From: Antedon mediterranea
Taxonomy: Eukaryota > Echinodermata > Crinoidea > Comatulida > Antedonidae
Reading direction: 5' to 3'
Assembly: GCF_964355755.1 (NCBI RefSeq)
Contig: NC_092672.1
Span: forward strand, 24,610,501-24,674,500
DNA length: 64,000 nucleotides
A model generated the notes under the pieces. That model saw only the letters and a program-made list of their open reading frames with translations, was not told where the DNA came from and did no database searches. Shown piece by piece: positions 1 through 64,000 of the stretch. The position numbers and the translations under genes were made by a program. The stretch's first letter is position 1. Each line of letters opens with the position of its first letter.

Positions 1-582
1 TATACTGCTTTGATGTTATGATTTCATTAGATGGCATCTGAATTTCAAAAATTGGATGTTTCGTCACAGTTCATCACATTAATTAGAGCGTGTATCTTGT
101 TATGAATTTTCTCCAAAATTGCATTCTGAAACAATTGCCTTTCACATCAAATTGTTTTCATAATAGTTGCACATAATCCTGTTTACAATGCTAATACTGT
201 ACTGTCAACTGTTGAATGGTAGAAATTGCCTTCAGCTAGAGTAGAGCTAAATATTTTGCACAATAGTTTAACTTGTATCCATAATTGTTGATAGTTTTAA
301 TTTAGTGTACTGTAACAAGTTAATTATTGTTAGTCAATATTTTTGAAAGCACTAATAACTGCAGTTTTTATTACAAAATAAAGATATTTTATTTCTCATA
401 CTATTCACCATTATTTATTTCATTTTCTTATACATACATTAGTTACACAGTTATAACTACTACCGGTACAATATCAAACTGTAGTGGTATCATATTACAA
501 GCAAATAATTTTGTAAAAAATACAGTACTGTACAGGTTATAAAGTACTAGAGGCAAGTGTTAAATGCATACAAACATTTATA
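1..582. other. AT-rich stretch, no gene seen
   Basis: No convincing coding signal on either strand. It lies downstream of the minus-strand P2X7-like gene. Minus-strand AATAAA hexamers (plus-strand TTTATT at 367-372 and again near 415-420) could serve as its polyadenylation signals; this is inference only. Confidence 0.5.
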
Positions 583-1417
583 TCAACCATCGTCGGAATT
601 AAAAGGAAGTCCATCCACATCTATAAATCCTGTATAGATCCCACTATCCTCCGGATATTTGTCTCTAATTGCCCATACGCAGCATGATGGAATAGGCCTT
701 CTGTCGTTTTTTCTTAGTCGCGAATACACCCACCAAATGTAGCATCTGTATGCGATAAATCGATAAGTTCTGAAAATAAATAAATTTACAGTCAGCAGTT
801 GGTCAAAATACAACTGGACAGGAACACACAATATGCAGTACACAGCCACAGTGGAAGGAGAGTATTAACATTGAATTAAATTGCATTAAATGTATTTTTA
901 TGACCCTTGCAAATCGTTAAATTTTGCACTGCAAATAAAGACCGATATTTTGCTCGGAAATTTTAGATTTTTAAGCCCTATCGAGCGGCCGTACTAGGCC
1001 TACATACAATTATTACTAGCTAGGCCGGCGTACCTACCTGTTCTTAATTTCATCTTGTGTCACGCTCTCGCCAAGAATGTCCTTTTTTTGAGACATAAAC
1101 CAGCTCTAATACATCCTTGTCCATGCAAAGTTTTTTAAATTTCTCATTTATCAAACAGGTATTTTCTCCAATTTTGTCTTCTAATTCTACCCTCTCTCTA
1201 CAACAAACGCTCCCCTTTACATTCTTCTTACGGCAATTTCCACAATGACACCAATCAAGCGAGGTTAATCTCCATTCGTCTCTCTGTTGCTGGGGCCTAG
1301 GCTAGGCCTAGGCTGATTTACATCTTCGCCGTCGGCAGTTTGAGATGTTTGTATGGGCCTAGGTTCTGGTTCAAATGCATAACCATGTCTTTCAGGTCTA
1401 GGCCTACGATTAAACAT
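583..1417 (-). pseudogene. P2X7 intracellular-domain-like protein, two exons, two frameshifts
   Basis: Exon 1 runs from an ATG at 1417 to a donor at 1038 (ACAG|GTAGGT); exon 2 is 583-769 after a TTTCAG acceptor, ending in a stop at 583. The start MFNRRPRPERHGYAFEP is followed by a Pro-rich linker. Then, in a shifted frame, comes a Cys-rich block (WCHCGNC, later SVCCRE and KKLCMDKDVLEL), then SQKKDILGESVTQDEIKNR. Exon 2 gives TYRFIAYRCYIWWVY, RRPIPSCCVWAIR, and the end YTGF plus an acidic tail. This order matches the zinc-binding cytoplasmic 'ballast' domain known from vertebrate P2X7 and found as stand-alone proteins in many invertebrates. No channel part is visible. The frame changes near 1270-1285 and near 1085-1100, so the copy is either a recent pseudogene or carries assembly indels; splice sites and the exon 2 frame are intact. 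Role unknown; the family is often tied to DNA-transposon-rich regions. Confidence 0.72.
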
Positions 1418-1600
1418 TGCCGTTTGATCCGTCTATCCACGCAATACAATCTTAATCTTAGACTTATTATTCGTATCCTAGTTTATCGAGTCGAGAAGAG
1501 ATCGATCGAGTCGAGCGCGAGGAGGATCGGCGGAGGCGGCGAGGAGAGGCGAGGCGAGTAAAGAAAGCCAACAGCTCGCGCATGCGCAAATTGATTGACT
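1418..1600 (-). promoter_or_regulatory. CpG-rich candidate promoter of the P2X7-like gene
   Basis: A local GC and CpG island (CGA and GGCGG-type runs around 1490-1560) in otherwise very AT-rich DNA lies directly upstream of the minus-strand ATG at 1417. It contains the NRF1-type site listed separately. No TATA box is evident. Assignment as a promoter is inferred from base composition and position; it could also serve a plus-strand transcript. Confidence 0.4.
1577..1588. promoter_or_regulatory. NRF1-type binding site
   Basis: CGCGCATGCGCA is an exact match to the palindromic NRF1 consensus YGCGCATGCGCR. It sits 160 bp upstream of the minus-strand ATG inside the CpG-rich patch. NRF1 sites are typical of TATA-less CpG promoters in animals. 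Confidence 0.5.
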
Positions 1601-1617
1601 CCCTAGAAAGTAAAAAT

Positions 1618-1640
1618 TACCCACTTGGCTCAAGTGGGTA
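1618..1640. other. Short perfect hairpin followed by T-run
   Basis: TACCCACTTG and CAAGTGGGTA form a perfect 10-bp stem with a 3-nt loop, followed by G and seven Ts on the plus strand. It resembles an intrinsic terminator, but this is a nuclear eukaryotic context, so no function is claimed. Confidence 0.5.
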
Positions 1641-2594
1641 GTTTTTTTAATTACGTTAATTACACAAAAATAAATTGGTCAACCCCTAAAAAACACATCG
1701 GGAAGGAAAAATTTGGCTTCCGAAGAATCTGAAAACATATATGTATAATATTTTTGGAACTTACATATATTTTTTACGATTTTTTTAAAACGCATCGTTT
1801 TTTTTCAATTTACATGCAAATGAATAGGGAAAAAGGTTTGTAATTTGAACTATCCCCCCAGATGGCATTTTTTGATGTTTTTCAGAATAACCATGCAGCA
1901 TACAACAAATTTAAAAAATACCTTAATTTAGATGAAAGTAATGTTTATTATGAACTGAATAAAATAAAAATGTGAAATTTTTTGAGAGCACCTCCACTTT
2001 AACATTCAAATTAATTCAGAATAAATACATTTGGATGATGAAGCCTAAAAAAATACAGAATAACTAAAATACAAATATATTTTGATTTTCATTATGCATT
2101 ACTTATTATACTCCATTTTATAGGTATAAAACATACAGTGCTATAGTTTATAGTCAAACAGAAATAAAACTTTGTTTAATTTGGTTGCCAGCGCAATGTA
2201 GTCGCTACGCAAGTGAGTTGACCAATAACAAGCAACAGTTCGTATAATCCATCACATCGTGATTGGTCAATTTGCTTGATTTAATTTACACAAAAATTGA
2301 ATAGACTACAGACAAATGGACAGACTAAATGTTGGGACAAACAAACTTATACATGCAATTATTACTCAGTAATCACCTCTGTAGTCCCATGGGTACTTTT
2401 TTACATAGTTATTGATTACAGTGCCTTAAAATATTCTTTAAATAATAATTGTGTAAATGAATTTGACCAGGACCTTACCATGCCAATCCATATCAATACT
2501 TTGAGTTACAATTGTAGATAATATATTGATATTCATTTGTAGCTACAAGGCTTCATTATCTTAAGATTATTAGAGTATGCGTAACAGCAGTTGA
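1641..2594. other. AT-rich stretch, no gene; divergent CCAAT boxes
   Basis: No coding signal was found. The inverted pair TTGACCAAT (2218-2226) and ATTGGTCAA (2262-2270) places two CCAAT boxes facing in opposite directions 35 bp apart. This could be a promoter or only a small inverted repeat. Confidence 0.35.
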
Positions 2595-2817
2595 TCATAC
2601 GCACTGTTTATATTTTATGTGGTGTAGTAGGTACAGGGGTAGTCCTATGCTACAGCAGTATATCATAATTACTGTTTATATTTTATGTGGTGTAGTAGGT
2701 ACAGGGGTAGGGGTTCCTATACTACAGCATTATGGTCATAATCACTGTTTATATTTTATGTGGTGTAGTAGGTACAGGGGTAGTCCTATGCTACAGCAGT
2801 ATGATCATAATCACTAT
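2595..2817. repeat. Three-copy tandem repeat, about 68-73 bp
   Basis: Three copies share TGTTTATATTTTATGTGGTG followed by TAGTAGGTACAGGGGTAG and CTACAGCA; the shared block starts at 2605, 2673 and 2746. A degenerate fourth relative occurs near 3160-3210 (GGTACAGGGGTATGGCTACA). Confidence 0.85.
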
Positions 2818-2848
2818 AGGGCTGGAAGTCATTCAAATATATAGGGTT

Positions 2849-2952
2849 GTAATTGTATTAAACTACTGTGGAGTAGGGAATAGGGCAAAACATCTGACCA
2901 ATTACTCAACTCCCTGACGCAAAGCTACTCCACAGTAGTTTAATACAATTAC
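2849..2952. repeat. Perfect 28-bp inverted repeat with 48-bp spacer (MITE-like)
   Basis: The arm at 2849-2876 is the exact reverse complement of 2925-2952 (the outer right end reads AATACAATTAC). The element is 104 bp in total. It may be a small foldback or MITE; no clear target-site duplication was identified. Confidence 0.8.
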
Positions 2953-2984
2953 GCTGCGTACTTGGGCTCGAATCTAACCACTAG

Positions 2985-3058
2985 CCATCAGCGCAAGTGG
3001 TCAGAGGTATGAACGGCAGGCTAGTGATCTGGAGGTCGTGGGTTCGTCTCCCACCCAA
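2985..3058 (+). repeat. tRNA-like sequence, probably a SINE head
   Basis: It has a perfect T-arm (GTGGG, loop TTCGTCT, CCCAC at 3038-3054) containing a B-box-like GGTTCGTCTC, and an A-box-like TGGTCAGAGG upstream. The anticodon arm is poor, so this is more likely a tRNA-derived repeat than a tRNA gene. Confidence 0.35.
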
Positions 3059-3604
3059 GAACTTTTTTTGCAAGTATTCTCAAATGTACTTAGTATGAAG
3101 TACAAATGACGTCAGAGTTGGGCAAAACATCTGAACAATCATTCAAATATACCAAATTCTATATTGTGTGGTGTCTGGTACAGGGGTATGGCTACATCAG
3201 TATGGTCATACTCGCTTAGTGCTTAGTATGTGACCTGATTTTAGTGAAGGTGACAAAGTCACATTCCTCAAATATGTATCATGTTCAAATAGACTTTAAT
3301 ACCATATAACCATAACATCTTTATTATTTTGTCTGTTTTTGTTATTGCAAGCATCCATACATATGGGGAATAGAAAGTGACCGCAATTAGGGCGAGGCGC
3401 CTGGGGGTAATGAGGTATCAAACTGACTGATTGTACTGTGAAGTTTTAAACTATAATTGTAACAGGTATTCTGTACTTACTAGTATAAGATATGTTTTTA
3501 TTCAACTGTGATATTTTATGTAAAGGTTGTCATTTTGTTTTTTGTTTTTTTTTTAACAAAAATGTGCATTTCTCTAACATATTTATTTTTAAAATGTTAA
3601 ATAG

Positions 3605-3703
3605 AATGGCGAAACAGCATTGCATTGGGGTGCAGTAAATGGTCATGTTGATGTCTGCCAAATGTTGGTAGACATGGCAGCAGCAGTGGACCAACAAAAT
3701 AAT
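3605..3703 (+). CDS. Exon: ankyrin repeat (first visible)
   Basis: The exon is 99 bp, phase 0 to 0, encoding exactly one 33-residue ankyrin unit: NGETALHWGAVNGHVDVCQM then LVDMAAAVDQQNN. Acceptor AAATAG, donor AAT|GTAAGT. One-repeat 99-bp exons are typical of ankyrin genes. The next exon is 18.3 kb away. Confidence 0.88.
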
Positions 3704-6700
3704 GTAAGTCATAAATTAATGTTTGTATTGAGAACCATTCAGGATCAGAATCCTAAATTTTATTCTTCATTTTAGTTTAAAATGCTTGTTCCTCAAACAG
3801 AATAGCACAAAATGTAACCTAAGAATGGAATTATTTTATTATGGTATAGAGGCTACTTGTTAATACCTTCATATTTTTTTCTTATTTGAAATTTTTATTA
3901 AATTGTCTAATTATTCTACATCTTGAATTTAACATATTTATACCATCAAGATAGTGCAGACAAGTCAACATTAACAACAACAAAATAAACAAGTTTAAAA
4001 TGCTATTTTTTGGGCTATTAAAAAGCTGCAGTTAATCTAGAAATCATTTGGTGGATTACTGTAATTTAGTTATTAATTCTCTATTAAATAAATGTCATGA
4101 AAACTATAGCGCTTAGATTGCTTAGTGCTTGAAGTTGCTTGTTGGTATGACAACTACAACTAATGCAGATCCTGCATTGTATCTGTCTCAGAATATTCTT
4201 GTTTAATCAATCTTTTTTAAACTTTTTTAATCATTACATTAGTAATGCTCATTTTAATACACGATTATAATATTATTGAATGCATTTCATGCATTTCTCA
4301 TTTGTTTCATGCTGCACAATTTTGATGTGTCAGGCACGTTTCTGATGGTAATGGTATCTTGGACCTTGTGTGAATGGATAAAAGGCAAACAACTTTGGGG
4401 AATACATTTTTGTTATACTGATGTTGTCACAAAAGTTTGTAGTTTTTCTGATTTCAGGATATGTTATTTGTAAAGTAATGGCATAAAATTTGAACTGAAT
4501 TCAAATTGAATCAAATATTAAACTTCTTCTTCTACTAAAATGTAGAGTAGACATTACTCTATACATTGATATAAAGAATTAAATGTTTGAACAAGAAAAA
4601 CTGTACTTATAGCTATTTTTTATCATACCCTACCTAAAATTGTTTAATAATCTAGAACTCAGTGTTTTGTTAACGTGTGTTCGTACATATTCATAGCTAT
4701 AAACATGTGCACAACGATGCTTAAATTAAACAGAGTTATAGGCCTACCTATCATATAGTATACTATCAATTATACCCGCCCCAGGGCGGGTTTCAAAATT
4801 AGTTTACAGCCTTCTCAGTACATAACACCCGACGCCATGAGTATCTGTCTATACTCACCAACCTCCACCCCTCTTCAATAACACCCCATACTCTTTCTTA
4901 AAAACAAATTCTTCTCAGTGATGGACAAATTCAATTCAACCTAAGCTTCGAATTGAGAGGTGTATGCATAGCTACGATGGGTCTAATAATGGTTAAATGG
5001 TACATTGTGTAAATGAATAGGTGTCATATTGGCTGATAATTAAAATATGTAATTTAGATACTGCGGTCCCCAGCCTTCTTTCTCCTTTCACCACCCCAGC
5101 CACCAACAAACCTTGACTCCTCTCCTGGACAGTTCAAATTTAGTAACTTTTCCTAGTACAATCCAATCATATAGGATGGATACTACACTACACCCCAGTA
5201 CAAATTATGTTATCACTCCCAACCCATAATCCCTCAGTGGCAGTTTTCAAATACAGTTTCGGTCATGGTGATAGGCCTACATCCCCACCCCATCCGCTTC
5301 CCAGGGATGATTAAATACTTTAACATTTTCCAACCACAATTCTGGTGTAAGCAAAATCCCCACTATCCCCTGAACCCAAACCCTATCTCCCAACCCCACT
5401 CTCCCACAATGGGCATTTTTCCCTTGAAGGATTGGTGGTGTAGTTGAACACAGTAACAGTAAACAACGTTTGTATGTTCACACAGGAATGGATGTTTGTA
5501 CTGAGACAATCCAAGAGACCGATACATAGCTGGATATGGTTAAAGTACTTTGCTAAATGTGTAAATGAATAGGTGTCATATTGGTTAATGAATAAAATAT
5601 GTATATCTATATACGCCTTGCTGAGGATAATTAAAATACTGTAAAACTTTTGTAGTATAATTTTACAATTCAATAGCCTACAACCCCGAGCCCTAGCAAA
5701 AAATGACATCACAAACCACCACACCACCCCCGCCCCACCCCTCCCACAAAAACCCCAGGAGTCAGCGGAATTTTTTAAAATGTAGTTTAAAACCTTCCGG
5801 GTACAATTGCCATCATTTTGATACCCCATACGTATGGTTACGTGCAGAAACAGAAATTTTTATAACGAACAAACATCGAAAGTGGGGGGTTTGACCACAT
5901 TTTGGTCCCTAACTTGGATCCTAGGTGGCGGATGATGTTGAAATATAGCTTAGAACATTCCCGGTACAATTGCGGTCATTTTGATACCCCATATGTAAGA
6001 TTATGTGCAGTAACAAAATGTTGTATAACGAACAAACAAACAAACAGACAGACAAACAGACAAACTCTCTCACTTATAATATAGATATATTTATGAGAAT
6101 TTTATATAAATCATTCTGTAAATTATAGAAACAGTGCTCATATTCGGAACATGGTCTCATAATCGCGTTGAGCATAGCTCATTGGCGAAAGTTCCATACT
6201 TTTTAGTTGTATGAAATAATGTCTCTGGCGGAATTTGAACATGCAACCTCTCGCTTACAGATTTTCACCAACCAGATACATTCTCTCATACAACAAATGA
6301 TATGGACATGTTCATTATTTATATATGTATTGTCCCCCTGAACAATTTATTTTTACATTTATTTGTTGATTATGCCATTTTAATATCATATAATAGTTAT
6401 CCACTTTGACCAAAACTTGGATTGGAAAAAAAATTATTTACCTGAAAAAACTGTAATTTAATTAAGCAAACAAGTCAAATTGCCTGCCATACCAATGGAT
6501 TTTTGGTTTGGTGTCATTTTAGTGAAAACATGATTTTTTCTTCTTTTTTTCTACGCAATTGATTAACTTGATTAAAACTACAAATAACCTATGAAAGTCT
6601 AATTTTATTAATCTTCATTTTTCATGTTTTTGGGGGACAATACATCTTTAAAAAAACATAACCTAATGTCCTTGTTCTACATGGAACCCCCGCAGTTTAA

Positions 6701-9700
6701 ACGCGGACAAAACCACAGAAGAATAGCTTCTCTTTGTTGAGCTATATTTGCTCACTTTATTTCTATCCATTAACATCGGCATACTATCATCAATATGTCT
6801 ATCAAACCTAACTAATTCATAAGTAAATAATAATATATAAGATTGTCCCCACACGGAGCATTAAAGGTGTACAACAACGTTAATACAACGTATCGCCTAT
6901 TGTGCACAGCTCTCATACCATGAACAGTGACTACAAGACAACAAACCGTGACTAGCCTAATTTACATATCAAGGTATCAAGGTGCGATGTACATACATAA
7001 CATGACTCCCTGCAAAGATAAATTATGAAACTGACAGTATCATCACTTTTGCTTTGCATACACAACAATAGTGGCTCCTTGACGGGGAATTGATTACAAT
7101 AATATTAACTACTGACATTCAATGATTGAGGTTTCTCCTTCATCTAATGTTCAAGCAGTATTGTTATAATGTTTTTTTATTGTCCTATAATTTCACACAT
7201 AAATTAATTATTCCCTCAGATTTGAAATCAAAATAAAATGTACATTGACTTAGTAATGTATTTAATAATTGCCCTGATTCAATACACAACTATTAATTTA
7301 GATTGTATACTGGCTTTTTCTTTTATCCAAATGTACATATGAAAAACATAAGCACTCATTTTGAGGACTTGTGATGAGTTGAAAAACAAATAATAATATT
7401 ATCAAGTTAAAGTTCAATACAATTTTTAGTCGCGTGGACGCGACTCTATAGTTCACTATGTCGGTTGGTCGGTCTGTCGGTCCGTCGGTCCGGTATCACT
7501 ATGCGTTTTAGCACGTGACTTATGGCTGTTGCCCTTGTTTTCGTAATAGTCAAATGAATACAAAACAGAAAATATATGTAAGTTACACAATTTGTTTAAA
7601 AAGTAGCATGAAAACATATAAAATAAAATACATGATTAAAGGTAATGACCATTACAGGAACCAGAACTTAAAATAAATAAATAAAATCAACAGAAATATA
7701 GAAAATAGCATATTATTTTCATCAGAAAAATTATTATATAAAAGTTTTTCTAATTAGAAACAATGGTTAAATGAAGACTATTCCACTTATATTTGAGGTA
7801 AAACATAATTTTTTGTTTAAAATAATTGCCAAACTCTGCAATCCTCCAAAACACATAGCAAACCTCATTTAAACAACAAAAAAGTGATTGAATAAGTAGT
7901 GTACAACTCACTTGGTTTGTCAATTAAAATGTAAATATATTTTTGTTAAATACTTAAATTTGTGGTTAAGCATCATTTTTGGGTTTAAAAAATAATTTCT
8001 AAACCTTCACTCTCGAATTAGAGGGGGCGTAATCACCAGCCCAAACAATGTTACAGTACTGTATAAGTGAAACATTTTATTTTAATTTCTTTAGAATACT
8101 AATAAATTTAGATACTGTATTTTATTTGATAAAAATTGTTGGCAGCCAATAATCCAATTAAAAGACCAAGGAATGCTTCACTTATTAATTTTCCATTACA
8201 AAAATATAACAATTGTTGTGTGTAAATTTATATCTAATATAATTTGTTTTAGCTGTATTAATTAATAATTGGTTTGTAGTGAACCATTCACTAGCTTACT
8301 TAACTCTAAATTTAAAAAGTTTAACAAGACATCAATATTGATATAAAGTTGTATATAGCGAAACAACTTGAAAATATCATGGATAACAACATCAAAAGTT
8401 TTTTGATAAATCTAGAAAAGTACTTAATAAAATTAATTGTTTTTAAATGCAGTATTACCAGAATTAGAGAGTTTAGGAAAGGCATGACAAGTGGTATGGT
8501 ATGCATACATATTTCAATATTTTTTTTTAAATGGTTAAAATTAAGATTGGTAAATATTAATATATAAAGTACTGTATATCCGTTTTGAAATACAAGATTA
8601 ACTTAAAATTGTAATATGATTAGGTAAATAACCCATCATGAATGATTAATTGATGGCGTATGTGAGATGGCTTATAATTAAGGAGCAACCTTTTTAAGAA
8701 TCATGCTCTAAACCTTTACTAGAATTCAAATTACTAATTATATTAAGCACTTCTGTTTCAGATATAAATGAGAGGCTTTATGGGAGGTAGTAATTAAGAG
8801 ATTAGGTCTTTGGTATTTTTAGGTTAGAATTACAGAGTTTTACACATTTTTGAAAAATAATTTAATTACATTCTGGCTAATTATATTTGTATCATAAAAA
8901 TATTCATCAATCATTTTTTAAACATGAGGTGTATTTTTACTTTCTTTACCGGGATTAATTACAGAATGTATTACTTCTCATTTGTTATGTTACATTTAAT
9001 CTGATTGAATTTAGTTTTGTAGCATTTTTTTCTTTGAAATTTTACAGAGTGCAGTAATATTGTTGCTATACTTTTTATATCTTGAGATATTTGAACATTT
9101 ATGAATTTGTTAAAGTTTATGCTTATGTTTACTAACTTTGTTTAGATGGTGTAGGTAGAGTGGTGTCATCCATAGTTGTTTTAGTGTTTGGTTTTTTTTT
9201 TCTTGCTGCAAAAGTATATAAAAAAATGTATCCAACATTAGAATTAACTGTATAGTTTAGACGAATCAGTTTGAGAAAGATCAAAGCAAAATGCCCCTAT
9301 ATCTCTAGGCCTATATGTGCGAAAATGTTAAAAACCCCTTAATGCAGGCTACGGTTAGACCACCTCTGGGCCTAGTAAAATTGCAGTAATATTACCGTCA
9401 CGGTCGTACTGTAAGCCTGATTTGTGTGAAGAGTCCACGGTATAAGGCCTGCTTACGCAGCGAAGCATTGATAAATTCGGGACATTTTACTTGATTGAGA
9501 AAGACTGTGGCAATTATTTTAGGCCAAATTATTAGATTATATCAATATGTATTTTTTTAGGTTAAATAATACAATGGAAGAATACGGGCAATATTAATAA
9601 AAATATAACAGATGTTGGTCCAAAGATTATTTAACTTGCTGTAACGTACGTAAGCCTAGGCCCTAGTTAGCATAGTTCTAGCGGGAATATCCTGTGGTGT

Positions 9701-12700
9701 GCGCGCCTGGTGCTAGCTCATAACAGCTTCTGATAATTAAATTCGCGTCTATTTGTAGGCCTAATAGATTTTGTTTCTGTATAATGGCCATCACGATCGG
9801 GCAGTTTTAGCACGGAGTGGTGTTGGGCATATTGCCGCAATTCTATGTGAAAAGGGCTTAATTCAGTCTGAATGGTCAGACGTCAACCACAATCATTTAT
9901 TTTTTAAATAGGTAAATGATCAGAGATGTCTGAATTGTAATACCCGATAAAATATCAAAATTGGTAGGCCTATTGTTTGTTTAAAAATAATCAATAAGTA
10001 ATTCTGCATTAGTTTTTGTAATTCTTGTTGGTTTAGAAATCGTAGGGAAAAAAGTACAATAGTTGATAAGATGATATAAAATAATTATTAAATAGATTAT
10101 GCTTATTAAATTTGATTAAAACAATTAATTTATAATAACCGCAAAATATTCTCTATGTTATTTACATTTCAGTTGACTTGTAAATAAAGCCAATTATAGA
10201 ATTCTTTTTTGTTTAATGATTTATAAAAAGCGAATCTCATATAGTTCTTTTGTCAATAATAAATCTGGTTATATTTTGTAATAAAAAAAATCAATAATTG
10301 TGTTCTGAAATGTTCATAACAGTTTTATTAAATACATTATGCGTATGACAAAGGTGGTGATTTGTTTAGAATTTCTGAATCATAAACTATCAATTGTACA
10401 TTGTACCTACTTACTGTAAGTCATGACCAACATATAGTATATATGTTTAAAGATTACCATTTTTAATCATTTTCCTTCATTAAATGCTTTTTCTGGATGT
10501 CGGCAGCCGGCATAAAAGTGTGTTGCCTTCATAGCCTTAGCTTTTCGAATTACAATGGATCTCTGCTGCTGCGCCTATAAATGATAATGTGTCTTAGGCA
10601 TACTGTAGATCTTCACCTTGATTTTTCCAGTTCAGTGTGCATTTTTCAATCAAAATATTATTTAAGCCAAGATCAGTTTTAAATATGTCCTTTACAAGTT
10701 GCATTGGATCTTTTCCTTGATGTCACCAAATCTTGGGCTGTAGCTTCTAGAATGCCTTTCAACTCGTAGCAATTCAGCTTCCATGTAGCTATTGTATCCT
10801 GATCCTGTTTAGATTTGATGTTTCACACATTCATGTCAAACTATCCGTTGTAGTTTTAAATTTATCCTTAAGTTTTACTTTGAAGTTCCATAACATTTCT
10901 GTTTAGCAATGCTTGTTAGCCTTGCTTTAGTGATGCTCTTTCCTTGTCAATCCTAGTATTTATCAGCTGCTAAGCTACCCATTTCACCACTCAATGCATT
11001 CATTCAACATTTTTTACTTGGGGTACCCGAGTCTAGGACTCTCTCTTCTTCTCCATCTGGACACTACAGAGCCAACTTTCAAGTCCTACTAGTTCTTCAC
11101 GCATTTCATGTCTGCCAGCTCTGAAACATATACTAGGGTAATAGGTGAACGAAGTTATAGAGAGAAAATGTTCATACTTCAATCGTCAATTATGACGTCA
11201 TAAACATGGTACCAATCGAAAAAAGTGCGATTTATAAAGTACTACTCCTCCCTTATTCGTTGTAGTACTTCTGCTCCCGGAAATAGCAAAAAAATAACCG
11301 TATTTGGTTGCAAGGTTATTGATGTGTATGTGACGTTACATCCTGTCTTCTGACGTCATTACAGCTTCTTTTGCTGTACCCCGAGTATCGCAAATTCGTG
11401 CTTGTTTATTTATAGCATGTTCAGTAGGCTCAGTTTTTTTACCTATACTATGAATTTGTGTTTTTCTTGTATTCATAGTTCGAGATAAAGCACTAATAAT
11501 GTGTTATGAATACTCAGGCTTATATTCTTAGTAAAATGTAATGACTTTAGAATGATCAACTGTTGGGAATTAAATATTATGCAGAGCAAGTATGTCTTCA
11601 CTCAGAGATGTCCATAGCACTTTAATTTTACTGTAAATAAGAATTTGAGTTCTCTACACTAAGGTTATTCACATGACAGTATGTAATAGTGATATGTAAA
11701 AGGAATTTAAATAATAAATCATAATAATCAGAAATAGAAAAATTTATTTAATTAATACAAATTGTTCAATACAATTTAAAATATTAATATTCCTGGAGTA
11801 TTATTACAAATAGATAATCATTTCAATTTGTAGCATTCAAAATACAGTAGGAAGGTTTGTTTATAATTTTGTAATTGTATTACTCGATGGGTAGACACCC
11901 AAAAAATGTAATTTTTTTTACTCCATCTTTGGTATTGCAATCTTTGAAAATTACCTTCTTTTTCAATGAGCTTGCATGAATCTTCGACTGTCTGACGTTT
12001 TCAATTCTCCTTCTTTTTATTTAGATATATTGTTTTTTGTATCATCTTCTTTACAACTTTTTTATTATTTTTTTCTGGGAGCCTAGGCGTAAAGTTTTTA
12101 AACTTATATAGGTTTCCTTCTACATATACAGTAGTATGTTTTTTACCACAAGTGTTTGTATAATTATTATTTTATGTATTTTTGTGTGGAGAACATTTAT
12201 TGAATATTTATTTATTGAATATTGAATAAAAAAATCAAAAAAATCATAATATAATAATTTTGTGTATGTATGCTAAAAATGCCTTAGTAAACATGTGAAC
12301 TCACATGTTGTATGAATACCATTGGGCTACTGGTTTAAATTTTGGTTTATATCTAGTAGGACTAATAATACAATTAATGTGCATTACTAGAGTAAGCTAA
12401 GCTTGTGGCATGTTTTGAAATTAAAATGACCATTTTGATTAACTGGCATATATACAGTAAATGAAAGTGTGAAACTATTGTATATTGTATTGAGTATAGG
12501 TGTACTATTTAATGTTATGATTTTCTAAAAACCAAATGATGGTTACCTCACTAATAGAGTTAGCCTAGGCATCTAGGCTTATAATAGGCCTACTAGACAA
12601 TATGTGAAAAGATAATTAAATAAAATAATTTTTGTCTTTTTCTCTTTGGACATTGGAATCAATCATAAATACATTTAGATTTTTTTTCTGTTACTTAGAT

Positions 12701-15700
12701 TTTTTTCATTCATACTTCTTAAATTATGTAACTGTAGTAAAAGAATTGTCATGCAATCATTTCATGCAACATGGAAATATTGCTGTTTTAGGACATGACA
12801 TCATGACTCAGGTTTTCATAGCCATACAAGACTCTCCTAATTTTTACTAATGATTTGTATGGTTTCAGGCTTTTACTGTTTTTAATATTGTATTGGTGTT
12901 ATGTGTGTCAGTTATTTTAAACCTAAACTTTTAACTGTTTATGATTTTAATAAACTTCACCAGTGTATTTTCGTTTTTGAACATGTCGTCAAAAAACTCC
13001 CTTCTTATTTTTCAAATTTTTTAAATTTTCTTAACACACTCAGAAATTCACTGTTACAATACTAGAGCCTCACATTCCCTTCATCTTCTTTTGACTAAAC
13101 TTACTTTAATTCTACACATGTCCGATATAGTTGCAGTAATTATTTAATGCACTTCCTAATAATATCACATGTACCCCGATCTCAAGGAATTGTTTTCTGT
13201 ATTTTAAGTAAAAAACTACCTTTCTTCAAATCACTAGTATATTTTAAATGATTATTGTCAGCCGTTTTTCATCTCCTCTACTACAGTAGTCCAGATCCCT
13301 ATGTATTTTCGTGTGCAGATCATGGGGAAAGTGTAAACATTGTGTTTTATGAATATTTGAATCATGCTGGTTTGACCTCTGACCTCAATTTGAATGTTTT
13401 GACCCATTGAAAACAAAATGGTCATATCTTTGCAACGCTTATTTTAAATGAAATAATTTTAGTGTCAAATTATTTGGGAGATGCATATTAATATTCGTTT
13501 GATTCTTGGGTTATTGGTATTAACTAGATGGCACGCTCGCTTCGCTCGCGTACCATCTAGGTCGTGCCCACAGATGGTTCTCGAATACACAGTATTTCCA
13601 GCGAGAAAAAAATGGAGATTTCAAGTGTACGTACCGCAGGACTATAATACATTGTCGTTTACAGAAACGAATAAATATACACAATGATTTATGTAGTAAA
13701 CCAAAATTAGCACCCTGGGAATTACTTCCGAGAGAGAAACAAAATGAGTCAAAATTTTTTATTTGGACTCATTTAAACAAACCCAATTTGTGTTTTGTAT
13801 GTAACATTAAGGGTTGAGGGATGGGGGAAGAAGATAGGTACAAAGAGGAAACATTTTAAAATATATTCTTATCCACTCAGTAATGAAATATTGTTTTTAA
13901 TGTGTTATAGGCCTATAAATAATATACCACTAAATACAGTAAAACATTTACGATTTGATACGGTACTTTGTTAAAACTCTCACTGTCATAGTCGATTGAA
14001 ATAGTAAAGTACATGTAACGATACACCACTACGACGTTTATATATTTTTAAATTATTAATTAATACAAACGTTGAGAAGCAACTGTCAGTAATAACGTTT
14101 ATTTATTTGTATATTATATGTTTATAATCTAACAGTAGGGCCTACCCACACTCACAGTAATAAAGTTTATTTGTATATATTTTTATATTACATCTAACAG
14201 TACCAACACTCACAGTAAGAAATTTGCGATTCAAATTGCCATCAAAAGTGGTTAATACCTTAACAGTATTGTACAGCATTGCAATACTATTTATGTTTAT
14301 TCTCCAAGGGGGCCCATAAATCTAAATCTATACTTCTATGGTTAAACCAAATAATTTGGAATGTTTATTTGTATATTATATGTTTATAATCTAACAGTAG
14401 GGCCTACCCACACTCACAGTAATAAAGTTTATTTGTATATATTTTTATATTACATCTAACAGTACCAACACTCACAGTAAGAAATTTGCGATTCAAATTG
14501 CGATCAAAAGTGGTTAATACCTTAACAGTATTGTACAGCATTGCAATACTATTTATGTTTATTCTCCAAGGGGGCCCATAAATCTAAATCTATACCTCTA
14601 TGGTTAAACCAAATAATTTGGAATGTTCCATTCATCACAAATAAATACATTTGTAAAAACGTATATTAAATGTATCAAAATAGTATTTTTTAAAGAAAAT
14701 CGGCCTGTCTTCAACATTATGATGCTGTACTCGAACTGTTCAACCGGTTTTCAGCTATTAAAAACAATTATCGTAGGAGGAGATAGGAAAATGCGAAGCC
14801 TCCTCGCATTTTTGTGGCGGGTATTTTTCAAGATGGACATCCATTAGACAGTGTATACCACGATCGGAAAACACCCCTATTTGGGGCAAATCGTTGAACC
14901 TAAATTCGTTTTAATCGTCAATAACTAATTATCTAACTTAATTTAATTAGTAAACAGGGTTACATCAGGTGGTTAAAATCAGTACCGAAAGTACGAACCA
15001 ACTTTATATACCATCGAGTAAAAATTCTAGAAGTAAGGCGCGATTTACCGAATTTTGCCCTTACGTAAATTTATATATAGATGCTACCCCCTACCCCAAA
15101 AATGTCTTTTTATTGCAATTTTGAAGAATAATAAAATTATATGACAATGGTATTAATGCACTGCAATTTTTTTCATGTTAACACACATTTTGTTATTCCA
15201 TGTCAGTAAACACAAGTAACACACAATTAAAATGAAAAGTATTGAACAAATTGGAGATTTGATATTGAAATGTATCTCATTATAGCAAATATTTGCAATT
15301 TTGCAAAAGGTCAGTGACCTTTTTGACCTCTACTGACCTTAAACATGGTTCGATTAATTTTATTAAAATTCTATATGATTAAAAAACACGAGTGCTACAC
15401 AACGACACCAAGATCATACTAATTAGATGTTTGATTCATGGGTTATTGCTATTAATGTTACACCCTACCCAAAAAAATGTATTTTTATTGCAATTTTTAA
15501 GAATAAAAAATGATAATTTGTGTATAATGAACTGCAATTTTAATCTTGTTAACATATATTTTCTTATTCAATATGTCAGTAAGCACAAGTAAAACACAAT
15601 TAAGATAAAAAATATTGAAAATTGTAGATACGATATTGAAATTTATCTATATTTTGGGAAAAATTTGCATTTTGCAAAAGTTCAATGACCTTTTGACCTC

Positions 15701-18700
15701 TAATGACCTTAATAATCTTCCGATTAATTTTATTTAAATGTTAAAAGATTTTAAAAGATGTATGCTACACAATGTTACTAAGATAATACTAATTAGATGT
15801 TGGATTCTTGGGTTATTAGGATAAATGTTACCCCCTACCCCAAAAAATATTTGAAGATAAAACACTGATGATCATTACAAATGACGCAAGTACATACAAT
15901 GCATCCCTATATTTTTCTTGTTAACATCGATTTTTTCACTCTATATGTCCGTGGGAAGAAAATGATACCAAAGAAGTTTAACTGTGGGGGGGGGGGGAGG
16001 GTGCACGGTAACTCCCCTCCAGCCCATGGACTATAAGGTGACAGGGAGAAAATTAAATGAAAACTTTCTCAATAATATTTCTCTGCTCAAATGCTGGATT
16101 GTAATGAGTTTTTAATAGTAAATGTGTCCATATAATTTATTGTTTGTTAAGTAGCTGGTCTTTTACCACACTGATGTTTAATGTGAAATGGTTAAATGTA
16201 TTCAGAGTGAGATCTGACAATGTAAATTATCTTAATTAAAATCATTTACATTAAAAACTTTCAATTGTATTTATATTATATTTTATTAATTTTAAGTGCT
16301 GTTTTTAAAATACAATTGCAGTCTACCAAATCATGGAGCTATAAAGCTCAATGAGACTAAACACTATTAACTTGTGATGTACACAGCCTATTTAATACTA
16401 AGTTGAAATGCCATTATTAGACATTTTTAATCATTGATTTATTTAGAGAAATTAATAAAACTTCACCAGAATAATATGTTCACATTTTGTAGTAATACAC
16501 TACCAACATGTATAGATAGTATTTACAATACCCATCTGAATAATTATACTACACCTTAATCTGAATACCTTATCCAATCTGAATACCTTATCCAATCTGA
16601 ATACAGTGTTTAAACAGCAAATACTGTTTTGTAATTAATTCATTCCATAAGACCATAATTTAACATAAAATAAAATAGTCATAAAATTAAATCTTCTTTA
16701 TTTTAATATATTCCTCTTTTTGTTTTCTTTTGAAAAAGATTTTAATACACCAAAAAAAAAAACAACACAAATATAAACATCTACCCTGTATACACATGGG
16801 GTCAGATCATTTTTCTATTTGACCTATTCGCTTCCCTTCAATATCTACATCCGTCGCTAGGACAGAATAATCTGGATTTTTTTGTTTTACATTAATCCAA
16901 GTTAATCAACTACCACACTTTATTTCAAATAATAACATTTTTTAGCATAAATATTTTTTTTGTTAAATGGCTGCATAATTAGTTATCCACACCTTGGCGG
17001 ATAACTCCTTGTGATTGTATAAAATCATCATCAACTTTTTTTATCTGTATTATTCTTCTTTCATTCCATATTTCATAACTTTGTAAAGTTTTGTGCACCT
17101 CCTACTTTTTAAAAACGTCAGAGTTGCGCAACATGACTTTCGCACGATTTTATGAATTTAAATGATTGATCATAGATTAAAAACCAAACGTCATTTTGTA
17201 TTGACATTTTTTAAATTTAAGTCATATCAAGAGTAACTTTCTGTGGATTGAAAATGCCATGCGTCACACAAAGTTACGCGCACAAGATTTTTTCTTACAA
17301 CCAACACATGCAATTGCTGTAACTAATAATGCGTATTTTCATTATAAGCCTTAAAAGAATTGAAAAGTCAATTAAACCATATCAAATTTTATTTTAATGA
17401 TTTTACTGATTTTGATTTTAAATGTATTATGGCTACCCTTACAGTACATGATGGCATTGTTAACCCTATTTCACATTGACCATTCTTATTATTTTAAATG
17501 CATAATTATGGCTACTCATACATGCTGATTGCATTCTTAACCCTATTTCACATTGACTATTCTTTTTATTGTACAAGTTACTAAATGTTTTAGTTTACTT
17601 AATTCACTTCCCACAATCTTAATCAATAATCACCTTGACAAATTTCAATATAAATTTACCTCCTGGTTCATCCTGTTTTTCATCACTGTTTTCCTCCTTG
17701 TACTCTATTTGCACAAACTAAAATATATGACATAATCAATGTTAACCGGCTGAAAACATCTATTGAAATCCTCCATACATTATGTAGAAGAGCTGACTAT
17801 TGCAATATGCTTTATTAGTTGATGCCATTCAAAAAGATTGTATAATAAGTATAATTAAGAATCATAACAACAATATGTCTGTACATATTAAGGATGAATG
17901 TATTATAACAATTAAATAACACATAACACATAACAGCAAAATGTATACTCATGCTTTAAATCAAAAGCTATTACTTCTCGTGTTTTAAACAAATGGAATG
18001 TTGCTCTCAACGCCCAAAACATAAATCCGATAAAGAATGAAAAATGAAAAAATAAACTAAATTATAAACCATTACATAAAATTGTTCCAACTAATTTACA
18101 GCTGTATCTAAAAATTGAAAAAAATGAATGTTATATATGTGTTATTGAAAATGAAAAGCATATGTTCTTTTATATTGTATACATAACAAATTATGGAAAA
18201 ATATTGATAACATTTTTATAGGAATAGACAATAGCAGAAGTTCATAAAGTAGGGCCTACCTCTTTAATGCAGGCTCAGATTGTCTACAGTATATACATAT
18301 ATACAGTGCAATGCTTTAAGTATCTAATACCTTGCAATTTTATATTCTTTTAACAATAATAATAATAATGCATTTTTTCTCATATTTGTATAATTTTCTA
18401 ACAATTTGAATAAAATAGGTGTTTATCAAGTCAATACTGTATTCAAATTTAGGAACAGCTTAATCACAAAATAATTGGATTATTGTGCACTTTGTAATAT
18501 TAATAATTCATTATATGATGTATTAATACTTTAACACTTTTTTATTGTATCTTGAACTTTGTTGTTATCATTGATACAATAATACATGAATCAAGTGTCA
18601 ACAATTATAGAGCATTCATATTAACAGTTAATGTTGACTGATATGATTTTACTGTACCTTTCATCTCATCTTGAAAATTAAAAAAGTGAATAAAAATTAA

Positions 18701-21700
18701 TCAAATATTAAAAATAATTTAAATATAAAGCTGATGATATTGATTGCAATTTGCCTAATGAGGTTTGATGATGAAAATAAGAATTCAGCAGGGTGAATTT
18801 TCAATGCGAAATGTAGGCATAAGTAATAATAACCTGTCATTCTTTTAAAATACAAAATAAATTGGCAAATTGATGGTAAATACCACTTTAAAAGAGTTTA
18901 TATGAAAGTATTTGTATGAAAAAATTGAATTATCATATGCATTTATTATTTTTAGAATGGATCAACACCTCTGATTGAATTTATTGATTTAAATTTGTTT
19001 GAAAATGTATACCACAAATATTTGTTGACATGTGCACAACAAATAGTTTGTTTATTTTGCTTTGTTATCCTATTTTGTAATGAAATTAATCAGAGCCTTC
19101 ATTAAGAGTTTACATTATTTATATATGCAGTATGTTTATTTTCACCAGTCAAAATTGCTAAATTATAGCAGGTATCATGCTATACTTTATTTGCACAAGT
19201 AATTAGCATTGTTTACATAATAGATTAATCAACTGATAACATGTGTACTACAAGTTTTTTCAGCATATCCTAACTTCATTCCAAAAACGTACATTGCCTC
19301 ATACTTACCTATATTTTCGGATGACTTTACTTTTACCTGGAAAATGATTTAAATGAAAAGAAGACTAATTACCCAAAAAAGGTGAAACTCATTGTGTAGT
19401 TAAATGTAATAATGAGGGCACAATTATTGTTATTATTTTGGAGGCATTTCATGCATGCATTACCACAATGCTTTCTTATTTATGTTTAAATTTTTAAAAT
19501 TGATTTGATAATAAATATCTGCTAATTAATTAATTGATGTATTTTTTAAAACAAAAAACAAATATGAAATTAATTCTATATAGGCCATGTGGTTTTTCTT
19601 GGTCAGAATAGCATATAGCTTGTTAGGTTGAGTTAATTAATGGAGGTTTGCGCAGGGTTTTTGGGGTTTGTGCAGTTTAGCAATACCCCTGTGTTATTGA
19701 TCTTGATCATCAAGTTAGTGAGGGTTGTAATATATTCCTGTCAGTCTGGATGGCAATATGCTATATGGTGACAAAAATAATAATACATAGCCATGTCCCA
19801 TATTGAATCCCAAATTCATAAGTTTTTATGTAGACTTTGACAATATTATTTGCATACAAACCAGCAGCCACTTCCAGACATGAGGCACTTTTGCGCTACA
19901 GTACCTAACAGGTAAAAGGCAACGCAATAGGGGGCGCAATTGCGTTTGCAAAGGAGTTCACAATAACACTGGAAGCTAAGTTTCTCAAAGGTATGACCCC
20001 TTTTAGCAATGGGCTTAGCATCCAGTAAAGCTAAAATCCTCTCTAAAACTGTGCGATAAATCGTGACATTTTGATGCCGGACATAACTACTAATTTCACC
20101 CCATCATTTCCCACACTTGTGTTACCAAGTCCTCGGTAATATACCTCATAAATGCTGCACCTCCCCGTATTGAAATATTTAACAGTGACTTTTAATATAT
20201 TCATACAGCAAAAACTGGATAACAAGATATGAAGCAACAAACAAAAATGTATATAAAAATATCTTACACAAAGAATGAATAGGTTCACATAAAAAAAACT
20301 GATACATTCACTTTGTGGTGATTGGCCATTGTATTGGTCTAAGTTTAAAAATGACTTCACAAGCTTTGTTCAATCGCATTTTAAAAATAAACTTTCAATG
20401 AACAATTCTGATAATTATTAGAACTGTGCTTATACTGAACTTATACAAATGCACAGAGTAATTGTTTGTTTTTTATAATCGTCTACCAACTACTGTCTCA
20501 TGTAAAACTTCTAGGTTCCTTACTCCAAACATGACTTTGAGTTAACAACTCATAAACTATTATTTTTTGATTGTTGAAAGAGAAATTGAACTTGAATGTA
20601 TCACCTGGTTTCTACTTACCGTATACGTCCTTGAAACTCATCAAGATGCAGATACAATCACTCATAAAGTTATACAATTTATTGTAATACTTTCTATTAT
20701 ATTGTATATACATATTTCTTTTAATGCAAAATCAATGTGCACATGTTGCATGGTTCTTATCATCAGACCAGGTACATTGCACCTACTTTTATTTCATACC
20801 TTTTTCAAACTCATTGTCAACAGTTCTTAAACAAAATTGACTTCATTGTCTGTTTAAATATTTTGATTTTGATTATTATAATTTTTGATATGAATTGATT
20901 TTTTGTAAAACAACATAATATTAAGTACGATCTAGTGAGTGAGTGGCCGAGCGGTTAAGACAGTGGAACCGTAATTACGTAGCCATAACATCGGCAGGGG
21001 TTCGAGGCTCACTCACTCCATGGTTCTGGTGGTAGAACAAGTCTTCTCGGATAAGGACTATAAACCGTAGTTCTAGTGTACACATCTAGCTCGTGTGCAC
21101 TTTAAAGAACCTAGTACATCTTTCGAGACGAGTAGGGGGTTACCCCGGTGTATTAGTACATCACAGCCACTGATCACCAACTGGGCCCTCTGGGAGACCA
21201 GTCTTTGACTTTACCCAGTATAAATATAAATTTCAATTTCAATTTCAAATCATTTTCTTTGCATCTTTTATTCACCACTGATGTAATAATGTTATGTTAT
21301 TAATGCAACTCTTAATATGTCAAGGGTCAAATAATAAATATATATTGTTATTGTATACTATTTATTTTCACAATGTGGCTAGAGCAAACTATCATTTAAC
21401 AATGTTATTGCTGCCATAGTTTACTTTAACGTATCTATATTGATGTTCATTTATATTCATAGTAAGTTGCAGATTTAATTATATACTCCTTGGTTGTTTA
21501 GGAAATTGTGCAATAACCACTATAAAATGGTTCCATTTCCAGTTCACAAAGTATTTAAACATTTCATAAGTTAATTACATTTGTTTTAAACATGCTTAAA
21601 TGTCAAAATAAAATAACTATTAATATCATGTTAATTATAATGTGTACATAATCAATGATTATGCACAATAACACTGATATGTCTACATCATTCATGATTG

Positions 21701-24700
21701 TTTTTGTTTATTTGAAATTGGAATTTGCACTATTGCAGTATAGTAGAAGAATAGAGAAAGAGTAAAAAAATAATAATCATAAAAGATTGCCTTTGTTAAA
21801 ACCACAAGGGATTTAATAGATTACAGTTATGTATTGTTAGGAAAATACAGTTTTCGATTACAGAAGATTGTAACCGTGGAACTCTTTAAGTAAAAAAAGG
21901 TTAAAATATTGGATGGCTGTATTGTTGTTTGAGTAGTGGTTTCCTTGATTACTTTTTTCCCTTAAAAATATTCAGTATGGTTTGTGCACATTATTGTCAT
22001 CTTTTTTTTCTAGGATGGTAACACAGCCCTGCATGTCTGTGCTCTGAATGATCTTACTTACGATGAGCACAGAAACACTATGGTGTGTTTGATAAAGGCT
22101 CATGGTAGAGGTATTATTTCAAATAAAAATAAGGTAAACTATTTGAGTTAAAACAATTAGAATAATAACATTAATTTTATTAAATAAAAATTAAATGATA
22201 TTCATTTTCATTTTTCATAAGAGTACTCTTTTTGTAAATTTTGGTCCTGTTTATTTCACAACATATTTTCATGCTATTTGTAACCTCCATAGGCCAATTT
22301 ATAATTTCCTCCTATCTTGTAAGTTATGACATAATATTAATAATTAGATTAAATCAGATATATTAATTCACATGTTATGATCAAAGGTACTGTATTACCT
22401 TAATGATTAAATATGATAGTATATGCTTTTGCAATGATTATAATTAATATTTTTAGAATAAAATGTTCCTGATAAATGTTGTTGCTGTACCAAAAATACT
22501 TTGTTTCCATCTCAATATTGTTGTTCATAGTGCTAAACTGACCATCTAATTTGAATGCATTGACATTTATACATTCACTTTATTTATTTGCTTTTACATA
22601 TTTATTATTTTATTAAATATGTCTAATTTGAATGAAATACAAATAATAATATTAATTCTACCGTATATCAATCATTGTTTTATTTACATTTTTTTTTAGT
22701 TTATGAAAAGTAGAAACTTGAGGATTGTCACAATCATGCCTATTATTGTATGTTATTATGATGAATTTTGTAATCACTAATTTATTCTTGGATTCTTACA
22801 TTTTATTTCTTTGATTGTCAGAATGGCAAATCTGTTATTGATTTGTACATTACAAATGTATGTGGAAAATATGAAGATGTCGAAGCCCAAAAGGAAGAAG
22901 TAATGAAATTGTTGAAAGGTTTGAAAGTTTAAATACAGTACAAAACAAGTTTGTTCCACAAAATGCTTTGATAAGTAATCTTGAAAGCAGTGATTACCCA
23001 TCCCAAATTGAAATAATAATAATGCCTATATCAAACAAATAGAATTTATTACAGTTATAATAATAAGAATAATTTCTTTAATGTATATACATCGTTGATT
23101 TTACAGAAAGTAAAATAGATCAATTAATTTCAAAGAACACCATCTCAAAAAGAACCCTATCCAATTGCTGATTACCTAGATTGTTTTACTCATTTATTAC
23201 ATTAAACAATACTATTGATGAATTTGGTTAAAAACTGTTTATATTAGTATAACATTAACAAAAACATCATTCTTAATCTGTTTCTTGTAGCCTTCTTTGT
23301 TATTCTTATTTGTATTGTATTCTAATCTATAGCATATTATAATAAAAAAATACAAAATTAAAATACAAAAATACAATTCTCTGATTGTTTATTGAAGGAA
23401 TTAATATAAATCATTGCCTGACAAAAAGTTAATTTGCAAAATAAAATGTTTAAAATGTTGATCTTTATCTTATTTCCAATATGGTATGTCTTTTTTTTTT
23501 ATTATGAAAGAGCTTCATCAACTTTATATCATACATTCTACTTTCTTTTAGGTGGACCTTTACCAGAAATATATTTCACATCGTCAGGTATGAGTATTCA
23601 CCCATACCATGTCGTACTTCGTGACATGATTTGACACACTTTAGTGTGTAATAAAGAATGTAGAATTATTTACATTTTTACGCAAAAATTGTTGCTTTAA
23701 ACTACATTGTCATTATTCAGTCTACAATCCTTTATGAGGAATATTTCAGCTCAGAGCTGCAATTTAACCCAGGACTCCAGGATTCATAGGCAAACATGTT
23801 ACTTGGGAAGCTTGGATGAAATCTGTTTAAACCATATGTACTTTCATATTTAAAATTGCTATAATATATTATCTTTTGAGAATTATTAGAATATGTTTTT
23901 TTTGTAGATATAACATCTAAAGATATTTTACATGTAGCTAAAAACATGTACAATCAGTTTGAAGAACTAGCTGAATGTCTTGGATTCAAACAGGAAGATA
24001 TTGATTCCTTCCAGGTCAATTCATTTACCAAAACAACTTCAATGTATAAGATGCTGAACGCCTGGTACAAGACAGTACAAGTTACTGAGTCCAGGCGTTC
24101 ACAACTTTGTGAAGCTGTCGGGAAAGCAGGCCGACATGATTTGGCTGATGAAATTGAAAGTAAGTGACACATTACAGGTTAGGTTACTTCCCTCAAACCT
24201 TCAAACTGACTATTTCATAACTTTAAGGGGAAGATTTGTTAAGAGACAGCTGCAGTAAAAGTTTTTTTAAATCCAACAACACAATATTATCCTTGATTTT
24301 AAAATTAAACATATACAAATTAAGCTAACTAACAATATGAGAACAAATTAAACAAATGAATATAGTATACCATATAAGTCCATTTCTCCTGTCTCTTGAA
24401 GGAAGGGGATTATCAACAATGGATTAACATATATACATTATTTTCATTTTAGAACTAATGAGCCTACTTTAATTTTGCAAAAATACTGAATACACAATAT
24501 GTATACATACAACATTTTTTATTAATTTCAGATCTAGCTTTAATGTATTAGTTGTATTTTATTGTTTAAATAATAAAATGTAGAACTGTATGTGCTTAAT
24601 GAACTGTATAACTAATACTTATTTTATTTCTGAGTAGAAATAGACATCCCTTATGCCATATCTGCTCGTGGTAAAGAAGTTGAAAAAGCTTACATTGAAG

Positions 24701-27700
24701 CATTGAAAGAAGGTCAAGTTGAAGTGAATCTTGGAATGGTTAAAGTGATTGGTCAGGAAGGTGTGGGCAAAACTTGCCTGATCAATGCTTGTCTTGGAAA
24801 GAAGTAAGTATAAGTTAAGCTTAGAAATAATGATAATAGTGTTATAGTATTGTAACATTTTATCTGCCTGGATGAGGTATTTTCAAATTTGAGTTAATTG
24901 GTATCTGGTAATAGTCTGGTATCTTTGGAGGATCAAACTGGACTGCCTACCATGTGGGTTTCTCTCTTGAAATGTTACCATATTTATCCACCAATCAGCA
25001 GTCTCACAGCAGGACTGTTCCATAAATAAAGTGGTTTCAAAGTCTTAAGGCCCATTTAAACTAGGACAATAACGATCAATGATAAATATATAAGCATGAA
25101 TGTCTCTTACATAAAACAAAAGAAATAGAGACGTATTTTTTTCTAAAACTAGTGGATTTATGCTGTTTTGATAAAAATAATATTTGTTAAAATCCAATCA
25201 AATGACGTCATGCATAATAAAACAAAAAATCATTGTATTGTCACAGTATTATTGCTCTTACTAATCATGACGTCATTTGTTTGGACGTGTGAAAGGAAGC
25301 AAAGAAGGTTATCCTTTAGTTTTACATTTTATATATATTTTGTTTTATGTATGACAAATGCATATTTATCTATCATTGATCGTTATCATCCCAGTGTAAA
25401 TGGGCGTTTACATAGGGCTATCAAATTAATTTTTTTTTAAAAAACTAATTTTGCTACAGTATAAAAACTTCAATCAGTGTATCTAATAATAAATGTTTTA
25501 ATATATACATATATAAACACAAGAGGCAAAGAACATTAATTCTAAACCGCCCGGTGATATACTGAAATTTAATTAATTAATTTGAAACGATAAAGATGAG
25601 GAAATCTGTGAGAATGAGAAAAAGTCGCCCCAACCGAGAATGAGAAAAAGTCGCCCCAACATACATATATACAACGCTTTTACCTTTATATCTAAACATT
25701 AAAATGTTTTTTGATCTAATTAATGATTTGACCACATTTTTCATATTAGGAAAGCTAATATATATATATATATATAACTACTTTATAGTATTTGTTTGTT
25801 TAACACATGCTTTATCTAAAATATTCAAGCAAACATACCAACAAGCAAATTACGACTTTGATGAATTTATTTAATGTTAAACAACTTTATCTAAATTCAT
25901 ACTTGGATGACCAATAATGTTTTTATTATATTTCAGTTTTAACAAAGAGCATTTAATAACAGATGGTATTGCCGTGATTAAAACAGTAGAAACAAAGGCT
26001 AAAGAACAAAACAACTGGACAGAGGATCTTACAGATGATAGTGGTAAAAATGAATAAATTAAAGTATGAAAAATGAAGAGGGATAGATCATAAAGTCAGA
26101 CCATTTAAAGTGTGACATTGTGTTTAATATTAGTGTTCATATACTGTAATTCACCAAGTTCAATTTTCAGGAATAAATCATATCATTTCCTTAATAAATC
26201 TAATTAATTTAATTAACAATGGCTCTAACAAACTTTTCCTAAAAACTAAAATTAATTAAGCAACATTGTAACAAATCCATCACTTAAATATCTCCTTAAT
26301 ATTCAGTAAAATATAAATAGTTATTAGTGAGAAACTGAAAACTAAATGATAGCACATATTGTTATTAAAGGCAGAACAATTTGTGTATTTGTAATTGGAA
26401 TATAGAAGTTTTTAAACCATTATAATACAGTATAACATGAATTGTTTGTAGGTTACTTTTATTTTCAATTTCAACAAGGAATTTTAATTTGATACAACCA
26501 CACTTAAGTGTTAACATTATAATGATAATACAGTCTTTTCAAAATGAGGAGTAAGCTTGTTTCATGTTTTTGAGAAAATAAAGTTGAATATTTTTTACTT
26601 TGTAAAGAGTTCCACAACTTGCTATATTGTACAGCCCCAAAATAAGATTTTATTAATAGACAATTACATAATAAAAACTGTTATTCATTTTCAGGAAATC
26701 CAATTGAATTGTATAAAAGACTTGCTGAAGAAAATATCAGTAAAACAATAGAAGATAATAAAGAAGGTGTAGCAACAGCAAGTAAGCCTCACAGCTCAAC
26801 TGAAAAGGTATGTAGGCCTACACACTATAACAAAAGGCATGTACACAATATAACAAAAGGTGTGTACACACTATAACAAAAGGTATGTACACAATATAAC
26901 AAAAGGTGTGTACACACTATAACAAAAGGTGTGTACACACTATAACAAAAGGTGTGTACACACTATAACAAAAGGTATGTACACACTATAACAAAAGGTA
27001 TGTACACACTATAACAAAAGGTATGTACACACTATAACAAAAGGTATGTACACAATATAACAAAAGGTGTGTACACACTATAACAAAGGTATGTACACAC
27101 TATAACAAAAGGTATGTACACAATATAACAAAAGGTATGTACACACTATAACAAAAGGTATGTACACACTATAACAAAAGGTATGTACACAATATAACAA
27201 AAGGTGTGTACACACTATAACAAAAGGTATGTACACACTATAAGAAAAGGTATGTACACAATATAACAAAAGGTATGTACACACTATAACAAAAGGTATG
27301 TACACAATATAACAAAAGGTATGTACACACTATAACAAAAGGTGTGTACACACTATAAGAAAAGGTATGTACACACTGTAACAAAAGGTGTGTACACACT
27401 ATAACAAAAGGTGTGTACACACTATAACAAAAGGTGTGTACACTATAACAAAAGGTATGTACACACTAAAACAAAAGGTGTGTACACACTATAACAAAAG
27501 GTATGTACACGCTATAACAAAAGGTGTGTACACACTATAACAAAAGGTGTGTACACACTATAACAAAAGGTATGTACACGCTATAACAAAAGGTGTGTAC
27601 ACACTATAACAAAAGGTATGTACACACTATAACAAAAGGTGTGTACACACTATAACAAAAGGTATGTACACACTGTAACAAAAGGTGTGTACACACTATA

Positions 27701-30700
27701 ACAAAAGGTATGTACACACTATAACAAAAGGTGTGTACACACTATAACAAAAGGTGTGTACACACTATAACAAAAGGTGTGTACACACTATAACAAAAGG
27801 TATGTACACACTGTAACAAAAGGTGTGTACACACTATAACAAAAGGTATGTACACACTATAACAAAAGGTGTGTACACACTATAACAAAAGGTGTGTACA
27901 CACTATAACAAAAGGTGTGTACACACTATAACAAAAGGTGTGTACACACTATAACAAAAGGTATGTACACACTATAACAAAAGGTGTGTACACACTATAA
28001 CAAAAGGTGTGTACACACTATAACAAAAGGTATGTACACACTATAAGAAAAGGTGTGTACACACTATAACAAAAGGTGTGTACACACTATAACAAAAGGT
28101 GTGTACACACTATAACAAAAGGTGTGTACACACTATAACAAAAGGTGTGTACACACTATAACAAAAGGTGTGTACACACTATAACAAAAGGTGTGTACAC
28201 ACTATAACAAAAGTTGTGTACACACTATAACAAAAGGTGTGTACACACTATAAGAAAAGGTGTGTACACACTATAACAAAAGGTGTGTACACACTATAAG
28301 AAAAGGTGTGTACACACTATACCAAAAGGTGTGTACACACTATAACAAAAGGTGTGTACACACTATAACAAAAGGTGTGTACACACTATAACAAAAGGTG
28401 TGTACACACTATAACAAAAGGTATGTACACACTGTAAGAAAAGGTATGTACACACTATAACAAAAGGTGTGTACACACTATAACAAAAGGTGTGTACACA
28501 CTATAACAAAAGGTATGTACACACTATAACAAAAGGTATGTACACACTGTAAGAAAAGGTATGTACACACTATAACAAAAGGTGTGTACACACTATAACA
28601 AAAGGTATGTACACACTGTAACAAAAGGTGTGTACACACTATAACAAAAGGTATGTACACACTATAACAAAAGGTGTGTACACACTATAACAAAAGGTGT
28701 GTACACACTATAACAAAAGGTGTGTACACACTATAACAAAAGGTATGTACACACTATAAGAAAAGGTGTGTACACACTATAACAAAAGGTGTGTACACAC
28801 TATAACAAAAGGTGTGTACACACTATAACAAAAGGTGTGTACACACTATAACAAAAGGTGTGTACACACTATAACAAAAGTTGTGTACACACTATAACAA
28901 AAGGTGTGTACACACTATAACAAAAGGTATGTACACAATATAACAAAAGGTGTGTACACACTATAACAAAAGGTGTGTACACACTATAAGAAAAGGTGTG
29001 TACACACTATAACAAAAGGTGTGTACACACTATAAGAAAAGGTGTGTACACACTATACCAAAAGGTGTGTACACACTATAACAAAAGGTGTGTACAGACT
29101 ATAACAAAAGGTGTGTACACACTATAACAAAAGGTGTGTACACACTATAACAAAAGGTATGTACACACTGTAAGAAAAGGTATGTACACACTATAACAAA
29201 AGGTGTGTACACACTATAACAAAAGGTATGTACACACTATGACAAAAGGTGTGTACACACTATAACAAAAGGTATGTACACACTATAACAAAAGGTATGT
29301 ACACACTATAACAAAAGGTATGTACACACTATAACAAAAGGTGTGTACACACTATAACAAAAGGTGTGTACACACTATAACAAAAGGTGTGTACACACTA
29401 TAACAAAAGGTATGTACACACTATAACAAAAGGTATGTACACACTATAACAAAAGGTATGTACACACTATAACAAAAGGTGTGTACACACTATAACAAAA
29501 GGTATGTACACACTATAAGAAAAGGTGTGTACACACTATGACAAAAGGTGTGTACACAATATAACGAAAGGTATGTACACACTATAACAAAAGGTATGTA
29601 CACACTATAACAAAAGGTGTGTACACACTATAACAAAAGGTGTGTACACACTATAACAAAAGGTGTGTACACACTATAACAAAAGGTGTGTACACACTAT
29701 AACAAAAGGTGTGTACACACTATAACAAAAGGTATGTACACACTATAAGAAAAGGTGTGTACACACTATAAGAAAAGGTGTGTACACACTATAACAAAAG
29801 GTGTGTACACACTATAACAAAAGGTGTGTACACACTATAACAAAAGGTGTGTACACACTATAACAAAAGGTGTGTACACACTATAACAAAAGGTGTGTAC
29901 ACACTATAACAAAAGGTGTGTACACACTATAACAAAAGGTGTGTACACACTATAACAAAAGGTGTGTACACACTATAAGAAAAGGTGTGTACACACTATA
30001 ACAAAAGGTGTGTACACACTATAACAAAAGGTGTGTACACACTATAACAAAAGGTGTGTACACACTATAACAAAAGGTGTGTACACACTATAACAAAAGG
30101 TATGTACACACTGTAAGAAAAGGTATGTACACACTGTAAGAAAAGGTATGTACACACTGTAACAAAAGGTATGTACACACTGTAACAAAAGGTATGTACA
30201 CACTATAAGAACATTCCCATACGACGGGGCTATGCGAGCGAAGCGAGCTTCACTAGGCTGGGGGTCAGGAGGCGAAGCCTCCGGAATCAACATGTTTTAG
30301 CGTCATTTGAGGCCACTTTAATCAGATTTTGGGTATTCGTATCACTTTTTTCCATTTTTTATAATGCATAAATAAGATACTGCTTGCAAAAAAACGATAC
30401 GCGATGACTGTTTAAATCCATATTTTTCAATTTAAAAAATAAAAGTTCAAAATATGCCTATATTTATCGGGTAAATTGTAGCATAGAAAATATACGCAAA
30501 CGTAAAACGTACCCACAGACCAAGAGGTAGGCCTATATTGTTTATTGCAGAGGCGTAGGCTGGTTGCTGTCTGGGGGTGCAAACATAGTAAATGGGTGCC
30601 TTGGGCTGATCTGTAAGAAAATTTTGAAAAATAGAGCTGCTAGGTCCTTGGAAGTTGCAATTATACATAATATTGATGGGCCTACTATGAAACGAAATTA

Positions 30701-33700
30701 CAAGTCTACAGAACGAGACAACCGTGGTTGGGATGGAGCTAAGAAAATTCTGAAAAATAGAGTTGGAGATCCCGGAAATTGGACTTTTTATACTTCAAAA
30801 CAAACTGTATAAGTCAATATCATGGTTGTGACTGAGCTATGAAATGTTTGAAAAATAGAGCTGTTTGGTCCCGAAAAATGCATGTATTGTACTTCGAAAT
30901 ATGACCAGCTTTATGGTTGGGGCTGAGCTAAGAAAACTTTTAAAACTAGAGCTGCAGGTCTTTAAAAATTGCATCTTATACTTTGAAAACATCAGGCCTA
31001 GAGGCTTAAAAAAAGTGGTCGCAAGCGACGGGAAAATCAGTTTATACCTCCCAAGTGTATGCGTGCGTACCATCTGGACTTCCGAGTGGTGAGAAGTTCA
31101 TGATATACTGGACATTGAAAATTTAATACCTTAATATAGTACAAAAGTTAGCTATAATAAGATGTTGGCTAAGCGAAAATTGCATGTTTTTTTGTTTAGT
31201 AATGTATGAAATATTTATTTTAGGTGCCCCACGGTACAGAGGGTTACTTGTAAATTAAAAAATTGGTGAACATATGAAAAATTGACATAATTCATTTTTG
31301 CTTTAGCGTACATTCTAGGCTCCCCGACGAAAGGGTTAGATTGTAGTAATTTAAAGCAAAAAATTGTAAAATTGGCTGCTAGTCAGTGGGTTTTGGCTTG
31401 AATGTATCCATTTATTTTATCATTTTATAAGTGACCAATTTATTAATTTTTTCATTTTTTTTTCATCTTTCATGTTTTTTTGTGGGACAATACATCTTTA
31501 ATGAAATTGTTGTTAATATAAAAGTTGCTTTCAAAAGACATCAGACCTCCCAACTCTCTCCCTAAAATACAATTTATTTTGGATTAACCAACAAAATATC
31601 CAAAGTTGTTAAATAAAATGTTACTACTCTAGAAATAAACTGAACGTAAGATATTCATGGATTGTTTAATAAGTGAAGTAATAAGTTTGCCATGTTTACT
31701 ATTATAAAAAATAAGTGTTCTTGGATTTGATTTTTTTTTTTGTAAGTAAATATTATAGCACCCTCTATAGTGTGGACATGCTTTTATAAAGTCTTCCAAT
31801 ATTTCTAAGTTGGGAAGTCCAAAACTTCCTTCTAAATTATATTAATAATTAGAGCATAGCATTTCATATTTGTATAGAAACCTTTACCAATGACATTGCT
31901 TTAAATCTTAATTACTTAATACAGATTCACTTTTTTATTTCTTGCCAGGAAAAGTCACGCCCAAGTAAGAGAGACAGAAAGTACAAAGGAATACAATTTC
32001 CTGGTATAAATTGGGGGAAAACATTTTTTCGTCAAAAGGTAAGGTTTTCTGTAATCAGTTTATTGAGTTTGGTGATTTACGAATTGATTTAGAAATAAAT
32101 ATTCATGTACATTTTGATAAACTAAATGTATGTTTTTTAGTTCAAAACTACCACAAACAGCAAAACCACCACAAACAGTGGTAAGTTCATTTTATTTTTC
32201 TAACAGCTATACAATTTAACTCAGTTCATCTAATAGATAAATTATGATTTTCTTCTACTTTATTTTTTATTTACTCATATTTTAGAGGTGAATACTGGAA
32301 CACCTGCAAAAGCTAAAGATGTGAGTACTACAATATAGCATTTGTTGACTGTTCTATTTAACTCAACTCTGTCTCCTTGAAAAGAACAATCCATCTTTCT
32401 TTCAACTTTCAAATTCATTACCGTACTTGTATAACTTGTATACTGAAAATAAGGAATTAAATCTGTTATACTTTTAACATTAGCCCTAGAGTAGTTTTGG
32501 CAGTTTATCCGACTATTTTACTTAATCATTTTGATTTAGCTTTTCTTTATTCTATTAAGATCCAGCCACTGATAGCCACAGTATTGTCAGTAATTTGCCT
32601 TTGAATTTATATACTTACTTTTGACATGATATACAACATTATACTGATATGAATGGTTCAGAAAGTAAAACATTTACTTCTATGTTATTTATATAATATT
32701 TGTTATTTTTATATTTGTGCATCAGGTTAGCAAGAAGTCAACTGCAGAAGGTAAGTGTGTAATTAACTTAAATTCTTAATACTTTAATTGTGCAAGTATA
32801 AAATAATGGAACATGCTGAGTGAATAATAATAGAATTAGTGAATGATAAAAATGATGATTCACAAATAATAATAATAAAGTTGATAAAATTAACAGTGAA
32901 ATTGTTTACTACAATGATCAAGATAGCCTTTCTACCCAAAGAAGAACCATTTAATCACTTTTTACATCTTTTCTTGTTATGTTATGTTTAATAAGTTTTA
33001 TCTTTTAAACATTTTAATTGTAAGAAAAGTGATTTACTGAAATATTGTTGCTACAGTATATAAGTGCATTATAAATTTATTTTTTATCTTTTATAAATAT
33101 CATGTGTAATATTTTACTAAAATGAGAAAGAGGTAGATCACTATTATTCAAATTGTCATTTAAGTGCAATAATGTTAAAAACAAAAACCAAAAATTAGGT
33201 TGAGACCACGAAACACAACCAAAAAAATGAACGTAAAGATATAATGATAAAGATAATGACAACAGAGAATTGCCACAGAGAAGATGTCATTGATAATAGT
33301 AACATTTAGACAAATGATAATAGTTGTAGAGCTGATAATGATGATATATTCAATGTCTATTATCTTTTTACATATATTTAGTCTATTTGATTTGTAAACA
33401 ATATTTTTTAAACATTTTTCCCGTTGATTAATAAAGGAACTGAAGATGCATCATTGAATGTCCAACAATCGTTGGATAAAGATATTATTCAGGAAATTTT
33501 TTCAAAACAAGAAGTAAAACAGTCTCCTTTGGAAACTTTTAACATTTGGGATCACTGGGGACAGTTAATCTATCAAGGAATACATCAGGTAAGTTTAGGA
33601 CATTTTGTATGTTTGTATGGTCTATTGTTTGTGTATTAACAGTTTTAATGCCTAATTATGGCAGTATCTTATCTGTATCACATGGATAGGATTCTGCTGT

Positions 33701-36700
33701 GTGTAGGTAGGTGGGAACATGACCACTGTACAGATTGTTGTTTAGGCCTTCCACCTATCCTAATGTTAACAGATTACCCAACAAACCTCTGTGTATCTCT
33801 TCACACACCCAATCTATAAAGTTTTGCAAGCTATCCATAGACTTCTCTCACTACATGTGAAGTGAATTAGCAGAGCTTTTTCTCTATTTAGCACTCTGAA
33901 CTATTTCTAAAGTTTACTTTTCTTTATTCTAATATATTTGTATTCTATTCACATTATTTCTATATTGCTGTTTTAAGAGATAAGTATTTCTTTGATGATA
34001 TGCGGTCTATATTAGTAGAGCAGTTAGTGCCATGAAAATAGCCAAGTTGTGCACTTTATTACCAAAGCATGAAACTTGCCACAAAGTTTCTTTGATGTAT
34101 ATAGATTCAAAATATCGGGGGGTGCCAAGTGTCCAACGTCCGGTATGGCGGCCATCTTGATTTCAAAATGGCCACCATAAAAACAAAAAGTCTTCATATC
34201 TTGGCAACTATAAACAGTAGAGACTTGATTCTGGTGTTAAATTGTTCACAAACCACATATTTCTATTTGCTCTAATGAAAAGTTTCGTCAAAAAATGACC
34301 GGAAATGACGTTTCTCCCAGTTTGACTTTTGACCTCTTATCTGTATATCTCAGTAACTACTGATCATTTTCAATCGATTTTGGTGTCATTTTGTTCAGAA
34401 TAGAGACATTTATATTTGTAGTAATGAAACATTTTCACATAAAATGACTGGAAATACAATTTATAACCTTTGGCATATATAATATGTGAACATACTGTAT
34501 GTGGTTTACATTGGTATAAATGCACCTAATTTTTTTTTTAACGAAATAAATGACACTGCAAAAATGAGCAGGAATTATTATTCTGAATTTTTGACTTTTG
34601 ATGTGATAGGATAGGCGTAAAGTATGACAGATCACTGAGAAACAGCAATCACTGAGCTCATCTATGCCGACTTGTTTGCTAAACTGTGATGTGTCAATCG
34701 TTAGATAAAAGTTTTGGTCCTCTCTCCATCATCTTTTTTTTTTGCAATGTATTATACCATATGGACAATTGTCTGAAATAAAAGTTGAATTGAATTGTTA
34801 GATGCCATTTGGAAATATTTTTGATGTAAAGTAGCATTCTTTCGTTGGCCTCTTTGATGTTGCATATGAGACAAGTTCGGAAAGTTTTCATTTTCATGAG
34901 TTAAGAGAATACCGTCTTTCAAACTTACTACAAACTTATCCTGCATTTGTGCAGTAGACCTACTTTCATTAGTCAAAAACTCAGATAATTCTTGTTCATT
35001 TTCGTTGCATCTAAAAAAATGTACTCCATTTTTATGGTAATGGGCCTTTGCTGTAAACCATCTGTATCCTTTTCCTCGATTTTCTCTACTCATTGATTTT
35101 TTAGCAAAATCCGAACCAAATCAATTCGTAAAAGACATCTCAATATAATTATTCAAGTAATTCTCAAATTAGTGACATGGACCTACAATATACTGTTCTG
35201 TACAAGACCTTTTTAGGCATCCACTTGTGGACTTTCACTTTGAAGGTCTTGGTCTCCTAATCATACAAGAAACAATGTCTGATTTAATCAATCAAAGTAG
35301 TGGGTCCAGACAAAGAAGGGGATGTAAGACCATCCACAGACAAAGAAGGGGGTATAAGACCATCACAGACAAAGAAGGGGGTATAAGACCATCCACAGAC
35401 AAAGAAGGGGGTATAAGACTATCCACAGACAAAGAAGGGGTGTAAGACCATCCACAGACAAAGAAGGGGGTATAAGACCATCCACAGACAAAGAAGGGGG
35501 TATAAGACTATCCACAGACAAAGAAGGGGTGTAAGACCATCCACAGACAAAGAAGGGGGTGTAAGACCATCCACAGACAAAGAAGGGGGTATAAGACCAT
35601 CCATACACAAAGAAAGGGGTGTAAGGCCATCTACAGACAAAGAAGGGGGTGTAGGACCATCCACAGACAAAGAAGGGGTGTAAGACCATCCACAGACACA
35701 GAAGAAAGGGGTGTAGGACCGTCCACAGACAAAGAAAGGGGTGTAAGGCCATCCACAGAGAAAGAAGGGGTGTAAGACCATCCACAGACAAAGAAGGGGT
35801 GTAAGACCATCCACAGACAAAGAAGGTGTGTAAGACCATCCACACAGAAAGAAAGGGGTGTAAGACCATCCACACACAAAAAAAGGGGTGTAATACCATC
35901 AACAGACCAAGAAAGGGGTGTAATACCATCAACAGACAAAGAAGGGGATATAAGACCGTCCACAGGCACAGAAGGGGTGTAAGACCGTCCACAGACAAAG
36001 AAAGCGGTGTAAGACCGTCCACAGACAAAGAAGGGGGTGTAGGACCGTCCACAGACAAAGAAGGGGGTGTAAGACCACCCACTGACAAAGAAAGGGTATA
36101 GGACCACTTACAGACAAAGAAGGGGGTATAAGACCATCCACAGACAAAGAAGGTGATGTAGGACCATCCACAGACAAAGAAGGGGGTGTCGGACAATCCA
36201 CAGACAAAGAAGGGGATGTAAGACCACCCACAGACAAAGAAGGGGGTGTAAGACCATCCACACACAAAAAAGGGATTATAAGACCATCTACATACAAAGA
36301 AGGGGGTATAAGACCATCCACAGACAAAGAAGGGGGTATAAGACCATCCACAGAGAAAGAAGGAGGTGTAAGACCATCCACAGACAAAGAAGGGGTGTAA
36401 GACCATCCACAAACAAAGAAAGGGGTGTAATACCATCAACAGACAAAGAAAGGGGTTTAATACCATCAACAGACAAAAAAGGGGGTATAAGACCGTCCAC
36501 AGACAAAGAAAGGGGTTCACGACCATCCACAGACAAAGAAGGGGGTATAAGACCATCCATAGACAACGAAGGGGGTGTAGGACTATCCACAGACAAAGAA
36601 GGGGGTGTAGAACCATCCACATACAAAGAAGGGAGTGTAGGACCATCCACAGACAAAGAAGGGGTGTAAGACCATCTACATACAAAGAAAGGGGTGTAAG

Positions 36701-39700
36701 ATCATCCACAGACAAAGAAGCGGGTATAAGACCATCCACAGACAAAGAAGGGGGGTATAAGACCATCCACAGACAAAGAAGCGGGTATAAGACCATCCAC
36801 AGACAAAGAAGCGGGTATAAGACTATCCACAGACAAGGAAGGGGGGTATAAGACCATCCACAGACAAAGAATGGGGTATAAGACCATCTACAGACAAAGA
36901 AGGAGGGGTAGGACCATATTACCGAGGAAGCATAGGCCTACAAAAAGAAGATGCAATCAAAATAGGCCTACCAGCCACTTGGAAAACAATAAATTCTAGA
37001 TTAACTGAGGCTTGATAATTGAAATATAAAGGGTTCTTTGTAAGGTCATTAATAATATATTGATATAAACACGATCATCATACTATTCATTTGACATTCA
37101 AATACAGTCTATCTCGAAAAGAAGCTCATACTATCACCTTTTCGAGGTTTGACGGTATTCCATAACATGTATGTTATTTCCTCTGTCAAACTATTAAAAC
37201 TTTTAGCGAATCAGAAGGTGCCAACATCGTTGAACTATTAATGGTACCACCAAGCACAATATTTACCAATTTTATGTACAATATACAATTTAAGTACATT
37301 AATCATTTAATATAATTACGCCTATCAGGTCAAAGTTCAAAATTAGGTGCATTTAAGACCACCAAAAACCACATACAGTATATTCACATAATTAAAAATC
37401 AATAATTAAATGTCAAGGGTCATAAATTGTATTTCCGGTCATTTTATGTGAAAATGTTTCATTACTACAAATATAAATGTATTTATTCTGAACAAAATGA
37501 CACCAAAATCGATTGAAAATGACCAGTAGTTACAGAGATATACAAATACGAGGTCAAAGGTCAAACTGAAAGAAACGTCATTTCCGGTCATTTTTGGACG
37601 AAAATTTTCATTAGAGTAAATAGAAATATATAGTTTGTGAACAATTTGAGACCAGAATTAAGTCTCTAATGTGTATAGTTGCCAAGATATTAACATTTTT
37701 TGTTTTTATGGTGGCCATTTTGAAATCAAGATGGCCGCCATACCGGACGTTGGACACTTGGCACCCCCCGATATTTTGAATCTATATACATTATAGAAAC
37801 TTTGTGCCAAGTTTCATGCTTTGGTAATAAAATGCACAGCTCATGTCATTAACTGCTCTACTATATGTTCTGGATATATTTATTGATTTTAGAAGACACT
37901 GCATTAGTAGGCTTTACTATCCTTGTCAAATAGTTTATAAATTATTGTTTTTATTTTGTATGCAGATCTTTGTGACATCAGAGGCAGTTTATGTTGCTGT
38001 CTTTGATTTGAGTAAAGACCTCGATGATCCTGCATTAGTAATAGATCCCAATGGGGTAAGTATTTCAGGGGTATTAGATTAGATGTTGTTAACAATCTCA
38101 TTCATTGGTTAAAAGTAAAATGCTTTCATTGCATTGCAATGTAGCTGTGTCAAAGAATGTCATACTTACTTTTATATATATAGACTAGTGCTGTTGCACC
38201 GTACCACGCCGAGAATGTTAAAGAGTCGCTATCCAATCAAGTTTGAACAATACCATGAAAGCCCCAGTGGTCTAATGGTTAGGACATCTGCATATCAAGC
38301 AGAAGGTTCCGGGTTCGAGTCTTGGTTGGGGCGATTTCTTCAGAGATCCCGTTTCATGAATAAAATACTGAAAGATGAGGGCGTATCAATTTGATCTCTG
38401 GTGCGTGTGCGTACAACTGAGGGTCTAGTGCTGTTCCGCCGTACCACGCCGAGAATGTTAAAGAGTCACTATCCAATCGAGTTTGAACAATACCATGAAT
38501 GGTTAGGACATCTGCATATCAGGCAGAAGGTTCCGGGTCGACTTTTTTTCATTCCCACAGATTTCCTCATCTTATCGTTTCAAATTAATTAATTCAATTT
38601 CAGTATATCACTGGGCGGTTTAGAATTTATTCTGTGCCTGTGATGTTTATATGTATATAATAACCTAAAGTTGAAATTATACTATTTTTGTTTGCTGCTA
38701 AAATAATATACAATTTCTCATAGATTTTTATAGAAAATTATTATTTAAATTTAACAAATTATTTTTTACAGCAAGAACGTGAACATCATTGGACAAATCG
38801 TCAGTTTTTACTGTCTTCGATCCTGTCAGTTTATTCCCATAGTCGTATATTGGGAGAGAATTGAGAAGGAAGTAAATTTACCTGCTATCCTTGTTGTTGG
38901 CACACACAAGGCAAGTCTGGGAGAAACAGAAGAAGAACAAAATAAAGAGGTTAGTAATAATCTATAATAGGTTTGTGTTTACAGTTAATACAAAGCTTAA
39001 AATATTTGTCTTGGGCACATGTACCACAATGGGTATAGTACATTGAAACTGTAGGACTAATAATAAATCAATTTACACAGTTTTAAATCCACCAAATGTA
39101 ATTTAGCTTTTTGTGCAAATTAAGTTGACATGAAATAAAACAAGTGATTGTCAAATTTGAAATATATAAAGAATATACTTGATGAAAATGAAACATAGAA
39201 GAGGACATTTGGACTTTATTAATATTACTACATGTTAGCATTTTAAGGTCTTAAAATAAACTTTTGGAAAGAAAAATTAACAATTCTTTTTGTATGTTTA
39301 AATACGGTGCTGTTTTTATTGTCTTTTGTTTGTATATTATGTAGTAGTGTTTAATTTTTTTTAAATCCAGGCCGAGGTGGTTTTACAGAAAGTTCAAGAT
39401 TCCCTGAAAGGAAAACCATATGAAAAACATGTACTTGGATACTATGCTGTTGAAAACAGTAGAGAGACTACAGACAAGGGCTTTAGTGATCTGAAAGAAG
39501 TAATTCAAGATCTTATGAACCATTTAAAACGGTCTATTCCATTAAAGTGGATGCGTTTTAGATGTGAAATGTATAATCTGAGGAAGGACAAATTGATATG
39601 TTCTGCAGAAGAGGTATTTTATTATAAATTTTGTTTTTAGGGAAAGCAAAACTTGTTCAATAATAAATATTGTGAAGGCAAATCACTTTTCTTTAACAAC

Positions 39701-42700
39701 ACATTCAAGACTGTCTGCTCTTGAAAACAAATCACCAGATTCAATTCTATTATACTTGTAATTGGTGATGTTAATAAATGCCACCTTAACTATCCGGGCT
39801 ATGTTCAATACATTAATAAACCAACTAACTCCCGTACCACTTTAGGTGCCTCGAATCATAACACAATATGTATGTTGCCAAAATACAGGCAATACTTTAA
39901 TAATAAATTTAAACCTGCTACGATTAAATACCGCTCCTGGACAAGAGATGCAATGGTCAGTGTACTATGACAACACTGACATAAATGCTAGTGTGACTGT
40001 CATCAATGAATACATCAAGCAATGCATCAACAACGTGATCCCAATTAAACATAAGAAGTCATACTTACACAACAAACCTTGGATGTCTAAAAACAATTGT
40101 ATTCATTTCATACTTGGCACTTGTCTGACAAACTTAGTATGCAGAGGGTGAACATGTTTAAAACAGAATTGATTTTGATACACTGTCAATAGTCATTTGG
40201 AAATGCTTTTAGAAATTAATTGCTTCTCACTTCAAGGTAAGTATGGCACGCACAATAGAATACCATTCACAAACATATCCGAATACAAAATTCGAGCCAG
40301 ATGTGGCTTGTGGTAAGGTATTGTATTTGACCTTGAGTGCACATCATTATTGTGTGGGTTACAAAAGCTTGTATATTTATTTAAATTTTAAACACATGCA
40401 TTTTTGTTGATTTTAGGTTAAAGAAATGGCCAGACAAAACGGAATTGGTAATGAAAGCCAACAGTTAATTATGCTTAACTTTCTGTACGACCTTGGTGAC
40501 ATCATCTACTTGCCTGATAATGAATTATTACGAAATCAAGTGGTGTTGGACCCAATGAGTCTTGTTCAGTTTGTTACAGCATTTGTGACAGTGGTTACAC
40601 CCGATGAGTTTAAAGTAAGTGGGCTTATGTTGATCAACAAAACACTCATTTGTTCAGAAGTTGACAGATAAAAAAAATGCTAGATTGGTGAAACTTTTAA
40701 TTAGTCTTAAACTTTCTCTAATTTATCTGTAAACCCCAACACAATCAAGTTTGTTTCATTTGACACAAATGTTCCAATTGTGGTAAAACATGTGATGAAT
40801 CTATATATATAGGAGTACTTTTAGAATGTGGTACGCAATGTCGATACTGAAACATACCCACACACAATAATATTATGCTGCTTTGCAGCAGGCTATCTCC
40901 ATCTAAAATAATTGTTTTGTGTATGATATAATTGTGAAGGTCCACCCAAATTCATCAAAGGTGTCAAAACAAAATTGGCTTTGTTTAAATTTGTTTCAAT
41001 ATTTGGAAGATTTTTTACTACATACATCACCACCATCATATTTGCAGGTATAGCCCTCCAGTACACATATACAATAGCTTTGTCTACATTTTTTTTTATG
41101 TCAAAGCTTCATTACAATATTTAAGAACCATTTGAGGGCACTTCCTAGATACAGGATACGAAAAGCAAGCATACCCTCTAGTTAAATTAATTATATTGGT
41201 TCTCATAAAAATTCTCTTCTTTCTCTTAACATTCATTCACTACTGGTTCATGGACACAAAAGTACATTTTGATTGTTTTGTTATTTTAGACACCCCAGTA
41301 CCTTGAAGCCTTTAGAAACCTTGACAAAGGCATACTGGATGAGATGTTGTTAAAGAAATTGTGGGAGAAGAAGGGTATTGATAGTAAGAAATTCCAATAC
41401 CTTGTAGACCTGATGATTCGATTTGGTTTCATTTGTGATAGAACAACCTCCACCAGCCAAGCCAACACAGCAAGTACATCTACAGTAAGATTTTTTCTCA
41501 ACTTTTTTGCACAAATTTATTTTACGGCCAATATTTTATATGTTTTTTTAAGAACAACCCTGTTGTTGACATACCCTGACTTCTGAGAGGTAGTTTAAAT
41601 GGGATATAAAGGAATTTTTGTAATTGATGAAAGCTGCTTACGTTTTGCCCAATAACGCAGTTAGGCCGTCTCAGTCTTGAACCTTCCTTGCTACTGGCCT
41701 GATTTTAACAAGACTTAGTATTAAAGATGTTAGATACATTGCTTTAAGCACTATTATTTTACTGTACTTGATTAAAGTTTGATCAAGGCAGATTAGATTT
41801 TATTGCATTTTTACACATTAATTTTAACATTTATTATTTCAGAAATCAGTTGTCACGCGATCATTTTTTGTACCACTACGACTTGCTTTTGAGACATCAC
41901 CATCCAGTGAAGTGAAGTCTGTGCATGATGGGCACTATTCTATCAGCATCTATTACGACCTTTGTGGACATCTGCCTGACATACTGTTTCCATATTTAGT
42001 GATTGATTTCATTAATGAATATCAGAAGGAGACAGAAAATGAACCACAACTATCCCATAATCATGCTGAGCTCTACATAGACCAATCTCATAATGTGATT
42101 CTGTCTCTTGTTCAATTGGTAACTAAAGAAGATGAACGAAAGTTCATGTTAAAGGTGACATTAAATCTTAAATTTAAACTATCAATAGTGTAATGTTATA
42201 TTTTGGTGCTATTAAATATGTTATATACAAGTGTGCGACAATAATGCATGCAATAGCTTTCAAATCCTAAAATTAATATGCTACAACAGATCAAGTGCAT
42301 ATAAAAACTAGAATGGCACTCTGAGAGTTCATACCTCCGCCTACTGTAAAATTCTTAATGCTGCGTGTGATTGGGCTAATTTCACTACAACAATTTTTAT
42401 GCAAGTTTGGTGCAAATGTTATTTAACCAGCCTTTCAACTGACAATAGTTTCAGTTGACTATCAATAGAACAGCAACGACAAAAACAAGAAATTGAAATT
42501 CCAGTTTATTTGTTACTTTGAGACTGCTCGCCATCTTTTGAAAATTCTCTCTAATCTTTTAACACTAGCAGATCTGAAATAATAATAAAATGTCCAGAAT
42601 TGGCATCCTGAGATCCATAAGATTTATTACAAACATAATAGACAAATAAACTTATGTACTTTAAAATGTTTGTCTTTAGGCAACAATTAAAGGCAGAATG

Positions 42701-45655
42701 GCAATTGCAGAAACAACTACCACAGAATGTGAACCTTCTCCTGAAGCATGTAAACAGGTATTTTATGATTTCTTTTAAAACATGCACCATTGGTGGCGAC
42801 ATTCAATATTTTTATTCGTCGATAAGTCCAGAAAATATGAATACACCGCACAATGAATATGTAGTACCGGGACGATTCGGCCAGGAGACGATTCGTGTAC
42901 ATACATCATTTCTGACAGGGGACATAATCATAATTGGCATATATTTCGCATCTTACAAGACTTATTTTCAGTACATGTTCAAATCTCACACACATAGTTT
43001 CCAGAGGCGTTGGCCATGTTTCAGAAATTCTCAGTAGAGTGAAGCGAACAAACTCTCTAGTTAAAAGGAATTATCAACTTTATTTTCTTACAGGTTATTT
43101 TAACGCTTGAGATGTCTTTCAAACATTCTAAAGATGGTGGAAGAAGGGGCATTAAATTCCATCGATGCATTCCCTGTGATTGTAGTAAGACATCTGAGAA
43201 GAAACACATGCAAGTTCTTGGAGATTTCCAGGAAGAGATGTTGCCATGCAAAGGAGATCGGATGAATGTTAAACGCTACAAGAGGCTATTTGGCAGTAAG
43301 TTCAGCAATACTAGAGTACAAATTATACAAATCACTGGTGCATTGTATTTCAGAATAAATTTCATGGGAAGGGGCTTTATTTTAGATTTTGGATCATTTG
43401 CCATAAGTAGCATTTAGTGTATACTTTTACTGCTTCCTTATCTATTATTGTAATAGAAGTGTAGATACATACAGGTAATGATTCAACAAATTACATGTAA
43501 TAGAATTTAAACAATAACTATGAAGCGGTTAAAATATGTGCAACAAGATCATCATCATTATCACCCTTCATAAAAGAATAGAATAAACTTTAAAACGTCA
43601 TTAAAGACAAGCAATTACCCATAATGTTTAATGTCTGGTAAACAAGCATCATGACACTAGCAGTGGCACTGTGGCTTGGTGTATTACTGTACATTAGTCC
43701 TTGGTTCAAATCATAATACTAAGATGTTTCTCATGACCCAACAACAACACCGCAATTTACATAGACGAGTGATAATGGTAAGCGGTAAACTGCATGCTTG
43801 TCCCACGTAAGATCTATATCTATCCTGAGTGGGTTTCCACTAAACCGCCATCCACGTTTAAAAAACATAGATTCTGTATTTTTGTTTTTCATTACCCCTT
43901 ACAGTTCACGCTCATCTGTGTAAATTGGCCTTAAGCCTAATATTAATCCCGATTTATAAAATATGGATTTGTATTTCATCTGTAATTGGTGAGTTATGTT
44001 CTTGCTTTTGGATCTGCTGCGTTAAAATTATATATACATACCATAATGGTATGTTACTAAACTTTACAGGTTTAAACTACTGTAGTATTGTATGACAAGC
44101 AATTGGTCATATGATGTCAACACAAATACCCTTTTTAATTCAACAGTGAGTTTAAACTGCCTAGTTAAATACATGCATTCTTTTTTATTTGTATCAGTAT
44201 TGTTATCATTATAAATGCACTTTTCATATTAGTGTATCAATAAATAGGCCTGAAAATAAAGTGTTCAATCAAGTAAGCATTCGTAGCTGATGGGGCCATT
44301 TATTCAAAAGCCACTGCTGTCATCACACATAATGTTTACACAGAATACCACAATGATCACCTTTTCAAAGCAACATATTTTATTTCGTCATTAGTAGTCG
44401 CATTACATGTATGCACAGTATTTGTTGTGGTATGTTTCTAAATGTTAATAATAATTATAATTCTGAATCAAAGAAAAGTATATTCTTATTTTGTAGATGA
44501 AAGAACAAGAGAATTGATGAAGCTAGCAAAAAAGCTAGGCAATGAATGGGAACAACTGGCTGTGTTTCTTGGGTTCACTAAGGCAGAGCTTGATGGCTTT
44601 AAATATGGCAATCGTAACATGCTAGGAGCAATATTCAGCATGCTAGACACTTGCTGCAAGAAGGCAGGTACTAGCAAGTCATGGAATATACAACTCACTA
44701 AAGCACTCAGAGAAATTGATAGACACGATTTAGCAGATGAAGTCAAAAGTAAGCTATAAACAGTGTTCTAAAAACTGATAATCATTTTAGCCCTATCATC
44801 AGCATCCTTTTCAATTTTTTATAAATACATTTTTGTTAAATATGTTTTACGTTTCATTATAGAGTTGATGTCTATAACATAGTATATTTTCACAACTTCC
44901 CATACAATACATTTCTTTTTTTTGTAACACCATTGTTGGTATTTTAATATTTTTTACGTTTCATTATAAGTCTATAACTTAGTTTTCTTCCACGCCATTC
45001 CATTTTGTATTATATTAAAGTTTCTTAGCAGCTTTTGGTCTGATTTTAATAAATAAATAAAACATTGTTCCAACAACAGCAACTAAAACATTGATTGTTT
45101 TATACTTTTATACTTTTGTACTCATTTTCATGTGCTTACAATTTAGATAAAGAATCTCAATTATTTTCCATGTATTTGGTTTGATAATGAACAACTATTT
45201 TGATTTTCAATGAATATACACAATTGCCCAGCAGGTAATTCAGTGATATTTTGTTTAAGTAATACTGTAGTAAGACAATGTATTCTCCACATTCAACTTG
45301 TTATGAAAAAATGTTATTCCTATTACATTAAATTTAATATCAGTGTGTGAAATCTCAAATGTGAAAAAAATAAGAGAAAAATCTTTTTGTTTTCTTAGAT
45401 GAAGCATCTAAAGAATTAATGGAATTAGCAAAAAAACTTGGCAGTGAGTGGGAACAAGTTGCAATATTCCTAGAGTTTGCAAAGGCTGACCTTGATCGCT
45501 TTAAGCAAGACAATCATGGTTACTTGCTAGGAGCAATCTTCAGTATGTTGGATGCATGGTACAGGAAGTCGTCAGGTACTATGTCACAACTCATTGAAGC
45601 CCTTAAACAAGCTAACAGAAATGACTTAGCAGATGAAGTTAAATGCAGGCTATGA
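3605..45655 (+). CDS. ROCO-family protein: ankyrin - Death - ROC - COR - Death - Death (23 exons visible, 5' end missing)
   Basis: The exons are 3605-3703, 22014-22133, 22822-22918, 23552-23587, 23908-24159, 24638-24803, 25937-26043, 26695-26807, 31949-32038, 32141-32180, 32286-32320, 32726-32750, 33437-33588, 37966-38055, 38772-38949, 39371-39613, 40417-40614, 41290-41484, 41843-42154, 42680-42757, 43094-43295, 44497-44748 and 45399-45655. All introns are GT-AG and phases agree at every junction, which is the strongest evidence for the model. About 1,110 residues are encoded: three irregular ankyrin repeats, DD1, a P-loop GTPase of ROC type, COR, DD2 and DD3. ROCO proteins are cytosolic GTPases that signal through COR dimerisation; ankyrin and Death partners recall the DAPK1 and MFHAS1 group, so a cell-death or immune adaptor role is inferred. 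No kinase or LRR is seen. One exon (38772-38949) has an apparent one-base insertion. No start codon was identified; more ankyrin repeats probably lie upstream. Confidence 0.85.
3704..4739. other. Intron sequence, nothing recognised
   Basis: Start of the 18.3-kb first visible intron. It is AT-rich, with no coding, RNA or repeat structure that I can support. Confidence 0.5.
4740..6085. repeat. Diverged interspersed repeat with CAAA/CAGA tail
   Basis: Related blocks recur inside this stretch: a GGTACAATTG, TCATTTTGATACCCCATA block near 5796-5832 and 5960-5995, with a weaker copy near 5240; and ATGAATAGGTGTCATATTGG near 5012 and 5563. It ends in a run of ACAAACAAACAAACAGACAG type at 6026-6068 followed by CTCTCTCACTTATAATATAG. 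This looks like the 3' end of a transposon family, class unknown. Short open frames within it look spurious. Confidence 0.5.
6310..6660 (+). repeat. Interspersed repeat, copy 1
   Basis: The segment TAGTTATCCACTTTGACCAA through TTACCTGAAAAAACTGTAAT matches, in inverted orientation, 54539-54615. The motif ATGTTTTTGGGGGACAATAC at its right end is echoed near 31468-31500. It is therefore a dispersed family with at least three partial copies in the window. Confidence 0.55.
6661..7434. other. Intron sequence, nothing recognised
   Basis: AT-rich. A B-box-like GTTCAAATTC on the minus strand lies just left of here (about 6230-6250), but no tRNA fold is convincing. Confidence 0.4.
7435..7525 (+). repeat. 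Dispersed GTCGGTC-rich repeat end, copy 1
   Basis: It contains CTATAGTTCACTATGTCGG, then a stack of GGTCGGTC/GGTCCGTC units, then CACTATGCGTTTTAGCACG. The same block occurs inverted at 52250-52337. It looks like the terminal part of a repeat family rather than a gene. Confidence 0.6.
7526..10499. other. Intron sequence, no gene
   Basis: Very AT-rich. Short CpG-containing patches with TAGGCCTA words occur around 9310-9440 and 9650-9780. No coding frame, RNA fold or tandem array was recognised. Confidence 0.45.
10500..11110 (-). pseudogene. Possible decayed LINE ORF1-like remnant
   Basis: Reading the minus strand, scattered frames with few stops give pieces such as ERHSRSYSPRFGDIKEKIQC and FKTDLGLNNILIEKCTL, reminiscent of the coiled-coil and RRM-like ORF1 of L1-type elements. 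The similarity is weak and interrupted by stops, so this is only a suggestion. Base composition is less AT-rich than its surroundings. Confidence 0.22.
11111..13477. other. Intron sequence, no gene
   Basis: No exon with ankyrin signature and flanking splice sites was found here. A small TGACGTCA-type palindromic word (ATGACGTCAT, 11198-11207; TGACGTCATT near 11352) appears twice within 160 bp. Confidence 0.4.
13524..13560. repeat. Hairpin at the edge of a repeat insertion
   Basis: CTAGATGGCACGC and GCGTACCATCTAG form an inverted repeat with one mismatch around TCGCTTCGCTC. The inner GCTCGCTTCGCTCGC (13535-13549) recurs as its reverse complement at 30234-30248, at the end of the 23-bp satellite, marking a dispersed family. 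Confidence 0.6.
14103..14626. repeat. Recent 262-bp tandem duplication
   Basis: Two head-to-tail copies of 262 bp (AACAGTAGGGCCTACCC at 14131 and 14393). They differ by only a few bases, for example TTGCCATCAAAAG versus TTGCGATCAAAAG, so the duplication is young. Confidence 0.88.
15060..15850. repeat. Diverged tandem repeat, about 370 bp, 2-plus copies
   Basis: CCCTACCC-AAAAAATGT blocks start near 15084, 15459 and 15829, each preceded by AATTAGATGTT, GATTCTTGGGTTATT and followed by GTCAGTAAACACAAGTAA. A related piece lies at 13475-13517. Copies are clearly diverged. A G-run follows at about 15986-15999. Confidence 0.75.
16557..16606. repeat. Three-copy 18-bp tandem repeat
   Basis: AATCTGAATACCTTATCC-type units occur three times in a row. 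Confidence 0.75.
17415..17569. repeat. Two-copy 77-bp direct repeat
   Basis: AACCCTATTTCACATTGAC occurs at 17462 and 17539, within matching blocks that both begin ATTTTAAATG and contain TTATGGCTAC. Confidence 0.75.
17985..18215 (+). pseudogene. Decayed L1/Tx1-like reverse transcriptase C-terminal fragment
   Basis: Translated pieces CYICVIENEKHMFFYIV and KLWKNIDNIFIGID resemble the C-terminal zinc-like segment (C-x2-C, E..H..F) that follows the reverse transcriptase in L1-like LINEs. Multiple stops are present. The call is based on a short motif only. Confidence 0.33.
18956..19045 (+). CDS. Candidate additional ankyrin exon (weak)
   Basis: After a TTTTTAG acceptor, the frame NGSTPLIEFIDLNLFENVYH then KYLLTCAQQI fits an irregular ankyrin repeat with the NG-x-TPL start. 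It is in phase 0, which would join exons 3605-3703 and 22014-22133 without breaking frame. The donor (ATA|GTTTGT) is weak, and the repeat lacks the usual GH and GA positions. It may be a real cassette exon or a dead one. Confidence 0.38.
19560..20560. other. Intron sequence, no gene
   Basis: A minus-strand frame of 105 codons at 20043-20360 is hydrophobic and has no recognisable features; I treat it as chance. Nothing else is supported. Confidence 0.4.
20936..21250 (+). mobile_element. tRNA-derived SINE with conserved central domain
   Basis: The head has an A-box (TGGCCGAGCGGTTAAG, Ser/Leu-tRNA type) and a B-box (GGGTTCGAGGC-like, about 20998-21010). The body contains AAGGACTATAAACCGTAG, GTGTGCACTTTAAAGAACC and GAGTAGGGGGTTACCC, a block I recognise as a conserved SINE core shared by distant marine animals (exact core name uncertain). 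The tail is repeated AATTTC. It would be transcribed by RNA polymerase III and mobilised by a LINE. Confidence 0.75.
22014..22133 (+). CDS. Exon: ankyrin repeat 2
   Basis: 120 bp, phase 0 to 0; CTTTTTTTTCTAG acceptor, AAG|GTAAAC donor. It encodes DGNTALHVCALND, then an insertion-bearing helix pair ending ISNKNK, a longer-than-standard ankyrin unit (40 residues). Confidence 0.85.
22822..22918 (+). CDS. Exon: degenerate ankyrin repeat / linker
   Basis: 97 bp, phase 0 to 1; NGKSVIDLYITNVCGKYEDV, then a Glu/Lys-rich helix EVMKLLKG. The donor is AAAG|GTTTGA, unusual in sequence. If it is not used, the frame ends five codons further at a TAA (KGLKV-stop), giving a short ankyrin-only isoform. Confidence 0.78.
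23552..23587 (+). CDS. Exon: 36-bp micro-exon linker
   Basis: Phase 1 to 1, TTTTAG acceptor and CAG|GTATGA donor; encodes GGPLPEIYFTSS. It joins the ankyrin part to DD1; its length and phase make it skippable without frame change. Confidence 0.75.
23908..24159 (+). CDS. Exon: Death domain 1
   Basis: 252 bp, phase 1 to 1, one exon for the whole fold. Landmarks are FEELAECLGF (helix 1-2), QEDIDSF (helix 3), MLNAWY (helix 5) and GRHDLADEIE (helix 6). Donor GAAA|GTAAGT; reading on through it gives SK-stop. Same length and phase as the DD2 exon, which points to exon duplication. Confidence 0.85.
24160..24637. other. Intron, nothing recognised
   Basis: AT-rich spacer between the DD1 and P-loop exons. 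Confidence 0.5.
24638..24803 (+). CDS. Exon: start of ROC GTPase (P-loop)
   Basis: 166 bp, phase 1 to 2. It encodes VNLGMVKVIGQEGVGKTCLI, containing the Walker A/G1 motif GQEGVGKT that binds the nucleotide phosphates, preceded by a predicted helix rich in Glu/Lys (RGKEVEKAYIEALKEGQ). Acceptor TGAGTAG; an AG four bases earlier would introduce a stop. Confidence 0.88.
24804..25936. other. Intron with SINE copy and TA microsatellite
   Basis: It holds the minus-oriented SINE copy at 25539-25660 and a (TA)n tract at about 25757-25778. No coding sequence was found. Confidence 0.55.
25539..25660 (-). mobile_element. SINE body, inverted relative to copy at 38500-38627
   Basis: The segment from CTAAACCGCCCGGTGATATA to GATGAGGAAATCTGTG is the reverse complement of 38550-38627, about 13 kb away. 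The tRNA-tail part (GTCGCCCCAAC) is present twice in tandem at its 5' side. The two copies define one tRNA-headed SINE family. Confidence 0.7.
25937..26043 (+). CDS. Exon: ROC switch I region
   Basis: 107 bp, phase 2 to 1. It contains HLITDGIAVIKTVE, matching the T-x-G-I strand that follows switch I in ROC domains, then an acidic tail (WTEDLTDDSG) beginning the insertion. Donor GTG|GTAAAA. Confidence 0.8.
26695..26807 (+). CDS. Exon: ROC insertion, part 1
   Basis: 113 bp, phase 1 to 0. It encodes NPIELYKRLAEENISKTIED then a Ser/Thr/Lys linker ending SSTEK. The donor GAAAAG|GTATGT is the seed of the satellite that fills the following intron. Confidence 0.8.
26807..30210. repeat. 23-bp minisatellite of splice-donor-like units, about 148 copies
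   Basis: The unit is GGTATGTACACACTATAACAAAA (23 bp, written here as GGTATGTACACAC plus TATAACAAAA), with common variants GTATGT/GTGTGT, ATAAC/ATAAG, GTAAC and CAATATAAC. It begins at the last exonic G of the upstream exon; the first unit carries an AGGCCT insertion. Block-level duplication is visible: the rare ACCAAAAGG variant occurs at 28321 and 29057, 736 bp (32 units) apart. Long frames on the minus strand are a by-product of the repeat. Confidence 0.95.
30220..30300. repeat. Repeat end with two short palindromes after the satellite
   Basis: GCGAGCGAAGCGAGC (30234-30248) and the hairpin GGAGGC-GAA-GCCTCC (30268-30282) sit just outside the last satellite unit. The first is the reverse complement of 13535-13549. 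It is probably the boundary of a mobile element that abuts the array. Confidence 0.5.
30590..31010. repeat. Diverged tandem repeat, about 95 bp, four copies
   Basis: AAAATAGAG-type cores preceded by GAGCTAAGAAAA occur near 30628, 30755, 30852 and 30943, each followed by a GGTCC-like word and a TTATACTT/GTACTTCGAAA word. Spacing is 127, 97 and 91 bp. Confidence 0.65.
31011..31948. other. Intron sequence, no gene
   Basis: AT-rich; contains a partial echo of the 6310-6660 family near 31430-31500 (GGGACAATACATCTTTA). Confidence 0.4.
31949..32038 (+). CDS. Exon: ROC insertion, part 2 (basic)
   Basis: 90 bp, phase 0 to 0; GCCAG acceptor, AAAAG|GTAAGG donor. It encodes EKSRPSKRDRKYKGIQ and FPGINWGKTFFRQK, a strongly basic segment that could bind membranes, nucleic acid or a partner. 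No known domain. Confidence 0.78.
32141..32180 (+). CDS. Exon: 40-bp Thr/Asn micro-exon
   Basis: Phase 0 to 1; encodes FKTTTNSKTTTNS, an internally duplicated low-complexity peptide. Acceptor TTTTTTAG, donor GTG|GTAAGT. Confidence 0.7.
32286..32320 (+). CDS. Exon: 35-bp micro-exon
   Basis: Phase 1 to 0; encodes GEVNTGTPAKAKD. Acceptor ATTTTAG, donor GAT|GTGAGT. Confidence 0.68.
32726..32750 (+). CDS. Exon: 25-bp micro-exon
   Basis: Phase 0 to 1; encodes VSKKSTAEG. Acceptor GCATCAG, donor AAG|GTAAGT. The three micro-exons together are 100 bp (not a multiple of 3), so single skipping changes frame unless paired. Confidence 0.65.
32751..33436. other. Intron, nothing recognised
   Basis: AT-rich intron sequence with short AT-only microrepeats around 32825-32885. 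Confidence 0.45.
33437..33588 (+). CDS. Exon: ROC G3 motif
   Basis: 152 bp, phase 1 to 0. After a polar stretch (DIIQEIFSKQEVKQSP) comes NIWDHWGQLIYQGIHQ, matching the ROC version of the G3/switch II motif (WD-x-x-GQ, then H-Q). About 180 residues separate it from GKT in the P-loop, against about 40-45 in standard small GTPases. Confidence 0.85.
34752..35093 (-). other. Unrecognised 113-codon frame inside the foldback element
   Basis: It starts MSRENRGKGYRWFTAKAHYH and contains GVHFFRCNENEQELSEFL. Composition is protein-like (mixed polar, few low-complexity runs), but I recognise no family. It may be a remnant of the element's own gene or chance. Confidence 0.22.
35305..36915. repeat. 30-bp tandem array, about 53 units, inside foldback element
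   Basis: The unit is close to GACCATCCACAGACAAAGAA plus GGGGGTGTAA, with 29- and 31-bp variants from the G-run length and GTATAA/GTGTAA alternatives. Because the unit is near 30 bp (10 codons), long frames appear on both strands (up to 477 codons on minus). They read as periodic peptides and are not taken as genes. Confidence 0.93.
37966..38055 (+). CDS. Exon: ROC strand after G3
   Basis: 90 bp, phase 0 to 0; IFVTSEAVYVAVFDLSKDLD then DPALVIDPNG. The hydrophobic strand AVYVAVFDL is a hallmark of ROC domains after switch II. Acceptor TATGCAG, donor GGG|GTAAGT. Confidence 0.85.
38185..38500. repeat. Two-copy 240-bp tandem duplication with tRNA-like part
   Basis: CTAGTGCTGTT, ACCACGCCGAGAATG and GTTTGAACAATACCATGAA occur in copies starting at 38185 and 38425. 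The second copy has lost about 15 bp covering the 5' acceptor strand of the tRNA-like unit. Confidence 0.8.
38261..38332 (+). tRNA. Complete tRNA-like cloverleaf, anticodon ATC (SINE head or tRNA pseudogene)
   Basis: 72 nt fold into acceptor GCCCCAG/TTGGGGC, D-arm GTCT/GGAC, anticodon stem TCTGC/GCAGA with loop ATATCAA, and T-arm CCGGG/CTTGG with loop TTCGAGT. All stems pair if G-T is allowed. Anticodon ATC (Asp codon GAT) with A34 is unusual for animals. A degraded duplicate starts near 38500 and continues into a SINE body, so a SINE head is more likely than a working tRNA gene. Confidence 0.5.
38500..38627 (+). mobile_element. tRNA-headed SINE copy
   Basis: A partial tRNA head (TGGTTAGGACATCTGCATAT on to the B-box region) runs into the body CCCACAGATTTCCTCATCTT and on to CACTGGGCGGTTTAGAAT. 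The body matches 25539-25660 in reverse. Confidence 0.7.
38772..38949 (+). CDS. Exon: ROC G4 region, with apparent 1-base frameshift
   Basis: The frame required by the previous exon reads EREHHWTNRQFLLSSILSVY then SHSRILGE and meets a TGA at 38862-38864. The frame required by the next exon reads ERIEKEVNLPAILVVGTHKA. Both halves fit ROC (W-TN-x-FL helix, then strand plus G4), so one extra base near 38855-38860 is inferred; 178 bp is not a multiple of 3 while both flanks are phase 0. G4 is THKA instead of the usual THKD/NKxD, so guanine recognition may be altered. Confidence 0.75.
39371..39613 (+). CDS. Exon: end of ROC, start of COR
   Basis: 243 bp, phase 0 to 0. HVLGYYAVENS is the G5-like region of ROC (Y-AVEN), followed by the C-terminal helix GFSDLKEVIQDLMNHL and the COR entry SIPLKWMRFRCEMYNLRKD. 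Confidence 0.86.
39695..40145 (+). pseudogene. Decayed LINE endonuclease fragment in intron
   Basis: Frames in pieces read VIGDVNKCHLNYPGYVQYI, NHNTICMLPKYRQYFNN, RSWTRDAM and NKPWMSKN. These are recognisable as the end of an APE-type endonuclease and the linker to the reverse transcriptase of a Jockey/CR1-group LINE. Frameshifts and stops separate them. Confidence 0.6.
40417..40614 (+). CDS. Exon: COR-A
   Basis: 198 bp, phase 0 to 0. FLYDLGDIIYLPDNELLRNQ followed by VVLDPMSLVQFVTAFVTVV is a classic COR signature (L-x-DLG-x-I-x-Y and V-x-DP). Acceptor GATTTTAG, donor AAA|GTAAGT. Confidence 0.9.
41290..41484 (+). CDS. Exon: COR winged-helix part
   Basis: 195 bp, phase 0 to 0. It encodes GILDEMLLKKLWEKKGID and FQYLVDLMIRFGFICDR, matching the winged-helix segment of COR, and ends in a Ser/Thr/Ala linker. 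Confidence 0.88.
41843..42154 (+). CDS. Exon: COR-B
   Basis: 312 bp, phase 0 to 0. It encodes SFFVPLRLAF, a linker, then YYDLCGHLPDILFPYLVIDF and AELYIDQSHNVILSLVQL. The F-x-P and P-D-x-LF motifs are typical of COR-B, the dimerisation half. Confidence 0.88.
42155..42679. other. Intron; repeat-like edge
   Basis: ACTAGAATGGCACTCTGAGAG at about 42309-42328 resembles the start of a dispersed repeat. GTGAAGCGAACAAACTCTCTAG near 43035-43056 in the next intron could be its partner. I could not settle whether they bound one element. Confidence 0.3.
42680..42757 (+). CDS. Exon: COR linker
   Basis: 78 bp, phase 0 to 0; ATIKGRMAIAETTTTECEPS then PEACKQ. Acceptor TCTTTAG, donor CAG|GTATTT. Confidence 0.78.
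43094..43295 (+). CDS. Exon: COR C-terminus with Cys cluster
   Basis: 202 bp, phase 0 to 1. It encodes VILTLEMSFKHS, then GIKFHRCIPCDCSKTSEKKH and a later Cys (LPCKG). The C-x2-C-x-C cluster could bind a metal, but this is not established for the family. Confidence 0.82.
43296..44496. other. Intron; possible decayed SINE
   Basis: Around 43655-43860 a tRNA-like B-box (TTGGTTCAAATC) is followed by ATGGTAAGCGGTAAACTG and GTGGGTTTCCACTAAACCGCC. It may be a degenerate SINE. The rest is unstructured. Confidence 0.3.
44497..44748 (+). CDS. Exon: Death domain 2
   Basis: 252 bp, phase 1 to 1, identical in length and phase to the DD1 exon. Landmarks are LGNEWEQLAVFLGF, LDGFKYGN, GAIFSMLDTCCKKAG and DRHDLADEVK. 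Reading through the donor (AAAA|GTAAGC) ends SKL-stop four codons later, parallel to the CRL-stop of DD3, so an isoform ending here is possible. Confidence 0.88.
44749..45398. other. Intron, nothing recognised
   Basis: AT-rich spacer between the duplicated Death-domain exons; if DD2 serves as an alternative last exon, this would be its 3' UTR (AATAAA-like words near 45047-45062). Confidence 0.4.
45399..45655 (+). CDS. Terminal exon: Death domain 3
   Basis: 257 bp including TGA at 45653-45655. It encodes LGSEWEQVAIFLEF, LDRFKQDN, GAIFSMLDAWYRK and NRNDLADEVKCRL. It is a clear recent paralogue of DD2. Two ATTAAA hexamers follow at 45755 and 45761, about 100 bp after the stop, likely polyadenylation signals. 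Confidence 0.88.
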
Positions 45656-45754
45656 AAACAATGATTGTTTGAATGTCACTGCCTACAACCAGCAGTATCA
45701 GCAGCATCACTGTCATTGAAATAATGTTGACTTGTGCATTTATCTATTGTGTAT

Positions 45755-45766
45755 ATTAAAATTAAA
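45755..45766 (+). terminator. Candidate polyadenylation signals
   Basis: Two overlapping-range ATTAAA hexamers about 100 bp after the stop codon of the ROCO gene, just before the 112-bp repeat array begins. Confidence 0.4.
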
Positions 45767-46160
45767 TGTCATTCACCAAGGTATTGATTGGTCTTCTTGG
45801 TTGTATTCTAACCTTCCAGTTCATTTGTATTGTTTACAATAACTCAACAGTCTCACAATAGATTGTAAATCAATTAAATGTAATTTACCAAGGCATTTAT
45901 TGGTCTTCTTGGTTGTATTCTAACTTTCCAGCTCATTTTTATTGTTTACAATAACTCAACAGTCTCACAATAGATTGTAAATCAATTAAATGTCATTTAC
46001 CAAGGCATTGGTTGGTCTTCTTGGTTGTATTCTAACTTTCCAGCTCATTTTTATTGTTTACAATAACTCAACAGTCTCACAATAGATTGTAAATCAATTA
46101 AATGTAATTTACCGAGGCATTTATTGGTCTTCTTGGTTGTATTCTAACTTTCCAACTCAT
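45762..46160. repeat. 112-bp tandem repeat, about 3.5 copies
   Basis: GGTCTTCTTGGTTGTATTCT starts at 45790, 45902, 46014 and 46126, a constant 112-bp period. Each unit also has AACTCAACAGTCTCACAATA. It lies at the 3' end of the ROCO gene and may be partly transcribed. Confidence 0.92.
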
Positions 46161-46168
46161 TATATACT

Positions 46169-48849
46169 CTCTCTCTCGAAGTGCCATATCATGAGACTTT
46201 GGCGATCATGTTGTGCCACAATTCTCTGTCTATTGCCATATTCAGCAACTCCACTTCTTTGGTATTCTCCCCTCTATTCCGAATCCATTCAGCTATGCTG
46301 GCCAACCAAGTGACTCTTTTCCTCCCCTGCTCCTTCTTCCTTCTATTTTCCCCGTTAATGCCAAGTTCTCCAGACCTCCCTTCCTCAACACATGTCCCAT
46401 GAATCTCATCTGTCTAATCCTAATATCCTTCAGTAGTTTCCTGCATACTCCAGCTCTTATCAATACATCTTCATTACTAACTCTATCTGTCCATGGAATT
46501 CTCATCATTCTCCTTAGAAACCACATCTCACATCTTTCCAATCTTTTTCTGAGGTCAGTTGTGATTGACCAGGCTTCACTTCCATACATCAGCACAGGAT
46601 AGATGTAGCAGTTTAATACACGCAACCTGGTTTCCATACTCATCGCACAGTTCTTCAAGATATTCTCCATTTCTCCAAATGCGGATTTCGCAAGGACTAT
46701 CCTTCTCTTTATCTCCGTTACACACCTGGCATCATCTGTTATTTTGCTCCCAAGATAGTTAAAAGAGGACACCTGCTGAATTAACTGGTCTCCTGCTTGA
46801 AGGTTACACGTTGGACTCTCCTTTTTTGACACTACTAAACACTCTGTCTTACTACAATTTATAGACAGACCCATCTTTTCGCTCTCTACTACAACCACAT
46901 CCAGCAACCTTTGGAGATCTTCAGCTGACTCTGCCAGTAGAACTGTGTCATCTGCATATCTGATGTTTGTAAAATTTCTACCACAAATTCTCAAACCCTT
47001 CTCATTATCTAGCTCCCTCAAGATCAACTCGCTATAGTAGTTAAACAAGTCTGGTGACATTACACAGCCCTGTCTCACTCCTCTTCCAATACTTGTGTAG
47101 TCACTGCACTCCCCATCTACCCTCATGCATGCAGTCTGTTTCCAGTACAAATTTTGCAACAATCTAAGATCCTTTCCATGTAGGTCAAGCTTGCTAAGTT
47201 CTTGAAATAGCTGCTCATGCCTTACTTTGTCAAATGCCTTGGTGTAGTCTATGAAACACATGTATACATCTTTCTCTGCATCTCCACTGCCCTTTCAGTT
47301 ATCATTCTTATCACAAAGATGGCATTCCTGGTGCCTGAATCCTTTACAAAACCATACTGCTCACTCCCAATCTCTGGTTTTAATCTGCTTCTTGCTCTCA
47401 TAAGTAGTATCCTCAGAATGATCTTGGTGACATGACTCATGAGGCTGATTGTACGATGTTTTTCACATTCTACAGCACCTGGTTTCTTCGGAAGGGCAAT
47501 AAAAATGGACTTACTCAGGTCCTCAGGGAAGCTTCCATCCTCGTATATCTTATTGATCACTTCAGTTAACTTTTCCACTCCATACTCTTCTAATGCCTCA
47601 ATCATCTCGATGGCTACACCATCCGGTCCTGCCGCCTTATTCTTCCTCAACCTCTTGATTGCTGTTCGTACTTCTGCTTTCAAGATCTTTGGTCCTTCTT
47701 CTGAGTCAGGAAAGCTTGGCATTGCTTGTCTAACATCAAAAAACAGCTCCCCGATATACTCTGTCCATCTTTTCAAAATATCAGTCTTTTCAACAAGCAT
47801 TGTTCCATCTTTTGCCTTAATGCATCCAGAGTTTGAGCAGCCAGACTTCCTTCCAGTGAACTCATTAAGTCTCTGATAAATCTTGTGGTTGTTGTTCTCT
47901 AGTCCACTCTCAATCTCCTCACACTGTGTTTTAAGCCACTTTTCTTTTGCCTCCCTGCACTTTTGCTTAATTTCTCTATCTAGATCTTTATATTATTTAC
48001 TTGATCTAGTACTAATCTTCTGTCTATCCCTCATCATTGATAGTATCTCTTCCGACACCCATTTGTTCTTCCTTCTTCTCTCTTTCTTAGGTAAGGATTC
48101 TTTGGCTGTCTCAACAAGGATGTCTCTCATTGCATCCCACGTAATCTCTTCACCTTCATCTACAAGGATGTCAAACTTATTCCTCACTTGAATGGAATAT
48201 TCCAAACGGATCTCCGGACTGTTTAGCTGCTCAAAGTCTAATTTCTGTACATTTTTGGCTTTCTTCACCTTTTTTTAACTTTGATTGAAGTGTGCAAACC
48301 ACTGGAATGTGGTCACTTCCACAATCTGCCCCTGGATATGTTTTTGCATGAGTCACTGCCCTTTTCCACCTACTGTTTACTGCAATGTAGTCAATCTGAT
48401 TCCTCGTCACATCACCAGGGCTATTCCTTGTGTATATTCGTCTGGGATGCTCTTTAAACCATGTATTTGTTATGGTCATATCCTTAGCTTTACACCAGTT
48501 CACCCATCTGTCGCCACGCGCATTTCTTTCACCCATCCCATGCTCTCCAACTGTGTTTCCATCTTGTTCATGGCCAACCTTTGCATTCAGATCACCCATG
48601 ATGAAATTTATCTCATCTGATTTGCATTGGGATTTGGCCTGGTCTAAGGTCGCATAAAAGTTATCTATCTCTTCATCTGTGCTGTCAGCTGTAGGTGCAT
48701 AAACCACTATGATAGAGATATTGAAGGGTTGTCCCTGCAGTTTGACCAACATAACTCTTTCACTCACAGCCCAATAGCCCAGCATACATTTAGCCATATC
48801 ACCATCCAAAAGCAACCCCACACCTTTTTCATGTTTGTCTCCTCCAGCG
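46169..48849 (-). mobile_element. 5'-truncated RTE-like LINE (endonuclease and reverse transcriptase)
   Basis: Minus strand. From the 5' side: part of an APE endonuclease of the CFDP2/BovB type (GGDKHEKGVGLLLDGDMAKC; VVYAPTADSTDEEIDNFY; MGDLNAKVG; NQIDYIAVN; GSDHIPVVC, 48849-48270). Then a linker, then reverse transcriptase (NKAAGPDGVAIE; FIDYTKAFDKV; GVRQGCVMSP; IRYADDTVLLAES) and the end AIDRELWHNMIAKVS with a stop at 46189-46191. It is broken by frameshifts near 48260, 47270 and 46305 and an in-frame TAA near 47995. TATATACT at 46161-46168 and 48850-48857 is a target-site duplication; a CT microsatellite marks the 3' end. The missing 5' part is typical of incomplete reverse transcription. 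Confidence 0.88.
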
Positions 48850-48857
48850 TATATACT

Positions 48858-49580
48858 AGTATAATGAAAACAAATATACAGTTGTGTGCACAATTTAAAC
48901 ATTAAATATGACCACCTGCAATACCATAAGTTACAATTTACAACGTTCATATGAATTCGTTAAAATATTGGTATGTTGCAACTTGAATTGGATAAATCAT
49001 ATTATCAACAATTATGGCGGCAGTACACAACCACATTGATGGATTGGAAGTTGAAGGATTTTTAGATATACAATTGCAACGAATCAAACTGTACAACAGT
49101 ATGTTTGTAAATACAATTTGTTTTGTATCCTTGTTGTCCTTTATTATTAGTATAATACAAAATATGTGTATTTCCAGTTTCAAACTTATTAACATTCACT
49201 TGGAAACAGAATAATGTATACATTATAAAGTGTAGATCATTTAATCATAATCATAACTAAGAATAAATGTTAGTTAAAATAAGAATATTCTGCAATTTTA
49301 ATGCCACTTTGTAAACATTTTTTTATAATTTAATTTTTTTACTGCCATATAATTAAGTTTAGTTTCTAGATGTTTGTTTTACTTTGTTTTTCTGAATAAA
49401 GAAACCTTTATATGTTAGTCTCTAGATGTGTATGGTGTTAACCAAATTAACCAAATGTATTTCTATGTATACATTTTTCAAATTATTTTGTTAAAGCTAA
49501 CTACTTTTCTTAACTATGATACCAGTTATTCCGATATTTACTGTTCAATTCAATTTCGTAACCGATATATGGCAAGAAAT
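48858..49580. other. Intergenic, no gene
   Basis: AT-rich; short frames on both strands have no recognisable domains. Confidence 0.45.
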
Positions 49581-50592
49581 GCCATTCAAATGCATGGTCC
49601 AATCTAATGCATGGTATTGATGCTTCTATACAATATTCTTATCTGTTAATACATTCAAATACAGTACTATTCAAAGGCATAGTCCAATCTAATGCATGGT
49701 ATTGATGCTTCTATACAATATTCTTATCTGTAAATACATTCAAATACAGTACTATTCAAAGGCATAGTCCAATCTAATGCATGGTATTGATGCTTCTATA
49801 CAACATTCTTATCTGTTAATACATTCAAATACAGTACTATTCAAAGGCATAGTTCAATCTAATGGATTGTATTGATGCTTCTATACAACATTCTTATCTG
49901 TTAATACTTTCAAATACAGTACTATTCAAAGGCATAGTCCAATCTAATGGATGGTATTGATGCTACTATACAACATTCTTATCTGTTAATACATTCAAAT
50001 ACAGTACTATTCAAAGGCATAGTCCAATATAATGGATGGTATTGATGCTTCTATACAACATTCTTATCTGTTAATACATTCAAATACAGTACTATTCAAA
50101 GGCATAGTCCAATCTAATGGATGGTATTGATGCTTCTATACAACATTCTTATCTGTTAATACATTCAAATACAGTACTATTCAAAGGCATAGTCCAATCT
50201 AATGCATGGTATTGATGCTTCTATACAACATTCTTATCTGTTAATACATTCAAATACAGTACTATTCAAAGGCATAGTCCAATCTAATGGATGGTATTGA
50301 TGCTTCTATACAACATTCTTATCTGTTAATACATTCAAATACAGTACTATTCAAAGGCATAGTCCAATCTAATGCATGGTATTGATGCTTCTATACAACA
50401 TTCTTATCTGTTAATACATTCAAATACAGTACTATTCAAAGGCATAGTCCAATCTAATGGATAGTATTGATGCTTCTATACAACATTCTTATCTGTTAAT
50501 ACATTCAAATACAGTACTATTCAAAGGCATAGTCCAATCTAATGGATGGTATTGATGCTTCTATACAACATTCTCATCTGTTAATACTTTCA
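49581..50592. repeat. 85-bp tandem array, about 12 copies
   Basis: CATAGTCCAATCTAATG recurs every 85 bp (for example 49678, 49763, 49848), with CTATACAACATTCTTATCTG and CAAATACAGTACTATTCAAA in each unit. Copies are nearly identical, with CATGG/GATGG variants, pointing to recent amplification. Confidence 0.94.
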
Positions 50593-50859
50593 AAATTATA
50601 AAAGATCAATTATTATCAACCTATTGGTAAGATCAATATATATATATGTCATGTTATAAGCCTGTTATATAGTCTGTCAACATTTTTTGTTTTAGTATTT
50701 TATGTTTTTAATATAATCATGTTTGTAATTGTTATTATGTTTTTAGGCATGTAGTACATATCATGTTTGTAATTATTATCGTCTTTTCTTATTTCTTTTT
50801 AAGGTGAACACACTGTGTACGAGTTTGCTATTTTTTGGTAATTCTTTCCATTTAAATTG

Positions 50860-51066
50860 TCAGAAATCAAGTGTGATACATCTAGTGAATCACACAAATC
50901 GATGAGAACATTTTAGAGATTGGTTACCCTCTCATTATGCCCAGTCTCTCAGCTGAAATATGTCAGGAGTCAATTGTGATACATCTGGAGAACCGCACAA
51001 ATCGATGAGAACATTTAAGAGATTGGTTACCCTCTCATTATACCCAGTCTCTCAGCTGAAATGTGT
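50860..51066. repeat. 103-bp direct repeat, two copies
   Basis: GTGATACATCT, AATCGATGAGAACATTT and TTGGTTACCCTCTCATTAT occur in both halves, offset by 103 bp. Confidence 0.85.
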
Positions 51067-51231
51067 CCTATGTGTTTACATCTCTGATATGATGTTATAT
51101 AGGCCTATATTCTAAAAAGAGAGATGGGAACAAATAAACTGACTCTGAAACAAAAATTATTAAAGTAAAACATGCAAACTAGATTGAAAATGAAAGCCAT
51201 TTATTCTATGATTGTGCACAGCTAATTATTA

Positions 51232-51619
51232 TGTTATGATACCATATTATATAGGAATCAGTTGTTAATATGTTATGATACCATTATTATATAGGAATCA
51301 GTTGTTAATATGTTATGATACCATATTATATAGGAATCAGTTGTTAATATGTTATGATACCATTATTATATAGGAATCAGTTGTTAATATGTTATGATAC
51401 CATATTATATAGGAATCAGTTGTTAATATGTTATGATACCATTATTATATAGGAATCAGTTGTTAATATGTTATGATACCATATTATATAGGAATCAGTT
51501 GTTAATATGTTATGATACCATTATTATATAGGAATCAGTTGTTAATATGTTAGATACCATATTATATAGGAATCAGTTGTTAATATGTTATGATACCATT
51601 ATTATATAGGAATCAGTTT
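51232..51619. repeat. Alternating 39/40-bp tandem repeat (79-bp dimer, five dimers)
   Basis: Ten monomers of TGTTATGATACCA, TTATATAGGAATCAGTTGTT alternate strictly between a CATATTATAT form (39 bp) and a CATTATTATAT form (40 bp). The ninth has a one-base deletion. This is a higher-order dimer array. Confidence 0.94.
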
Positions 51620-52249
51620 ATAAAATGTAGTGTTAACTATCTGTCGGTTATTTTGTACTCCAAAGCAGATGTATTTTGTGTAGTTAAATATCTATGGACG
51701 TTTTATTACGAAAGGAAAATTATAAAACACATTTTAAATATTTTTATATCACTATTTTGAATATAAAGTATCTAATTTACAGTACTAAATTGTTTATATT
51801 TGTATGATAAAATAATTATAAATGAATAAAAGCGGGATGATATTTCCATGAAATATTTTTAATTACCGTGATAATAATTTGTATATTTTGAACTTAATTC
51901 ATTTTAAATCTGTGTCGTTGTAAGAAGAGAACACCTCAATTATTGCATCCGCGTCTCTTTGGTTGCCGTTTAAATATCACGTCATCGTTCATCATCATTA
52001 CCGTTCGTGTTCATTATCATTGTCACTATCGTCATTATTATCAAATCATTATTCGTCACCATCATTCGAAACTGTATATTAAAATGTAACGGATTCTTTC
52101 GGAATTCTGTGTGTCACCTCATTAGTGCAGCAATGTGTACTAATTCGTGTCTTTAAATTTTTTCTAGACTTAAAAAGAAAGAGATCCAAATACTTTGAGG
52201 AACTGTAAGCACGCCAAAAAATAACAACTCATCATGGTGAAGTGAACAT
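51620..52249. other. Intergenic, TCA/ATC-rich microsatellite patch
   Basis: No gene. A degenerate trinucleotide stretch of TCATCATT/ATTATCATTG type covers about 51978-52068. Confidence 0.5.
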
Positions 52250-52337
52250 GAACAAGGCCAACAGCCATAAGTCGCGTGCTAAAACGCATAGTGATACCAG
52301 ACCGACAGACCGACCGACCGACATAGTGAACTATAGA
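52250..52337 (-). repeat. Dispersed GTCGGTC-rich repeat end, copy 2
   Basis: Inverted copy of 7435-7525 (GACCGACCGACCGACATAGT, GAACTATAGAG). Same family, opposite orientation, 45 kb apart. Confidence 0.6.
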
Positions 52338-52639
52338 GTAAAAATAGTAGGCAAACATCATGAGTAAAAAAAGGTCACGATAACTGGTGTGTAATACAAA
52401 ATTGCTCAGTTGACCATAAATACAATAATATGATAATACGTCATAATCATCGTAACCAACAACATTAAATAGTTAGATTATTCCTCATGAATGTTATAAA
52501 TAATAAACTGAATGAAGCTACTCTAAATAAATATAAAGTTTAGATAGGAGTTAAACGCTTAATGATGAGACCAGTGAGTTTGCAGAATTTGATAATTACC
52601 AATTTAATACAAAAAATAGAAAGACAAAAAGGAGGTGGT

Positions 52640-54010
52640 CTATATTGCCAACGGAACTATTATGTGAGACACTTACCGACCACAACAACTGCCCTTCTTT
52701 TGAATGCCTTTTGATTAAAGTTACATTACCAAGAATGTGCAAACTCTTTAGCACCAATCGGTCGAACCATCACAACTTTATTCTTATCTGCTCGACGAAT
52801 GAGATAAACACTAAGATCATAAATCACAATGAAGACACAGTTCTACGAGAGTTCGTCAGTTAGATCTTTCGGCCAATGTATACAATGGAGATGATCCTTT
52901 TCTCTCGGATGGTAATGTTAATGCCAAAACTAATTTATATAATTCAATTATGCATGATACTTACAATGAGCATTTCCCAGTGATTACTAGCAGTAAGCGG
53001 GTTACAGATAAAACTGACGCACAACATAAGAAAATTAGTTAATTAATTAAGTTGCTAAATTTAATTTAAGATAAATTTTAAAAACTGATCAATGGGCCAG
53101 ACTTCGGAATTTTGTACAAAACATAATTTAGGTTACCAGCATAATTGCCATCAAGAGAACCACTCCAGTTATATTCATATACTTTTTTTTTGTATAATTT
53201 GTTCATCATTTTTATATTGTAATTGTATTTCTTTCATCTCGTGGAAGAACACATTTTGTTGTGAACGAGCCTCCGTTTTAAAATAAATATATTGTTATTA
53301 TTATATATGCCTGGAAAGTACGGAAAAGGCTTAATATAGCTTGATTTAAAAGCATTTAAAGCTGGTCATCCCGACAATTAACCAGTGAGCTTAATAATGG
53401 ATTTTGCACATACTAACTCCAATTATCACGAATATGTTGAACAGTGTACTAGAAAGATATTTTTTTTGGAGGATTGGAAGAAGTCCACTCAGTTTACAAT
53501 ATGAAAGGTTAAAAATGCCAAGACTGTAAATGTGCTTAGACCTATCTCGCTCTCTCCATTTTTGTTTGAAAATTTCATTTTTCAATGGATTCTCTAGAAT
53601 AACAGTGACGGATAAGAGGCAATAGCTTCAAGCAGAGCTCGACAACTTTCCATCTTATCAGCGTCATTGACAAATCCTGAAGGGTTTTAAGAGAGATAGC
53701 TTTGATGCAAATATTTGTGTTCATCGTGTAGGTCACTCTGTATGTATCAATAGGTTAATTGAGCTTAGGATTTGGTCGTCAATAGCACATCATGAATACT
53801 CGATTTGCGAGAGTGGTCTCTGATACATACCAATTAACTGTGGAGTACCTCACGGTAGCCTACTTTAATAGCACCCACCCTTTTCCTGGTGTTATTCAAT
53901 GATGCACTCACTGTGTGCTGTGGAGGTTACAGTTACTTAAACAAGTGGTGCAATGTAACTGGTAATATGACACCGAAACTATCTAATTGTAAGGTGATGT
54001 CGTTACAACT
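52640..54010 (+). pseudogene. Decayed Jockey/CR1-like LINE
   Basis: Fragments in several frames are in the right order: LYNSIMHDTYNEHFPVITSS (linker before RT), LRPISLSPFLFENFIF (RT motif 2-like), INCGVPHGS (GVPQGS motif) and FLVLFNDALT (LF-NDL motif). Stops and frameshifts are frequent. The YADD box is not readable. It is an old insertion. Confidence 0.52.
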
Positions 54011-54239
54011 ATTAAGATGTTGTTAAATTTGAAGTAAAAATGATTCAGTATTAAAGGTGTTGAAAATAATTACTCGATATTGTTATTCATAATAATTTAA
54101 AATGTGATACGAATACTGAGGAGATTGTTTCAAGAGATCTGTGTTTGAAAATGATATATTGATAGATCTATTTATTGAACAAACAGTAGGCCTAATAAAA
54201 AAAAAGATGTGTGGGAATTGTATGTAGTTGAAACCGAAA

Positions 54240-54430
54240 CACGACATAAACGCCCTGGTACAATATTGTGTGTATGCATTTGGCGGAGCGTTATTTGAGG
54301 GAAAATTCCCCGGGGCATTTATTATTTGAGGAGGTGGAAGGTTGGGCGTTTATTTCAAATGATGTATTATGAAGAGGACGCGACGCGTCATTCAAAGCGG
54401 GGCGTTTATTCGAATAAATACGGTAGGTTA
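54240..54430. repeat. GGGCGTTTATT-rich repeat
   Basis: GGGCGTTTATT or its complement occurs at least three times, ending GGGGCGTTTATTCGAATAAA followed by TACGGTA, a word I associate with common invertebrate repeat ends. Higher CpG than surroundings. Confidence 0.45.
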
Positions 54431-54474
54431 TTAGTTTTAATAAGTTAATCACTTCCGTAAAAAAACGACAAATG

Positions 54475-54670
54475 ACAAAATAAAATGGTTAAATTCTCTC
54501 AAAAACCCATTTACTTGTAGCAATTTGATTCTTTTTTTACAAATTACAGTTTTTTCAGGTAAATTCAATTTTTGTCAAAGTGGATAACTATTAATGTGAC
54601 ATTAAAATGGCATCTGTAATTAACGTGGCCAAAATTACATTTCGATGATTATGTTGACACCTTAAATAAT
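54475..54670 (-). repeat. Interspersed repeat, copy 2
   Basis: ATTACAGTTTTTTCAGGTAA through TTTGTCAAAGTGGATAACTA is the reverse complement of part of 6373-6460. Confidence 0.55.
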
Positions 54671-55223
54671 GAACAAAATATATATTGCGATATTAATTTG
54701 ATTAAAAAATCAGGATTAGGATATGACATTAAAAAACGTTATCACCACTTAATACGGAACGATCTGGGAAGACAACTTTAGCTTATGGTTATAAAAGATA
54801 TCTCTGATTATTTGATGATAAATAGATGATTATTGATGATGTATGAATTATTTGATCACAGTCATTCCAAATTACATCTTTCTTGCGTCTTTTAGTTAAT
54901 AGATTATAATGATTAAGACATGGTTTGTTCTTCCAGGCCTAAAAGGCTGTCGATTGCTTTAAGATCGATTGATGAATAGGGTCACATCCCTACCATAGGC
55001 CTAGATCTGCAATATTTATTACACAATAGTATATCCTGACTTGCAATGATCTCAACCATGATCCTGTTTTAGAATGATTTTTTTGTTGTTGAAATTAGAT
55101 AAATTCGTATTATTAGGCCTACTTTTTAAATTTATTAACATCACGTAATTTCAGTAATTTCCCAGGGACGTCTTCTTAAAAAAATCCAGGTAATCTCTTT
55201 AGACTTAGACCAAAGAATGTATA

Positions 55224-55618
55224 TCACAAGAATGAGTATTCCGCGATTTTTGCATGAGAGCTCCAGAGAGAGAGTGATGCCCGCCCTCATAAGAGCGGAT
55301 GTATACATACTAAATAAGACTTGATTTAATAGATATTATACATGTCACATTACATAGAATTATGATAATATATTTTGCAATTGTAAACTATTTTATAATA
55401 CATATTTATTAACAAACTAGTGTACATTCACTTTTACAGACAATTATTTACTAACATGCTAAATTAGTTCACAAAAAAGGCCTAACACAGCAATAGGTGG
55501 TCCAGCCTTTGATTAGTGAAACCGTCACAAAAAGTTGTATACATTCCAGATACATCCTCACTCATGGCGGCGCCCTACCACATGGACAAGGAAAATCGCG
55601 GATTACTCATTCTTGTGA
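55224..55618. mobile_element. MITE-like element with 27-bp terminal inverted repeats
   Basis: The left arm 55224-55250 (CACAAGAATGAGTATTCCGC...) and right arm 55592-55618 are inverted copies with one mismatch. The 395-bp interval has no coding capacity. Target-site duplication not resolved. Confidence 0.62.
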
Positions 55619-55660
55619 GTCGTCGGCAGAGGTCGCACACGTGTGTGTACTACCATGGAG

Positions 55661-55692
55661 CATGGATTAAAGAATAGATTCTTTAATCCATG
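55661..55692. repeat. Perfect 15-bp-arm palindrome
   Basis: CATGGATTAAAGAAT, spacer AG, ATTCTTTAATCCATG. It would extrude as a hairpin; it lies between the MITE-like element and the retrotransposon. Confidence 0.8.
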
Positions 55693-55852
55693 CATGGAGT
55701 AAAGAATAAATTACTTTCTGTGATAAAAGTATTATTTACAATGCTGTGGTGTGGATATATTTGAATCTATTTTAAATGATTTAGATATACGTTTATTATT
55801 ATAATAATATTCTTAAACGGGCAATAAACTTGTACTTGTGTCTTGTACATTT

Positions 55853-56354
55853 TTAGGGAATAAGTAATTCGGTCTTTACTTACCCTATTTAGAATACGGT
55901 AATGGAGTATTGTAGCAGTCAAACGATGTCCAAAGCTGGAAGTATCCTAGGCTCGAAGTAAATAAACTATACGGAGTGTAGAAACCACATGTCCACACGA
56001 AGCGCGTACGTACGTGCGCAGTGTAAGGCTAGGCTAGTTAAGGACAATAATATATACAACGGTACAATAATTGAAACACGATAACATACAGTAACACGTA
56101 GTAAAATATGTAAAGTTAAAACGCTAAATATCAAAATGTAATAGTGCTAATAATTAGGACAACTAATTATTATCGTAAAACTTGTATTAAAACTCGCAAT
56201 GGTTTGCTCATAGAAATGTCGATGTCTTCTCGTTGAAAACTTGACGCAGAGAGAGAGAGATCGCTCGTTGCGCGTTCGCTATATTTACAACAGCAATTTG
56301 CATAACTTTACGCGTTGAGCGCACACACGCAAATATGTGTGTGAAGTTCCTACA
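55853..56354 (-). repeat. Left LTR (3' LTR of the element)
   Basis: 502 bp. In element orientation it starts TGTAGGAACTTC and ends in CCCTAA. A (GA)n stretch lies near 56250. No interruption. Confidence 0.9.
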
Positions 56355-56369
56355 TAGCTCCCCCCTAGC
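56355..56369 (-). promoter_or_regulatory. Polypurine tract
   Basis: On the minus strand CTAGGGGGGAGCTA directly precedes the LTR start TGTAGG. It primes plus-strand DNA synthesis in LTR elements. Confidence 0.85.
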
Positions 56370-56428
56370 TCTTTGCCGCTAGGTGAGAGCGATAGAAAAA
56401 ATAAGTTCATAAAGTTAGTAAAAAGTAT

Positions 56429-59400
56429 TCAGGTACAGTCATGCTCATTGAATTTTTGTGGCCAATGTACGTGTCGTCCAGAGCGAGTTTGGCGGGGTGG
56501 CGACGGTGCGATTGCAATGTGCGTCTCTGTCGTATGATGTTGCTGCCTGACTAGGTCCGTAGAATTAGTTTGATCCGCATCTAAGTAAGCCGGTTTCAGT
56601 CTATCGAGACTTACTGTGTCCTGTTTTCCTGCAAGTTGTACAACGAAAAATTTGTCGCTCCTGCTAACAACTTTAAACGGGCCATTGTAAGGGCACTGTA
56701 GAGGCTTGCGGACTTTATCACAGCGAATGAAAACGTGTAGCTAAATCTGTATGTACGTGTACCTTACGAGAATTGTGTCACGTCGTATGTTTTGCATAAT
56801 GCGCTGCAGTCGATGAATATAGTTACTAGGGTCCAAGTCAGCATTAGTGGAAGAAGGCGTAACAAACTGCCCTGGCAAACGTAACGTGGTGCCGAAAACT
56901 AATTCTGCTGACGATAGCCCCAAGTCTTCCTTGACCACCGTGCGAAGACAAAGAAGTACTAGCGGTAAAGCATCTGACCATAGCTGAGGGTCGTCGAGGG
57001 CCTTAAGCGAACCTTTGAGTTGGCGATGGAACCTTTCTACTAATCCATTTGCTATTGGGTGGTATGATGTAGTGTGTATGCGTTTCGTACCCAGTAAGTT
57101 CACTAGCGCATTAAACAGCGATGATTCAAACTGGCTGCCACGATCGGTAGTAATGGTCGATGGTGCCCCAAACATGGACACCCATTTACAAACGAAAGCT
57201 TTAGCGACGGTTGCTGCCGAAATATCGGGAATCGGTAAATGTGAGCGGTTTGTGGTCTGTGAGCATGAAAAATTCCCTTGCTTCAAGCAAATGACGAAAA
57301 TGTCGGATAGCAAGGTAAGCGGCTAACAGTTCTCGTCCGAATGTGCTGTACCTTGTTTCAGCTGGATTCATTCTGAGTGAGAAGAATGCGATAGGATGCC
57401 AGACGTCTTTTACCATCTGTTGTAGCACACCACCAACCGCAAAGTTAGATGCATCAACCATTAAACATAATGTGGCGGATGAATCGGGATGTTCCAGATA
57501 AGTTGCCTCTGCAAGTGCTACCTTAACAGCCTCAAAAGCCGTAATCGCCGTCGGTGGTAATGTAATCAGTCAACGGATGAACTATATCTGAACATTGAGG
57601 AATAAAACGCCTGTAGAAGTTGATTAATCCTAAGAATTCACGCAGTTTACGGACTGTGTCGGGTACAGGAAATGTTTCGATAGCTTCTATCTTGGAACGT
57701 AGTGGTCGGATACCCATGTCATCGATATGATGTCCCAGAAATGTCAAAGACGAAACTCCCCATTCACATTTGACAGGATTACCTACAATACCAAATTCTT
57801 CAAGACGGTCGAACAACAACTTGAGGTGAATTTCGTGTTCTTGTTCATCATTGCTGGCTATGAGAAGATCGTCGATGTATGCGTATACAAAATCCAAACC
57901 ACGTAAAACTTTATCGATGAACCGCTGGAATGTCTGTGCTGCGTTTCTAAGTCCAAACGGCATTCTTAAAAATTCGAACATCCCAAATGGTGTCGTTATT
58001 GCGGTTTTCGGCACATCTTCTGGTGCAACAGGTATCTGGTGATAGGCTCGTACCAGGTCAATCTTAGAGAAAACTTTCTTTCCCTGAAGCGTATAGCTGT
58101 GAAATCGTGAATATGAGGGATTGGATATCTATCCGGAACTGTAGCATTATTGAGGGCTCTGTAGTCTCCACATGGTCTCCAACAATCACCTTCTGTTTGC
58201 TTCGCAACCATGTGAAGCGGCGAAGACCAGCAACTTTTTGACGGTTAAATAATGCCCAGCTGAAGCATATGGTCAAACTCAGCTCGTGCGATTTTGAGTT
58301 TCTGTGGAGCCAATCTCTGAGGTCGGGCAGCGATCGATGGACCTTTGGTAGTTATACGATGAGTGACATCATGCTTAAGTTTGGCCTCTTTGAAACTCGG
58401 ACGTGTCATTTTGGGAAAATATTTGCCAAGTATTGATTCATAACGTGAATCAATCACAGGTCGAGGCAAAACAGGGCTAAGCGAGCAGAGCTTAGATGCA
58501 GTACCTTGCACACTTAAATTAGTAGTAGAATCAATTAACTTGCGGTGTTTAACATCGACTAACAAACCAAAATGTTGCAGAAAGTCTGCGCCGACAATTG
58601 CTGAGGGAATATCGGCTATAGTAAACACCCATCTGCATGTCCGTCTAAAACCAAAATCAAGTGTTAAAGATCCTTCACCATAGGTGTTGATTTGAGAGTT
58701 GTTAACTGCTTGCAAAACAAAATCACTTTTTCGCTGTTGACGGTCTTGTTTTGTTGCAGAAAGGACGCTAATCTCGGCTCCTGTATCTACTAAAAACTTT
58801 AGTCCAGTATCTCTATCATAAATGTGAAATAAGCGACTATCAGAAATGGTGCCGGACGAATTCTTCGCAGTTATTCGCCGGCTTTGGAGTTTTCCGAAGT
58901 TGGGAAACTGCATGGCGACCTGCACCTACGTGCTGCCTTGCCAAACCGGGTGTGATACCAGCACTGCTCTGAGTCATTTTCATTGGTTTGTGTTCTGGAA
59001 GAACGGTTCCGATTTCGGCTTCTGCTCCTGCTCTTATCCCGATGTTGATCGTTTGCCAAGGATGATACCATTGCGGTCAACTTGTTAATTTCCGCTCGTA
59101 GCGTTTGAATTTCGTTTCGGTCGGCGTTAGCACTTGTCGGGTTAGAGATTGCGGCTATTCTGGGTTGGCTGGGAGACACCTCTAAAATTCTGTCGGCTAA
59201 TTCCGCTATCTGAGCGACGGTAACGTTTCCGCCTGTTGCGGCTAAAATCAGTTGCACGTTATTGGGCAATCGCTGAATGAACAACTGTTTCAAGATCGAA
59301 TCCTCTAATGTGCGGCTTCCTAACAACTGATACATTTTGCGCAATAGTAAGTTGTGTTGGTTTTCTGTCACCCAATTCCTCCGTAGTGAGCAGTTGGTGC

Positions 59401-59752
59401 AACCGTTTCTTCTCCGAATCGGAGGTCCGCTTAATTAACTCTTCCTTTAAGTTGCTGTATGGACCCTCAGCAGGAGGAGCTAAGAGCAGATCACGTACCT
59501 CCGGGACACGATCGAAGGCTGTAACGACGCCACGATATAGGCAAATTTTGTAGCTTCCGTGGTAATATTGCGAGTTGCGAACTGCGCTTCCACTTGGGCA
59601 AACCATATCGCGGGATCGTTAGCCCAAAATGGTGGTAGCTTGAGGGTAAATGCCGCTAAAGGTAATGCGCGTTGCGTGGCGACTGGTTCCCCAGCATTAC
59701 CTCCCGCTTGATCCACAGCAACTGCTGCTTCGGCTGGAGGAGGATCTTCCAT
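56429..59752 (-). pseudogene. Defective gag-pol of the Ty3/gypsy element
   Basis: Gag starts MEDPPPAEAAVAVDQ (59752) and runs through three frames to the zinc box CWYHTRFGKAARRCRSPC near 58960. The protease has VDTGAEISVL (Asp near 58786). Reverse transcriptase has YIDD (near 57870) and [11 protein letters not shown]. RNase H has VDASNFAVGGVLQQ and TDHKPLTF. Integrase core has TTDRGSQFESSLFN and YHPIANGLVERFHR, and the tail ends HDCT-stop at 56429. Integrase lacks its zinc-binding N-terminus and first catalytic Asp because RNase H fuses directly to IPDISAATVAKAF near 57232. Several frameshifts are present in gag, before RT and after integrase. It cannot encode a working polyprotein as written. 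Confidence 0.9.
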
Positions 59753-59988
59753 TTTCGCCTCAAAAAATTAATAATTGTTTTAGGCCTACCTTATAATTAA
59801 AAGCAAACTGTGTTTTGTAACAGAAATGTTTTCAAAAATAGTTGTACGTAGTACTATAGTCCGATCAATGCTGTTTGCTGCCTCGTATACAGGATAGGCT
59901 TAGATAGGCCGAGTATCGCTAATAATAGCCCACAAATGTTACATACAAGAAGTACAGGCTACAGATGAATACTCCACTAGTCCATACG
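59753..59988 (-). other. Leader between PBS and gag
   Basis: Untranslated 5' leader of the retrotransposon; nothing else recognised. Confidence 0.6.
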
Positions 59989-60007
59989 AATCACGTCGGG
60001 GTCACCA
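59989..60007 (-). promoter_or_regulatory. Primer binding site complementary to tRNA-Trp
   Basis: The plus strand reads AATCACGTCGGGGTCACCA, identical to the 3' end of animal tRNA-Trp with CCA added. On the element strand it is TGGTGACCCCGACGTG, two bases inside the LTR. Confidence 0.88.
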
Positions 60008-60009
60008 CT

Positions 60010-61857
60010 TTAGGGAATAAGTAATTCGGTCTTTACTTACCCTATTTAGAATACGGTAATAGAGTATTGTAGCAGTCAAACGATGTCCAAAGCTGGAAGT
60101 ATCCTAGGCTCGAAGTAAATAAACTATACGGAGTGTAGAAACCACATATCCACACGAAGCGCGTACGTACGTGCGCAGTGTAAGGCTAGGCTAGTTCAGG
60201 ACAATAATATTGTTTCAAAGTTCTTGAAAGGGTTATCAACACTCAACTTTTATGTCATGTTTCGTCCATTATTTCCCAAGATCAACATGGCTTCATGCCC
60301 GGTAGATCTTGTGAAACAAACCTTGCTACTCTTCTGTCTACCGTGTATGAAGCCATCGAAACTAAAAAGCAATGTGACATAATCTACACCGACTTTAGTA
60401 AAGCTTTTGATAAATTGTCCCACAACCTATTATTATTAAAACTTCATCAGTTTGGCATCAATGGTACTTTATTTTCATGGTTTAAAAGTTATCTTGGCGG
60501 TAGGATGCAGAGAGTTGTAATTGATGGTGCCACTTCCAATTCTCTCCCAGTCATCTCAGGCGTGCCTCAAGGTTCCATTCTTGCTCCCTGCTGTTCAATA
60601 TATTTGTTAATGAAATACCAAATCTCTTTCAAAATTCCAACTGTCTTATGTTCGCTGACGACCTCAAGATTTACAAAATTATTACCACTACTGAGGACTC
60701 CGTTGCACTTCAGGCAGATCTGGAAAGACTCGGTACGTGGGTTTCCGACTGGAAAATGTCCCTGAAGTCCGAGAAATGCAAAGTCCTGTCTTGCTCTCTT
60801 AAGAAAAAACCTATTATTTTCGCTTACTCAGTTCAAGAAGAAGTCCTTGAAAGTGTAAACTCTTACCGGGACCTCGGCATTTTCATCGACCGTAAACTGA
60901 CATTTATTTCACACGTTGATCATGTTGTCAGAAAGGCCAATAGGCTGCTTGGGCTGATGTGGCGCAATTGCAAACATTTTTCTCCATACACCAAACGTGC
61001 GCTTTATCTTTCCCTCGTCCAACCATCTTTTAATTTCTGTTCAATTATCTACAATTCACTCTCTGCTTCTCAAGCCTCCAGAATTGATCGGACCCATAAC
61101 AAGTTCTTGCGCTTTGTCGGCCCAGCAGCCAACCTGCCTCCTATTGTTTCTCCGACATCTAGGAGAGCAAGACAGGACTTGCACTTCCTGTATAAATGTC
61201 TTACTTCTAAGTTTGAATGTGATCTTGTTTCGTTGTTTTATTTTAATGTTCCTGTTCGTAATCTTCGTAGTAAACCCGTTCTTCATGTTAAATTTTCTCG
61301 TGTCAATGTTTGTAAAAATGGTATTTTCTGTAGACTCTCGTCATTGTACAATTCTTGTATTTTAAAAAATAATTCTTTAGATATTTTTAACTGTAATTTT
61401 TCTCAATTTAAATGTATTATTAATGAAATTATTTAAATTTTCTTTTTCATTTGTATATATTTATATTGGCTCATATTTTATAGTTTAGCTTTTATTTTCA
61501 ACCTGTTATTGGTGTTTTACACTGTTGGTTTGATATAAAGAATAAAGACCATATATACAACGGTACAATAATTGAAACACGATAACATACAGTAACACGT
61601 AGTAAAATATTTAAAGTTAAAACGCTAAATATCAAAATGTAATAGTGCTAATAATTAGGACAACTAATTATTATCGTAAAACTTGTATTGAAACTCGCAA
61701 TGGTTTGCTCATAAAAATGTCGATGTCTTCTCGTTGAAAACTTGACGCAGAGAGAGAGAGAGATCGCTCGTTGCGCGTTCGCTATATTTACAACAGCAAT
61801 TTGCATAACTTTACGCGTTGAGCGCACACACGCAAATATGTGTGTGAAGTTTCTACA
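60010..61857 (-). repeat. Right LTR (5' LTR), split by a LINE insertion
   Basis: Parts 60010-60210 and 61551-61857 together match the left LTR. ATAT flanks the insert on both sides (60207-60210, 61551-61554), a 4-bp target duplication. Confidence 0.9.
60211..61550 (+). mobile_element. 5'-truncated Jockey/CR1-like LINE nested in the LTR
   Basis: Plus strand. RT begins within the finger region (HGFMPGRSCETNLATLL), then IIYTDFSKAFDKLSH, GVPQGSILAP, a one-base shift near 60585, MFADDLKIYK (the catalytic Y/FADD box), NSYRDLGIFIDRKLTF and the thumb and C-terminal part, with a stop at 61434-61436. The 3' end is ATAAAGAATAAAGACC, a short tail. Apart from the one frameshift the RT is well preserved, suggesting a young insertion. 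Confidence 0.88.
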
Positions 61858-61862
61858 CATTT

Positions 61863-63021
61863 ACTCTTGCAGGCCTAATTTGTTCTAATAAAAACAGAAA
61901 TGACCATTAAATCAGTTAATAATACATTAAGTATTTTAAAACTCTGGTTATATAGGCCTATTGTATGTCTAATAATTATTGTATATTATCAACAATACTT
62001 AAATAAGCCTATGCCTTCGTAAGAAAATAGGAGGAACACAATAACATTACAGTATTTCGAAATTCCTTTTTTATAGCGATTTTTGGAAAAATTAATATTT
62101 AGTAAGGCTTGAATTATTTCAGGATTATACAGTTCCATAGTAAAACCTACCAACATTGGATTGCGAAAACTCTGAAAAGGCTACTACTGCTATTGTTTTA
62201 AAACAATGAGGGAGTGTCTTGAATTCCATTTTAGACAATGAAGGTGGTGTAGCATGGTTGTTTTTTTATTAACATAACAATGAAATGTGTTACGTTTCGT
62301 GTCTTCAATTTGTTGAAGTGTTATTAACAGCAAAGTTAAATATAAAAATAATGGTGAATTATTTTATGTTTTTAAAAATTAGAGGGAAGCTAGATTGCTT
62401 GTTGTGTGTGATTAATGGAGATGTTAATATTAATGTTACATTTTATTATGTTATTTATCCAATATTTACTATTTTTATAAATTGTCACGATTGTTGTAAT
62501 TCAGTTTGTTAACTGCAAGAACAATTTAAATAAATAAACCTTGCTTATTATTGTTGTTGCGTCCGTTTTCACTTACATTTCTTTTCTTACGTTATGTTAA
62601 TATAATATGTTCATTATTGGTTTTATATTTATTTTACTCTGTACAGTATTTGTAAAAATAAATGTTATTAAGTTGTGGTATACATTACTGATTCTGATTT
62701 TCAAATGTACAAATTCTATGTGGCAAACTTCACCGACATTGATATACAGTAACAACAACGATAAATGAAGAAAAACATAATTAAAAGTTAATATTTATTT
62801 GTAAAGTACACTTAACACACACTCTTCTTCATTATAACTTATAGAAGTGCATATTCTTAAATTAATCTAATGACAGTACATTCGGTACATTTAAGGATTC
62901 TTTTAAAACAATAACCGGAGTGCGCGCATCTTTATAAGAGAACATCATTTTAGGGAATATTACTTATTTCTGAATTGTCGTCTGAATTGTTAACTGCACT
63001 TTTACTGATTATCTACGAACC
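61863..63021. other. Intergenic, no gene
   Basis: AT-rich; no domain-bearing frames, no clear arrays. It forms the upstream region of the FLYWCH-like gene. Confidence 0.45.
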
Positions 63022-63719
63022 ATGAACGATTGTATTGAATGTCGCGAACCCGTAACGGAACAGCAAGAAGGACTGTTTTGCGAAGAGTGTCACAGAGATG
63101 GCAACATCGTCGGTTTGACTCAGGAGTGAAAAGAGCAGCGTACAGGTTAGCCGTCGAAGAGGGTTTTATTGATTGGACATGTAGAAAATGTGCTCCAGAA
63201 AACAACGTCCAACCGGTGCCGCAACTGGAGATTTTTGCAGCCGACCTTGGCGACTTTTTGGAACCAATCGTTCATAGAAGAAGAGGTACTGAATCTTTAC
63301 CCTGAACCACAACCAATACCAGTGATGCCTGCTGTTGATGATGACATCGTTACTTATCGGCGATTATCAGGAACAACAAAACGTGGGAATGTAAGTTCTT
63401 AAAATATTTATAATCTATTCTTTGTAAAAATTTTTTTATTATCGCATTTTCTTGTGAAAACCAACTTAACCTTCTGTTGTTTCAGGACTCGTTTGTAGAC
63501 AGTCATGGGTACCAATATACAGAGAAGATTGATAAAAGACGGGCAAATACAACATGGAGATGTTCTCTCAGAAACAAGAATGTGACGTGCAAAGCAACAG
63601 TGTTTGAGAAGAATGGAGTTGAAACATTGTGGGACGAGTACTGCGAGGGCCAACGTAGTGTACGTTCTCAAATGCTTGCCGCGAGTAAACTTATCACTCG
63701 CAATGCTCGCGTTGAATAG
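63022..63719 (+). pseudogene. FLYWCH-type zinc-finger protein, two exons, frameshifted
   Basis: Exon 1 (63022-63390) starts MNDCIECREPVTEQQEGLFC, a PHD/RING-like Cys pair region. After an apparent two-base insertion near 63095 it continues WQHRRFDSG (a Cys position replaced by Phe), then DWTCRKCAPENN. A second frame change near 63275 leads to EEEVLNLYPEPQPIPVMPAV. Donor AAT|GTAAGT. Exon 2 (63486-63719) encodes the FLYWCH core: SHGYQYTEK, NTTWRCSLRNKNVTCKATVF, then a divergent tail without the final H-x-H. Such genes are usually DNA-binding and often derive from, or travel with, MULE-type transposons. No transposase is seen nearby. Confidence 0.65.
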
Positions 63720-64000
63720 TGCTAATGTATGTATGTTAGTTAAATTAGTTAAAAAATTAGTAAAAAATCTTATGTTAGTAATAAACATTAAATATAATTT
63801 TAAACTATTTGCAAAATACGTTAGTTAAGAACTTTTGTAATATAACATGTTATTGCTAGAAATAAAGTCAATTTTAATGTATGTAAAGAAGTAAGATATT
63901 AGTGAAAATCGTATGTTAGTAATAAACATTAAAAAAGATATTGTTTCATTGTTACATTTTAAACTATTTGCAAACTATATTACTTATTAGTTAAGTAGTT
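63720..64000. repeat. Partial tandem duplication, AT-rich
   Basis: ATGTTAGTAATAAACATTAAA and TTTTAAACTATTTGCAAA each occur twice (about 63772 and 63910; 63799 and 63957), offset by roughly 140-155 bp. Confidence 0.6.

Follow-up and report, generated by a model that had tools for sequence, protein, structure and literature searches.

A 23-bp minisatellite at an exon-intron junction of Death-Roc-COR genes in Antedon mediterranea, probably founded by the junction's own 5' splice site

A minisatellite with several splice donors is said to have been described by Turri, Cuin and Porter in 1995 in the human gene IFI6 (6-16, G1P3). Its unit is 12 bp long, a multiple of 3, and the reading frame is kept. 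A further report states that two downstream repeat units act as donors, giving rise to three mRNAs (PMC4526556). In amphioxus, tandem repeats known as 'mirages' lie over exon-intron boundaries, and regular splicing is reported to be undisturbed by them (PMC3087553, PMC3902484). The units given there measure 150-160 bp in globin genes, with 3-6 copies, and 10-72 bp in Adh3. Intron gain through tandem duplication of AG/GT sites is discussed in one of these papers (PMC3087553). De Grassi and Ciccarelli (2009) described internal tandem repeats in human genes of segmental duplications; these vary among recent paralogs and some lie at exon-intron boundaries, most being longer units inside coding exons (PMC2812944).

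The array analysed here is located in the window, a stretch of 64,000 nucleotides from the crinoid A. mediterranea (C3:24610501-24674500 of a 354-Mb genome, with a G+C content of 26-45% per 2 kb). As in IFI6, a minisatellite sits at an exon end and its units contain donor sequences, which serve as donors in IFI6 and are putative ones here. Unlike IFI6, where the frame is kept, the unit has 23 bp, and every downstream donor that was tested leads to a stop. The array shares with the amphioxus mirages (PMC3087553, PMC3902484) a repeat that spans the boundary (in the window, with a 6-bp insertion in the junction unit), holds the splice signals and varies in copy number. It differs from them in its 23-bp unit, in its 73-221 copies and in its occurrence in five dispersed paralogs accompanied by array-free ones. 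Variable repeats in recent paralogs link it to the human segmental duplications, whereas the present array is almost wholly intronic. Duplicated AG|GT junctions are common to this locus and to the proposed route of intron gain, but no new intron or exon is apparent here and the old intron is merely longer. A case of comparable size was not found in the literature searched, the coverage of which was partial. The array is a very large case of a structure that is rare but known from amphioxus and IFI6; its size, its presence in five paralogous copies and the existence of array-free relatives are new.

The host gene is a member of a Death-Roc-COR gene family. A Death-domain exon (23909-24160, +), preceded by AG and followed by GTAAGT, splices in phase 1 into the junction exon; the open frame 23880-24167 matches Pfam PF00531 (Death) with an E value of 1.7e-9. 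The junction exon has 113 nt (NPIELYKRLAEENISKTIEDNKEGVATASKPHSSTEK; 26695-26807, +), is recognised by homologous exons in paralogs and terminates in phase 0 with CTGAAAAG|GTATGT. It is followed by an intron of 5141 bp and by a 90-nt exon of phase 0 (31949-32038, +), which the frame check of the joins shows to be open only with the first donor (donor 0). Small exons and then Roc exons lie downstream, the first of those recognised in the sequence and by Pfam being located at 33437-33588 (+). Hand-joined exon translations match Roc (PF08477, E 2.1e-6). A separate match to COR-A, with an E value of 0.0042, falls short of the curated cut-off.

The initial annotation had placed the start of a 23-bp array at the exon end at 26807, and this was borne out. 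The array occupies 26803-30209 and consists of a junction unit (26803-26831, +), comprising the last 5 exon nt, the donor GTATGT, the insertion GGCCTA and the remainder of the unit, and of 147 intronic downstream units AAAAGGT(A/G)TGTACACACTATAAC (26832-30209, +). TRF, run on the window, returned a period of 23 with 147.5 copies and 95% matches at 26819-30208; the period is regular from 26819 onward because the junction unit carries the 6-bp insertion, which is confined to this unit (one match in the window and none in the 55 loci fetched). The splice signal AAGGT(A/G)TGT is present in 144 of the 147 units: 53 contain the 9-mer AAGGTATGT, identical to the real donor (A type), 91 contain AAGGTGTGT, with G at +3 (G type), and three are broken (two AAGTTGTGT and one AAGGCATGT). 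At the 9-mer level, the claim that most decoys are as good as the real donor therefore holds for 36% of the units. It fares better for pairing, since the G type is only slightly weaker for U1 in the duplex model (-7.6 versus -8.2 kcal/mol for the A type); five other donors of the gene range from -6.9 to -13.2 kcal/mol in this model. The U1 of this genome has the usual 5' end (ATACTTACCTG). Its 42 scored copies form a tandem cluster at C5:15664856-15753000 (L017-L019), many of them about 1.86 kb apart.

Ten copies of the junction exon are present in the genome, five with and five without the array, and all ten end at the matching donor in phase 0 (113 nt in nine copies, 131 nt in one). In the other array-bearing paralogs, A1 (C3:21.10 Mb), A2 (24.05 Mb), A3 (23.67 Mb) and A4 (22.24 Mb), exon and array join seamlessly, unit column 1 lying 5 nt upstream of the exon end, and the GGCCTA insertion is absent. 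Exon and array occur together in five loci and abut in all of them, with unit counts of 147, about 175, 221, 207 and 73; copy number thus differs among paralogs of one genome (73-221 units), which is a comparison of paralogs and not of alleles. Assembly can easily collapse or expand long arrays, but the same junction register recurs in five separate loci that differ in flank divergence and array size, and it is extremely unlikely that the length or place of the array is an assembly artefact.

The array-free paralogs have the junctions AAAAC|GTACGT, AAAAT|GTACGT and AAGAT|GTGAGT. Across the junction, the five copies agree with the unit at 13, 13, 17, 12 and 17 of 23 positions; the fraction of positions within their own locus that do equally well is 0.0059, 0.0067, 0.00034, 0.014 and 0.00017, respectively, i.e., the junctions outscore about 99% or more of the positions of their own locus. 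Over the 12 nt past the donor, two of the five array-free introns match the unit at 8 positions (share about 0.0055) and three at 4 positions (share 0.44-0.47), the latter not above chance; the array-free copies L006 and L016 are near-identical relatives. Considering both the in-register start of the array in five loci and the likeness of the array-free junctions, the 5' splice site of the gene family itself most likely supplied the founder unit. These observations also strengthen the earlier proposal that the array was born from, and is made of, a 5' splice site: the five array-free paralogs share exon end and phase, and their junctions resemble the unit.

The same register would be produced if an array that had existed elsewhere was captured by recombination with the exon at AAAAGGT and selection preserved a functional donor. 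The 7-nt match would be enough for such microhomology-driven joining, and three of the five array-free introns are unlike the unit past the donor; the other two, however, resemble it. Strong matches to the unit were found in nine loci only, all on the + strand of C3 between 21.1 and 24.64 Mb, and no strong array was detected outside this cluster, in a genome search that is a lower bound. Because that search skipped common words, a source array far away might have escaped it. Weak matches on other chromosomes, with 67-74% identity, look like other repeats, and the two that were fetched (L014, L015) contain no blocks of the unit.

Arrays without the exon do exist and would fit a capture. The four loci of group B (L007-L010) hold 15-40 units (unit counts 20, 19, 40 and 16) and no junction exon, so that an array away from the junction, which had been named as contrary to the proposed origin, was encountered in loci without the exon, while exon and array always abut where both are present. 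The group B arrays begin out of register beside transposon-like DNA, with an OGFOD2-like exon (Pfam E 4.9e-15) lying approximately 640 bp ahead of them, and their downstream flank is the intron of the same gene, with 94-97% identity. They therefore look like broken-off pieces rather than sources, and capture of a foreign satellite is considered unlikely. The OGFOD2-like exon is found in 11 places at C3:20.46-25.30 Mb, all on the + strand and four with an array fragment; ten of these exons share 98-100% identity across 41 residues, and the eleventh is split in two. The seven other OGFOD2-like loci contain no 23-bp unit within the 2.5 kb read.

In the window, the array is followed by a truncated copy of a dispersed DNA transposon (30210-31345, end approximate, +), other copies of which have CAGCGGTGGCGCCAGGAT-type ends. 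An origin of the 23-bp unit from this element was rejected, as all eleven other copies read lack an array; in one of the loci (L031), a lone 23-mer resembles the unit when as many as 7 mismatches are allowed.

An origin at the native junction is thus favoured rather than proven. The case for it is weakened by the intronic likeness being significant in only two of the five array-free copies, by the near-identity of L006 and L016, and by the frameshift of the window copy in a Roc exon. This exon (38772-38949, +) has 178 nt in the window and 180 nt in all eight paralogous copies read; the 2-bp deletion causes a frameshift and a stop, while the four remaining array-bearing copies are intact in the matching exon. 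The window copy is probably a pseudogene, or misassembled at this exon.

The proposed mechanism would start with the tandem duplication of a native junction, i.e., the last 5 exon nt and the first 18 intron nt, in one member of the Death-Roc-COR family. The array would then have grown by slippage or unequal exchange and would have been spread by duplication to five gene copies on one chromosome, and the pieces found in four other loci would have been split off from the exon. The working 5' splice site would be the first unit, and the others would be passive decoys that splicing ignores. It is quite probable that the minisatellite was founded by duplication of the native exon-intron junction and that it retains a working donor in its first unit, with passive decoys behind it; that it arose at the junction and was not captured, how it grew and that the first donor is the one in use are what we infer. 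A passive and unstable array that contributes its first unit as the donor is the most likely reading of the sequence.

The passive role of the decoys is in line with the reading frame. In all five loci, a frame continued past the exon end runs into a stop after 45-69 nt. Joining of donor 0 to the next exon leaves the frame open in all five, while the downstream donors lead to a premature stop in 149 of 149 cases (first 700 nt of each intron, five loci). Splicing must therefore ignore the decoys, because the use of any tested one would end the reading frame. The suggestion of the initial annotation that the exon could grow in 23-base steps was not upheld at the level of protein, since for the donors tested such growth cannot lengthen it. 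Use of a decoy could cause loss of the transcript, or truncation.

Selection on the decoy donors left no sign in the column variability of about 916 aligned units: donor columns 3-11 vary by 1.94% and the other columns by 1.89%, and in order of increasing variability the two GT columns come 15th and 4th among the 23. The junction donor is GTATGT (A type) in all five loci, versus 30-58% of the inner units; as these loci are related and non-independent, this may be taken as weak evidence for constraint. In the amphioxus mirages, boundary units escape homogenisation, and the A-type junction donors, together with the confinement of GGCCTA to the junction unit of the window, might reflect a similar escape. 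An apparent trend towards stronger donors nearer the exon was seen by eye in the unit string of the window only, is absent in the other loci and was dismissed. Recursive splicing through AAAAG|GT was considered on sequence grounds and set aside; each unit holds TATAAC and AG|GT but lacks a pyrimidine tract.

The decoys might nevertheless be in use, with array length tuning exon length or expression via U1 trapping or nonsense-mediated decay. U1 trapping and stepwise sliding of the donor had been raised as possibilities in the initial annotation. The number of identical 9-mers, the 91 donors that pair nearly as well and the usual 5' end of U1 would allow it, and the combination of five array sizes in one genome with premature stops from every decoy tested makes a decay-based dimmer possible. 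Conservation, however, is not donor-specific, a protein with a lengthened exon is excluded for the donors tested, and amphioxus genes with duplicated junctions are reported to splice normally (PMC3087553, PMC3902484). Tuning by the decoys is therefore held to be improbable.

The array may also affect the accessibility of its donors. G at +3 completes a 12-nt palindrome, GTGTGTACACAC, and the folding energy of eight GUGUGU units is -89.5 kcal/mol, compared with -39.9 kcal/mol when the units are GUAUGU; of 100 shuffled units, each repeated eightfold, none was as stable as the G-type array. In the folding model, the open state is about 9-20 times rarer for donors of GUGUGU units than for those of GUAUGU units in the five loci. 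Hairpins of this kind could hide the decoys and spare the true donor. In the same model, however, the openness of the true donor is 0.002-0.009, below that of the GUAUGU decoys in all five loci, and long runs of A-type units are present in A3. Since the true donor is closed too, masking would not be selective, and despite the strong folding it was discarded as a very unlikely explanation. The palindrome may favour slippage.

The window copy appears to be of mixed ancestry. Immediately upstream of the array it groups with A1 and A2 (36 sites, with 0 favouring the alternative); over 31840-32480 it joins A3 and A4 (19 sites versus 1), and this change of grouping across the array identifies it as a mosaic. 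The switch lies somewhere within 26802-31840, two thirds of which is occupied by the array. Recombination between paralogs is not assigned to the array alone, because the switch could sit at any point of this interval and other blocks are mosaic as well.

It is conceivable, though rather doubtful, that these loci constitute a natural dose series of splice-donor decoys, in which 73-221 rivals, many of them identical to the true donor, follow the same exon and the tested wrong choices break the frame. Work on the choice among equal donors has mostly relied on two or three artificial sites in competition. If the genes splice exactly at the first donor, the choice would be made by position (first transcribed, or exon definition) and not by donor sequence; if they do not, array length would act as a dimmer on immune-type genes via decay of missspliced RNA. 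A single RNA-seq data set could measure the precision of first-donor use, because five copies each present 73-221 near-identical donors behind one exon. The array-free relatives preserve the founder junction and the array-bearing ones display the outcome, so that the family probably documents how a functional signal gave rise to a minisatellite.

Further repeats accompany the gene family. The A1 array is broken for approximately 2 kb (L001, about 2932-4995) by DNA in which CCACGGCAAATT-type repeats form inverted blocks; this is probably a foldback element that entered the array. A second array, with a 63-bp unit in 11 copies (L002, 1-714), lies in the preceding intron and occurs in A2 only among the copies compared. 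Another intron of the window gene contains a 30-bp array of 54 copies (35307-36917), away from exon ends and flanked by what appear by eye to be inverted arms of a foldback element at about 34100-34550 and 37310-37800. Downstream of the gene, open frames of retroelements (reverse transcriptase, Gypsy-like) were recognised by eye at 46293-48959, 56429-59767 and 60208-61436. More distant relatives of the Roc exon, with 73-77% identity, form a large cluster at C4:16.0-19.7 Mb.
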